DNA from: Zingiber officinale
Taxonomy: Eukaryota > Streptophyta > Magnoliopsida > Zingiberales > Zingiberaceae
Direction: 5' to 3'
Length of the DNA: 64,000 nt
Assembly: GCF_018446385.1 (NCBI RefSeq)
Contig: NC_056000.1
Span: forward strand, 49,446,722-49,510,721
Part shown: in pieces, positions 1 to 64,000 of the stretch
How positions within the stretch are numbered: the stretch's first letter is position 1
Layout: every line of letters begins with the position of its first letter
Made by a program: the position numbers and the translations under genes
The notes under the pieces: generated by a model
Databases searched by the model: none
What the model was told of the DNA's origin: nothing
Seen by the model: only the letters and a program-made list of their open reading frames with translations

Positions 1-1116
1 TTTCATGCACATCCATGGTGGTAAATTGTATGGTGTTAATATAACTGGCCAAGATGAATATTGTTGTCCCGACTGACCAAATGGTTGAAATCCATATGCA
101 GAAAGTCCCAATCTCACATTTCGTGGTTCCATTGCAAAGGAGGGAAACATAGTATCAAGATGTTTCCGTGTAGAAGAATCACAAGGATGACACATTATAC
201 CTCCTTCGTGCTCATGCTCATGCTCATGATGCCACAACATGTGGTTAGCTGTAGCTGCAGATGCATACAAGCGTTGAAGTCTAGTAGTTAACGGAAAATA
301 ATACATCACTTTCCAAGCAATATTTTTCCTCTTCTTCCCTGTTATGTGATTACGATGCTTAAAACGAAGGTGAGTACAGATTTTACATTAATTCAAATCA
401 CTGTCTTCATTCCAAAATATCATGCAGTTGTTTATACAACAATCAATCTTCTCTACAGGCAAACCTAAACCTCTGATCAATTTCTTTGTTTCATAGAAGC
501 TATCAGTCATTATGTTATCAGTAGAGAGCAACTCTGACATCAATTCACAAATGTCATCGTAACATCTTTCTGAGAAATGATGTTCTGCTTTCATATTCAA
601 TAATCTTGCTGTAGCTGATAGTTGTGAATGACCAGAAGGAATGCCTTCCCACACTTCTCTTTCACTAGCCTTTAACATTTCATATAGTTGTTGATATTCA
701 GGGGTTGGTATTTCATCTATATTCGAATAATTAGCTGCATTCATCGCATCTTGAACCATTGATTGCATTAAAATATCAATATTATTTGATGCTTCAGGAG
801 CTGTAACAGTAGTCCCAGAATGTGAACCGCCAGATGACCCAATTGGTTCATATAAATAAGGATCTCCGTGACAATACCAATTGTAGTAATTTGGCACAAA
901 ATCATTTCTACATATGTGCATTTTTACAGTATCCTCATCACGAAATGCTCTATTTTAACATTTTTTATGATTGCACGGACACCGTAACTCAGCATCATTC
1001 ATACATTCTGGATGACTATTAGCAAAAATCACAAACTGTTCAACTTCAGCAATAAAATCATCTATGATAAAACCATTGTCTAATCAATTGTACATCCAAG
1101 CTTTGTTCATATACAT
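1..1116 (-). pseudogene. TNP2-like CACTA transposase, N-terminal part, broken
   Basis: TNP2-type transposases bind and cut CACTA ends. From an ATG at 1114-1116 the minus strand reads a transposase-associated domain with its zinc-binding signature (RCPCNHKKC, later FVPNYYNWYCHGDP). It then reaches a TNP2-typical stretch near the window edge (RLGLSAYGFQPFGQSG, then YNLPPWMCMK). The frame is kept from 1116 to base 1, but three in-frame stops interrupt it: TGA at 1084-1086, TAA at 955-957 and TAA at 388-390. The first two are what C-to-T change in CGA and CAA would give, as expected for a methylated silenced element. The longest open piece is 388-921. The catalytic part would lie beyond the left edge. 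Confidence 0.85.
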
Positions 1117-1480
1117 TGTTATAACCTAAAGAGAATATAAATTGAAACATTATTAAACTTGTTGTATCACTTGAAATAAGTTTAAATAAAGAATTATGTG
1201 CACAATTTCATCTCACGATCATCATATCATATTACAGAAAATCACCTCTACACTAGAGCAAATAAATGAAACTATTATAAACATGTTGTTCCTTATAGCA
1301 TCATCAAATGAAATAATCATACATATATGAGAAGTATCGATCAAACACCTGTTGACCACTACATTCTATGCAAGTACAATAGCGAAATGGATCAAAATAT
1401 GTCATGGCACTTAAATTTTCTAGGGTTTTGATTGTGCTCAGCTACGAACAGTAGCAAAGCACAGCAGACCAGGAACCCCC

Positions 1481-1606
1481 GAGCAGGCCGGCGGCCCCGA
1501 GCAGGCCGGCGGCCCCGAGCAGGCCGGCGGCCCCGAGCAGGCCGGCGGCCCCGAGCACGCCGGCGGCCCCGAGCAGGCCGGTGACCGCGAGCAGGCCGCC
1601 GGCCAC
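1481..1606. repeat. 18-bp GC-rich tandem array inside the CACTA element
   Basis: Seven head-to-tail units of gagcaggccggcggcccc start at 1481, 1499, 1517, 1535, 1553, 1571 and 1589. The first four are identical, the fifth has one change, and the last two are more diverged. This GC-rich block contrasts sharply with the AT-rich surroundings and lies between the transposase frame and the subterminal repeats. The open frames across it on both strands are by-products of the 18-bp period. Confidence 0.9.
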
Positions 1607-1875
1607 AAGCACCTTGCCGGCCGCGAGCAGTCCGCCGGCAGCGATCCGTGAGCAGGGCGCGGCTGCCGGCCGTATGAAAACCAAAACGAGAGAGGAGAAG
1701 AGCAAGAGCATACCTGAGAGATCGCAGGAACGGGTTGAACGGGACGAGAGGGCACCGAGATTGCTAGAGAGAGCCGTCGGAAAATCGCCGGGAGAATCTC
1801 CGCCGCTGGAAAATCGGAGGAAAGAGAGGATCGTGCGAAGAGGAAAGCGGCCATTCTGTGCCCTAAATCGTGAGT

Positions 1876-2400
1876 TACCGATGGAAATAGTGTTCCATCG
1901 GTAATTACCGATGGAACACTATTTCCGTCGGCAATTACCGACAGAACACTATTTTCGTCGGGAATTACCGACGGAATTGTTAATTCCGTCGGTGATTACG
2001 GCTAGTTATCGGGTAAGATTTAGCGAATTTAAAAGAGAACGGGCGAAACCCCACCGACGGAAACATACATCTGTCGGTAAATACCGACGGAATTGGATTT
2101 CCGTCGGAATTATAAAACCCTAAACCCGGTAATTACCGACTGAATATCATTCCGTCGGTAGTGTTTATGCCCCGCACCCGTTAGATGTACCTATTTACCG
2201 ATAGAATATTAATTCCGTCGGAAATAAACAAAACCCTAACGATAAGTCCCGACGGAATTATTATTCCGTCGGTTCGTACCGACGGAATTAGTCATTCCGT
2301 CGGTAATTACCGACTGACTTAAATCCCGTCGGGACTTACCGACAGAGGTATATTCAGTTGGTATACGCCGACAGAGTTGAGATTCCGTCGGTACTCCCGT
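1876..2400. repeat. CACTA subterminal repeat region
   Basis: About two dozen copies of the motif ccgtcggtaa or its complement ttaccgacgg occur in both orientations, many paired as inverted repeats around a short AT spacer. In En/Spm-type elements such subterminal motifs bind the element-encoded TNPA-like protein. Several copies carry single-base changes (ccatcggtaa, ccgtcgggac). Confidence 0.85.
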
Positions 2401-5341
2401 CGTTAAACACAGGCATTTTTGTAGTAATTATTTATAAAAACAATCAGGACTAATTCACAATAAGTAAGTAAACGTTTATAATTTTTCATTATATTATTAT
2501 TATATAAAATAAAAAAATTCTACAGACGGCCTATGATCGATGTATAAGATGATAAGGTGATCATGATGAAACAAACTAAAAGAAGAACTGAAAAGAGCAC
2601 TGATAGAATTGGAGATTTATTGGTTATCGTTTATATGCAAGGACACTTATAACATAGACAAATTTTGGAAGCACGAGGTATTTTTTTTATTAAAAAACTA
2701 ATTTTATCAAATAATTTCTTTATATATTTCTTATTAATTCTGTTTTAATTTTTGCATGACTTATATTTCGTCTATTGATTTATTTAATTGGGTAATTAAC
2801 CTTTTCTTTTTTAATAGAATTAATAAAATGTTATGGTTCAAATTTTTATTATTTTGCAATAGTTCGTCATGAAAGTTGTGCGACTTCTTTAATTACAAAC
2901 AAACCATCCACTGACAATGTGTTCACTTATTTTAACAAAGTTCTAAATCTCTATACCTTGCACAACATAATGGTTAGTTTTAAACCAAATGAAATTATTT
3001 AAGATATTACAATAAGTATTATTTTAATTTTTAAAATTTGATATTTTTTTAAACCAAATGAAATTTCTGATTCAAATAAATATTAATGAGCATAGTTTGA
3101 ATAATATTATAGAACTTAATTTTAGAGGAACTCCTAAATTGATTTGCATCTGATTTGCATTGACAAAGATCAGAAATTTGAAAGAGATACGAATTTATTT
3201 CCGTCTTAAATTTAAAGTATGAAATTTAATTATGCCAAATTTTCAGTGTACCAAAAATTCGGTATACTAAGTTTTCCATATACAAAAAATTTAGCATACC
3301 GAAATTTTGGTATATACAATATATAGTATAGAATTATTTTTCTTTTAGAGTAACTCTTAAATTGATTTGCATCTAATTTGTATTGACAAAGGTCAGAAAT
3401 TTGAAAGAGATACGAATTTATTTCCGTCTTAAATTTAAAGTATGAAATTTAATTATGCCAAATTTTCAGTGTACTAAAAATTCGATATACTAAATTTTCG
3501 ATATACGAAAAATTTAGTATACCAAATTTTTGGTATATACAATATATAGTATAGAATTATTTTTCGGTCTTTTCGGTATACCATCTCTACTCACGTAGTG
3601 TTTCAAGTAAAAAGCAAGTTTTCTGTACCTTTTTAATTATTACCAATAATACTAGTTAACAACAGCTCCAAAGCTTTAATTAGCTAGTGGTCATCACATG
3701 TTCTTTTATTTAAGAAACTTTACATCTTGAGTCACGACATTGAGAAGACAAAAGTGAATTGATAAGGAAAAGGAGACGCTATGGTGCACAATTACTTTTT
3801 TATTTTGATTTTCTTTTTCACTGCTCTAATGATTCATTAAAGGAAAACGCCTGCCCCACTACTACCATCGTATAATTTTTATATATTGGCTTTGCAGTAG
3901 CCGCCGACAGCATGTGGAAAATTTAGTATACTAAATTTTTGATATACTGAAAATTCATTTTAGTGCGGTATATAATATAGGATTTTTTTTTTTTGATAAT
4001 TTTAGTATACCATCCCTACTCATATTGTGTTTCGAGTGAAAAGTAGGTATTTTTATATTTTTTTTAATTGTTGTCAACACCCGTTAACACATGTTCAAAA
4101 TATTTAATTAACTAATAGTCATCACATGTTCTTTTATTTAAGAACTAAAGGAGAAAAGAGACACCACACCATTACTTTCTTGTTTTGATTTTTATTTTCA
4201 CCGCTATAATGATTCATTGGGAAAGTGTCTATGTCATCACTATCATAATAGTATGATTTTTATATGTTACCTTTGCAGTTGTCGCCGCCGGTTGAAGTAA
4301 ATCCAATGTTGCTCCAAGACTATTTGTTTTAATTAATTAATTGTCTTAATAGTAAGTTTTTAAGATTTGATTTAAGATGATATTTTAATATTTTAATATA
4401 TTATTTATAAAAACAAGCTAATTCACAATAAGTAAGTCAACGTTAATAATTTTTCATTATATTATTATTATTATTATTATTATTATATAAAATAAAAAAA
4501 AATCTATAGACACCCTATGGTCAATGTACAAGATGATAAGGTGATCATGATGAAACAAATTAAAAGATGAACTGAAAAGAGGACTGATAAAATTGGAGAG
4601 TTATTAGCCATCGTTTATATGCGAGGACACTTATAACGTAGACAAATTTTGGAAGCATGAGGTATTTATTTTTATTAAAAAACTAATTTTATCAAATAAT
4701 TTCTTTATATGTTTCTTATTAATTATGTTTTAATTTTTGCATCGCCTATATTTCGTCTATTGATTTATTTAGTTGAGTAATTAACCTTTTCATTTTTAAT
4801 AGAATTAATAAAATGTTAGGGTTCAAATTTTTTTTTATTTTGCAATAATTCATCATGAAAGTTGTGCGACTCGTTTAATTACAAACAAAGCATCCACCGA
4901 CAATGTGCTCACTTATTTTAACAAAGTTCTAAATCTCTATACATTGCACAACATAATGGTTAGTTCATTAAATTATTTAAGATATTACAATAAGTATTAT
5001 TTTAATTTTTAAAATTTGATATTTTTTTAAAGTAAATGAAATGTCTGATTCAAATATTAATGAGCATAGTTTGAATAATATTATATCTGTTATAGAACTA
5101 TTTATTTTGACAAAGGTCAGAATTTTGAAAGAGATACGAATTTGTTTTCGTCTTAAATTTAATGTATGAAATTTAATTATACCAAATTTTCAGTGTACCA
5201 AAAATTCGGTATACCGAATTTTTGGTATATACAATATATAGTATAGAATTATTTTTCGATCTTTTCGGTATACATCCCTACTCACGTAGTGTTTCAAGCG
5301 AAGAGCAAGTATTTCTAAACCTTTTTAATTATTATCAACAC

Positions 5342-6975
5342 CAGGGGCGTAGCTAGGATTTTGAAATAGGGGGGGCTTGAAAATTAAATCTTAAACTAGA
5401 AGTCACTATATCATTTTCAACATAATATAAAAATTTAAGTGCAAAACATACATTTCTCCATAAAATTATCAAATCTAGATAAATGTTTGCCAAAAGTTCA
5501 AGCGTCAATAATAATATAAAATGCATAAACAAAAAAGTACAATTTTTACCAAAAGAGATGTAACTTCAATAAAATACTATTTTAGTTGCAACCTTCTATT
5601 TTTCAAGAGATCAAACCTATCAATTATATACTCTATATCAATGTCACGAGCTATCTCTTTCTCAATATACAAGATCATTGCATTGTTCAAATATTCTTGC
5701 TCCATTTTGTTGCGAAGTGGTGTTTTGAGAAGTTTCATCCCTGAAAAAGCTCGTTCTGTTGTAGCCGTTGAAACCGGAAGAGTTAAGACCAGACGAATCA
5801 ACTTATCAATAACGAAATAAATCCTTGACTTCTTTGTTTCAACCAACAGTCGACATAATTTAGGAAGAGAATCGACATCTTTAAACCTCGGGTCCTCAAA
5901 TACATCGAGCTTGTAATGATCCAATTGAGTCTTCAAATGTTTCATGTCATCTTTGGAAAAATCACTTGGATAAAATTTCTCAATTAAGGAATAAATTGCA
6001 CTTTCAGAGAATGATTTGAAACCATCACTTGGATTCAAGGCTTCACATAGAGTAAGAAGCTCTATTGATTCCTCAGTAAATCTTTTATTCAACTCCATCA
6101 ACTGTTTGTCAATAACAACATTAAATACATGAAAATGATAGAATTCCTCCACTGTAAACTGATTTTTCTGCTGACAAGAACGCTTAGTACCTTCAATATA
6201 ACGATCAGTCAAATTAAGCACTATAATATCCTGAGTATCACAAAAATTATTCACACTCCATAGAAAATCATCCCATTCATCATCTCGCATTTTCTAGAAA
6301 AGCAATTTTGTAGTAGCGACTAAACTCATTGCATTCAAAATGTCTTGATTTTTTCGTTGCAATGCTTGACACAACATATCAGATGTTTCTAAAAGTCTAT
6401 GCATCAACAATAACATAAACACAAAATCAAATGTCATCATCACTTTAAGCAAACCTTTAGCCTCCGCACGAATACCAAAGGTCAACTTCCCTCCTATGAG
6501 ATCTTCTAGAAGTGTACAAATTGAACCAAATAATTCAATAACTCGAATAATAGAAGTGTAATGTGAACTCCAACGAGTAGATGCGGGTCGTTGCAAAGTA
6601 CTAGCTATTCAGCGTATCGCCTTTGCAGATCCTCTTGCTATTCGGCAGGAGCAAGCGCTGTTGCAGAGGCAAAGTTCGGTGATGAAGGAGGAGGAGGAGG
6701 AGGAGGAGGGAGGGAGGGAGGAGGAAAATAAGAAGAAAATTAGTGAACGGTTGAATTTTTTTTACCTCTTTGGCTCTTTCTGCTCTTCTCGGCTTCTCGC
6801 TTTTTGTCGTCCTTTTTTTTTCGTTCTCTTGATTTGCTTTGGGAGAAAAGAATGACAATAGGGTTTTAGTAGTGCCGATTTATTTTCAGAGAAGGGAATT
6901 GTAATATACTAATATATATACCTATATTATATATAATAATATAAAGCAACCTATGGGTCTTGGCTGGGCTTGAGC
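5342..6975 (-). mobile_element. hAT-type DNA transposon copy, internally deleted
   Basis: The insertion is defined by comparison with the neighbouring AT-rich units, which are continuous where this copy is interrupted. The flanks carry tcaacac on both sides (5335-5341 and 6976-6982), or 8 bp with one mismatch, the length expected for hAT elements. The left end begins caggggcgtagctagg, a typical plant hAT terminus. The right end matches it only weakly. It encodes the C-terminal part of a transposase on the minus strand. 6600-6860 holds AT-rich and GAGG-rich sequence with no recognisable coding content. Confidence 0.8.
5577..6596 (-). pseudogene. hAT transposase, C-terminal half with dimerisation domain
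   Basis: hAT transposases cut and join element ends. The minus strand encodes a segment starting STRWSSHYTSI and running to the hAT C-terminal dimerisation region, visible as LPVSTATTERAFSGMKLLK near the end. This combination matches plant TTF-type zinc finger/hAT proteins. The N-terminal zinc finger and most of the catalytic region are missing. A TAG stop at 6294-6296 splits the frame into 100 and 237 codons, and both parts remain in the same frame. A C-to-T change in CAG would explain it. The loss of the N-terminal half makes the copy non-autonomous. Confidence 0.8.
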
Positions 6976-9900
6976 TCAACACTAATTAACATCAGTTTCA
7001 AACCTTTAATTAGCTAGTGGTCATCACATGTTCTTTTATCTATGAACCTTTACATCTTGAGTCATGACCTTGAGAAGAGAAGAGTGAATTGATAAGTAGA
7101 AGGGAGACACCATGGTGCACATTTATTTTTTTGTTTTGATTTTCTTTGTTACTGTTCTAATGATTCATTAAAGGAAAACGCTTGCCGCACTACTACCATA
7201 GTATAATTTTTATATATTTGCTTTGTAGTAGCCGCCGATTCATATGTAAATAAATCTAAATGTTGTCCAAGACTACTTGTTTCGAGTAATTAATTTTCTT
7301 AATAGTAAGTTTTTAAGATTTGATTTAAGATTATATTTTAATGTTTTAATATATACTAAGTAAACTTTAATAATTTTTCATTATATTATTATTATATTAA
7401 AAGGTGGAGGAGGATAAGTGTTTAAATAGTTCTGGTATGATTTGAATTTTTTTTTAATTATTTGAAATGAAATGAAATTAATTTTTATTTTTTAAAATTA
7501 ATCAGGTAAAACCCAATTGACAGAATTGGAAAGTTGGATATGTGAGGACACTTGTTACGTAGAAAAGTTTTGGAAGCGTATTTATTTTTATTAAAAATAA
7601 TTTTTTATTTATTTCTTACTAAATTCTGTTTTAATTTTTGTTAATTAACCTTTTATTTTTTAATAGAATTAATAAAAATATCACAGTTAAAATTTTCATT
7701 AATTAGAATTTTAATTATTTTGCAATAGTTTGTATGGAAGTTGTGTTTTCATTACAAACAAACCATCCATCAAGAGTGTGCTAGTTTATTTTAACAAATT
7801 TCTAAATCTCTATACATCGCACAACATAACAGTTAGTTTATTAAATTATTTAAGATATTACAACAACTATTATTTTTTTTTTTAATTTTGATTGTTTTTT
7901 TTACAGTAAAGCAAATTAAGTTCAAATAATAATATTATATCTGTATAGTTGAACTTAATTTTGGAGAACTCCTAAACTTTCTAGTTCATTCGGGATCGTG
8001 CTTCCGACATCAAGTAGAGTGCAACATCGTCTCAGCAAATCACTGTGAGTTATTTACAATTTCATTTCCTATTTATTTCATGCTATTAGAGGTAAGGTGT
8101 AAGAAAAAAAAGAAGAAATTTTGATTTCTTTATACAATAAGTTTTTTTTTAAATTTTTATATATAAAGGATGATGATCCAATGAAATTAAAAATTACTAT
8201 AAACATATTTTTTTATTAAAAGAGAAATGGAAAAACTGGAAAATTTTTATCCAAAATGATAGTTTCGGACTTTACTTGCTTTTTCATGTCGTGCTCAGGG
8301 TGAAAAAATATTAAAATTTTGGTACATTGTTCATGATGTTCTAAAATATATTGAAAAATACCGATTTTAATGGTATAATAAAAAATTTTGATAACGATAT
8401 CGGTACGACATTTATATTAAATTTTTCGGTATATCATACCGATACCAACTTTTTACACTAATTGGTATGAAATTTAACTATACTAAATTTTTAATATATT
8501 GAAAATTCAATATATTAATCGAAAATTCAATATACTAAATTTTTGATATACTGAAAATTCATTTTAATTTGGTCTATGATATAGGAATTTTTTTTGATAT
8601 TTTTAGTATACCATCTCTACTTATATAGTGTTTCGAGTGAAAAACAGATATTTCTATATTTTTTTTAATTATTGTCAACACCCGTTAACACCAGTTCCAA
8701 ATCTTTAATTAACTAATCATCACATGTTCTTTTATTTAACAACCTTTATTGAGAAGGAGAAGTGAGACGCGGCATTATTACTTTCTTATTTTGATTTTTA
8801 TTTTCACCATTATAATGATTCATTCAATTTAAGGGAAAGCACCTACCTCATGACTATCATAGTATGATTTTTAATAAATTTTCTTAATAGTAAGTTTTTA
8901 AGATTATTTGTGATGATATTTTAATATTTTAATATATTATTTATAAAAACAAGCAGGACTATTTCACAATAAGTAAGTAAACTTTAATAAATTTTTCATT
9001 ATATTATTATTATTATTATATAAAATAAAAAAATTCTATAGACTGCCTATGGTGGATAAGGTGATCAGGTTCATCATGATAAAACAAATTAAAAAAATAC
9101 TGAAAGGAGGACTGACAGAATTGGAGATTTATTGCCATCGTTTATATGCGAGGGCACTTATAACGTAGACAAATTTTGGAAGCATGTGATATTTATTTTT
9201 ATTAAAAAATTAATTTTATCAAATAATTCCTTTATTTATTTCTTGTTAATTCTGTTTTAATTTTTGCATGGCCTATATTTCGTCTATTGATTTATTTAGT
9301 TGGGGTAATTAACCTTTTCTTTTTTAATAGAATTAATAAAATGTTATGGTTCAAATTTTTATTATTTTGCATTAGTTTGTAATGGAAGTTGTGCGGCTCA
9401 TTTAATTACAAACAAACCATCCACCGCCAATATGTTCACTTATTTTAACAAAGTTTTAAATCTCTATAGATTGCACAACATAACAGTTAATCATTAAATT
9501 ATTTAAGATATTACAATAAGTATTATTTTAATTTTTAAAATTTGATATTTTTTTAAAGCAAATGAAATTTCTGATTCAAATATTAATGAGCATAGTTTGA
9601 ATAATATTATATAATTTTAGAGGAACTCCCAAAGTGATTTGCATGGACATAGGTCAGAAATTTGAAAGAGATACGAATTTGTTTTCGTCTTAAATTTAAT
9701 GTTTGAAATTTAATTATACCAAATTTTCAGTATACCAAAAATTCGGTATACTAAATTTTCGATATACAAAACAAGTTAGTATACCAAATTTTTGGTATAT
9801 ACAATAAATAGTATAGAATTTATTTTCGATCTTTTCGGTATACCATCCCTACTCACGTAGTGTTTCAAGCGAAGAGCAAATCTTTCTATACCTTTTTAAT

Positions 9901-10902
9901 TATTACCAACACTAGTTAACATCAGTTCCAAACCTTTAATTAGCTAGTGGTTATCACATGTTGTTTTATTTAAGAACCTTTACATCTTGAGTCACGACAT
10001 TGAGAAGAGAAGAGTGAATTATACACTGAGAAGAGAAGAGTGAATTATTGATAAGGAAAAGAGAGACGCCATGGTGACAGTTACTTTCTTGTTTTGATTT
10101 TCTTTGTCATTGTTCTAATGATTTATTAAAGGAATCATTGTTCTAATGATTTACTTTCTTTTCTTGTTTTGATTTTCTTTGTCATTGTATAATTTTTATA
10201 TATTTGTTTTGTAGTAGTCGCTGATAGCATGTGGAAATAAACCTAAATGTTGCTCTAAGACTACTTGTTTCAAGTAATTAATTTTCTTAATAGTAAGTTT
10301 TTAAGATTTGATTTAAGATGATATTTTAATGTTTTAATATATTATTTATAGAAACAAGTCACTAAGTAAACTTCAATAAATTTTCATTATATTATTATTA
10401 TATTAAAAGGTGGAGGAGTATAAGTGTTTAACATAATTCTGGTATGATTTGAATTTTTTTTAATTATTTGAAATGAAATTAAATTAATTTTTATTTTTTA
10501 AAAATTAATCAGGTAAAACCCAATTGACGAAAGTTATTGGATATGTGAGGACAATTGTTACATAGAAAAGTTTTGGAAGCTAAGTATTTATTTTTATTAA
10601 AAAATTATTTTTATCAAATAATTTTTTATTTATTTCTTACTAAATTATGTTTTAATTTTTGCAAGGCCTATTGATTTATTTAGTTGGGTAATTACCTTTT
10701 ATTTTTTAATAGAATTAATAAAAATGTCACAGTTCAAATTTTCATTAATTAAAATTTTAATTATTTTGGAATAATTTGTCATGGAAGTTGTGCTTTCATA
10801 CAAATAAATCATTACATCACAGAACATGTTTATTAAATTATTTTGGAATAATTCTTACAGTGCTTTCATTACAAATAAATCATCTATCAAGAGTGTGCTA
10901 GC

Positions 10903-11824
10903 CAGGGCCGGCTCAAGGCATAGGCCATTAAGGCCTATGCCTAGGGCCCCAATATTACTGGGGCCCATTGATTGAATAATTAAGTAGATATTAAAAAAAT
11001 TAAATTGGATCATTAATATTAATTAATGATAACATACACATTAATAAATATCATGCTAATTCATTAATTGCACCTTATCAATTAATTTATTAATCCTATT
11101 TATACCTTACACGTATCCTTATTTTTTCATCATTACAATTAGCTAAGATTTTATTTTATTTTATTTAATCTTATTTCCTCATAATTGTACTTGCCAAGAT
11201 TTTATTATATTTAATTATATATTTTATAAAACTAATAAACTCTTTCCTACTCAATATCTCTAAAAAATACTAATTATTCTCTCACCAGTGCTTCGTGCCT
11301 ATTTCTTTTTTGATCATTAATTTTGTATGTTTATGCTCTCGTCGGTATCTTTTTTTTTTTTTTCTCATTAGTAATTCTGTAAGTTTATGCTCTCTCGTCG
11401 GTGATACTCTGAGAGAATGCTTAATATTTCTTTCTCAATCTTTCTTTTTCTTCCTCGATAATAACATGAATCAGAAATTTTTTTTATCCCGACAACGTAA
11501 AATAAAATGCTTCATCAGAAAAAAAATTCAAAATTAAAATGAATAAAATTTTATTTACATTCAACAATGTTTCAAAAAATTAAATAATTTAACAATGTTA
11601 AAAAAATTATCTAAATATTAACGAGAAAACTAAATTTTATATAAAAATAATATTTTATTTTTTAAAAAATAAATCAAATTTTTTTTTAAATCGGTCATTC
11701 TTAATCCCAAATTAAAATGAAATAAACTTGAGAAAAAAATTTAAAAATATATTAAAGGGCTTTATTATTATTATTATTATTATTATTATTGCCTAGGGTC
11801 TCGGAGAATCTTGAGACGGCCCTG
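10903..11824. mobile_element. Non-autonomous hAT element with perfect 8-bp target duplication
   Basis: The ends are inverted: cagggccggctcaag at 10903 and cttgagacggccctg at 11824. The flanking 8 bp gtgctagc is duplicated exactly at 10895-10902 and 11825-11832. Total length is 922 bp. No long frame is present. Bases about 11618-11660 (gagaaaactaaattttatat) match the last codons and 3' flank of the hAT transposase pseudogene at 57515-57560, so this is probably an internal deletion derivative of that family. Confidence 0.9.
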
Positions 11825-12284
11825 GTGCTAGCTTATTTTAACAAAATTCTAAATCTCTATACATCACAGAACATAACAGTTAGTTTATTAAATTATTTAA
11901 GATATTACAACAAGTATTATTTTAATTTTTTTAAATTTGATTGTTTTTGTTTTTTTTTTGCAGTAAAGCAAATTAATTCCTAGTTCAAATAACAATGAGT
12001 ATAGTTTGAATAATATTATATCTGTCCTTGAACTTAATTTTGGAGAACTCCTAAACTTATTTACATTGACAAAGGTAATAATTGAAAGAGATAGGAATAT
12101 GCTTCAGTCTCGGATTTAAGGTATATAATTAATTATATATATCAGTGCCCCAAAATTAAAAATACTACTTTATAATTCTCCATCGCCTAAAATCCTCCCG
12201 GTTTATTTTTATTTTTATTAAATAATGTCGAGGAGTGCGACACAGCTACAGCCATCTTAATAAATAGTAGCTCATGTTAGAGAG

Positions 12285-12455
12285 TAGAGATGATAATTTT
12301 TTCCACGAATTTGAAATTTTAAGAGAAAAATTTACAATAGAGGTGGGATCCTCGATTTATTTGAAGATATGAACGGATTCAAAGATTTTTTTAGAGATGG
12401 GACAAATTCGAGGTGGGTATGAAAATATTATCTCTATCCCTGAATCTGTTCTAAA

Positions 12456-12523
<68 letters not shown>

Positions 12524-12792
12524 AATATTATTTTAAAAAATATTAATAATAATATTGACAATAATATTAATATTAAAAATTTTAAAATATTAATAATAAA
12601 ATTATTATTAATACTAATATTAATATTAATAGTAAAATAATAATAATATTAAATTAATTTGGAGATGAAAACGGGATAGAGTCGGAGATGGAGATTTGAT
12701 TCCGATGATTCAAATTCGGAGATTTCCTGAATCCAAAAAAATAAAAACGAGGATAACAAACTCGTCCCCATCCCACTCCATTGTCATCTCTA
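12285..12792. mobile_element. MITE, 508 bp, TIR tagagatgataat, 8-bp duplication
   Basis: Inverted ends tagagatgataat (12285) and attgtcatctcta (12792) are flanked by exact 8-bp copies of ttagagag (12277-12284 and 12793-12800). The interior holds GA-rich arms that are roughly inverted copies of each other. They surround an (AAT)n/(ATT)n block at about 12455-12660. There is no coding potential. The 8-bp duplication suggests mobilisation by a hAT transposase. Confidence 0.85.
12455..12660. repeat. (AAT)n/(ATT)n microsatellite tract
   Basis: An (aat)n run switches at about 12490 to (att)n, forming a potential snap-back. Degenerate AAT/ATA units follow to about 12660. The tract lies in the centre of the 12285-12792 MITE. 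Confidence 0.8.
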
Positions 12793-13299
12793 TTAGAGAG
12801 CTAAAATTTAATGTTGAAATTGCTAATGAACACTATGTTTGATCTATGTGGATGTTAATGCATACTGTGTGCCTCCTGCTTGCAGTTGGTTTGGTAGATC
12901 TTCATTAAGAATCTTCCCGAGGCGATCGATGAACGGCATGCCTACTTCATATATTTTTTTCCTACTAAATAAATTTACTAGTTATAAATATCTGACATAT
13001 GAATCCATCAATACAATATTTTTATTTAATTAGAGTAATCCTCTTTTTTTGTTAATATAATTTTGAAATTTTTTACACGGTAATCTTATTATTTTGAGAT
13101 TAGAAGCCTAGTAAGCATTTTGTCATTGAAATTATTAAAGTTTAGGAAGTCCTATAAATATATATATGATCTTCTTTGGTGACTAAAAAAACAAATAAAA
13201 ATCCAAAGCACATTTTCATCCGATGAAAGCATCTTTAACCCCGCACAGCTACATTCATCACAACCAAAACCAAACACTGGCCAACCCTAAATCCTGGAG

Positions 13300-15952
13300 A
13301 CGATGTCTAGCCTTCAGTTTTTGATTGCTTACGAGGTCAACGGTTTCCTTATCTTTATTAAGAAACCTTGCAGATATCTACAAAAATTTTGGGAATAAGA
13401 CATTACATGTGGAAAAGAAATTACGCATAAAATTGAACTCATACTCAAATATTAACATCTAATGTTTCTTTGAACTTGAAACTTAGGGCCTAAAATCTTG
13501 AAAGGTGATAGTGTGCCAATCAGATGCTATGCCAACAGGGAAACAGAATCAAGCAGCGAAGTACACCAGTCACGGTATTTACAAACTGGCTTGCACAAAA
13601 TTTACCTGAGCAAGAGCGAAAATTCCTGAAAACAAAATTGATATTTACCTTCTTAACCCAGTCAGGTAAGAAGAGGAGAGTTTAAACTTTGCTAGTATCC
13701 TCAACTTTACCTGCCAAAAAAGACAGATTTTTTTTTTTAAATATTGGCCCTAAAACAAGTAAAAGAATACCATATGGATTTGTGGTAGCAAACATGCAAT
13801 GAAGACTTAACACAAAACTTCAACTAAATAAGTGGATCATATAGATCCTTTTGAAAACATGCAAGTGGGTATAAACTAGTGAAAAACAGTGAAGAAAACC
13901 CATACGGAGAATCAGTTCCACATCATCTATGAAACTCATTTTCAACATTTCATCTACTTTGTCAAGCATGCGAAAATTTAAAGTTTTCAGGTCAAGAGAA
14001 TTTCTCTGTATGTGATCTTGTAAAAAAAAAGACAGATTATTTTTTTTTTAAGAAAAGCAGCACTGAGATAAAAAAAAGGGGTTATTAAACTATAGAAAAA
14101 GAAAATACCTTTACACGTCCCAGAGTTCCAACAACGATATCAACCGTTGCTCTTATTGCGCATTACTTGAGCATGGAAAGGAGATCCACCATACAAGCTG
14201 CATGAAGATAACCCCACTGCTCGACCATAGATCTATCAAAGTGTGAGTGCACTTGAGTTTCATTGTCATAAGCATCAAGTTCAGCAATGAAAAATCATGG
14301 TATAGTAGGGCACACATACAAAAATAATCTATAATTTGGAGCTCGGGGGGTTAGAAAAAGTACCAAAACACTAGGAGACCTTCCATAACCAGTCTTCCTT
14401 GATTTCTTGAGCATTCCATTTGTCAAAGACTACAACATTGGCAGCACAAAAGCCAAGGTCTTACCCTATGAATATGTCCATACAAATATCGAAATAGTCA
14501 GTACATTACATACATTTAAGAAAAAACAGCGCCCAAAAGTGAAATCCATTAGTGAAAAATACGATTTACAAACTTAAATACAGAGCAGCTATGCTAGATG
14601 AGTATTAAGCCTGGACAACATCAATCAAGATCAAGTAGAAGTTATAAAGCTCAAATAACATGTCTTGTGTACCTATATTTATCTCCCTCCATATTCGTGA
14701 GGCCGACACTAGGAGGACTGTTAAAATAACGGATCTATCTTTTTATAAAGCTCAAATAAAAACAAATCAAAGTCAAAATATAAAAGAAAAATCCCAAATT
14801 ATGGTCCTAAGTTTTGTATTTTCCACTGGGAATCACATATTTTTATTTTTGTTCAATCCACCCAAACTCCACATACATTTGCTCCACCCTTGCCACACTC
14901 GCCGACTTCCCCTCTCAAGTTCTTTGGTCAAAAATATTAGATGTCTCCATTCTTGATGGAACAACGGAAGAAGTGAAGGAGAAATAGAGAAGGAAGAAAA
15001 GCTTACTATTGATGGTGGAGCAAAGGAAAAGGTGGAGGAAGAAGAGAAAAAAAAGGCTTGAGAAAAGAGGAAGCCAACAATGTTGTAAGTGCAGAAAAGA
15101 TGCATACAGGGTCTGAGCGGATAGGTTCCACAAGTTCAATGGTCGACTGTTTTTTTTGGGTGGGCAAGCGAGACAATTTTGTTGGTTTAGAGGGTATTTA
15201 GGATTTTTCACAAACAACCAGAGCACCCTTTGGGAAAAAACCATTGCAGTGCACCCAATGAGAAAACAAAAATTGAGGGCAAGATTTGAGAACTTTGCCA
15301 ATATTAGTCTAATTAGTTTAGTTATATAGAGCTTCTCGGATTTGCACACAAATCCCTAATCATGTTCTCCATCAAAGACTGATTGATACTAAATGCTCCT
15401 TCATTACAAATTGTGAAAAATCCATGCACCTATCAATGACCTTAAGAAACTTAAACCAAAATAATAGACAATTAAAGAATAATAAGTAACTTCTGTCTCA
15501 TCTTAGCCCCTCCACCTCTATAAGAGGCTGTGCATTATTTCAGCTTACTAAACATATTTATTTAGATATCCCTTTTGGCTTGATATTTTCTCAAATATAT
15601 AGCAAGCATATCAGTTTTTTCAGGATAACAAAATGATAATTGAATGTAAACATTCATTTTCTACATCAATTAATTTGAGGATTATACAATTTTTACAAAA
15701 TATTCTCAAATTTTAAAGAGAGCATAATATGTAGTGATGGCAAGTGAAGCAATTTACAATAGTAGAGCAAAGAAGGAAAAAGAAAATCTGAAAATGAAGC
15801 AGCACATAATCACACACCTGACCAGTCCGTGCTCGGCTGACCAAATTAAACCCATCGAGTATGAGATCAAAACTCATGGTTTGGATGGGAAACAGAGGCT
15901 TTGAGTTCAAGGTCTGTCTTAAAAACATATCCGCTTCCTCGCTCTCCGCCAT
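13300..15952 (-). pseudogene. RH3-like: Chloroplast-type DEAD-box RNA helicase RH3-like, decayed multi-exon copy
   Basis: RH3 is a plastid DEAD-box helicase needed for group II intron splicing and ribosome assembly. The minus strand keeps pieces in order with recognisable splice sites. Exon 15952-15818 ends ...LVSRARTGQ before a GT. Exon 14465-~14340 is GKTLAFVLPML, then a stop, then SLTNGMLKKS. Exon ~14262-14109 has VGLSSCSLYGGSP and VDIVVGTLGRVK. Exon ~14017-13906 is DHIQRNSLDLKTL, then LDKVDEML. Exon 13710-13649 is KVEDTSKV, a stop, then TLLFLPDWVKK. Exon 13377-~13300 is ISARFLNKDKETVDLV. Defects are a TAG in the second piece, frameshifts in the third, a TAA in the fifth, and motif II changed from DEAD to DKVD. 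The transit peptide region and the C-terminal half are absent. RH3 is the best match from memory; the DEAD-box family itself is certain. Confidence 0.85.
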
Positions 15953-16696
15953 AATTTTCAGCCTCTTCGCGCGTGTATAAACTGTGCCACTAAGAGCTGC
16001 AATTCTTAAAACTATAAATTGTTTATTGCCACGTGTAAGCTGAAGAAAAGTGACTAGGTTTTGCCACTAGATTTTGAAAGATTCAGAGGTAAAAGGAAGA
16101 GCGCAAGTATATATATAACTCATTAATGAGAAAACAATATGAACTGAAGTAGCATTTTTGGCTCTTCCTCTATAACAAGCAACACAACATGGTGAATTCT
16201 TTAGGATTGTAATGAAAAGATGAAACATATTAGAATTGTTACAATCAATTCTACAATGCAGTCATAGAGCTTGCTTAACTATAGGTTGCCTATAACATTT
16301 TCTTATAGTTTGATTAATGATTAAAATTATTTGGATATGTGAATATTTATTTATGTTCATGTTAATTGTATAATACTTTTGCAGTGATAGCCTAGTTCGT
16401 CTCAAAATTAGTAACAGACCTTTAACTAACGGATTTTTGACATAGAATGTTTTATCTCTAGCTCTATTTAGAGATGGGAAAGTGACTTTACAAAGACGGA
16501 TTTTTCATCTTTGAAATCCTATTTTCTTCAAGTATACCCCCTAATGTCAAATACCTATTTTGTCAAAATGGTCCGACAATTATTTGGTATTACCTAATGT
16601 AGTATTTATTCCTAAAGATGAGATAAACCTAGTAATGATGTGGTAATAGATCATATGAACCTTCTAGAAATATTAAGAATAGTGAATGATATATTT

Positions 16697-17198
16697 TAGG
16701 GGTGACAATTTAGGTCGTATTCGGATTGGTGGGTTCAGGTTGGCAAGTTGACGGATTGGAACATTAAAATCGGAACCTGATCTGATTAATATTTCTGGTC
16801 AAATTGTTTGACCCAAACCTGACCAATTTATTTGTGTTTGACCAGAAGCCGATCTGAAATGACCCACAACTCGAATCCGATTCGAAACCAACCCGACCTG
16901 ACTTGAAATGATCCATTTGTAAAAACATGTTCATTTAAACCCGAACCCAACCTAAAAAGATCCATTTTATTAAAATATACTTATTTTAATCCGAACTCAA
17001 CTATAATTCGATCCAAATCCAACTTGAAAATATTTATAAATGAGTTCGCGAGTTGTAATCCGGTCATTTCAGATTGACCAGAACTTGACCTGTTTATTAA
17101 TCATATCAATCAGGTCGACCTGAACCTGACCCTAACATGATTTTTTTGTGTTCAGTTCGGATCATATTTTCATGTCGGATTAAAAATTGCCACCTCTA
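16697..17198. mobile_element. MITE, 502 bp, TIR taggggtgacaattt
   Basis: Inverted ends taggggtgacaattt (16697) and aaattgccacctcta (17198) are flanked by atatattt (16689-16696) and atatatct (17199-17206), an 8-bp duplication with one mismatch. The interior is made of degenerate copies of gacccgaacc-like motifs and has no reading frame. Size, end sequence and duplication length match the element at 12285-12792. Confidence 0.75.
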
Positions 17199-17379
17199 AT
17201 ATATCTATATAGCCCTAAACACTAGCATCCATATATCTATATCTTACCTATGCTTAAATGCATATGTAAGGAAAAAAAAAAGTGTGCGTTTATCTAACTC
17301 TCCCAGCCTCCTTATTTTTATGTTTGTTTATTTTCATTATTTAATGTGTTTATGTTTTTTTATTTTCATTATTTAATGT

Positions 17380-17945
17380 GTGTATCCTTGCTAAGTAGTA
17401 AAGGAAACTAATTTTATTTGTAAGGTTATTCACTCTCCACTAACTGATCTATCTAATTCAAATAAGCGGTATTAGAGCACGACCATCTTAGAATGACTAA
17501 CCGTCATCTAAAGCAACAATGATATGGTCGAATAAAGCATTCATCTATCAAAATTTGAAGGGGAGTTCACAACATCCTTGACAAGTTTAGTCCAAGGAGG
17601 CAAAGCCCGACTACTAAACTATGTTGAGTTGTCACCAGCTGACTAAGCTTATTGATCGAGATCCGTGCTAAGGTGTCGGAGTTCCGTTGGGGACAGCGAT
17701 ATCCGTGGGACCTGCACTAAGGGGCGCTAAGATATCGGATCTACCTTTGAAAGAAGAATGAAGGTCTTCTTCAAAATAGATTTTCATATCATGTTGTGCA
17801 TCAAACACGATTTTGAAGTACCTAAGAACGAGGATGGAGAACAATTGGAAGAGCACTGATGGATAAAAAGGCAGAGAGATGAGTTCATTCCCAACGGTAA
17901 GGCTAAATTCCATTTATTAAGTACCAGTAAAGGAACTTAATCATA
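17380..17945 (+). pseudogene. Copia-type 5' remnant: LTR tail, primer-site-like motif and gag fragments
   Basis: At 17468-17478 the sequence ggtattagagc resembles the initiator-Met tRNA primer site (ggtatcagagc) that follows the 5' LTR in many Copia elements. Downstream, around 17752-17865, the plus strand reads RRMKVFFKIDFHIMLCIKHD and then FEVPKNEDGEQLEE. This resembles the UBN2-type gag of Copia elements, followed after a stop by a piece like NGKAKFHLLS. Stops and frame changes separate the parts. It is an old fragment, partly inside the loop of the fold-back described next. Confidence 0.55.
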
Positions 17946-18083
17946 CTCGACCAGCTGTCCCAACGGAACTTTGACACCTTAGCACGGATCTCGATCAGCA
18001 AGCATAGTCAGCAGGTGACAACTCAACATAGTTTAGTAGTCGGACTTTGCCTCCTTCGACTAAACTTGTCAAGGATGTTGGTG
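17569..18083. repeat. Fold-back: ~125-bp inverted arms around a ~255-bp loop
   Basis: The left arm (about 17569-17697) reads caacatccttgacaagttta and continues through the phrase gatccgtgctaaggtgtc. The right arm (about 17956-18083) is its reverse complement with only a few mismatches, including caaggatgttg at the outer end. The loop contains the gag-like fragment. The arms could pair as a long hairpin if transcribed. Origin could be an inverted duplication of a Copia leader region; I cannot assign a transposon family. Confidence 0.75.
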
Positions 18084-18368
18084 CAAGAAGCATCATACGA
18101 TCGAATTTAAGTTTTGCTATGAACAAAGAGGCAAAGTTAGGTCTTGTGGTATTTTAATATGTTGATTGAGCTTGTAGGAAAGTCCTAGTTGAGACTAGCT
18201 AGGCAAAAGAAATCCTAGTTGAAGCTAGATAAGAGAAAGTCCTGGTTGCGGCTAGGTAAGAAAATCTTGGTCGAAGGAACTAGGCAGAAGTCTTGACAAA
18301 TCGAGAACAATGGGTGGGAAGTTCTGGGGTCGAGAACACTAGACGAGAAGTCTTGGGGTCGATGATAC
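18078..18368 (+). mobile_element. LTR fragment D, left part (split by the Copia insertion)
   Basis: The sequence tgttggtgcaagaagcatca has the same start as the LTRs of elements A and B. It is followed by repeated phrases such as agtcctagttgagactagct, similar in style to the gag-only element LTRs. It is interrupted at 18368 by the Copia element and resumes at 24555, as the shared duplication gatac shows. Confidence 0.55.
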
Positions 18369-19240
18369 TGTAATAATTGTAATAGAACTAATTACTCTAA
18401 TACAGTAATCTATAATTGCACCAATAAATGAACGAGCATGCAATAAACTTTAATAACAGTAAGGGTTAAGAAATTGTGTATCTCCGGTCGAAGCGTCGGA
18501 CGTGCCGACTGTCTTTAGAGAATTGATTGCCGCCCACGGTGCAGAGGCTCTCCGGCAAAATCCTCCCAAGATCCGACAACCGCTCGCGTCGCTCGTAGGT
18601 GCACTCCAAAACGAGCGCCGCACTCGGACTCAACCTCAGATCGCAAACCAAGCCTCAGAACTCAGAACAAGGCAGAACAAGGGGAGAGAAGAAGAAGCTG
18701 AAGGCAGAAGAAATGCTTTGCTTCGGTGTGTTTTCAGAAGGAACGGAGGAAGTGTATTTATACACTTCGAAACAGCGCACGCACCAAAGTGTACGTCGCT
18801 TTGCTCCTTCACGCGAACAGAACCGCGTCTCTTCGTTCACGCGGACAGAAACAGTGCGTTGCGCTGTTTTGATTCCTCACGCGGCGCGGAAAAGGACCGA
18901 ACCGGAATAGATAAATCAGGCAACAAAACCGAATGGAGTAAACCAAACCGGACTGGCAAAAACAAACCGGGCCGCTCGTAAGCGCGAGGCCCACGAGCTG
19001 GGGATTTGCACCCCCCCTGCGCGCGATAATCTCGTACGTGACGCCCGATTTATGGATTTCCGGCTCGAACCCCCCAAATCCATTCGATTTGGGCTTGGCC
19101 CGCGCATGCGTGTAGGCCCCCCATATCATTGCTAAGCAAGGATGGAAGGGTTCCATATATAAGGTCTTCCAAAGTTCTTAGCTTGGCAATGTGGGACTAA
19201 AAACTAAAGGGAAGGGAATAGTTTGAATTACAATTCAACA
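18369..19240 (-). repeat. Copia 3' LTR (872 bp)
   Basis: It runs from tgtaataattg to caattcaaca on the top strand. A TATA box (minus strand gtataaatac) lies at about 18755-18764, within a 20-bp inverted repeat whose arms are gaagtgtat and atacacttc. It retains about 130 bp (within about 18828-18975) that the partner LTR has lost. Confidence 0.9.
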
Positions 19241-19763
19241 ATCCCCCACTAATTCAAATTATTTTAGAAGAAAAGAAAGATATGTTCTGAGGCTTGGTTG
19301 CAATGAGCTTTCAGTAAAAATACCTTCCGGTTTGAATTTTCACCTAAGTACATCAATCTTATTCACATAGGTTTGAAGAGAACTGAGTCTTGATCTTAAA
19401 CCTTTTATATGTGAAAATCAATTGGTAACAACTCATCACTGGCGACGGTTGAATCCTTCTGGGTTGGTGTATTACGGCCATGCCACCGAATCTTGTTTCA
19501 TAAGTGCTAAGGAGAGTTGCCTAGACCCCCCACACTGCGGCCTCACAGTTACACTTACATAGGTGAGTTCTCCAAGGATGTACTGCAAGCATCCTGTCAT
19601 TAAGACCTTGAACTCATTAAGAGCTCCTAAGCTCATCCTTACTAGCAATCAAGCATCTATCCAGGGAAGAGACTATGAGATTACATCTCAATCAATTTGA
19701 TGCTTACGTTTCACCCTTATAGCTTGTTTGTACCACATTGAACCTACTTTTTGGGATCTCCAA

Positions 19764-22337
19764 TCAGATAGGTTGGGTTGCCGCTATAGATGAAACTAGG
19801 ACAGGCCTCAGTCCCATTCCCTTACTGGATCTCTTGATTTTCTCAGAATCAAGTCCTTTAATGAGTGGGTCAGCAATATTGTCTTTTGAACTTACAAAGT
19901 CCAATGACACCACTCCAAGAGACACTAGCTCACGAATATACTTTAATCTTATTCGTACATGTCTCTTCTGTTTCTGGTTATACTTAGAGCTTCTAATCTG
20001 AGCTATTGTTGTTTGATTATCACAGTGTACTGAAATTGAAGGTATTGACTTCATCATCAAGGGAATTTCAGAAAGAAGACCCTTAAGCCAATCAACTTCA
20101 GTTATTGTGGTATCCAAAGCACACAATTCTACCTCAGATGTAGACCGGGTTATAATCGTCTGTTTAACAGACCTCCAAGCAACTGCACCGCCTCCAAGTG
20201 TAAAGACATAACCAGTAACGCCTTTACACTCAGCAGTGTCAGCTATCCAACTGGCATCACTATATCCCTCCAGGACTGCAGGGAATCTCCCATACCACAA
20301 GCCCAAGGATATAGTGCCTTTCAGATATCTGAGTACTCTATCTAATGCATCCCAATGCGTTCTGTCCGGACAGCTGGTAAACCTGCTCAATTTCGATATA
20401 GCAAAAGAAATATCAGGTCTAGAACAATTTGCTAAATACATTAGACTACCTATTATTTGTGAGTATCTTAATTGAGACACTGCTACACCACTCTTATTCT
20501 TGTGGAGAGTTTTTGAAGGATCATAGGGTGTGACTATAGATTTAACTTGGCTATAACCATATTTCTCTAATACTCTCTCAATATAGAGTGATTGAGAAAT
20601 TGCTATTCCATCAGTTGAACGAGTCAACTTCAGCCCTAAAATCATATCAGCACAACTCATATCCTTCATATCAAACTTACCACTTAAGAGGGCCTTAGTC
20701 TCATTAATAATAGAAATGTTAGAACCAAACAGTAGAATATCATCTACATACAAACATAAGATAATACAATTATCACCTTTCATTTTAGCATACACACATT
20801 TATCAGAGTCATTCATTTCAAAGCCAAATGATAACATAGCTCTATCAAATTTTTCGTGCCACTGCTTTGGGGCTTGCTTCAAACCATAAAGAGATTTGAC
20901 TAACCTACAGACTTTGTTCTCATTTCCAGAAACTACATATCCCTCTGGTTGATCCATATATATCTCTTCTTCAAGATCTCCATTAAGGAATACCGTTTTG
21001 ACATCCATTTGATGGACCTCAAGATGATATATGGACGCCAGTGCTATTAACACTCGGATTGTAGTAATTCTGGTAACAGGAGAATAAGTGTCAAAATAGT
21101 CAATCCCTTCTTTCTGTTTGAATCCCTTAGCAACTAGGCGGACGTTGAATTTATCTACTGACCCATCAGGTTTTAGTTTTCTTTTAAACACCCATTTACA
21201 TCCTATAATGTTACACCCAGGAGGTAAATCTACCAACTCCCAAGTGACATTAGAGATAATAGAGTCCATTTCACTTTTAATGACCTCTTTCCAGTGCTTA
21301 GCTTTAGGAGAAGCCATAACATCTCTATATGTCACAGGGTCACCTTCTATATTATAGGTGATAAAGTCCTGGCCTAAATCCGTAGACACACGTCGCCTCT
21401 TGCTCCTTCTCGGTTCTGTATACTCACTAGATTCATCTAGTCTAGAGTGACTTGAGGAAGGTGTACCCACTACGGATAATGGGACCTCTACGGAAGAAGG
21501 CTCATTTCTAGTAGAAATACTAGATTGAGGTGTTCTCGTCTTCATAGGAAATATATTCTCAAAAAATGTAGCATCGCGAAGTTCTACAATAGTATTTGCA
21601 TCTATTCCAGGAATTTCTGATTTAATAATCAGGAACCTATATGCAATACTATTTTGAGCATAACCCAAGAAGATACCATCTACGGTCTTTGGACCATGTT
21701 TTTTCCTTCTGTGTTCAGGTACTAGTACCTTTGCCAGGCACCCCCACACTTTAAGGTATTTAAAACTTGTCCTTCGGCCTTTCCAAAGCTCATATAGGGT
21801 TTTATCCCTTGACTTCATTTGGACTCTATTTAGCACATGGCATGCAGTGTATAGAGCTTCCCCCCACATAAAGTTGGGTAACCCAGAACTGCCTAACATG
21901 GAATTAATCATATCTTCAAGGGTTCGATTTTTCCGTTCTGCTATACCATTGGATTGAGGACTATATGGAGCAGTTACCTCATGGATTATACCTGTATCTT
22001 GACAAATTTTTTGAAACAGGTTCGAGGTAAATTCTCCACCCCTATTAAACCTTAACCTCTTAATAGTTTTATCGGTTTTATTCTCAACTTCAGATTTAAA
22101 AATCATAAATTTATCTAAAGCTTCATCCTTGGTTTTTAGCAAATAAACATAACAATAACGAGAGTGGTCATCAATGAAGGTAATGAAATACCTTTTATGG
22201 TCTCTCGTTATTACACCGTTAAACTCACAACAGTCAGTATGAATCAATTCTAAAATATCAAAATTTCTATCAACTGATTTGAAGGGTTTACGGGGTTGTT
22301 TATATTGCACACAAATTTCACATTTTTTTCTTATCAT
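19764..22337 (-). pseudogene. Copia pol: integrase, reverse transcriptase, RNase H
   Basis: This 857-codon frame encodes the part of the polyprotein that copies and inserts the element. The integrase core is seen near residues 29-145 (ELIHTDCCEF, then LRFNRGGEF, then SPQSNGIAERKNR). The second acidic residue of the D,D-35-E triad, usually in a SDRGGEF context, is N here. RT motifs follow: KWVFKRKLKPDG, QMDVKTVFLNG and the catalytic LYVDDILL. RNase H follows with GYSDASWIAD and a TSEVEL variant of the usual TSEAE motif. It is one base out of frame with gag-protease: a run of seven A on the coding strand near 22323-22329 sits where six would keep the frame. The run could be a real mutation or a homopolymer sequencing error. 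Confidence 0.9.
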
Positions 22338-23784
22338 TTATAACATGCTTAGGGATCATGTCAAGATTCATCATCCTTTTTACGGTATTAAAATTGACAT
22401 GTCCTAATCTATCATGCCACAGATCATAAGACTCAATGTTATATGAACAACCAATATCAGAAGATTTATTTAAAGTAGCATTTTCTACATTGAGTTTAAA
22501 TAAACCTTCATTAAGGTAACCTTTTCCAATAAAGGTTCCTAAATGTAATATTACAACTTTATTACATTTAAAGTTCAACTCATAACCAACACGGACTAAC
22601 TTTGATCCGCTAATCAAATTCCGACGGACCGCTGGAACGTGATGCACCTCATGCAGTGACAGGACTTTTCCAGAGGTGAACCTCAAGTCAACTTGTCCTA
22701 TCCCAAACACCCTGGCTGCAGAATGGTTCCCCATGGTCACGGAAGTGCCTTCAATTACCTGATAAGTAAGGAAGGCTGAGCGATCAGCACAACAGTGTAC
22801 ATTAGCACCTGTATCAACTAACCATTCATTGGGTTGATAGATCAAGTTTAGTTCAGGTTTGAAGGTAACAAACCTATCGCTGGTGTCGTCACTAGCAGTC
22901 ACGATATTTACTTGTGCCTTGGACGTATTGCTTTGGTTTTTCTCCTTGTCCTTTCGCTTAGGGCAGAATTTGGCATAATGTCCAACCTGTCCACATGCCC
23001 AGCAAGACTTAGGTTTGGTTCCAGTTTTCTTTTGAACCTTTGGGTTGAGTTTCATCTTGTTTTTCATTTTCTGATTTTTAAATTTCTTCTTGTCAGATGA
23101 GACTACTACATTCGCCTTTGGAATAAAATCCATAGGCATTCTTGTATCATCATTTTTATGTTGCTTCCGATGTTCTTCTTCGATATTTAAGACAATCTTC
23201 AAATCTTCGAGAGAGATTTTACCTCTCCGATGTTTAAGAGTCATGCTAAAATTTTCCCAACTCGGAGGCAATTTTTCGATGATTAACAAGACCTGAAATT
23301 TTTCAGGTAATGGCATATCTCCTTCAGCAAGACCATGAATTTGGACTTGGAATTCATGTGTCTGCTCTACCACAGATTTGCCTTCAACCATTTTGAAGTT
23401 TAGGAATTTTATCACAGTGTACTTTTCTAAACCAGAATCTTCAGAATTGTATTTTTTATCCAAAGATTTCCACAGCTCTTTAGCTGAAGCGGTTGAACAG
23501 TACACATCAAATAGTGCGTCTGAGAGGGCAGATAGGATTCTCCCATGGAAGAGATAATCCCTTTGCTTAAACCTCTCTAAGGTAGCACTACGGGCAGGTT
23601 CCTCTTCATTGGGTGAAGGAGGGTCTGTTTCTATAACGGAGAATAGCCCTAGTGTAGTAAGCCAAAATTTCATTCGTTGTTGCCAACGTCTGAAGTTTTG
23701 CCCGAAAAATCTTTCGGGTCGGGCGCTAGCCTCATCAGACCCCGTTACCCTATCATTCATCATGTTTATTGATGCTACAATCAA
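22318..23784 (-). CDS. Copia gag-protease (488 aa)
   Basis: The N-terminal half is a Copia gag (RWQQRMKFWLTTLGLFSVI near residues 32-50). A CCHC zinc knuckle CWACGQVGHYAKFC lies near 262-275. The aspartic protease follows, with its active site written WLVDTGANVHC near 322. The start of the GAG-pre-integrase domain (LWHDRLGHVNFNTV) lies near 456. The frame opens only about a dozen bases inside the LTR border, so the leader is unusually short. It ends at a stop that overlaps the downstream pol frame by 20 bases, caused by the A-run shift. It is open from start to stop and could still make gag. Confidence 0.88.
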   Translation of the reverse strand: MIVASINMMNDRVTGSDEASARPERFFGQNFRRWQQRMKFWLTTLGLFSVIETDPPSPNEEEPARSATLERFKQRDYLFHGRILSALSDALFDVYCSTASAKELWKSLDKKYNSEDSGLEKYTVIKFLNFKMVEGKSVVEQTHEFQVQIHGLAEGDMPLPEKFQVLLIIEKLPPSWENFSMTLKHRRGKISLEDLKIVLNIEEEHRKQHKNDDTRMPMDFIPKANVVVSSDKKKFKNQKMKNKMKLNPKVQKKTGTKPKSCWACGQVGHYAKFCPKRKDKEKNQSNTSKAQVNIVTASDDTSDRFVTFKPELNLIYQPNEWLVDTGANVHCCADRSAFLTYQVIEGTSVTMGNHSAARVFGIGQVDLRFTSGKVLSLHEVHHVPAVRRNLISGSKLVRVGYELNFKCNKVVILHLGTFIGKGYLNEGLFKLNVENATLNKSSDIGCSYNIESYDLWHDRLGHVNFNTVKRMMNLDMIPKHVINDKKKM

Positions 23785-23795
23785 TTCTCTAAAAT

Positions 23796-24554
23796 TGTAA
23801 TAATTGTAATAGAACTAATTACTCTAATACAGTAATCTATAATTGCACCAATAAATGAACGAGCATGCAATAAACTTTAATAACAGTAAGGGTTAAGAAA
23901 TTGTGTATCTCCGGTCGAAGCGTCGGACGTGCCGACTGTCTTTAGAGAATTGATTGTCGGCCACGGTGCAGAGGCTCTTCGGTAAAATCCTCCCAAGATC
24001 CGACAACCGCTCGCGTCGCTCGTAGGTGCACTCCAAAACGAGCGCCACACTCGGACTCAACCTCAGATCGCAAACCAAGCCTCAGAACTCAGAACAAGGC
24101 AGAACAAGGGGAGAGAAGAAGAAGCTGAAGGCAGAAGAAATGCTTTGCTTCGGTGTGTTTTCAGAAGGAACGGAGGAAGTGTATTTATACACTTCGAAAC
24201 AGCGCACGCACCAAAGTGTATGTCGCTTTGCTCCTTCACGCGAACAGAACCGCGTCTCGAACCCCCCCTGCGCGCGATAATCGGGCCGCCCGTAAGCGCG
24301 AGGCCCACGAGCTGGGGATTTGCACCCCCCCTGCGCGCGATAATCGCGTACGTGACACCCGATTTATGAATTTTCGGCTTGAACCCCCCAAATCCATTCG
24401 ATTTGGGCTTGACCCGCACATGCGTGTAGGCCCCCCTTATCATTGCTAAGCAAGGATGGAAGAGTTCCATATATAAGGCCTTCCAAAGTTCTTAGCTTGG
24501 CAATGTGGGACTAAAAACTAAAGGGAAGGGAATAGTTTGAATTACAATTCAACA
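23796..24554 (-). repeat. Copia 5' LTR (759 bp)
   Basis: It is nearly identical to the partner LTR except for one replaced segment. About 130 bp are missing and instead a second copy of ccccctgcgcgcgataatc is present (about 24264-24283 and 24326-24345). That duplication suggests a template switch or repair event between the two motif positions. The TATA box is at about 24182-24191 (minus strand). Confidence 0.9.
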
Positions 24555-24930
24555 GATACTAGGCAAAAGTCTAGATAGGTCGAGAGCCAAAAGTGTAGTC
24601 GAAAGTCCCGAGGGTCAATCAGTCCAAGTAGGTCGGATGGACCAAACTTGGCAACAGTTAAACTCTCTCGAGTGGAGTAGTGAGGATGCACTCTCGGAAA
24701 GAGAGTAGTAAGCACCGGTCCAACGAGATCGGATCCTCTGGTCCCCTTGTCCTGGTCCACTCCTGGACCGGGACAAGGGGATTGGTGGGAGGCAATGACC
24801 CCCACCTGTTAATAGGTGGGGGCCCATTGCCTCCTACCAATACAAAAGTTGAACCATGAATTGGTCCAGTCTTTGTGGACCAAAAGATCCGCCCCCCGGT
24901 CCAACCTAAGGTCTAACTGGGGACTGGAAG
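24555..24930 (+). mobile_element. LTR fragment D, right part, with two adjacent hairpins
   Basis: This is the continuation of the LTR fragment at 18078 after the Copia insertion. It contains two strong inverted repeats (24743-24780 and 24781-24841), followed directly by ccaatacaaaag, a possible TATA-like motif. The usual LTR tail was not found, so the 3' end is lost or unrecognised. Confidence 0.5.
24743..24841 (+). other. Two tandem hairpins in LTR fragment D
   Basis: Hairpin 1 has 17-bp arms (24743-24759 and 24764-24780), one G/T-type mismatch and a 4-base loop ctcc. Hairpin 2 has arms 24781-24807 and 24814-24841, loop gttaat, with a one-base bulge and few mismatches. They abut with no spacer. 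Confidence 0.9.
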
Positions 24931-26126
24931 TTGAGACTAATCAAACAAATTTAAAATGTAAAATTTCAAATAATTAAATAAAACAAATTTAGATTGATAG
25001 CTTGATAACATTTAACTGAATCAAACTCAAGTCAAGCTTGAACCAAACTCAAGTTCATAAAAAAAAAAAAAAAAAAATGAAGTTATGCTTGAATACTTAT
25101 TTACCTTGGCTTGGTTTGTTAACTTATTAAACAAGTTTGAATATCCCAACTTAATTTTGACTTAGCTTGTTTACCATCCTAATTTTAATTTGACCCTAAT
25201 ATTTTGTTTTCAATGGTTCACTTGATAAAAAGCAAAAAAAATCAGTTCAGTATTTTCTTTTAAAAAAATAAATTTAGTACTTTAAAGATTTAATTTACTT
25301 TTATTATTATTATTTAAATTTGTTATAAAAATAATATTTAACATGTGGTGGTGTTTAATCGAAAATTGAATGGAAACTCTATCTAAATAATTTAATAAAT
25401 TAAAACATATAGATCTATCAGAGGCAAATGAGATCATTGTGATGATACATTAATAATTAGTTTTTCATGAATAATTTTATTTAATTTTAGGAATGTCTTA
25501 ATAAATCCGACAGGACTTATATGTTAATTTAATTAATGAATTTGTATTTATTAATAATACATTTTAAATTATTTTATAAGAAATATAAAAGTGTAACTAA
25601 TTTAAAACATATATTAATTTTTTTTTTACTTTCCATCAAATATAACTTTTTTTATAACAATTTTTATAAAAATATATAAATTCAAATTTATACTTCAATT
25701 AATTCAAAAAATTAAGTTTTGAATTTGTGGAAATATTTTTATAAAAAAATAAAATTTTAAAACGCTATTTTAAAATTTAATGTCAATAAATTCACAAAAA
25801 TAAGATTATGAAATATAATAAAATGAAAGGTCATATTTACAAAATTGAAATCCAATTTTTTTAAAAAAAATCTATAATTTACATTTATACCGAATTCAAA
25901 TTTCATAAAATTAAAGTTAATTTTTTCTTTTAAATTATAAATTTTTATTTTATAAATTTAATAGGATTGGCAATTAGGATAAAATGAAAATTTTCTAAGA
26001 AAGCACTTGTCTTTTGATACTTCCATCAAGTGTAAATAGGGCGCCACCTGCTTCCGGAGTCTGCCCTACTCGCCGACTGCTTCTGAAGTCTGCCCTCCCC
26101 GATAATTCATCCGTGAGAAAACGAAT
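24931..26126. other. AT-rich intergenic region and upstream region of the nucleoredoxin gene
   Basis: Mostly AT-rich sequence with a 20-base A run near 25058-25077 and no coding frame. The last 90 bases before the ATG are more GC-rich and contain a short direct repeat (tgcttccggagtctgccct and tgcttctgaagtctgccct, about 26050-26098), a probable 5' UTR. I see no convincing TATA box. Confidence 0.5.
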
Positions 26127-28607
26127 ATGATTTTGGAAGTGGCACCCGAGGAGGTGGGAGACATCGTATCGCTTCTCTCCACCGACGAGAGTAACTTCCT
26201 CATCCGGAATAATGGCGACAAGGTTTGTTCCCTTTGAGTACCCACTCTAATCTTTTCTAGTTTATGAGGACATATCTCTTGTAATGATGTTGATTATCCA
26301 TCTCATGTTTTAGCGATTGTAGAGTAAGATATAGGTCGATCATTATAGAAAGTTGAGATCTTGTTCGATTGGTTGATCTGATTGTTCGTGCAGGATTTGA
26401 CTAAGATGAACTGACGACTGGATTTTGGTTGACGGTAACTACTCTTTCGGCATGAAAATTTTAATTTGACCTATGCTGGCAATCGTATTTGATCTCTGAT
26501 GATAGATTTTACAGTAGTTTGTGGGAGTTAATTGGATGAGAAGGGACGATACAATTGAAGGAACTCTTTGATTACATTTCTTTTCTTTTCTGTTTTTTTT
26601 TTTTGTGTGTATCCTCAATTATTAGAAGTTGAGGTAGTTTTCTTTTCCTTTTTAGTCGAGCATGCTTCATACACTAATCAGTCATTTACTTGTTTAGGTG
26701 GCTATTGGTAGTCTTGAAGGGAAAATGATTGCTCTTTACTTCGCAGTCACATGGAACCCACGGTGCCGACCGTTCACTCTTAGGCTGATTGAAGTGTATA
26801 ATGAGCTCTCCTCCCAGGACAATAACTTTGAAATTATTTTTGTATCTGATGTCAATATTTCTAAGGACACCTTTGATTGGCACTTTTTAGGAATGCCATG
26901 GTTAGCAATCCCGTTTTCTGATACTACGGTAAAGAAAAAACTTAAGGAGATTTTCCAGGAAAGGAGACGTCCTGCCCTTGTCATTATTGATGCCAATGGG
27001 AAGGTTCTTAATACAGAAGGTGTTCAAGCTGTAAGAGGATATGGTGCAGAGAGTTATCCATTTACTGTTGAAAAGATTAGTGAATTGAGAGAGGAAGCTG
27101 AGAATGCTAAGAAGGATCAAACTCTTCGAAGTCTCTTAGTTTCATCTTCTCGTGACTACTTGATTGCCAACGATAGATCCAAGGTGATGCAAATGTTCCA
27201 GTAGTTTTTTGAGATGTTAATGTTACTGGCACACTAAATGCCTCAACATATACTAAATGCTTTATCACTTGTGTCTATAATTATTGTGTATTAGTTAAAT
27301 TTTTTTACTCGTGTATGCTGATTTTGATGCAGGTTTCTGTTTCAAATCTGGAAGGAAAAACTGTGGCTTTATACTTCCCATGCAATACTAATTATTATTG
27401 CGCAGCTCACGCCAAGTTCGATCAAGTACTAGCAGAAATCTATAGGAAGCTCAAGGAAATTGGAGAAAGCTTTGAGGTTGTGCTAGTGTCCTTGAAAGAC
27501 GAGGAATGCAGTTATAATAGTGTCATAGAAAAAATGCCTTGGCTTGCATTTCCTTTCAATGACAAAAGCTGTGATAAGCTTTTTTGTTATTTTGGTCTCT
27601 GGGGGCAGAAATATAAATGTTCCACTGTCATCTTGATTGGATCGGATGGGAAAACTATGGATGTTGATTTAATCGAACTTACTAAGAAGTATGGATTTGA
27701 GGCATGGGAAGCATTCCCGTTTTCTCAGGAGAAGTTGCTTGAGCTGTCAGAGAAAGCCAAAATTGAGTCAGAATCACAGACACTCGAGTCGCTTCTTGTT
27801 TCGGGTGATTTGGATTATGTGATTAATGGAAAAAAGGGATTGAAGGTATTGAATATTTTGCTTAACATGTAACTTTACTTGTTTTTTTGCTGGAGTACAT
27901 TTTCCTTATAATCTGGTAGTTGAGCCTGCGTGGTAATGTTCTTTTGTTAGGTTCTAGTAAAAGAGCTCGTTGGAAAGACTATCCTTCTACAATTCGGCTA
28001 TATTTGGAATGATGCCCATGTTATTTACCAAGGCTATTGTTGGGGTGAAGACCAAGTTGATTACCTCCATAAACTGATCGAAGAGTATTACAAGATCAAG
28101 AATGTGGATACTAATTTTGAGGTTATCTTCGTCCCCGAAGAATATGATAAAGATGACAAATATGATAATGGGGTGGATTCATTTGATGAAATTCTCTCTC
28201 GGATACCATGGTTGACACTACCTTTTGATGATGAGAGGAGTGGATTTTTGAACCGTAGATTCAAAATCCGTGGCGAACCTTCCCAGCTGATTGTTATAGG
28301 TCCTACAGGACGAACAATTACCAACGATGCCATGAAATTGTTGATGATTCATGGAGCCGATGCTTACCCATTCACCGAGGAGAAACTCAAAGAGTTGGAG
28401 CATCGAAATAAGGAAATGCCAGAGAGGTGGCCTAAGAAGATAAGGCATGATCACCTCCATAAGGGAGGTAAGCATGCCCTCCTCCTTATACGTTGTTACT
28501 CGACTTATCGCTGTGATGGTTGTCAGGAGATTGGGCACAATTGGTCTTACTGTTGCATAACATGCGATTTCGATCTGCACCCAAAATGTGCACTATGGTG
28601 GTGGTGA
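26127..28607 (+). CDS. NRX1-like: Nucleoredoxin-like protein, three thioredoxin folds without active-site CXXC
   Basis: Four exons keep frame with GT/AG borders: 26127-26222, 26698-27183, 27333-27845, 27951-28607. They encode 583 aa, the normal NRX1 length. Plant nucleoredoxins reduce target proteins and carry WCPPC active sites in thioredoxin domains, plus a C-terminal C1-like zinc finger. Each thioredoxin-like domain has its own exon (residues 33-194, 195-365, and from 366), and the cis-proline motifs remain (MPWLAIPF, MPWLAFPF, IPWLTLPF). The active sites do not: domain 1 has W51-N-P-R-C55, domain 2 has NTNYYCAAH (212-220), domain 3 has W384-N-D-A-H. The C-terminal finger is intact (YRCDGC...CCITCDFDLHPKCAL). 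There are no stops or frameshifts. It may be a redox-dead paralogue with a binding role. A canonical polyA signal (aataaa) follows at about 28634. Confidence 0.9.
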
Positions 28608-29150
28608 AGTGAGGAAAATATGTGTGCGATGGTGAATAAAAGCATAGCCTGTTATAATATGTTGGCTAGCTTTGAGCCCATTAATTAGATGCATTCTAAA
28701 TGAATTAAAAATAACTTTAATATGTTTAATAGTTATAATAATTTAGATATAAACTAAGTTGTCATCAGGTCTTCTCAAGGTTTATTGAGACCTAGGAAAA
28801 AAATGCCTTTGATATTTTTTTAAAAAAAAATAAATTCTTTTCTCATCATTTTTCATTCGGATCTGCGATCCACAATGACGGGTTTTAAAAAATTGAAAAT
28901 AGTAAAATAAAAAATTAATTTATAAAAATAGGCTTTTATATAAAATTTAGATGTTTGGATTATTGAGATATAAAATTATTAATTAAATTTTTATAACTAA
29001 GTATAAGATGAACTTTGAAATAAAAAAGCAAAGGCATACATGAAAATAAGAAAAGACGAAAAAAATTAAGACAAAAAATATTAAAAATAACATAACCAAA
29101 GCTAATAATGTGATTAAAGACTTCATGAAAATTGAAATAAAATAATTTAA
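28608..29150. other. 3' flank of the nucleoredoxin gene, AT-rich
   Basis: Contains the aataaa signal at about 28634-28639 and then AT-rich DNA without recognisable genes. Confidence 0.5.
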
Positions 29151-29356
29151 GGGGCGTTTGGTTTGTATTTTTCATGCTGTTTTCTGTTTTCATTTTATGA
29201 GAAAATGAAAAACGCGTTTGATTTACGTTTTCCACGTTCATTTTTAAGAAAATGAGAGAGCGTTTTCTAAAACGAAAAATGCGGAAAAGTCATTTTCTAA
29301 AAAACAAAAAACGCGCGTTTTTCAAAAAATGAAAATGGGGCAAACCAAACGCACCC
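29151..29356. mobile_element. Small Tourist/Harbinger-like MITE (206 bp)
   Basis: The inverted ends are ggggcgtttggtttg and caaaccaaacgcaccc. They are flanked on both sides by ttaa (29147-29150 and 29357-29360), which contains the TAA/TTA expected for PIF/Harbinger insertions. The interior consists of inverted GAAAA/TTTTC-rich arms around aaaacgcg motifs. It lies about 0.5 kb downstream of the nucleoredoxin gene. Confidence 0.7.
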
Positions 29357-29360
29357 TTAA

Positions 29361-30245
29361 TATTTTAAAAAAACTTAGCATTCTACTTGATATTGTATGG
29401 ATTAAAAAACTCCTAATAATGTTCTTACCGAGAAAGGAGAAGAAAGGACGAGGGAGGAGAAGGGTGTGACTAAAAAGTTACCTGATCACTAGTATTTAAT
29501 TTATTTAGAGCTATTAGAGCGAGATTCAATTTTTGGGGAATACAAGTCGAATTAATAACAAGAATATTTTTAGTGGAATATCTTTCACAATCTATGCAGA
29601 GATAGTTCTGTAATAGATCGAATGATCTGTAATTCACATACAAATCATGAATGTTTGGAATCTATATTATGCAAGGAGACATTGCTCTTGCTAATGCGAA
29701 TTGAAAGGTGATATCGATATAAAATTCGTATATACTCAACAGCATATTTATAGTTCGCACATTCGTCATATCTAGCAGATCACTGAGTCTTTCTTTTCAC
29801 TCTCTATTTTCTTTCTTTTCACTCTCTCTGTCATTAAAAGACTACGTTATCTGCCCCTTAGATGTTATCTACCCCATCGAAGATTCTAACTCGACTTTCT
29901 CACCCGTTGCTTCCATTCACGCATGATCTCTTCAAACACTCTCTCTCTTTCTTTTATCTTCCCCATTCACTCGTACCTTCTCTCTCAACTTTCATTTCAC
30001 TCCTTAGTGATTAGAGCATTCATTCCAATTTTTATTGTTCATAGCGCAAGATTACCGGCTCGGGCAAGTCATGCACTATGCATTTAGACCTATAGGACCC
30101 AGCACATTGCGTCTCGCTCCTACTAGAGAAATTTTCATTCAATATCCGAACGTAAGAGTGAATGGCCCAATAGTCATTCACGAACTGTTGCTGTGAGGGA
30201 GGAAAATGAAGAGGAAAGCAAAAGATCACTTTTTGATTTATATAC
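29361..30245. other. Intergenic sequence of unknown origin
   Basis: No reading frame or family that I recognise. A CT-rich stretch (about 29780-30000) contains repeated ctttcactctct phrases. Confidence 0.4.
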
Positions 30246-31417
30246 TGATCCCGTCCGGAAGCTGAGTCGGATGAAGGCAGACCTTGGTGTACTGGAAGTT
30301 GACGGAAATTCGTCGAAGCGCTAGATCTACCTGGTACCCCCCTAGAAAGATTCATACGGGCGGCTGACGAAGAAAGATGACCAGGACGATGACGTTGTTA
30401 CTCTGCGCACACTCAGACGAACCCACCAGTCGTTAGAGACCAGAAACCAAGAAAAAAGTCCCCTGGTCAGGCCCTCCGACGTTCAAGTCAGGTACTTTTT
30501 CCCTAGAAATCACAGAGAAAGGACGAAAAGTAAAGACTAGTGAGAAATGACAAGTGAGCGTACCTGCATAAGGGACAAGACATCCCTTTTTATACTACAA
30601 CGGATGTTTCTGGGACCTGGCAGGTGTCAGGGAATGTCGGTTGTTGGGCTTTGTCTGGCGGTGACTGACACGTGGCTCTTCCTAATAGGCTGACGACAAA
30701 ACCAAAGGCGTAGCGAGCCCCAACTGTTAGCATATTCCCTGACACGTTGATTGTTCTCTGACATTCTCTGACAAGCGGTTACGATTCTTTGGCTTGTTTG
30801 TCCTATAGTGCCTAAGTGCTAGGTCTACGTCATGATCTGCTTCGATCCACTGCTATTCATGGCTCGTACATCCCGACCTGCACGTCAGGTCTGTTTCCCA
30901 ACCTACTTCTATTTACCGTTATTCTTGGCTCGTATGTCCTGATTGAATGCCAGATCTGTTTCCTGACCTGTTTCCACTTACTGCTATCTTTGGCCTGTAC
31001 GTCCCGACTTGCACGTTAGGTTTGTTTCCCGACCTACTTCTATTTACCGTTATCCTTGGCTTGTACGTCCCGACCTGCACGCCTGGTCTGTATCTAGACT
31101 TGTTTACTGTTTACTGCTATCCATGGTTTGTACGTCCCGACCTGCACACCCGGTCTGTGTCCAGACTTGTTTATTGTCTATTGCTATCCACGGCTTGTAC
31201 GTCTCGACCTGCACGCCTGGTCTGTATCCAGACCTGTTTACTGTTTACTGCTATCCATGGCTTCTACGTCCCGACCTGCACGCCTAGTCTGTGTCCAGAC
31301 CTGTTTATTGTTTATTGCTATCCACGGCTTGTACGTCCCGACCTGCACGCCCAGTCTGTGTCCAGACCTGTTTACTGTTTATTGCTATCCACGGCTTGTA
31401 CGTCCCGACCTGCAGGG
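30246..31417 (-). repeat. Gypsy 3' LTR, truncated at its 5' end
   Basis: Homologous to 33296-34505 over its whole length. It includes a TATA box (minus strand, about 30593-30604) and a tandem array of ~61-bp units (about 30840-31412). The outer U3 part present in the partner LTR is missing because the internal deletion ends inside the array. Confidence 0.85.
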
Positions 31418-31429
31418 CGGACCTTCCAA

Positions 31430-33205
31430 AAATGACATTATAAGAAGAAGGAGAGTCCACCACTATAAAAGTGCTCCTCCTCATGCATACCAACGGCTCG
31501 GTGCCCAAAGATATAGCCAGCTTAATCTGACCCATTGGCTTCACCTCATTGCCTGTAAATCCATACAAAGATGTGGCCACCGACTGGAGCTCAGTAGCAT
31601 CAATCTTCATCTCCTCGAACGCGGTCCTGAATAGAATATTGACCGAGCTCCCGGTATCAACAAAAACCCGAGTCACTCGGCTATTTGCGATGATGGCTTT
31701 GATACTAAGAGCATCATCATGAGGTAACTCCAGACCTTCCAGGTCTGCAGGCCTGAAACTGATAACAGGGCCAGCAACCTGCTCTTGACTGCATCCAACA
31801 GTATGCACCTTCAAACGTCGCACATGCGACTTGCGTGCTCTCCCTGAATCTCCATCAGTTGGCCCACCTGAGATCATGCCAATCTCCCTGACAACAGCAT
31901 TGCCTCTGTTCTCGGCTTCCCGCGATCCTTCGGGTTCTTTTCCTCGACCAGGTTAATGGGTACTGGGTCCTGCTAGGTCAGGACAGGATTGCCCGGCCTG
32001 TCCTACTTCGGCTCGTTGCTCTTCCATCATCTTGATTAACTGAGGGGCTAGCTCGGGCGGCAGTAAGCCCATCTCGACAGTCCGTTTGGAATCCTGAGCA
32101 AACTGAAAATAGTGATTAGTATCATGAGAGCGAGACCGATGATAAGTGCAATACCGATTTTTCCATGGTCCTGGTCGGGGAGCATGCACAGCTGCAACTC
32201 GGGGTGCGGGGTCTGATCTCTGGCCCGGGCTGGAAAGTAGGTTTGGCTTACCGAGCGCGCGACAGGGGTTGAGGAGGTGGTTGAGGCATTCTTCTCTCCG
32301 GCTTGTTGGTAGAGGGAGGTGGTCTTTCGGCTTTTCTTCGAGTCGCTTGTGCCTCTTCTACCTTAATGCAACAAGCGGCTTTTTCCACCAGCTCATCAAA
32401 ATTCCGAGCGAGATTTTTGATGAGATTCCTGAAGAATTCTCCTTCTCCTAGTCCATGAGAGGAGGCGCTCATTAGAATCTCCGAAGTGGCGGTGGGGACA
32501 TCTTGGGCCACTTGATTAAAGCGGTTGATATAACTTCTTAAGGGCTCGGTCGACCCTTGCTTCAGAGCGAACAGATAATGATCTGTCTTCTGATATTTCT
32601 TACTACTAGCAAATCGACGCAGGAATGCCGTCTTGAAGTCCAAGAAACAGGTGATGGATCCTTGAGGTAGCCCATCAAACCACTTTAGCGCCGAGTCAGC
32701 TAAAGTATTCAAGAAAACTCTACATTTGACAACATCACTGTATTGATGCAGCAGGGCTGCATTTTTAAATTTTCGTAAATGCTCTTCCGGGTCTTTGCTC
32801 CCGTCATACTCTCCGATCGATGGGGCTCTATAACCCTTGGGCAGTCTTTCATTTAAAATCCTGATCGAGAAAGGTACTTTCTCGTCAAGATCTTCCAGGA
32901 ATACTTCTGGTATTATGAGAGCCTTCCCTTCTTTGAGTCTCTGGGCAAGGAGCTCTCAGCCATGGAGACTTCTGGTTGTTCCTTCTTGAGGCTGTGACCC
33001 TGGGGCTCTGGTTGATAATATCCCACACCGGACTCACGATAAGGGACCTGAGGAAATACCTCAGGATGTTTTCTTTTAGAGCCCCGATCTGAGACAGGAA
33101 GGGGCTCCTTGGAAGCTTCAGCAGGAACTTATCGCGGTCGCGAGACGACCGCTTACTTCTCGGAGGCCGCTTGCCTCTTGGCCTCCTTGAAAAGTTCATA
33201 CTCAC
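31430..33205 (-). pseudogene. Gypsy gag and protease region, broken
   Basis: The minus strand reads a retrotransposon gag core (about 32890-32248: YRAPSIGEYDGSKDPEEHL, later ALKWFDGLPQGSIT and LRSYINRFNQVA). Next comes the gag C-terminus with a degenerate finger-like CTYHRSRSHDT (about 32150). An aspartic protease follows with VFVDTGSSVNIL (about 31665) and YNVIFGRSAL (about 31440). Frameshifts separate the pieces. After FGRSAL the frame runs straight into LTR array sequence, giving an artificial QVGTYKPW tail. No RT or integrase remains. Confidence 0.8.
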
Positions 33206-33295
33206 TGGCGGTCATAGTAACATTAATGTGGCCAGACTCCTCCATCTTCACGTTCTAGAATAGGTTGTTGTGATTCCCACAGACGACACCAAATT

Positions 33296-34912
33296 TGATC
33301 TCGTCCGGAAGTTGAGTCGGATGAAGGCAGACCTTGGTGTACTGAAAGTTGATGGAAAGTCGTCAAAGCGCTAGATCTACCTGGTACCCCCCTGCAAAGG
33401 TTCGTACGGGCGGCTGACGAAGAAAGATGACCAGGACGATGACGTTGTTGCTTTGCGCACACTCAGACGAGCCCACAAGTCGTTAGAGACCAGAAACCAG
33501 GGAATAGTCAGGTACTTTTCCCCAGAAATCACAGAGAAAGGACGAAAAGTAAAGACTAGTGAGAAAGGACGAGTGACCGTACCTGCATAAGGGACAAGAC
33601 AACCCTTTTTATACTGCAACGAATGTTTCTGGGACCTGGCAGGTGTCAAGGAATGTCGGTTGTTGGGTTTTGTCTGGCGGTGACTGACACGTGGCTCTTC
33701 CTAATAGGCCGACGACAAAACTAAAGGTATAGCGAGCCCCAACTGTTAGCATATTCCCTGACACGTTGATTGTTCTCTAACATTCTCTGACAAGCGGTTA
33801 CGATTCTTTGGCTTGTTTGTCCTGTAGTGCCTAAGTGCTAGGTCTACATCATGAGCTGCTTCGATCCACTGCTATTCATGGCTCGTACGTCCCGACCTAC
33901 ATGTCAGGTCTGTTTCCCAACCTGCTTCTATTTACCGTTATCCTTGGCTTGTATATCTTGATCTGAATGCCAGATCTGTTTCTCGACCTGCTTCCGCTTA
34001 CTGCTATCTTTGGCCTGTACGTCCCGACCTGCACGTTAGGTTTGTTTCCCGACCTGCTTCTATTTACCATTATCCTTGGCTTATACGTCCCGACTTGCAC
34101 GCTTGGTCTGTATCCAGACATGTTTACTGTTTACTGCTATCCATGGCTTGTACATCCCGACTTGCACGTCCGGTCTGTGTCCAGACCTGTTTACTGTCTA
34201 TTGCTATCCACGGCTTGTACATCCCGACCTGCACGCCTGATCTGTATCTAGACTTGTTTATTGTTTACTGCTATCCATGGCTTCTACGTCCCGACCTGCA
34301 CGCCTAGTCTGTGTCCAGACCTATTTACTGTTTATTGCTATCCACGGCTTGTACGTCCCGACCTGCATGCCCAGTCGGTGTCCAGACCAGTTTACTGTTT
34401 ATTGTTATACACGGCTTGTACGTCCCGACCTGCACGCCCAGTCTGTGTCCAGACCCAGTTTACTGTTTATTGCTATCCACGGCTTGTACGTCCCGACCTG
34501 CATGCCTAGAACCCTCTTTCCTTTACCCTTGGCTTATGGGCTCCATCCTCAATTGTACTTGGCCTATGGGCCCTGTCCTTGACCGCTATCAAGGCTGGCC
34601 TGTGTCCAACTTAAACTCCCATCCTTGGACTGCCCCACCAACTGAAACTTGGATCCTGACCATGTAAGCTTGACTTCTGACCAACCACGGAGGCTAGACT
34701 TTTGACCTCCACGTAAGCTTGACTTCTGACTAGCCACGGAGACTAGACTTTTGACCTCCACGTAAGCTTGACTTCTGACTAGCCACGGAGGCTAGACTTT
34801 TGACCTCCACGTAAGCTTGACTCCTGACCTCCACGTAAGCTTGACTTCTGACCATCCCGTGGTCTCGACTAACCACCTCACCTTACTGACCCCACAAACA
34901 TGCACCGTATCA
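33296..34912 (-). repeat. Gypsy 5' LTR (1617 bp) with two tandem arrays
   Basis: Top strand starts tgatctcgtccgg and ends ccgtatca. It contains a ~61-bp array (about 33870-34505; consensus includes cttgtacgtcccgacctgca and gtctgtgtccagacctgttta) and a ~49-bp array at about 34665-34855 (gtaagcttgacttctgac). The TATA box on the minus strand is at about 33604-33614. Confidence 0.85.
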
Positions 34913-34917
34913 TATAC

Positions 34918-35260
34918 TATATTTATCCGAACATCTTGCTCTAAGCATAGGATACGAGGTGCATTTACAACCTCTTTCTTTTCCACTAAAGAAGGGATGA
35001 TACGGGAGATTCATTTGCTATAGGTAACTGTTGGGAGGATATGGGAGGTGCATTTTGCTATGAGTAATGGTGGAGAGGTACATTTAACTGTGGGTAACGG
35101 TTGGGTAGCGGTTGGAAGGTACATTTAGCTATGGGTAACGGTTGGGAGGTACATTTCTTTTATCCCTCTAAAGAAGGGATTATATTGGAGGTGCATTTTT
35201 CCTTTTTTAACTTCATTATAAGATCATTATTTGGTGTGATTCCTGGATGATGCATGGGAA
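34918..35260. repeat. Degenerate short repeats next to the Gypsy element
   Basis: Phrases such as gggtaacggttgggaggtac and ggaggtacattt recur at irregular spacing between about 34985 and 35215. No gene is visible. Confidence 0.5.
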
Positions 35261-35263
35261 AGA

Positions 35264-35296
35264 GTCTAGATAGCTCAGTTGATAGAGCAGAGGACT
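35264..35296 (+). other. tRNA-Phe-like fragment, probably from plastid trnF
   Basis: The 33 bases contain atagctcagttgatagagca and then gaggact, the D-arm and anticodon-stem 5' half of plastid trnF-GAA (normally atagctcagttggtagagca). The match stops at the anticodon, and what follows is unrelated. No T-arm is present, so it cannot be a functional tRNA gene. It is likely a small plastid-derived insertion, or less likely a tRNA-derived retroelement head. Confidence 0.6.
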
Positions 35297-35639
35297 CATT
35301 CTTCTGCCGAGTAGTTAAATGAATGAATTTAGTAATTACGACGGATCTTTCGTAGTTTTGACCTCCTTTTAAACATCAATAATATTTAGTCTAACATTGC
35401 CCCGTAGAGTGAATGACCCTCCCTCTAAACGTCAATAATATTTAGTCGTAAATTACCTCTTGTAATTTATACTCCAATAGGTTGATCGGATTAGTCTCAT
35501 ATCTAAATGGTAGGCAAAAGATAATAATAGTTGTCAGTGGTGTATCATTGACTCTTTCCATTTACATCCTTTGTTTCAAAACGTAGAAAGAAAAGGCTAC
35601 TTACTTTTTAAGGGGCCCTGTAGCAATAGATCTACAATG
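35297..35639. other. Sequence of unknown origin left of element A
   Basis: A direct repeat of aaac(a/g)tcaataatatttagtc occurs at about 35368 and 35424. The phrase ctttcgtagttttga has inverted and direct relatives at 42790 and 43543. No gene is seen. Confidence 0.4.
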
Positions 35640-37449
35640 TGTTAGGATCTTTCGTACTGAGGCTAGAGAGGGGGGTGTGAATAGCCGACCCCAAATCGTC
35701 GCGTTTCTACAAACTAGGGTTAGCGCAGCGGAAAATGACACGTAGAAATGAAGGAAAAGAAGACAAACCTCAAACAAACCGATGTAACGAGGTTCGGAGA
35801 TTAGGGCTCCTACTCCTCGGCGTGTCCGTAAGGTGGACGAGTCCAGTCAATCCGTCGGTGGATGAGTCCCCGGAAAATCGGCTAATATGAACTCCTTCTG
35901 GGTGGAGAAACCTCGCCACAAAACTTGCAACAACAAGAAGGAGTACAAGAAATACAAGTAGAAAGACAAGAACAATGTACAAACACTAACTCGCCTTCTC
36001 GTCGACTGCCTGTGAAGCAACAACTTCTCGGACAACAGCAGCAGCTGACCGTCGACTGGAAGCTCACACGAAGCTTACTGGGGAGAGCTCAATAAAGCTC
36101 AGATCGCAAGCAGCAGCAAGCTAGAAGAAGGAGAAGAAGAAGAAGGAGGAGGCTCGCAGCAGCAGCCCTCCTTTTATAACCTGCGAAGAAAATGAAGAAA
36201 CACAGAAGAAATCTAGCCGTTGCGTCGCAACGGCTAGTGCCTGGATCGGTCTGTGGACCGATCAGGCTCCATGTGGATCGGTCCACAGATCGATCCATTC
36301 CCTAGCCTTCGCGTCTGTTCCATCTCTGATCGGTCCATGGACCGATCAGGGAACCTCCTGATCGGTCCATAGACCGATCAAGGAACCTCTTGATCGGTCC
36401 GTAGACCGATCAGGCTTCTCTTCTCCCGAGCTTCTTTGCGCTTCCTGATCGTTGTCTGATCGGTCTCCAGACCGATCAGATAACCTACAGTAGGCTACTG
36501 GATGGTTACTGATCGGTCTGGTGACCGATCAGGCTATCCAGTGTATCACTGGATCGGTCCCCAGACCGATCCAAACTCCCCAGCCCTAAACCTCAGGCTT
36601 CTACACCAACATCCGGTCAACCTTGACCTGTTGGTTCATCATTCCTAGCGTCTGGTCACTCCCTTGACCTGCTAGAATTCTCCACCAAGTGTTCGGTCAA
36701 TCCCTTTGACCCACTTGGGCTTTCCTCTTCGTGCCAAGTATCCGATCACTCCCTTGATCTACTTGGACTTCCCAACACCAGAGTCCGATCACCCTTGATC
36801 CATCTGGATTTTCCCTTGCCCAGCTTCACTCACCAGGACTTTCACCTAGCTTCACTTACTAGGGTTTTTACCTGGCTTCACTCACCAGGATTTCCACAAT
36901 GCCTGGCTTCACTCACCAGGACTTCCACTTTCACCTAGCTTCACTCACTAGGATTTTCACCTGGCTTCACTCACCAGGATTTCCCGACTGCCTGGCTTCA
37001 CTCACCAGGACTTCTCCGACTGCCTGGCTTCACTCACCAGGACTTTTCCCCGTGCCAAACTCCCTGTTTGGACTTTCCCCGTGCCAAGTCTCCATACTTG
37101 GACTTTCCGCGTGCCAAGCTACCTGCTTGGAGTTTTCCGTGCCAAGTCTCCATACTTGGACTTTTCGCGTGCCAAGCTACCTGCTTGGACTTTTCCCCGT
37201 GCCAAGTCTCCGTACTTGGACTTTTCCAGTGCCAAGTCTCCATACTTGGACTTTTCACCGAATCAGGTCAACCAGATCAACCTTGACCTACGGTTGCACC
37301 AACAATCTCCCAAACATCTATTCTTGTCAAACATCAAGAATAGAACTTCTCTTCTCGTCAAAACATCGTCAAACATCAAAATACAACTCGAGTCAGGTCA
37401 ACTCGAGTCGAGTCAACCAGGTCAACCTTGACCTAAGGTTGCACCAACA
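35640..37449 (-). repeat. Element A 3' LTR (1810 bp)
   Basis: Top strand starts tgttaggatctttcg and ends ggttgcaccaaca. A TATA box (minus, 36171-36179) lies next to eight palindromes (36240-36573). Tandem phrases follow: ggcttcactcaccaggactt (about 36825-37050) and gtgccaag...cttggacttt (about 37050-37255). Confidence 0.95.
36240..36573 (-). repeat. Element A LTR palindrome array
   Basis: Eight copies of GATCGGTC-N4-GACCGATC. The arms are almost invariant (one copy has cgatc in its second arm), while the central four bases differ: tgtg, caca-type, catg, cata, cgta, tcca, tggt, ccca. In sense orientation the array lies immediately upstream of the TATA box. Confidence 0.95.
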
Positions 37450-37464
37450 ATCTCCCCCTTTTTG
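37450..37464 (-). other. Element A polypurine tract
   Basis: Minus-strand aaaaagggggagat directly borders the 3' LTR. Element B has the same tract at 54850-54864. Confidence 0.85.
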
Positions 37465-37944
37465 ATGTTTGACAAAATTCATAATCAAGTTAGGTTAAAC
37501 CGATAACCTAACTTAGGTTTTCCAATTCCAATGTTCTCTCTAAACATTCTCCGGGCATTCTCCCATTCTCCCCCTTGGGACATCTCTCCCCCTTTTTGAC
37601 ATACATCAAAAAGAGAGAATCAAGGTCAAGAGTTTCTTCCCAATGAAAGTCCCATACCTTTCATTGAAACCCTTAATTTCCCCTTTGATACTAAACACAA
37701 CAATCAACTTAGTGACAATCCCATATCACTAATCTTCAAAAAGTCTTAAGGAGTAAAAACTCCCCCTAAAAGTCAACTCCCCCTTGACAACTCCCCCTAA
37801 AAGTCAACTCCCCTTAAAGGTCAACTCCCCCTTGAGCATTGCACCAACAATGTCTTGGAGAGTTTCAAACCTTTAGAAAACCCGAAACTCAACTCCCACA
37901 GCTGAAATTTCAGACCACAGTCGAACTTCAGCAAATTCAGCACG

Positions 37945-38034
37945 CCTGATCGGTCACCGGACCGATCAGGACCCCTCTGGATCGGTCCCCAGACCGATCC
38001 AGCCTTCCCTGGATCGGTCCAGTGACCAATCCAA
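37945..38034 (-). repeat. Element A internal palindromes
   Basis: Three further copies of the GATCGGTC-N4-GACCGATC palindrome, with centres accg, ccca and cagt (the last with one arm mismatch). They lie in the non-coding internal region, about 0.5 kb before the 3' LTR. Confidence 0.92.
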
Positions 38035-39307
38035 GTTCAGATCAGGCGGTTTCTGATTTCTTCTCTCCGAAATTCAGAAACTCACAACAAATTCCAGAAA
38101 ATTCGAAAAATTATGAAATTTTGAGGATACATTCCTCATAATATATACTATCATGGAAAAATAGTTTTAGATGAAAATAACTTCCATTTTCAACTCTTGA
38201 TACAAAGTTTGAAAGACTCTGAAATAGTTCAAGTTTAACTCAACTTTGTATCAACTTGCTCAATGATGAATGCTATCACTAGAAAAGCTTCATCAAGGTT
38301 TTTCAAATCAATTTTGAAATGATTTTAAACCTTTTAATTTAGGACCATAATCTTAGGGCTATATGCACATGACTTGTACACAAGCTTTCCCTATGATCCC
38401 CAATCTCTTGAATTAGGCTCATCTAGGTACAAGAACTATGTACCTTGATCCTAACTCATGATCCTAATATCTCACACACATCTAAAGTGTATCAAACACA
38501 TCCAAGTTAATTTTGATGTGAGATATGGGTTTAGGTTATCTTAGGCTAAGTTTTCATGCATTTTCTAAAACAACAACTTGATCTCCATATCAAATTGTGT
38601 TGTTTATCCTTAGATCAATTTCATTGATTATAGATGCAAGAGATGATGACATGGCATAAAATGATGTCATAAATAGAAGCATGTTCCAATTTCATGATGT
38701 CATGGCATAAAGTATAAAACCTAAAATAAGCATGACATATAATTAGCCTAAGCATGATCATGACATTTCGAATGATAATAAGTTAAACATGATGTCATGG
38801 CATGACATATGGCAAACAACCATGGTAAGTTAGCACAAATAAAATACCTAGATTACCTATCTAAGTATCCTTAACACCTTAGCTAACTTAAAATCTAAAC
38901 CTAGATTGCTCAAAGTGCTTTAAGAAAATGCCCAAACCTAAGTTGGCATTCCTATTTTTCTTGATTAATTTATGCCACTTAACATTAAGTATATCCTCAA
39001 ATATTGGCATATTTCATATTTCCTCAAGAATAGCACCTTTTTAATTAAGGCCTAGATTGTCTTAAATTTCCAAGAGAGTACCAAGACCCCAACTTGGTAT
39101 TTCTCTAGGTTTTCCTAACTTGTGCCAATAAAGGTTAAAGTCGATTTTTTTTTTTCAAAAATGGCACAATTTACTCTTCAAGGAGTAAATGATAAATCCA
39201 TTTCATTTTCAAAGATTCACAAAACCTTGAAAATGTTCCTTGAGTGTCAATTTCCTCAAAGTTGGGTTAACTACCCTTCTAATCGGAGTTGACACTCTCT
39301 AACCCAT

Positions 39308-40780
39308 CTATGGGGTAGAGAAGATACTCCTAGGAACCCAATACCTATTAGAGCTCATTGGGTTCACTAAATATTCACTAGGGATAACTTCCCTAGCAAC
39401 CCTCCTAATGACCCTCTTAGGCTTTAAAGCCTTGGCCATTTGAGACTCATCAAGATCAACTCTAAGGGTGACTCCCCTTGTGACCTTGGTGTTGGTCTTC
39501 CTAGCCCTAGGTGTTGTTCCATAATCGAATGAAACATTATGATAGGTGGGCTTGACCATTTGGGACTTAGGTTTGTGACCCAAACCTTTCTTGTCCTTGG
39601 GCTTTGAAATTTGACCCTTAGACCCTAGAGTTGACTTCTCTAAATTCTTTAGGGCATTTTCTAGAGTGTCAAGTCTTGATCTCAAGACTTGATTTTCTTT
39701 CTCTAAAACCTCAAGTTTTAATTTATCATTCTTTCTTGAGGTGTTCCTAGGCATATGTCTAGTTGTCTTGGGGTTTCTACCTAGATTTTCCTTAACCTTA
39801 GATGAGTTGATCCTAGGGTTGGCTTTCCTAGTGTTATCCTTATCTAGGCTAACATGTTTAGCACCTAAGCACATATATTGGTTCCTTAAGTTAACATGCT
39901 TATCATTATTAGCAATTGCAATAAAACTACTAGCATGTGTCTTATTAGAGTTGCAATAATGAGCTTTAAATGTTACCTTAGGGTTTGCCTTCGCTCCCCC
40001 TATTGACGTGCTCGGTCTCTTGTCCTTGTGAGGTTGCCTCCCCCTCGGACATTGACTCCTATAGTGTCCCCTTCGCTTGCATTGGAAGCACACCACGTGC
40101 TCCTTGCCTTTGCGTATCGGGACTTCGGCTTCCTTGACCTTTGGCGCCGGTGGAGACTTTCTAATCCTCTTTGGACACTTACTCTTGTAGTGCCCAAACT
40201 CCCTACACTCAAAACACATTATGTGTAATTTGCTTGAAATTAAAGTGTTTGAGTTACCTAGGGTTGAGGATGAATGTAGACTCTCTCCTTCATTCCTTCC
40301 GGAGGTAGATGCTTCTTCTTGCTCCAATCTTGAAGACGTGCTCTCCTCCTCTTCTTCCTTAGATGTTGAGTAACCCTCAACTTCTAATTCCTCTCTTCCA
40401 TGGTGTGAGCTTCTTAGCTCACTTGACTCCTCTTCATGGCTTGAAGTGGAGCTCTCCTCATGGAACTTGGCCAAGTTGTTCCACAATTCCTTGGCATTGT
40501 TATAACCACCTACCTTACACAAAATGTCATTAGGTAATGAAAATTCAAGAATTTTCGTTACCTCATCGTTGATTGTGGATTGGTGGATTTGCTCCTTTGT
40601 CCACTTTTTCTTCTCTAAGGTTTCTCCGTCTTTATCCACCAGATGAGTAAACCCTACCTGCACACAACTCCAATTTTCAAGGTTAGTCATAAGAAAATAC
40701 CTCATTCTTACCTTCCAATACTCGAAGTCGCAGCACTCGTAGAATGGTGGAAACGTGATGTCTTCTCCGAGTCGATCCAT
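39308..40780 (-). CDS. Element A gag (490 aa), intact, two zinc knuckles
   Basis: Gag forms the particle that packages element RNA. The N-terminus is Copia-type gag (FEYWKVRMRYFLMTN near 19-33, KELWNNLAKFH near 97-107). A Ser/Glu-rich linker (about 109-175) follows. Then come two CCHC knuckles, CFECREFGHYKSKC (189-202) and CFQCKRRGHYRSQC (231-244), a basic region and a predicted coiled coil (LEKENQVLRSRLDTLENALK, about 353-375). It ends with NRYWVPRSIFSTP, a tail shared with element B. The frame is uninterrupted. The start lies about 40 bases after the primer site. No protease follows. Trans-mobilisation by an autonomous relative is likely but not shown. Confidence 0.9.
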   Translation of the reverse strand: MDRLGEDITFPPFYECCDFEYWKVRMRYFLMTNLENWSCVQVGFTHLVDKDGETLEKKKWTKEQIHQSTINDEVTKILEFSLPNDILCKVGGYNNAKELWNNLAKFHEESSTSSHEEESSELRSSHHGREELEVEGYSTSKEEEEESTSSRLEQEEASTSGRNEGESLHSSSTLGNSNTLISSKLHIMCFECREFGHYKSKCPKRIRKSPPAPKVKEAEVPIRKGKEHVVCFQCKRRGHYRSQCPRGRQPHKDKRPSTSIGGAKANPKVTFKAHYCNSNKTHASSFIAIANNDKHVNLRNQYMCLGAKHVSLDKDNTRKANPRINSSKVKENLGRNPKTTRHMPRNTSRKNDKLKLEVLEKENQVLRSRLDTLENALKNLEKSTLGSKGQISKPKDKKGLGHKPKSQMVKPTYHNVSFDYGTTPRARKTNTKVTRGVTLRVDLDESQMAKALKPKRVIRRVAREVIPSEYLVNPMSSNRYWVPRSIFSTP

Positions 40781-40820
40781 TCTCTAGCTTGTGCTCCCCC
40801 GGGTGTTAATCCGACGAAGA

Positions 40821-40840
40821 GCAACCTTGCTCTGATACCA
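40821..40840 (-). other. Element A primer binding site (initiator-Met tRNA)
   Basis: Minus strand reads tggtatcagagcaaggttgc, two bases inside the 5' LTR, the usual primer site of plant Copia elements. Confidence 0.92.
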
Positions 40841-40842
40841 CT

Positions 40843-42617
40843 TGTTAGGATCTTTCGTACTGAGGCTAGAGAGGGGGGTGTGAATATCCGACCCCAAATC
40901 GTCGCGTTTCTATAAACTAGGGTTAGCGCAGCGGAAAATGACACGTAGAAACGAAGGAAAAGAAGACAAACCTCAAACAAACCGATGTAACGAGGTTCGG
41001 AGATTAGGGCTCCTACTCCTCGGCGTGTCCGTAAGGTGGACGAGTCCAGTCAATCCGTCGGTGGATGAGTCCCCGGAAAACCGGCTAATATGAACTCCTT
41101 CTGGGTGGAGAAACCTCGCCACAAAACTTGCAACAACAAGAAGGAGTACAAGAAATACAAGTAGAAAGACAAGAACAATGTACAAACACTAACTCGCCTT
41201 CTCGTCGACTGCCTGTGAAGCAACAACTTCTCGGACAACAGCAGCAGCTGACCGTCGACTGGAAGCTCACACGAAGCTTACTGGGGAGAGCTCAATAAAG
41301 CTCAGATCGCAAGCAGCAGCAAGCTAGAAGAAGGAGAAGAAGAAGAAGGAGGAGGCTCGCAGCAGCAGCCCTCCTTTTATAACCTGCGAAGAAAATGAAG
41401 AAACACAGAAGAAATCTAGCCGTTGCGTCGCAACGGCTAGTGCCTGGATCGGTCTGTGGACCGATCAGGCTTTATGTGATCGGTCCACGCACCGATCCAT
41501 TCCTAGCCTTCGCTTCTCTCCGATCGGTCCATGGACCGATCAGAACTCCGATCGGTCCAGATCGATCAGGAACCTCTTGATCGGTCCGTAGACCGATCGG
41601 GCTCTTCTCCCGAGCTTCTTTGCGCTTCCGATCGTTGTCCGATCGGTCTCCGCACCGATCGATAACCCATGAGGCTATCGATGGTTACCGATCGGCCGGT
41701 GACCGATCGTGCTATCGATGTCATCGATCGGTCCCCACCGATCCAAACTCCCGACCCTAAACCTCGGCTTTACACCAACATCCGGTCAACCTTGACTGTT
41801 GGTTCATCATTCTAGCGTCTGGTCACTCCCTTGACCTGCTAGAATTCTCCACCAAGTGTTCGGTCAATCCCTTTGACCCACTTGGGCTTTCCTCTTCGTG
41901 CCAAGTATCCGATCACTCCCTTGATCTACTTGGACTTCCCAACACTAGAGTCCGATCACCCTTGATCCATCTGGATTTTCCCTTGCCCGGCTTCACTCAC
42001 CAGGACTTTCACCTAGCTTCACTTACTAGGGTTTTTACCTGGCTTCACTCACCAGAATTTCCACAATGCCTGGCTTCAGTCACCAGGACTTCCACTTTCA
42101 CCTAGCTTCACTCACTAGGATTTTCACCTGGCTTCACTCACCAGGATTTCCCGACTGCCTGGCTTCACTCACCAGGACTTCTCCGACTGCCTGGCTTCAC
42201 TCACCAGGACTTTTCCCCGTGCCAAACTCCCTGTTTGGACTTTCCCCGTGCCAAGTCTCCATACTTGGACTTTCCGCGTGCCAAGCTACCTGCTTGGACT
42301 TTTCCCGTGCCAAGTCTCCATACTTGGACTTTTCGCGTGCCAAGCTACCTGCTTGGACTTTTCCCCGTGCCAAGTCTCCGTACTTGGACTTTTCCAGTGT
42401 CAAGTCTCTATACTTGGACTTTTCACCGAATCAGGTCAACCAGATCAACCTTGACCTACGGTTGCACCAACAATCTCCCAAACATCTATTCTTGTCAAAC
42501 ATCAAGAATAGAACTTCTCTTCTCGTCAAAACATCGTCAAACATCAAAATACAACTCGAGTCAGGTCAACTCGAGTCGAGTCAACCAGGTCAACCTTGAC
42601 CTAAGGTTGCACCAACA
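40843..42617 (-). repeat. Element A 5' LTR (1775 bp)
   Basis: Nearly identical to the 3' LTR except between about 41465 and 41815, where changes cluster at CAG and CTG sites. TATA box (minus) is at 41374-41382. Confidence 0.95.
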
Positions 42618-42622
42618 CAATG

Positions 42623-43949
42623 GTGTACCATTGACTCTTTCCTATCGGTCGTACTTATCGGATGTCCTATGGTAAGAGCACACGAGCACGTCGCTTCTCT
42701 CGTCCCATAAGCAAAAATCGTTCCTCTCTCTCTCTCCCTTAAGGTCAAGCCTAAGCAACTTAATTAGAGTATAGTTCATGGCTATGAATCATTCAAAACT
42801 ACGAAAGAACTTCTCTTAGCGGATTACAGCGTGAATGACATTTAAAATGTAGAAAGATTTACCCCTAAATTACGGTAAAGCAAGCCACCATCAGATGCCC
42901 TAACGGATGCCCTAACAATTGAGACTATCCTTATGTCTACAATCATCAGATTACACTATTACGTTCATGGTATTTCATTCAAAACGTAGAAAGATCTACC
43001 CAAAATGATCCCATCATTGCACTCAGCCCTCTCCTTATCAGTCAAGCTATCTAACCTTGTCGTTATCACTTGCCCCTTTTCTTTTCTCGCGCAACTAGTG
43101 CTGATGAAATGCCTTTTGACCAAGAGAAAGAGATGGCCAACTCTTTACGGGAGTGCGGGAAGAATGATGAAGGACCACCTTCCTCCATTGCCACGTAAGC
43201 TAATGAAGGTTCGGTTTTGATATATAAAGCTCTTTGACTTTCATTTGTGTTGGCCGGAGCCGTCATTTGCCCCTTCTAATGCTTGGAAAGGATTGCTAAC
43301 ATTCGACATAATTGGAATTGAAAGGACAGTCAGTTGTAGCTGTCAGTGAGCTTTCCTTGGCAGCTCTTGAGTGCATTCCTTCAGGTCGGCTTGTTTTTCT
43401 CTTTCTCTGTAGCGTATAGTAAGAATGCAGATTTTATTTGGAATCCTCTCTTCCTAATGAAAGGAAAAGAAAAAGTATGAGAATTTATTGCAACATGGGC
43501 TCGCTTTATCGTAATTTAAGGTATTTTCGATTGACTAAGGTTAGATCTTTCATAGTTTTGAAGTCATTCACGCTGTAATCTGCTCTGAGCCGAAGTGCAA
43601 CTTGCGAGATCGAAATAAAGTTAGGGAGATTGCAGACATAAGGATAGGCTCGACCGTTAGGGTAGAGTGAATGACGTGTGTCATTTACGCAATTACTATA
43701 ATCTGTTGTGGAAGAGGTACAAGCATTATTTTCATTTATCGCGACGTGGGCTCCTATAAAGAGCAATGCCAAGAGTGGATTGTGGTCCCGCGAAGTACTT
43801 AGTAAGTGCTCTGGTAGCCTTCTTTTATTTCTTCAATTGAGTACAGGAGGGTATTGTCAAATAGCTCGACCGTTAGGGCCGACCATAGGGGCGAATGATA
43901 ATGATATTTATGCGATCGACTGATAGGAAAGAGTCAATGGTTATAAAAT
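42623..43949. other. Sequence of unknown origin right of element A
   Basis: No supported gene. Phrases are repeated in both orientations: ttcaaaactacgaaagaact with gattacagcgtgaatgac (42787-42841) reappears inverted at about 43540-43585. The phrase gctcgaccgttaggg recurs at 43648 and 43865. The motif ttgactctttcctatcgg near 42628 has an inverted partner at 43917. It looks like an old repeat that element A entered. Confidence 0.4.
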
Positions 43950-46625
43950 ACGATACCCAAATAATAATTAAATAATAATGTTATTTGAGAAAATAATCTT
44001 ATTTGAATTTTTAGAAATTTTCTAGGAATTAATCGGAGTTCGTATGACGAGTTTAAGAGGATAAATTATTAAGCCAGGGGAAAGCTTGTTTAAGCTACCC
44101 CATTTAAACGAGAAAATGTTTAATATTTTTTTATATTTTTCTTTTTCTTTTTCTTTTTCTTTTTCTTTTTCTTTTCTATTCTCTCACGCGTGCCCTAAGC
44201 CACCCGACAACTTCTCCTCTCCCCCAAACCGACGGCACCGAGCCGCCGATGCAACTCTTCCCCTTCTCCACGAGTACAAAGCCTCAAGCCGATCTCGATT
44301 CCTCTCTTCTCTCCCATCACCCTCTTTGTCTAGTCTAGTTCCTCGGCCACCACCCGACGCCACTGCAGTTGCGCGTCATCGCCATCGTAGTCGCACGTCA
44401 TCACCAGCTTCCCACTTCACTGGAAACTGAGCACCCGAGTTCCTTTTCGGTCGTGCCCTAGATCTGTCTGACTCGCGTCATCCCCACTGTGTGCTAACAG
44501 CCGGCATCGTTGTTCATCCACACGAGCAGTCGACGCCGAGGACCCCTCTCTTTCTTCTCCCTTCCCCCTCACTATGGTCACATCTCTGTTGTTACCCCAT
44601 TCCCTAAATCTGATCTCTATCTACGAGTAAGGAATTGTTCACAGCCAGCACCTTTCTGTGCTACTCAGATCAGGAGCCCTTGGAGAGTCGCCTCCTGATC
44701 ACCTTGGTTCATTACTGCCTTTCCTTTGCACGAGGTCGAGTTAGTGATGTTGCAACCACTTGTTGAGTGAGAGTTGCTGATCAGAGTCACTGCTGGAGCA
44801 ACGAATAGCCACTGGAGAAGGAGGAGGCATGGAGGGTTGCAGATTTCATCAGTTGCATTAATGCTCGGCTGATTTTAGGATAGCAAGTGCTAATTTGGAA
44901 TACTTGGCAGAGGCAGTAGCTTTGCCTAATTTCTATCGTAACTTCCAACTTCTCTGGAGTCAACAGAGGTATTTCTAGAGTTGAATGAGTTATTAAGATT
45001 AAAGTTAAGAAAGATTAGGAATGATTTATCCAATTGGTTGTCGTGATAATTAGGGTTAAACTAGTTTAACTCTAGTGGGCAGTTAATTAATGACCGTACT
45101 TTGATTAGGGGTTATCCTAAAAATGTTTGAGGATTTTATTTAGCTATTTGCTATATTGGTAATTAGCTAAGTACATTTATGTAATCGCAAGACATTGATT
45201 CGAGACGGACGTCTCGACGTAGGATTTCTGGTCACGAGACGAGTACATCTGACTTATCTTCTTGATATGATCATTTTTGAGATGCATAGTAGTTTATAGC
45301 TAGTAGTAATGATTGAGTTTACTTCTGTTTTGGTATGTCACTTCTTGGTTCTTATAGTATTTGTTATGCATTCATACTTATATTCTCTTGTTTATTGCCA
45401 TGTTTACTCATGTTCATAGAAATAGTGACATACATTGCCCTATTGTGTAGTAGTCTAGTTATTTGATATGTCTGACTTGTGTACATAGTTTATTGTTACC
45501 TACATCATTGTATGAATTTATTTTCTTTTTGGTACATTTTATATGGAGGTGTATACTGTCAGTATCTACAGGTTTAGCATCATGCACCATCTTGCATGAT
45601 TGCATGCTGAGTGATTATCGGCTCCATTATTGTTGAGCACATCGCCAGTTACATGATCTACACACACAACCACTCATGGATTAGTGATATATCAGACAGG
45701 GTGTGTACAGTTTGCTCTGTCAGGGCTTCGTTGGTCCGCTCATGGGTAGCGATGACTGCAGCATGTAGCGGACAGGGATTCCTCCCCTTGACCATGATAC
45801 AGGGAGATAAGAGCTTAGGCTCCCCCACTATGTTTGGATTTACCTCAAATTCATACATAATTCATTTCATTTACCTCAAATATGTGTCAACAGATTCAAC
45901 TCCGATGAAGAAGAGGAGGCAGTGGAAGACCTGCAACCGCTCAGCGACTGGTTTGTGAGAGGGCAGTCAGCTTCTACGATCGGGAGGCGACAGTGGCGTC
46001 GGGTGTAGGGCAGCGCAGCAGGACCACACTGTCAGGGCGATCAACGCACAAGCATCAGATCTAGGGTTCGGCTGGCCGATCGTGGACCTCGGCATCGTGG
46101 TCGGCGGCTCTTGGGCAGAGACGGAAGAGGAGAGAAAGAGGAAGGAGACGAGAATCGGGGCAGAGGTGATCGACGTCGATGCCTGGCGACCGGTAAATGG
46201 TGGTGCGACCTCAGGTGGCGGCGGCGAGTTTCTGGTGTCCGCAAGGAAAAGGGAGCAGGAGCTCGGCCGGTGGTGGCTCGAGTGTCGCCGGCGCCGCGAT
46301 GAAGAAGGGGGGAGGTCGGCGCGAGCTCGGGGAAGAGGAAGAGAAGAGGAAGGTGTGGCGGTGAAGGAGAAGAGGAGGAGTTTGGCGATTTGGGAGAGGA
46401 TGGAACGTGCGAGGGAAGGTTAGGGCACGGGAGAGAAAAGAAAAAAAAACATTTAAGGAAATTAGACATTTCCTCGTAATCGGATAAGTTAAACAGATTT
46501 TACCCAGATCAAGTAATTCATCCTCTTAATCTACACCATACAAATTCCGAATTTTTTTTGAAAGTTCTTTAAAATTCTGTTAAGATTATTCGTCAAATAA
46601 ACACGTTATTATTTTATTATTATTT
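43950..46625. repeat. Unrecognised ~2.7-kb repeat with long degenerate inverted ends
   Basis: The left 43950-44115 and right 46430-46625 segments are imperfect inverted copies. Shared phrases include aaataataataaaataata, gaataatctta and gattaagaggatgaatta, up to the start of a T/C-rich tract. Just inside each end lies a short GC-rich, Pro/Ser-rich frame on opposite strands (44086-44430 + and 46041-46469 -). These follow a (TTTTTC)n or GA-rich tract and are probably not genes. The middle (45140-45960) reads like LTR-derived repeat DNA. It could be a long-TIR DNA element or two facing LTR fragments. Confidence 0.4.
44139..44176. repeat. (TTTTTC)n microsatellite
   Basis: About six perfect hexamers on the plus strand. 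Confidence 0.85.
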
Positions 46626-47339
46626 GTTACAATATTTTATAAATTAATTCTACGTTAATTATAATTATTATATATTTTCTTACAATCCTATCTAAAGCTC
46701 CATTGAATTTTATTTTTTTTTCATTACATTATTGATCTTCTCATATTCCCAATCATTTTCTTACGTTTCATCCTCTATATTTGTTTTGTTCTTCGTCGCC
46801 TCATCGGTGATTCTCTCAGTCTCAGAAGACGTCCTTCGCCTTCCTTGATCATCCGATAATATTTTTTTCGATCTTTTGTTTATTGAAATGATCTTTATTA
46901 TTCTATATAAATAATAAATTATAGATGAAATGGATTCAAATATCACTAAAAAATATATTATTTGCAATTGTATAAATTTTTTTTCCATTCTTTCTTTTTG
47001 GTTGCAAGCAATTATATCATACAGTCACAAACCTGATTTATGCACTTAAAAACTCATAAAATATAATTTATAGATTTTTAATACTCTTTAATTACAATTA
47101 TCTGATTTATTATATATATACTTGTTAAGTGCAGTTTATTATAAACTACTTAAATTAATCGAAATTTAATATTATGTATTTTCTTATTATATTTGTGTAG
47201 GTAGTAGTCAAGTTTGAAATATCATCAAATTAAAACTACACGACTTAAATCAAATTTTATTGTTAATTTAATTCTAAGTAATTTTATTTTGATAAAATAA
47301 TAGGAACTTATATTTTCTTTTTTTTTATTATTTTAATAT
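46626..47339. other. AT-rich sequence, no gene seen
   Basis: The only notable content is a short C/T-rich patch (46735-46850). It is probably the outer part of the hAT element that follows, but I could not find a terminal repeat. Confidence 0.35.
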
Positions 47340-48001
47340 AAATATGCCGGTGGAAACATATGATTCTAGATATATAAAATGTATGAAGAAAAAAAAATAG
47401 AAGAATTTATTCAATCTCATAGATTTATTATTAATAATCAAAATCAAAACTTAAAAAATAATATAATTGAAAATTTAAATGAAAAACTAATTAAATTTTC
47501 ACATAAAGATAATACTTTAGGATAAAAAATATCAAGAACTTTCAAATGATAATAAATTGAATTTATCAAATAATAATATTAATGAAGAAAATAATTGCAA
47601 TTCAGGAGAAGGAAAAGACAACTTAATATATCATGAAGATAATTTTTTTTTAATAATATTGATGAAATTATTATTCAAAATATATATGATCCAACATAAT
47701 GGAAAAATATACATACATATTTAATAGATTTATTAGTTGAAAAAGGCTTAATTAGAGAAATCAATATTTCTTTTTCAAATGATGAAAATTCTAAATATTT
47801 TTCTATGATTCATTATATTTAAAAATTGTCAAATGAAGAAAAACATGATAGAAAACGATTAATATATTCAATAGAATTAGATAAAGTATTTTATTTTTTA
47901 AAAAAATTATTTAGTCAAAAATAAATTACAATTCAATTAACAAACGAAGGGTGTAGAGATTGGAAAAATCATAGTGCCAAACTTAGAAGTCATGAAATAA
48001 G

Positions 48002-49548
48002 TGTTGGTGCAATATTCTCTAGGTCAAGGTTGACCTGGTTGACTGAGCCTAAATTGGGTCAAACTCGAGTCTTGATGTTTTGATGGTTTTGATGTTTGGA
48101 TTTCGATGTTTGACAATACATAGAGACAAGACATGGAGATTGCAGATGCAATTGTTCATGTGGGAGATTGTGAAGAAGAGTCAAGTAGGTCAATGTTGAC
48201 TGGATACTTGATTGGAAAATACTGGTGAGTGAAGCCAGGTGAAAATCCTAACTGGGAGGTTAGGCAGACTAGAAAGTCCTGGTGAGTGAAGTCATGCAGT
48301 TGTTGAAAGACCTAATGAGTGAAGCTAGGCAGTAAGGAAAGTCCTGGTGAGTGAAGCCAGGTGAAAGACCTAGTGAGTGAAGCTAGGCAGTAAGGAAAGT
48401 CCTGGTGAGTGAAGCCAGGCAGAGGAGAAGTCCTAGTGAGTGAAGCTAGGCAGAAGGGAAGTCCTGGTGAGTGAAGTCAGGCACAGGAAATCCAAATGAT
48501 TCAAGGTTGACCAGACATCTGGTGGAAGTCTAAGTGGGTCATGGAGGATCAGACACTTGGCACGAGGAGAAAAGTCCAAGTGGGTCAAAGGGATTGACCG
48601 GACACTTGGTGAGAGAGTCCTAGCAAGTCAAGGGTGGCCAGATGCTAGGCATGATGTACCAACAGGTCAAGGTTGACCGGATGTTGGTTTAGGGTGATTT
48701 GAACTTGGTTTTGGGCAAAAACAAGGAGCTGGATCGATCAGTCGATCGATTGGCTCATGCTCAATCGATTGGCTGATCGATTGGGTGAGTCCTCGCGACA
48801 AAGGCTTCCCCAATCGATCAGCCAATCGATTGGGGAGAATTCCCGATCGCACAGAAAGCCTCCCAATCGATCGGCCGATCGATTGGGAGCCTCCAATTGA
48901 TTGGCTGATCGATTGGGAGCTGCGATTTCACGGAATAAGCCTGGATCGATCGACCGATCGATCCAGGCAATTCCTAAGAGCACAGAGGCGCTCTAGATTG
49001 ATCAGTCGATCGATCTAAAGCCTCCCCAATCGATTGGGAGCAATCCAATCGATTGGGATCCGACCGTTGGCGCAGATATTAGCCGTTGGCGAGCGTTTCT
49101 TCGGCACGACTTCGATTCCACTCCACGGGCGATCACAACAGTTCTCCACAGCGATCTTCTTCACTCTCACGCCAGGTCTTGAAGATTCTTGGAAGCATTT
49201 CCAAGTCAAGAGGTGAATCTACAGCAAGAAGAAGAAGCTAGGGTTAGGGTTTCTTGTGTAAACCGTGTAAGCTTTCCCTTGTATTTTTTTCTCTTTGTTT
49301 CTTATTGTAGGGCTTCTCCGCCTTCGAAAGTTACCGAGAAGGAGTATTTTCATAGTGGAGGGTGCGTGAGTGTGTGGATCCTTGGACTAGTCACCTCTTC
49401 TTGAGGTGGATACCAAGTAAATCCCTAGAGTTAGCGTTGTGTGTTTGTTTTCTTATATTTCCGTTGCACATCATTGCAAGAGGCAAGCAACGACGAGCAC
49501 GAGATCGCGAAGAGCTATTCACCCCCTAGCTACATTTCGGTCCCAACA
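48002..49548 (+). repeat. Element B 5' LTR (1547 bp)
   Basis: Begins tgttggtgcaatattctct and ends tttcggtcccaaca. Repeats of agtcctggtgagtgaagcca (about 48225-48485) are followed by the palindrome array (48730-49060). Confidence 0.95.
48730..49060 (+). repeat. Element B LTR palindrome array
   Basis: About nine palindromes built on CAATCGATC...GATCGATTG or the variant TGGATCGATC...GATCGATCCA. One (48863-48888) is a perfect inverted repeat of over 24 bases centred on ggcc. Centres vary between copies. The position in the LTR (about 47-69 percent of its length) equals that in element A. A clear TATA box is not visible; cagatatta at about 49072 is a weak candidate. Confidence 0.92.
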
Positions 49549-49550
49549 AG

Positions 49551-49570
49551 TGGTATCAGAGCAAGGTTGC
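49551..49570 (+). other. Element B primer binding site (initiator-Met tRNA)
   Basis: tggtatcagagcaaggttgc, identical to element A, two bases inside the 5' LTR. Confidence 0.92.
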
Positions 49571-49671
49571 TCTTTACCGGAATCATCGCCGGAAGGGGCA
49601 AAAAGCTAGAGGGTGAAGAAGTTGAAGCAAATTCATCAAGTCAAAGAATTCATCATGAAGCTCAAATTCAA

Positions 49672-51207
49672 ATGGAATTCGGAGATGGATTCGGATTCGA
49701 CACGAGGGTGCCTCCACCATATGTATCCACGAGTTTCGATTTTTGGAAATCTAGAATCGAAAACTTTCTTATGATGGAGATAGAGCAATGGTTTGCTCTC
49801 ATGGAAGGCTTCGAAGCTCCAAGAAATTCAAAAGACAAGATCCTCAAGAAAAGCAAATGGAGTCAAGAACAAATTCAAAGGTGCGAGGCGAATGACAAGG
49901 TAACCAAGTTATTGGTTAACTTATTGCCAAGCACAATTCTTTGTAAAATTGGAGAATTTGAAGATGTCAAGGAGCTTTGGAGCAAATTGGCAATGATTCA
50001 TAAGATCCCCTCTACTGTACCGATTCAAGAAGAATCCAAAGAGGGTGACTCCGTGAGTCAAGATCAAGAGGAAGTGGACTCCGAAGTTGAGAGATGTTCA
50101 ACTTCCGAAGAAGAAGTCCAAGAAGCCTCATCTTCAAAGGAATGCAATGAAAAGAGCAAAGAGGGAGCATACTCTTTGTTCCATGTACAAGATGAAGATG
50201 ATGAAGCCTCCAACTCTAGGATTGAGGGGGAGCGATTTTCGTTGACATCGGTTCATGAAGAAAAAGAAGTCTCCACATCCGGGTCAAGAAAAGAAGAGGA
50301 TGAAGAAGCTTCCACCTCCACAAGTCGAGTCAAATCTATTGGAGGAGCATCATTGTCAGAAAAAGAAGTTTCTACCTCCGGATCAAAAGGAGAAGATGCC
50401 ATCCCTACACATGAAGGTATAAATATTTCAAATAAAAATAAACAACATATCATATGTTTTGAATGTAGGGAACATGGGCACTACAAGAGCAAATGCCCTA
50501 AATTGGCCAAGAAGAAGGGCCAAGTGGCACCAAAGGGCAAGGAGAAGCCCAAAGAGACCACTCCCGGAACAAAGAAGAGGAAGGGGCACATTGTGTGCTT
50601 CTCTTGCAATCAAAAGAGACACTATAGAAGTCAATGTCCCAAGGAGAAGAAAGCGGTCAAGGCTCAAGGCTCAAGGAGGAAGCACAATTCAAGGGGGAGC
50701 CTCCAAGGTAAAACGCAAGGTATCATTATTGAGCTTACCCCTTTAAATAATGGTAAAAAGCATGTTAGTTCTAATTTATATCATTTTAATGCTATTTACC
50801 ATAGAAATAGGAAGCATGATAACATTAAGGAAAAACATGTAGCTCTTCATGCTAAAACTACCACACCTAGGTCTAGGAAGGTAGATAAAAATTTAGGCAA
50901 GAATTCTAAGAATTTTAGTTACAAGCCTAAAAATAAAATTGCTCAAGGATTAAATGAAAAACCAAAAACTAAGGATTTAATGAGTGAAAATCGAATCTTG
51001 AGGTCAAGACTTGATAAATTAGAAAAGACCCTAAAAAGGATGGAAAATATCCTAAAAGGGCAAAATGAGCAAAATCTAAGTTTAGCACAACAAGGGTCAT
51101 CCAAGGGTCATAAAGGTTTGGGATACAAACCTAAAACCAAAAAGGATGCGCCTTCTTACCATAGAGTTCCATATAGTTATGGAACCAACCCTAGGCCTAG
51201 TGATTAA
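49672..51207 (+). pseudogene. Element B gag, cut short by a nonsense codon
   Basis: A 511-codon frame starts at MEFGDGFGFDTR (the open frame itself reaches back into the LTR). It has Copia-type gag (FDFWKSRIENFLMMEIEQWF), an acidic Ser/Glu-rich linker of repeated VSTSGS-like phrases, CCHC knuckles CFECREHGHYKSKC and CFSCNQKRHYRSQC, and a coiled coil (SENRILRSRLDKLEKTLKRM). A TAA at 51205-51207 stops it, but the same frame stays open to 51474. That extension encodes repeated KKSKKVTKKVTRKA phrases and the tail NRCWVPRSIFSIP, which matches the C-terminus of element A gag. So about 88 C-terminal residues were lost by one mutation. Confidence 0.88.
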
Positions 51208-52760
51208 GCCAAAAATACTAGGGGAGTTATCCCTAGAAGTATTTTTGCAACACCAAATGTGACCAAGACTTCTAAGAAGTCTAAGAAAGTCACTAAGAAG
51301 GTCACAAGGAAAGCAATCCTTACGGTTGACCTAGAAAATGTGACCAAGACCCCTAAGAAGCCTAACAATGTCACTAGGAAGGTATCTAGGAAGGCTATTC
51401 CTAGTGAGTACCTAGAGCATCCAAGGAGCACCAATAGGTGTTGGGTTCCTAGGAGCATTTTCTCTATCCCTTAGATGGGTTAGAGAGTGTCAACTCTAAT
51501 TGAAAGGGTAGTTAACTCAATCATGATGTTGGCACTCTAAGAGCATTTTCAAGGTTATTGTTAACTTTTGAAAATGATAAGGATTAATGGCTTGCTCTTG
51601 GAAAGAGTAAGATGTGCCATAATTTGAGTATTTGGATATAATTTTAATTGGCACAAGAAATCAAGTCTAAAGAAATGCTAAGTTGGGATGTTGACATTTT
51701 ATTGGGAAGTTAAAGGTAAATCTAAGTCTTATTTTAATTTGTTACTCTTTAAAAGAGTAATATGTGTCAAAATTTGAGGAATATGCTTAATTTAAATTGG
51801 CACAAATTAGGAAAAGTAAAAGAAATGTCAAAATTGGGGTTTGACATTTTCTTGGGACATTTTGGGCAATGTAGGGTTTAAACTTTAAGTTAGCTAAGGT
51901 TTAAGGATACTTAGATAGTTATTCTAGGTATTTTATTTATGCTAATTTGCCATGCTTTGTTTGCCCATCATATGTCATGACATCATATTTATTCTTGCAC
52001 TCATGACTTATTATGAAAAATACAAAAATATCATGTCATGCCATACATACATCATGTAGTTCTAGGAAATTTTCTTTTGAAAATTATTTATCTTTGATGT
52101 ATGTCATATCGCATCATGCATAATTTTTAAATTCCTTGAAATTAAGGACAAATGACATTTATTAACAAGTAACATCCTTGGTGGATGTTCATAACCTCAA
52201 AATACCTAAATAGATATGCATGATCCTTAGATTAAGACAAAACCAAAGTTTACATCTCACTAAGAACTATAAGGTGACTTGTATGTGGTTTCGTACACAT
52301 TGAATACAAGTGAGATGTTAGGATAATGAACAAAACTCAAGATATTGATTTAGTGCATTCTTTTGAGTTTTAAGTTCATCAAAACACATAGTTATGTATT
52401 TTCCGATCATTGGGAAAGCTAATGTACAAGTTATGTGCATTGAGACGAAAGAACATGGTTGGAAATTGATTTTGAAAATGATTTTAAAATACTTTTGGAA
52501 AACCTTGATGAAGACTATCTTTTGATAGTGATCATCATTGAATAGTTAGACACAAACTTGAAGAAAATACTAAGGTTTTTCCAAGTTTTCAAATTTATGT
52601 CAATCTTCGAAAATAGAAAGTATTTTCATAGAAAACTATTTTTTTTGATAATATATACCCTAAATAATGTCTACATGAATTTTCATGATTTTTGAAATTT
52701 TATAAAATTTTCTAGGGGTTTCTGAAGTTGACTGAAATGAAATTTCAGCAACTTCAGACC

Positions 52761-52940
52761 TTCAATCGATCACCCGATCGATTGAAGGGTCTCAATCGAT
52801 TGAGCGATCAATTGAGAGTGAGCTTCTCGCGAATAGAAGCTCACTGGATCAATCCATTGATCGATCCACACTAGCTGAATCGATTAGTGGATCGATTCAA
52901 GCAGGTTTAATCGATTAGGACTCAACTCCAATCGATTGGG
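52761..52940 (+). repeat. Element B internal palindromes
   Basis: About five to six copies of the element B palindrome type, for example caatcgatcacccgatcgat and ctgaatcgattagtggatcg. They are flanked on the left by cagcaacttcagacc and on the right by a tgctgattttggctg phrase, both with relatives at the matching place in element A. Confidence 0.88.
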
Positions 52941-53625
52941 AATGCTGATTTTGGCTGGGAAAGCTTGATTTCAGCATTTTGAACCACCTTTAGTCTAGGT
53001 AACCATCCCTTACCCCTCAAAACATATTTATATACATTTAGGGGGAGTTTTCATGATGAAAACAAGGACGAATTGGTTAAGGGAGACTAAGTAGAGGTTT
53101 GGGTTGAGGTTTGGTTTCAATATTAAATTTTTGAACCTCAAACTTCTAAATTTGAGTTTCCTAAAGATTTAGGGATTCCAAGTCATTATTGGTGCAATGA
53201 CAGAAGTTATGTGCATGTCTTTAAGGGGAGTTACTCTTTAAGGACATGAAAATCTATTTTTTTTTCATACACCTTGGAAGGTGGTTAACCTTCTTTAGCG
53301 AAAATGCTCAAAGTTGGGCATTTGAATGTAATGAAGAGTGGATATCTTCATTATTCATGTGATGTATGCTCACGGATGAACATTTGATGACAAGGAAGGG
53401 TATGTGACCTTCATTTGAATCGTGTGTGAATATACCAAGTGGTATATGCTCAAGGATGAGCGTTAAGAATAATGAAGGGTATGAGACCTTCGTTATTATG
53501 TTGTGAACAACGAGTGAAGTTGTAAACAACATTGAGTAACTCTTCAGGGGGAGAGTTTTTGATGTGTGCCAATAGGGGGAGAATGTAGGATTAAGTTAGA
53601 CCTTCATTATCTAAGAGGGAGGTTG

Positions 53626-54740
53626 TGTTGGTGCGGTTAGCACTAACGGTCTAACTCAGGTTTTGATGAATGACAAATTATGTTAAGTTAGGTTTGTCGT
53701 TATCTAACACTCTGATCGAGTGTACAGGCTAAGTCCAGACAGGTCGACGAGCTGACCGAATGTCTGACACGAAGTCCAAGCGGGTCGACGGGCTGACCGG
53801 ACCCTTGTCACGAAGTCCAAATGGGTCGAAGGGTTGACCGGATATTTGGCACGAAGTCCAACTAGGTCGACGGGATGATCGGATAGCTGGCGAGAAGTTC
53901 AGACGGGTCGAAGGGCTGACCGGACGTCTGGCAGGTGAGTAAAGGTAAGTCACTGGAAGGGAGTGACTGTGAGGACGCGTTCCCGGGAAGGGAACATTAG
54001 ACGTCGATCCGCTTAGATCCATTTCGAATATCTAAGTCGAGATTGTGACTAGATTCCGGTTTCGGAAAGACGGAATCTAAGTCATACTTTTTATATTGAA
54101 CTTATAAACTATGCTAACACTTTGTTTTGCAGGATATACATTATCTATTTGCCTCAGACTAACCTTGTCTTGTAGGAAAGATGTTCCCTGGAGAAAGGTG
54201 GTCGGGGCGCCCGGAGGTCTGGGCGCTCGGAAGGGATCCGGGCGCCCGGGAGGCAATTTTTATCCTATCACATCGTCGCCACGTGAAGCTCGCTGGTTGG
54301 ACCTGCCACGTCTCATCAGGGCGCCCGGAAGGGATCCGGAGCGCCCCGAGCCTCATATAAAAGAAGGGTCAGGGGTGGAGCTCAAAACAACAACTCTGAT
54401 TTGAAGAACTCGCTCTCCTGTGCTCCTACGACGTTGCAAAGCTCCGACAAACGCGCTGCTTCTCTTTTTAAGTCTCTTATTTTGTCGGTATTGCCTTAAT
54501 TCTTTCATTAGCATTTTCTGTAATTAGTTTGTAATATCTTTCGAACTGCTAGCGAATTGCCCATCGAAAGTACCCTCGTGTGCGAGCCTTGGAGTAGGAG
54601 TCGCCAAAGGCTCTGAACCAAGTAAAACTGGTTCTTGTGTTAGCATTGCATTGTTTTACTTTTCCGCTACGTTTACTCTTTTCGAACAAATTTTTTATAA
54701 TCGATATTCACCCCCCCCTATCGAAGTCTACGATCCAACA
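53626..54740 (+). mobile_element. Solo LTR (1115 bp) nested in element B
   Basis: Begins tgttggtgcggttagc and ends ctacgatccaaca, with exact duplications ggttg at 53621-53625 and 54741-54745. It contains repeated aagtcca...gggtcgacgggctgacc phrases (53730-53930). GGGCGCCC-centred palindromes (about 54205-54345) follow, and directly after them the TATA box catataaaag (54354-54363). It is left by recombination between the two LTRs of a third related family. Confidence 0.92.
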
Positions 54741-54849
54741 GGTTGCCCTCTAGAAAAGGAGGAGAATGAAGGAAATCCTCATTCATATTAGCATAAAGGA
54801 GTTTGAGGCTATGAGATTAGCCTAACTTAAATGAGATATTGTCAAACAT

Positions 54850-54864
54850 CAAAAAGGGGGAGAT
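54850..54864 (+). other. Element B polypurine tract
   Basis: aaaaagggggagat borders the 3' LTR, as in element A. Confidence 0.88.
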
Positions 54865-55670
54865 TGTTGGTGCAATATTCCCTAGGTCAAGGTTGACTTG
54901 GTTGATTGAGCCTAAATTGGGTCAAGGTCGAGTCTTGATGTTTTGATGGTTTTGATGTTTGGATTTCGATATTTGACAATACATAGAGACAAGACATGGA
55001 GATTAAGCCTGGATCGATTGGGAGCTGCGATTTCACGGAATAAGTCTGGATCGATCGACCGATCGATCCAGGTGATTCCCAATAGCACAGAGGCGCTCTA
55101 GATCAATCTGTCGATCGATCCAAAGCATCCCCAATCGATTGGGAGCAATCCAATCAATTGGGATCCGTCCGTTGGCGCAGATATTAGCTATTGGCGAGCG
55201 TTTCTTCGGCACGACTTCGATTCCACTCCACAGGCGATCACAGCAGTTCTCCACAGCGATCTTCTTCACTCTCACGCCAGGTCTTGAAGATTCTTGGAAG
55301 CATTTCCAAGTCAAGAGGCGAATCTACAACAAGAAGAAGAAGCTAGGATTAGGGTTTCTTGTGTAAACCGTGTAAGCTTTCCCTTGTATTTTCTTCTCTT
55401 TGTTTCTTGTTGTATTGAGAGTATTGTAGGGCTTGTCTGCCTTCGGTAGTTACCGAGAAGGAGTGTTTTCATAGTGGAGGGTGTGTGAGTGTGTGGATCC
55501 TTCGACTAGTCACCTCTTCTTGAGATGGATACCAAGTAAATCCCTAGAGTTAACGTTGAGTGTTTGTTTTCTTGTATTTCCGCTGCACATCATCGCAAGA
55601 GGCAAGCAACGACAAGCACGAGATCACGAAGAGCTATTCACCCCCCTGTAGCTACATTTCGGTTCCAACA
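54865..55670 (+). repeat. Element B 3' LTR with ~740-bp internal deletion
   Basis: Starts and ends like the 5' LTR, but jumps from gacatggagatt (about 55003) to the palindrome region (cctggatcgattgggagctg, about 55011). The tandem repeats and most palindromes are missing. The remaining copies (about 55045-55165) carry several point differences. Confidence 0.92.
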
Positions 55671-57540
55671 ATAAGCAGTGAATATATTATAAATATAAAT
55701 ATTTAGTTTGATATTGAAATGAGATTGCTTAAAAATAAAACCATTGATCAAAATTTACAAGAAAAAATAAATAAGGAAAAAGGACATTGGAAGAATGTAT
55801 TAATAAGAATTATTGTTATAGTTAAACATCTTGCAAAAAATAATTTGTCATTTCATGGTACAAATGAGAAAATTTATGAAGATAACAATGAAAATTTTTT
55901 AAGTTTAATTAAAATGATTGCAGAATTTGATCCAATAATGCAAAAACACCTTAAACATATTCAAAATGATAAAATTTATAATCATTATCTTGGTCATAAT
56001 ATACAAAATGAGTTAATAAATATATTGGTAAAAGAAGTAAATAATATTATAATTAAAAAAATAAAAGAGACAAAATACTTTTCAATTATACTTGATTGTA
56101 CTCCCGATGTAAGTCATCGAGAACAAATGTCTCTTGTATTAAGATGTGTAGATATTTCAACAAGTCCAATCAAAATAGAAGAATATTTTATAGAATTTTT
56201 AAAAGTAGATGACACATTAGGAAAATGTCTTTTTGATACGCTTATTAATGTAATAAAGAAAATTGAATTAGATGTAAATGACATAAGAGGACAAGGATAT
56301 GATAATTGGATTAATATGAAAGGTAAATAACAAGGTGTACAAATGGAATTGTTAGATATAAATTCTAGATATTTTTATATACCATGTGGTTGTCATAGTC
56401 TTAATTTAGTACTATGTGATATGGCTAATTCTTGTCCTAGTGCTATAATATTTTTTGGTGTGATACAACGTATGCACTCATTATTTTCTTCTTCTACAAA
56501 AAGATGGAAAATTTTACAAAATCGTGTTTCTAATTTAACTCTTAAACCATTATCACAAAAACGTTGGGGAAGTCATCTTGAAAGCGTTAAAGCAATAAAA
56601 TATTAAGTTCCAAAGATAAGAGAAGCTTTATATAAACTTGTAGAAACTAGTGAAGATCCTAAAATAAAAAGTGAAGCAAATTCTTTAGCAACATATGAAT
56701 TTGAAAATTTTGAATTTTTATTAGGTATGGTTATTTGATATGATATATTATTTACAGTTAATGCTGTTAGAAATTTTTTACAATATAAAGATATGAACAT
56801 TGCTACTGCATTAGATCAGTTAAAAGGTCTTGTTTCTTTTTTTTTTAATGATTATAGAGAAAATGGATTCATATCTGCTGTGATTTTTGCTAAAGAGATT
56901 GTAAATAAAATGAATATAGATCCAAAATTTCATGAAAAATGTATAATTAGAAGAAATAAACAATTTTATGAGAATAAAATTAATGAGGTGAAACTTCCAC
57001 TCGAAGAATCTTTTAAAATTAATTATTTTAATTATATTATTGACCATGTTATTTCTTCACTTCAAAGTAAATTTGAACAATTTAAAATATATGAAGAAAT
57101 TTTAATTTTTTATATGACGTAGAAAAGTTAAAATTGCATGAGGATGATTTTTTAAAAATAAAATATTTAAATCTTGAAAATATTTTAAAACATGATATGT
57201 TATTTGATATTGATGGTTTAGATTTATTTTTAGAATTAAAAGTTTTAAAAGAAATAAAAAATCTAGAATTAAAAATCACACTTGAGGTATTGAACCTTAT
57301 AAAAAATTAAATTCATTTCATAATGCATGGATAGCTTATATAATATTATTAACTATATCTGTTAGTGCCACTTCAGCAACAAGAAGTTTTTCAATATTAA
57401 AATTAATAAAGTCTTATTTACGTTCAACAATGTCTCTAGCAATTTTATCAATTGGAAAAAATTATTATCAAAACTTGAATATAAAAATTTAATTAATAAT
57501 TTTGCGTCTCAAAGAGCTAGAAAACTAAATTTTATATAAA

Positions 57541-58040
57541 AATCTATTTTTAAATTAGTATTTTATTTTTTAAAAAAAATTAAATACATCGTGGTCGGTT
57601 ACAAGTCCGAATGAAAAAGGATGAGGGAAAATTTTACGATCATGAGATGACTCCACAGAAAGCATCAGTTGGTCCCATGGACTTCATCCAAAAGAACTGA
57701 TACATAATTATACAAGTCTGAAATGTATATTAATTTCTCTTTTATGATTAAGTTAATTATAGTATTTTGGTGATCACAATATAATTTAACACTAAAATAA
57801 TATATATTAATGATAATATTGTATCATTAAAAAAGTTTTAGGTATCACAATTTTATTATTAGATTTATCAACCTAAGATTTATGTCCAACACTATTAATG
57901 GCAATATTAAATTAATTTTATTTGTAAATATAACATTAGTGAAATTGTATTGATCATTTATAGTATTGTGACTAAATTCACATCTATAATATTTTTTCAC
58001 ACTTTATTATTAAAAATTCTTAGTGGCAATTAGGTAATGT
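57541..58040. other. AT-rich intergenic sequence
   Basis: No frames or families recognised. Confidence 0.4.
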
Positions 58041-58455
58041 TAGAGCATCCATATCAGTCTCTCTATTACTATATATAAAATTTAGGATAAATAACTCGCT
58101 TTATTAAACTTAGACAATTACTTTTCACTACATACTACATCAATTATTCTAAAATTTTCATCATCCTTAATTTTTTTTTGTTATTTTCATCTCTTTCAAC
58201 TATTTTTTATTATTATATTTATGGAATGAATGGAAGGAGAGAGATTGAAAAAAATGAGTGGAATGAGAGAGATTAAAAAGAAATATTATTTTATTTTTAG
58301 GATAGAAATTTTATTCTCTAAATTTAGAAAATCATTATTTATCAAATCTAAATTTAGAGAATAAATAGGGTAGCTGATACAAAGGATTTTTAGTTACTCT
58401 ATATTCAAAATTGAAGATAAAATTTTTAGATAGAGCAGCTGATGTGCATGTTATG
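58041..58455. mobile_element. Possible MITE (~415 bp)
   Basis: The ends tagagcatccatatcag and ctgatgtgcatgttat are imperfect inverted repeats. The interior has inverted phrases (ctaaatttagaaaat and aatttagagaataa). Ends beginning gagcatc...cag are common in plant MITEs. Target duplications are unclear. Confidence 0.4.
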
Positions 58456-59695
58456 GTCAAAACTTCATCTGTTTGAACTGAAAGTTGAAGTTTTGCATGA
58501 TGAGTTATATCAAGATTTCATACGAATTGGAGGACTTTATAATTTGAGTGGGTAGACGTTAACAACCTCAATGGAGAATCATAAGCTAATGAAAGGATTG
58601 TTGGACTAGTGAGTGAACTGCTATGAACTTGGTCTTAGACGTCATTTTGGTTCAGAATTTGGGTTACACTTCCAGACATATCATGTTCTTCGAAAGTTAG
58701 ATAGTTGAACTTGTGCCAGTGTGGAGCTTTTCTGCATGCTGATCACTGTGTTGACAAACCCTTTAGTTGTAGTGGCCATGGCCCTCTTGCCCATTACATT
58801 TGCTTGTCTTGATCAAACTCTGACAAACCCAAGCTATTGGGACTCGACTTGTTTTTGTTGGTGTCTTGTGGTGGTTGAAATTCTGGTCCATGATTCTTAA
58901 TCATTTTTTTTTCATTTTGCAGAAAAGTAGAAGGGAAAAGAAGAAGAAGATAGAAAGAGGAAAAGAAAGTGAAAGATTGTGCTAAAATGCCTTTCCGCGT
59001 AAGCTACATTAGAGGGAATAAAAGTTGTGTGATCCACAATTTCTGCACAATCTCATTGAACATTTTATTCATGGGGTATATATCATCATGTAATAGCCGC
59101 TGTCAAAGAGTCTCTGGTTTGTTTTTACATGTATGCATTTTCCATATTCATTGTATAGAAGTTCCTTCGCAGAAGAAAAACTTCTTTGCAACAAGCTCGC
59201 TCAGGAACTCCAGATCATGAACCATGGAGAAAGCTGGTTTTCCATCATCACATTTAACATTATCACAAGGATCATGTCTTCCAGATAACAAGACACTAAC
59301 TGCCAACCGTTGCATTAATTACAGCATTTGTACAACATGAGCCATGCAAAGAACTTCACCATTGTAGTTGAAGAGGACCGCAAAATTATTGAACCAATAC
59401 CATCTTTTGCTTTCCTTTTCCATGCAGTGTTAATTTGTCACTTTAATGCCTTTAATGATGGAGTACAAAGAACCACCAAAAGGAGATAGAAACACAATTT
59501 ACGAAAAGAAATTGTAGTATCAAGCATGACAGAGCAATGGTCATCCAACTGCCATTGGGCACACTTGACAATATTTGCCTAATTTCTATTTGCTCTATTG
59601 TTAAATAAAAATCCACACTCGCTTGTTTTACTGCTTTTCTGTGTCATTACAAGTCATTGTAAAGGAAGAGGAACACAATACAACATATAGTTAGA
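58456..59695. other. Intergenic sequence downstream of the USP gene
   Basis: About 1.2 kb without a supported coding exon on either strand. Short frames (for example 58969-59220 +) show no recognisable domain. The part nearest 59695 is presumably the 3' UTR of the USP gene. Confidence 0.4.
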
Positions 59696-60581
59696 TTAGA
59701 ACTTTCTCCTCTTAGATTTTCTGAACAATACTTTCAAGGATAAGGGGAATACAAGAAATGAGTTTTTGGGCTCTGGCACACTGCAAAGGTAAGAAAAAAG
59801 TTATAAATTAAAACCTATTTCATATTTTTTTTTCATGGATTTATATAATTGATTAAATCTGTTAAAAACTGGATGACTTACCATAATCTTGTAGTTTCGA
59901 CTTGGGACAGCTCTGTGTTCAGAAACCCATGCTGTGACTTCGAGTTCTGTCTGATAGCAAGAATCCGACAATTTAGGTTTCTTGTGCCAGTATTTTCCAT
60001 AGAATTCCTGATATTGTCAGCATTTAAGTTAAAACAAAAGAATTGCTGCTAGACTTATAACTATAGTTTTGTTCATCAATATCAAACATTCAATATAAAA
60101 TCTCTGGAATTGTCGAAGATCAGTTCAAAATCCTGATAATTTCCTTTAATTTAAAAAAAAAACCTTACTTGTACAGAAAGCTCTTGTCATGTAATCCTAC
60201 TACAAGAGTAGAAGCTCCAATATTGGCAACAGTCGACACCACCAACGCCCCTTTGTCTCCCTCTGTCACTATGATCTCCACCTTTGGCTGCAAAGTACAA
60301 TTCAGAACAAGCAGAGATTGAACTCAAAAATTAAGAAGTCTTTGGAAGACAAAGAATTTACAGACCTCAGCAATTCCATTGCAGAGGTCCTTGAAAGACA
60401 GAGCCAACTGGAACCCCTTGAGCCTGTAGCTCCTCTGCTTCTTCTTGGATCGCGTGGAGGGGCAAACGTAGAGCAGAGTTATCGAGTCTCCGCCGCGAAT
60501 GAAGTTGTTGACCGCCCATTGGAGGGCGACGCGAGCGACGTCGGCCTCCTCCACCACCACCACCACCTTCTGGCTCTCCAT
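59696..60581 (-). CDS. Universal stress protein (USP) domain protein, 181 aa, four exons
   Basis: Small USP proteins adopt an alpha/beta Rossmann-like fold, bind nucleotides in some members, and respond to stress. Exons on the minus strand, all with GT/AG borders and conserved frame: 60581-60366, 60287-60169, 60007-59882, 59780-59696. The protein starts MESQKVVVVVEEADVARVAL, the beta-1/alpha-1 region. It continues with DSITLLYVCP, then VEIIVTEGDKGALVVSTVAN and IGASTLVVGLHDKSFLYK (exon 2). Exon 3 has RNLNCRILAIRQ, and the tail is VPEPKNSFLVFPLSL followed by basic residues. This layout, including the NCRxLAIRQ motif and basic C-terminus, is typical of a plant USP subfamily. The ATP-binding GxxG-type loop is not evident, so nucleotide binding is doubtful. 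The start is the ATG at the beginning of domain homology; an in-frame upstream ATG at 60743 lies beyond the TATA box. Confidence 0.9.
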
Positions 60582-60652
60582 GCCAAATCCAGAGCCAAAG
60601 GACCGCTCACAGCCTTTCCATTTCTGTCGATTATAGAAGGAACCGGTGAGCG

Positions 60653-60664
60653 TTTTATATATTA
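60653..60664 (-). promoter_or_regulatory. TATA box of the USP gene
   Basis: Minus strand taatatataaaa lies about 75 bp upstream of the ATG at 60581, allowing a short 5' UTR. Confidence 0.65.
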
Positions 60665-60799
60665 CCGTACCAGAAGAAAAACAAGACACGCCTCCACAGG
60701 ATCTGATGGCCTTTGTGTTCAGCTCGATCGATTTGCGCCTCACTTGTCTATGCTTCTCCTCTCCTCTTTTGTTAAAAGTTGAGCCAGAGAGGAAGATGA

Positions 60800-61685
60800 G
60801 CCATGTTTGTTTCGTTGTTGTCTCTTCCTACTTGGAGTATATCTCCATGCCGACAATTATGAAGCTAAACAAATGGAGAAAGCAGAAACATCTTCCTGCC
60901 GCTGTTTCGTTTTATTTTCTCTAGTGGATCGAAACTGCTGCCACAAATAAGTCCGCGTAGCGATTGAACTAATTAAGAATAAAGGAAGCATATATTCGCA
61001 TGGATCCTTTAAGAAGAAGAACGGAGGAGGCCGACGAGAGAAGCGACGTCAATGGAATCGAACGATCGTCAGTTGAGGGACCATTTCACGTTGCCTCCGA
61101 TTTAATTAATTAATTTATTTCTTAGTGGAATATGACGCTATACGATTGTGATGGTGTAAGTAAATATAATAATTTTTTAATAATTATTTCAGTTTAGGCT
61201 GACGGATGGACTGGGAGGATCCGAATTTTTTTTTCTAGGTTTTTTTTAAATGTGTTTGGGTTATTTTTTTGGTTTTTTTATTTTTGACTTTTACGTAATT
61301 TTATGTCTATTTAAATATGTTGATATTGAAATGAGTTATTGTTGAACAATATTTTTGACGTTGTCATTTTATTCCTTTTATCTATTTCTTAATATTTTAA
61401 AGTTATTTTAAAATTTTATTTACGATTTTCACAACAATACCGTACAGAAAATCATTAGTATTTTACCCAGTGTTAATATTCATATCAAGTGGTCCATTAT
61501 TCTCCTAAGGCGATACGAAAAGGAAGTAAATCGTGATACTAAATAACTTAGGGAGGAACTTGTTCTATAAGAGGATGAATCTTAGATGGATATTTTACTT
61601 TTGTGATATAAATTTATCATCTGAGTACCAACTCAATTACACTTGTGGGAGCAATATCAAAATATCTGCGGTGATAAAAGGTGAA
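60800..61685. other. USP upstream and intergenic DNA
   Basis: Mostly AT-rich with no further gene visible. The first 200 bases may contain promoter elements that I cannot assign. Confidence 0.4.
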
Positions 61686-61878
61686 TACGCTTGTCCCAGC
61701 GCTCCCATCAATCCGTCCTATGGCCAACACGTAAGAGGTAAATCACGGACGACTATTAGTCTTTAGAATAGTGACTAGCACATAAAGGAGGTATTTACTT
61801 CGACTTTGTCGAAATTTGAACTCCAAATCTCATGGTAGTAATATCTTATGCGCTAACCACTAGACCGCCCCGAAAGGA
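61686..61878 (-). mobile_element. tRNA-derived SINE, copy 1
   Basis: On the minus strand a tRNA-like head reads ggtctagtggttagcgcata (box A type), then ggagttcaaatttcg (box B type, GGTTCAAATCC-like). A body follows: gaagtaaatacctcctttat, gtgctagtcactattctaaa and gatttacctctta. Internal pol III boxes and a shared body with the copy at 62487 identify a SINE. The 3' border is approximate. Confidence 0.75.
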
Positions 61879-62486
61879 TACGGTATCAAAACATCTAGAT
61901 CTCTTGGATGATTATTGTGGTCAAAATAGTTTGTAAAAAACCCTCGTACCATGATCCTAGTACCCAAGACAAAAAATATTTGAAGATTTACAAATATAAA
62001 TTACGGATTCATCCTAACGTCTAGTGATGTAAAATCTTAAAGATAGTAAGTTTGATTCAACTTTTACATAATTCTATTACAAGAACAGTAGTCGAAGGTT
62101 TTTTTTATTTTTGTTAATTTTCTTTTTCTATTAGGGTTATTTTAAACTTTTATATCTTAGGATTTTAGTCTATTTAAATACTTATTTGATGTTAGGATGA
62201 ATTGTTGATAAATAATATTCTCTGTCATTGGTTATCTCCTTTTCCCTAGTTTTTTCTGAATCTATAAATTTTAGAAGATGATTTCCAATGTTATAAATTA
62301 ATAGAATCAATAGTATTGATTCAATACTGTCAGTAGAATAATCACAATTTTATCTTGTATCACAGATCAATTTTAGGATAAATATACTTTCCTGATTCAC
62401 TTATAATATAAATTTGAAACATAATTTACACGTACTCAAATGATTTTCATGACGCTTGTAAGTACATATTTGTTCTCATTACTATC

Positions 62487-62650
62487 CCTTTGGGATAGTC
62501 TAGTGACTAACATGAGATATTATCATCATGAAATTTAGAGTTCGAATTTCGATAAAGTGAAGATAAATATTTTCTTTATGTGTTAGTCATTATTCCAAAG
62601 ATTAGTAGTTGTTCATAATTTACCTCTTCTTTATTAGCTCTAGAACGAAT
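62487..62650 (+). mobile_element. tRNA-derived SINE, copy 2
   Basis: Plus-strand copy of the same family: ctttgggatagtctagtgac (box A), agagttcgaatttcg (box B), then gtgttagtcattattccaaa and aatttacctcttc. It is more diverged than copy 1 and in the opposite orientation. Confidence 0.75.
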
Positions 62651-64000
62651 TGAGAGACACTAAAATCGAATGTATTTATCTTTTACCATCATATTTATTC
62701 TCATTACTTCATTGTTATTTCATTTCACTTCATTAATTATACAAAACACAGTCTAAGATTATTTTGGTATTCCCACAACACAGTGGATCCATCTAGCTAA
62801 GTGGTTATGTTACGGCCCACAGTTATAATACATAAGGGCACATGATCATGGTGGATCGATTGTGGAGGTCAAATGTTGGTAGTTTTTAATGGGACTTTTA
62901 GGAGGTCCGGTGATCACTAAGATTAATTGGCTCGAAGTATTAGAATCTAAATAAAAAAAAATAAATTATTGTGATATAGACAAATGAATGAAATCAAATT
63001 GCTTCATTCCCTCTATTATTTTATTCTAATATTAAGTGAATAATACGAGGTGAAATAAATGACTCAATTTGTTCGATCCATTCCCCGCTTTAAAAAGGGG
63101 GGAAAAAACTTATTCCACCTCTATCAATCATAATATTTATTAACAAGTGATAATCTCGAAAATAAAATGAGATAAATGCAATAAATGAAAGGAGCAATTG
63201 ATCGAATTGATTTGCGAAGTCAAGCTTTGGCTTATTAGACGAACTCAACAAGTTGATATAGTTAAGCTAAGTGAACTAGTTAGATGAGTCGTTCAAGCCT
63301 ATCGAGTTAGACAAGTTAGGTTAGATATATAGTAGGTCATTCAAGTTAGGTAAGTTGCTTAGATAGTTCGGTTTGAGTGTTGGTGTGAGCTAATTAGGTT
63401 GGTTTGGCTAATTGAGGTAGGTATACAGATGAGGATTGAACCAAGATAGTGACGAAATTAAACAGGTTGGTCTTACCATTAGGATGTGAGTATTGGTCAA
63501 GCAAGTGGGGCAGACAGAGCAAACGGATTAGATATGTAGATAAACTAAAAGAATTGATTGAAAGTTTGGATATGGGAGTTTGAAAATTTTGTGACATTAG
63601 ATCGTTCGTCATGGACCATTAGTCCTTTTTGATTTATCCTAATGGTTAGTAAAAATTGATCTAATCATATCTAGAATTAATTGTGAAAACTGGAATGAGA
63701 TATTTAGATTAAAATAATAATAAGTAGAAGAAGAAAAAGAATAAGAATTATTATTAAACTTTCTTTTAGAAAAAAAAATAATTTATTATCACAATATCTC
63801 ATTTATTGTCTTATCAACGGGAGTGAACACATAATAGGTTACGGGGACTCCACCAAAGGACAACTCCTAATATGAAATTACTATATTTGGATCTTCCTGA
63901 CGCGCTCAACTTCGTGGACGGGCTTTAGTTGCCATGCATTAGGTAGCAACTAATGATCTTCACCACAAACCACTCAGAGCAGTTTGATGAGGCACTGATC
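62651..64000. other. AT-rich intergenic end of the window
   Basis: Repetitive gttagat/aagttag phrases at about 63190-63420 and an AAG/AAT-rich patch at about 63715-63760. No gene or element recognised. Confidence 0.4.

Follow-up and report, generated by a model that had tools for sequence, protein, structure and literature searches.

TR-GAG elements are gag-only LTR retrotransposons of plants. Palindromic repeated motifs (RM) situated both in the LTR and in the linker are a published feature of another group, the Sireviruses (Bousios et al., 2010; PMC2829016). In the part of that paper available to us, a table assigns one motif per element to LTR and linker in nine elements, linker RMs are associated with an envelope-like gene (env) over 13 elements, and an internal promoter for env, proposed earlier, could not be identified; how the gene is expressed is presented there as an open question. 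In maize, where Sireviruses make up about 21% of the genome (PMC3599292), the available accounts of the Ji and Opie LTRs report palindromes CACCGGACNNNGTCCGGTG, clustered in the cis-regulatory part of the LTR and described as fast evolving (PMC5311732, PMC10760457). The arrays reported here are similar, but have another motif, and the maize palindromes are described in those accounts for the LTR only. Palindrome arrays of this kind are therefore already known; what is new is their presence in the linker of env-less elements, and an internal module containing a TATA box.

The DNA analysed (the window) is a stretch of 64,000 nucleotides from Zingiber officinale (contig NC_056000.1, positions 49,446,722 to 49,510,721). 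It contains two gag-only retrotransposons, element A (35640-42617, minus strand, 5-bp target duplication CATTG at 42618-42622 and 35635-35639) and element B (48002-55670, plus strand, 5-bp target duplication ATAAG at 47997-48001 and 55671-55675), whose parts are collected in Table 1. Like TR-GAGs, both have LTRs, a primer site, a polypurine tract (PPT) and gag, and no pol; in addition to the features of this structural class, they have the non-coding signatures of Sireviruses and palindrome arrays in pairs. Searches of A and B by tblastn with two env-like proteins gave no env remnant (E values of 0.49 and 0.71 only), and two further queries, one of pol and one of partial integrase, which matched nothing outside gag, gave no pol remnant. 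The 3' LTR of B is without the stretch matching 48142-48906, and about three palindrome units remain in it.

Table 1. Positions of the parts of elements A, B and C in the window.
Feature	Details	Position	Strand	Basis
Element A 5' LTR	1775 bp, TGTTGG...AACA	40843..42617	-	
Element A 3' LTR	1810 bp	35640..37449	-	
A 3' LTR palindrome array	8 units GATCGGTC-N4-GACCGATC	36244..36571	-	motif count and palindrome scan
A 5' LTR palindrome array	altered	41447..41743	-	
TATAAA box	73 bp past start of final core motif of A 3' LTR array	36173..36178	-	
A linker palindrome array	3 units, spacing 32 bp	37945..38034	-	
A gag ORF	490 aa, zinc knuckles	39308..40780	-	
A polypurine tracts	seven AGGGGGAG copies; terminal one (37452-37459) precedes AT/TG of 3' LTR	37452..37832	-	
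A primer binding site	TGGTATCAGAGC, after CA/AG	40829..40840	-	
Element B 5' LTR	1547 bp	48002..49548	+	
B LTR palindrome array	7-8 units, CAATCGATC/GGATCGATC type	48732..49057	+	
B gag ORF	zinc knuckle	49660..51207	+	
B linker palindrome array	4-5 units	52759..52945	+	
Element B 3' LTR	most of U3 array missing	54865..55670	+	
C, solo LTR nested in B linker	GGTTG duplications; GGCGCC-type boxes 54205-54345 before TATAAAAG at 54356	53626..54740	+	

The Sirevirus (Ty1/copia) signatures tested are present in A and B, with the exception of TATAAA in the B LTR and of the association of env with linker arrays. The junction between 5' LTR and primer binding site, CA/A(T or G)TGG-TATCAGAGC, is found as AACAAGTGGTATC at 49545 (+) and 40834 (-), with the primer binding sites at 49551 and 40829; the G variant is listed for Sireviruses in the available text of PMC2829016. 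The PPT AGGGGGAG lies 10 bp before the 3' LTR, is repeated in the linker (in B, copies stand at 53040, 53546, 53574 and 54855) and is accompanied by the AT/TG attachment site, AGGGGGAGAT/TGTTGG being read at the PPT/3'LTR junctions of both elements. An inverted repeat at this junction, recognized by eye only, consists of gtcaaacatcaaaa before the PPT and ttttgatgtttgac inside the A LTR, the counterpart of the latter in the B LTR being shorter or displaced. In A, B and C alike, the polyC integrase signal CACCCCC begins at a distance of 29-38 bp from the end of the LTR. Both A and B have the palindromic RM array in the LTR, followed by TATAAA in A and by none in the B LTRs; among the published elements, Tnd-1 is an RM-bearing Sirevirus without a TATA box (PMC2829016).

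The likeness to the published RMs, as far as the available text of PMC2829016 describes them, extends to their arrangement, in which palindromic boxes occupy the upper LTR half ahead of the TATA box and the linker ahead of env, and to the motifs themselves. Osr10, Osr8 and Vitis share the arms CGGTC...GACCG with A, the middle bases being different, the Tnd-1 motif ACAATCGATTGT contains CAATCGATTG of B, and the LTR box of the sampled element L038 includes the Vitis motif CGGTCGACCG. The published restriction of linker RMs to env-bearing elements holds for the env-bearing relative L060, but not for A and B. The four RM-bearing elements without env in that source have no linker boxes, whereas A, B and the 13 sampled A/B-type elements described below do, the search for env and pol remnants having covered A and B and not these 13. 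Gag-only families with a linker array but no env thus conflict with the published association.

With up to two mismatches permitted, GATCGRTC-N4-GAYCGATC has 24 matches in the window versus 0.02 expected: eight in the A 3' LTR, three in the A linker (37948-38031) and five in the A 5' LTR, and, in B, four in the 5' LTR, two in the linker and two in the 3' LTR. A chance origin of the arrays was ruled out by shuffles and by ten Markov sequences, which gave 1-12 palindromes versus 62. A first-pass annotation of this DNA had counted eight A-type copies per LTR, which is correct for the 3' but not for the 5' LTR, and three internal ones, which were all recovered. Its estimates for B, about nine and five, were slightly high: the 5' LTR has seven units by a shorter core and about eight as read from the palindrome scan (the 3' LTR about three), and the linker four and 4-5, respectively. 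The positions it gave (47-69% of LTR length, and 0.5-0.8 kb before the 3' LTR) agree well with ours, the LTR array spanning 48-67% (A) and 47-68% (B), and the internal array ending 496 bp (A) and 805 bp (B, after arithmetical subtraction of the nested LTR C) upstream. Homology of the array flanks between A and B was seen on the 5' side (BLAST, 79% in the LTR and 71.5% in the linker), but on the 3' side it was limited to 23 bp in the linker, a 32-bp LTR match being the final unit of the A array itself. The solo LTR C indeed has a different palindrome, its GGCGCC boxes being followed by the TATA box. Fragment D (24743-24841) does contain strong palindromes, but its ends do not confirm that it is an LTR, because TGTTGG and CCAACA are both absent between 24.0 and 26.5 kb, as is TATA[AT]A on the plus strand within 250 bp.

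Two broader statements had to be abandoned. The palindromes are not private to each element, considering that exact copies of the A motif number 156,429 across the genome. Nor is the replacement of one palindrome by another supported, as a single paired change, G-C to A-T, separates the core of A from that of B, in addition to the outer pairs. Compensatory changes, which the same annotation had proposed to look for, are evident: over 162 units, compared within arrays and with the locus L010 included, the outer pairs 1, 2 and 3 are intact in 147, 131 and 134 units versus 125.5, 88.8 and 99.2 in shuffles (0/500 each), and the covariation persisted when recalculated without the altered arrays discussed at the end. 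Paired changes therefore leave the palindromes intact.

The match between LTR and linker was followed in the window's own genome (3.09 Gb), where 30 of the 43,338 exact PPT/3'LTR junctions were sampled. Thirteen of the 30 have A- or B-type arrays in both places, and the type agrees in all 13 (0/13 differ), as it does in A and B themselves. As regards other families, L011 has GGCGCC in LTR and linker alike, L023 has GTCGAC in the linker and in two of three LTR boxes, and L014, whose LTR is of GGCGCC type and which carries a GTCGAC array 2.5-2.8 kb upstream of it, is a possible mismatch. L010 was dropped as a matched pair, its upstream array being the reversed 5' LTR of an adjacent gag-pol element; it remains in the TATA-box counts unless stated otherwise, in the first covariation run, in the copy-level comparison and in the wobble count over distinct units given below, and, as an LTR array, in the recalculation without altered arrays and in the wobble counts by type and the tetraloop count. 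The co-evolving pair proposed in the first-pass annotation is thus supported in that the arrays go together, but the match is one of families rather than of copies: when arrays of one type are compared, the linker array shows no significant extra similarity to the LTR array of its own element (p=0.13 and 0.18). The A/B agreement represents few independent events, because A and B form separate clades, one each, in a tree of the linker flanks, and because some sampled elements adjoin or share an LTR (L017/L018, L027/L028); the A/B contrast may accordingly be a single joint switch. In a second tree, from the 400 bp past the LTR array, the types are not cleanly split, with L027 among B and L026 outside B; the L027 stretch probably belongs to the facing element L028, in an overlapping locus. 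The PPT/LTR pattern had a single match in viral_contigs, the unrelated phage contig L001, and none of the matches listed for GATCGGTC with LTR in paper text was related.

Arrays of A and C type in the LTR precede TATA boxes, while only one of seven B-type LTR arrays has such a box. In the env-bearing family of C type, the best-scoring 16 env-like loci, which are close copies (94-100% identical), all contain exact GGCGCC boxes (1-7 per locus) upstream of the ORF, around TATAAATAG, and in 14 of the 16 the distance from the start of the final box to an internal TATA box is 16 bp. Six C-family LTRs were examined, and in each a box with no more than one mismatch begins 16 bp (five LTRs) or 17 bp (L014) before TATA, the 16-bp spacing of L022 and of C in the window being read by eye where the program picked an exact box 36 bp away. 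The internal module of this family could be aligned with the LTR module over 37-62 columns in each of three LTRs, for L035 with a different pair of boxes; between -4712 and -1311, the env-bearing L035 lacks GGCGCC. Where the available text of PMC2829016 reports no conclusive internal promoter, a TATA box follows the pre-env array in the C family. In the env-bearing relative of A, the pre-env and LTR arrays are both of A type, with no TATA box right after the former. In A/B elements no TATA[AT]A was found within 250 bp past the linker array (14/14, L010 left out), so that these linker arrays are candidate promoters at most.

On balance, the arrays are probably Sirevirus RM boxes, that is, clusters of dyad-symmetric DNA sites at two promoters, the LTR and the one before the envelope-like gene, kept in the gag-only derivatives A and B. 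The same nuclear factor, or factor set, would read both clusters, which would explain why they have the same box type; the type of a lineage would drift by paired changes, with both clusters following, and occasional exchange between LTR and linker in reverse transcription may help them to stay matched. A and B would descend from ancestors that lost env, and would have retained the pre-env cluster in spite of the absence of pol and env. Of the two functions suggested in the first-pass annotation, the enhancer-like protein-binding site is the better one in view of the A- and C-type LTR arrays before TATA and of the internal module of the env-bearing family, even though the B-type LTRs mostly do not conform. 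It is conceivable, although we would rather doubt it, that a single promoter module is present twice and locked by its factor, the C-type copies in the LTR and before the ORF marking the internal env promoter, and gag-only families retaining the second array for some purpose other than env. A matching array and TATA box at both promoters make the idea of an internal promoter testable, and the type match over families provides a natural series for finding the box-binding factor.

The match and the paired changes could also arise without any function, because template switching of the reverse transcriptase, copying units between U3 and linker, and hairpin-templated correction, keeping the palindromes perfect, would alone produce both. 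Such homogenisation agrees with the alignment of the C-family modules beyond the boxes, with the strong variation between the arrays of the two LTRs of A, and with the relative, where one exact 12-nt linker spacer is common to the A LTR array and another has a single mismatch (0.09 expected, 0/500 shuffles). Most linker spacers, however, are unlike LTR spacers although the cores agree, 16 of 18 having at least four base differences from them or no LTR spacer of equal length; this, the lack of a significant match at the copy level and the recurrence of a like palindrome-to-TATA spacing at two promoters make homogenisation alone unlikely. Dyad DNA sites at two promoters are also preferred to hairpins formed by the genomic RNA near its 3' end, serving packaging, dimerisation or strand transfer, in which linker and U3 arrays would have to match because they pair with each other. 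Both arrays would fall in the 3' part of that RNA if transcription begins past the TATA box, covariation of the arms reaches past the core, distinct units contain more G-T than A-C mismatches (52 versus 28, p=0.0097), and palindromic tetraloops (18/163) are slightly above the about 10 expected from even base use (1 in 16). The wobble excess, however, is seen in B-type arrays only (42 to 13), clean A arrays showing none (5 to 5), the GGCGCC, GTCGAC and TTCGGTCGACCGAA types have no loop, and the C-family internal array stands at a TATA box. Packaging or dimerisation, the other function suggested in the first-pass annotation, is thus weakly supported at best, and we regard the hairpin explanation as quite improbable. 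That the arrays mainly mark a host response, hairpin transcripts or dense CG/CHG making them hot spots of siRNA and methylation and their persistence being a by-product, appears very improbable. The maize Sirevirus LTR palindromes are small-RNA hot spots according to the available accounts (PMC5311732, PMC10760457), but such marks would be expected to be lost, not kept, and neither the linker/LTR match nor the TATA spacing would be explained; a host-response role may nevertheless exist alongside the promoter role.

The two LTRs of A differ in 58 of 518 columns inside the array versus 12 of 1294 outside. Because the genome assembly was built from Nanopore reads, the altered arrays are as likely to stem from consensus errors at sites of dense methylation as from error-prone reverse transcription, and nanopore-based assemblies may carry wrong sequence in palindrome arrays such as these. 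The array of the 5' LTR contains 9 CWG sites versus 26 in that of the 3' LTR, and 42 CG versus 27.

The paired palindrome arrays of the retrotransposons A and B are the repeated motifs of Sireviruses, and these motifs most likely serve as dyad DNA sites at two predicted promoters. What is new is the presence of paired arrays in gag-only, env-less elements, with the match in type checked on sampled copies, and an internal TATA-containing module with LTR-like spacing. Both elements carry the primer junction, several AGGGGGAG tracts, the AT/TG site and the polyC signal which PMC2829016 describes for Sireviruses, together with an inverted repeat at the polypurine tract (PPT), read by eye, which corresponds to the Sirevirus signature in the same paper (Bousios et al., 2010).

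The first-pass annotation had described A and B as related gag-only elements. They are indeed LTR elements with gag only, and their gag proteins share 36% identity (E 3e-77). We call both gag-only because tblastn at E < 0.1 (queries: two env-like proteins, a single copia pol together with its gag-integrase part, and a partial integrase and gag of the sampled locus L010) matched the gag region only, and remnants of pol or env were not found.

Coordinates of the LTRs in the window and of the env-bearing relative of A (L060) on contig C1
Feature	Coordinates	Strand or location	Target duplications
A 5' LTR	40843-42617	minus	CATTG
A 3' LTR	35640-37449	minus	CATTG
B 5' LTR	48002-49548	plus	ATAAG
B 3' LTR	54865-55670	plus	ATAAG
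Solo LTR C	53626-54740	inside B linker	GGTTG
L060	C1:228400-234000	downstream of L010-side gag-pol element, same strand	
L060 A-type array	229219-229590		
L060 env-like frames	230030-231159		

The pattern GATCGRTC-N4-GAYCGATC, with up to two mismatches, has 24 matches in the window against 0.02 expected. In the regular stretches of the A arrays (36337-36411 and 37945-38034), half-sites alternate in orientation in 16-bp steps, so that neighbouring units are able to pair in two registers and can form hairpins or dimer sites within or between units. The proposed positions were borne out: the LTR array, placed at 47-69% of LTR length, spans 48-67% in A and 47-68% in B, and the array in the linker (the internal region before the 3' LTR), placed about 0.5-0.8 kb ahead of the 3' LTR, ends 496 bp (A) and 805 bp (B) from it. 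The proposed homology of the array flanks between A and B was found by BLAST on the 5' side, but on the 3' side it amounted to 23 bp in the linker and nothing more.

The two LTRs of A differ in 12 of 1294 columns outside the array. Inside it (41447-41790 in the 5' LTR, 36240-36620 in the 3' LTR), CWG goes from 26 in the 3' to 9 in the 5' LTR and CG from 27 to 42, and the 5' array is 36 bp shorter. The CGATCGGT or [TG]GATCGGT state also occurs in other A-type arrays (L010, L016, L019, L020, L021). The change reflects either a real mutation process limited to the arrays or Nanopore consensus error where methylation is dense; according to PMC8342452, the haplotype-resolved ginger assembly was made from Nanopore reads.

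In the window's own assembly (3.09 Gb, 211 contigs), where the window occupies C15:49446722-49510721, the PPT/LTR junction AAAGGGGGAGATTGTTGG has 21,541 + 21,797 copies (reversed control, 0) and the A palindrome 156,429 (control, 0). The first 30 of the first 100 junctions on contig C1 were sampled, with 7.1 kb of sequence fetched for 20 of them and 2.75 kb for the other 10. An A- or B-type array is present in both linker and LTR at 13 of them and, as the first-pass annotation had expected of other copies, the types agree in all 13, namely six of A type (L016, L019, L020, L021, L024, L027) and seven of B type (L015, L017, L018, L025, L026, L028, L034). These are not fully independent, because L017 and L018 are head-to-tail neighbours separated by 3.2 kb, and L027 lies 2.3 kb from L028 in facing orientation. 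L010 was rejected as a matched pair, its upstream array being the reversed LTR of a neighbour. L011 has GGCGCC boxes in LTR and linker; in L023, the linker boxes are GTCGAC, as are two of the three LTR boxes, the third being ATCGAT. Because these elements agree, as do nine published elements that each use a single motif in LTR and linker alike (PMC2829016), the match looks general. L014 counts against it: its LTR boxes are of GGCGCC type, and a GTCGAC array, possibly of another element, lies 2.5-2.8 kb upstream. Within the sequence fetched, no linker array was seen at the other 13 junctions (L012, L013, L022, L029-L033, L035-L039), for nine of which 1.4 kb upstream was covered, with later extension for L035, L036 and L038; at L012 and L029, the upstream boxes adjoin a 5' LTR and PBS.

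Among window A and B, the 13 matched elements and L010, the LTR array nearest to each linker array (mean best unit distance) was of the same type in 16/16 cases. Within a type, the distance to an element's own LTR array was not significantly shorter than to the others (A, p=0.13; B, p=0.18; L010 included). The match is at the family level and not at the copy level, and the palindromes are not private to single elements as had been supposed. Because a tree of linker flanks, drawn without support values, places A and B in separate clades (L010 apart), the A/B contrast may represent a single joint switch; the tree of the stretch following the LTR array does not separate the types cleanly, with L027 among B and L026 outside B. 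Exchange between linker and LTR arrays has happened: among 18 distinct linker spacers, one has an exact counterpart among the LTR spacers and another is a single base away from one (0.09 expected; 0/500 shuffles). Recent wholesale copying does not account for the match, since most linker spacers are unlike LTR spacers (15/18 differ by at least four bases, and 1/18 has no LTR spacer of equal length).

The palindromes are kept through paired changes. Searching by core alone gave 163 units in 32 arrays (162 usable; L010 included); units of one array are related by duplication, and the pairing counts are thus not independent. The compensatory changes suggested as a check were found: outer pairs 1-3 are Watson-Crick in 147, 131 and 134 of 162 units, against 125.5, 88.8 and 99.2 after shuffling of the right arms inside arrays (0/500 each). 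In A without the altered arrays, pair 1 is invariant and pairs 2 and 3 hold in 44 and 42 of 50 units (31.0 and 30.2 shuffled); in B, pairs 1-3 hold in 76, 73 and 75 of 88 (55.9, 49.2 and 56.6), all exceeding every one of 5000 shuffles. In the window's four arrays (22 units), the pairs hold in 21, 20 and 17 against 17.2, 11.5 and 13.0; of 5000 shuffles, 172, 1 and 387 did as well. The A and B cores differ by one G-C to A-T pair. As regards DNA or RNA sites, sense-strand mismatches are G-T in 56 and A-C in 28 cases among all units, 52 versus 28 among distinct units (p=0.0097), 5 versus 5 in clean A arrays and 42 versus 13 in B; several palindrome types are loopless.

In the env-bearing C family, with the L011 env-like ORF as query, 111 of 18,274 candidates were scored; the 16 best-scoring loci (L040-L055) are 94-100% identical. 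Each of the 16 carries TATAAATAG upstream of the ORF and, next to this sequence, 1-7 exact GGCGCC boxes (a single one in L046 and L052), and in 14 of these 16 the last exact or one-mismatch core, located by program, starts 16 bp before the TATA, L041 and L053 being degenerate there. The order GGCGCC boxes, TATAAATAG, env-like ORF, seen in these loci and in L011 (-3000..-1566), suggests a candidate promoter-like module ahead of the env-like gene. In LTRs, the same program found a box in 10/13, at 16 bp before the TATA in L011, L035 and L036, at 17 bp in L012, L013, L014, L032 and L037, and at 36 bp in L022 and L033, as also in C. Because L022 and C have an additional one-mismatch box at 16 bp, read by eye, each of the six C-family LTRs examined (L011, L014, L022, L035, L036, C) shows a similar box 16-17 bp before the TATA. 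Since LTR and internal modules align (62 columns in L011, 44 in L036), one may have been copied from the other. There is no GGCGCC upstream of the broken env-like frame of L035. The L011 ORF weakly matches Pfam Transposase_32, with a score that falls short of the curated cut-off (E 6.7e-9).

The gag-pol element adjoining L010 has Pfam gag and integrase, and its LTR is 70-78% identical to that of A. We infer that L060 is its continuation, across the 2.2 kb between the loci. L060 also contains PPTs, and its LTR bears A-type boxes; its longer env-like frame is 35% identical to that of L011 (E 1e-25), and its match to Transposase_32 (E 0.0026) is below the cut-off. Because this relative of A carries the full set with env-like frames, the linker array of A would most simply be the pre-env array of an ancestor such as the L060 element; flank homology between the A linker and the relative was not found outside the array and PPT.

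At L038 (+800..+1232), the LTR box type is TTCGGTCGACCGAA, which includes the Vitis motif published in PMC2829016; no linker array was seen in the 5 kb upstream, a stretch that partly belongs to another element. Region D (24735-24850), previously regarded as an LTR fragment with its own palindrome, contains a long imperfect palindrome, GGAGGCAATG...CATTGCCTCC, beside GTCCAAG...CTTGGCA repeats resembling those of these LTRs, but has no LTR ends. Elsewhere in the window, 1883-2305 contains a perfect palindrome, whose arms are 22 bp long, and three hairpins whose stems include CCGACGGAA, and a 930-bp block of about 66-bp tandem units, with a partly open frame, occurs twice (30486-31414 and 33506-34434) at 94% identity.
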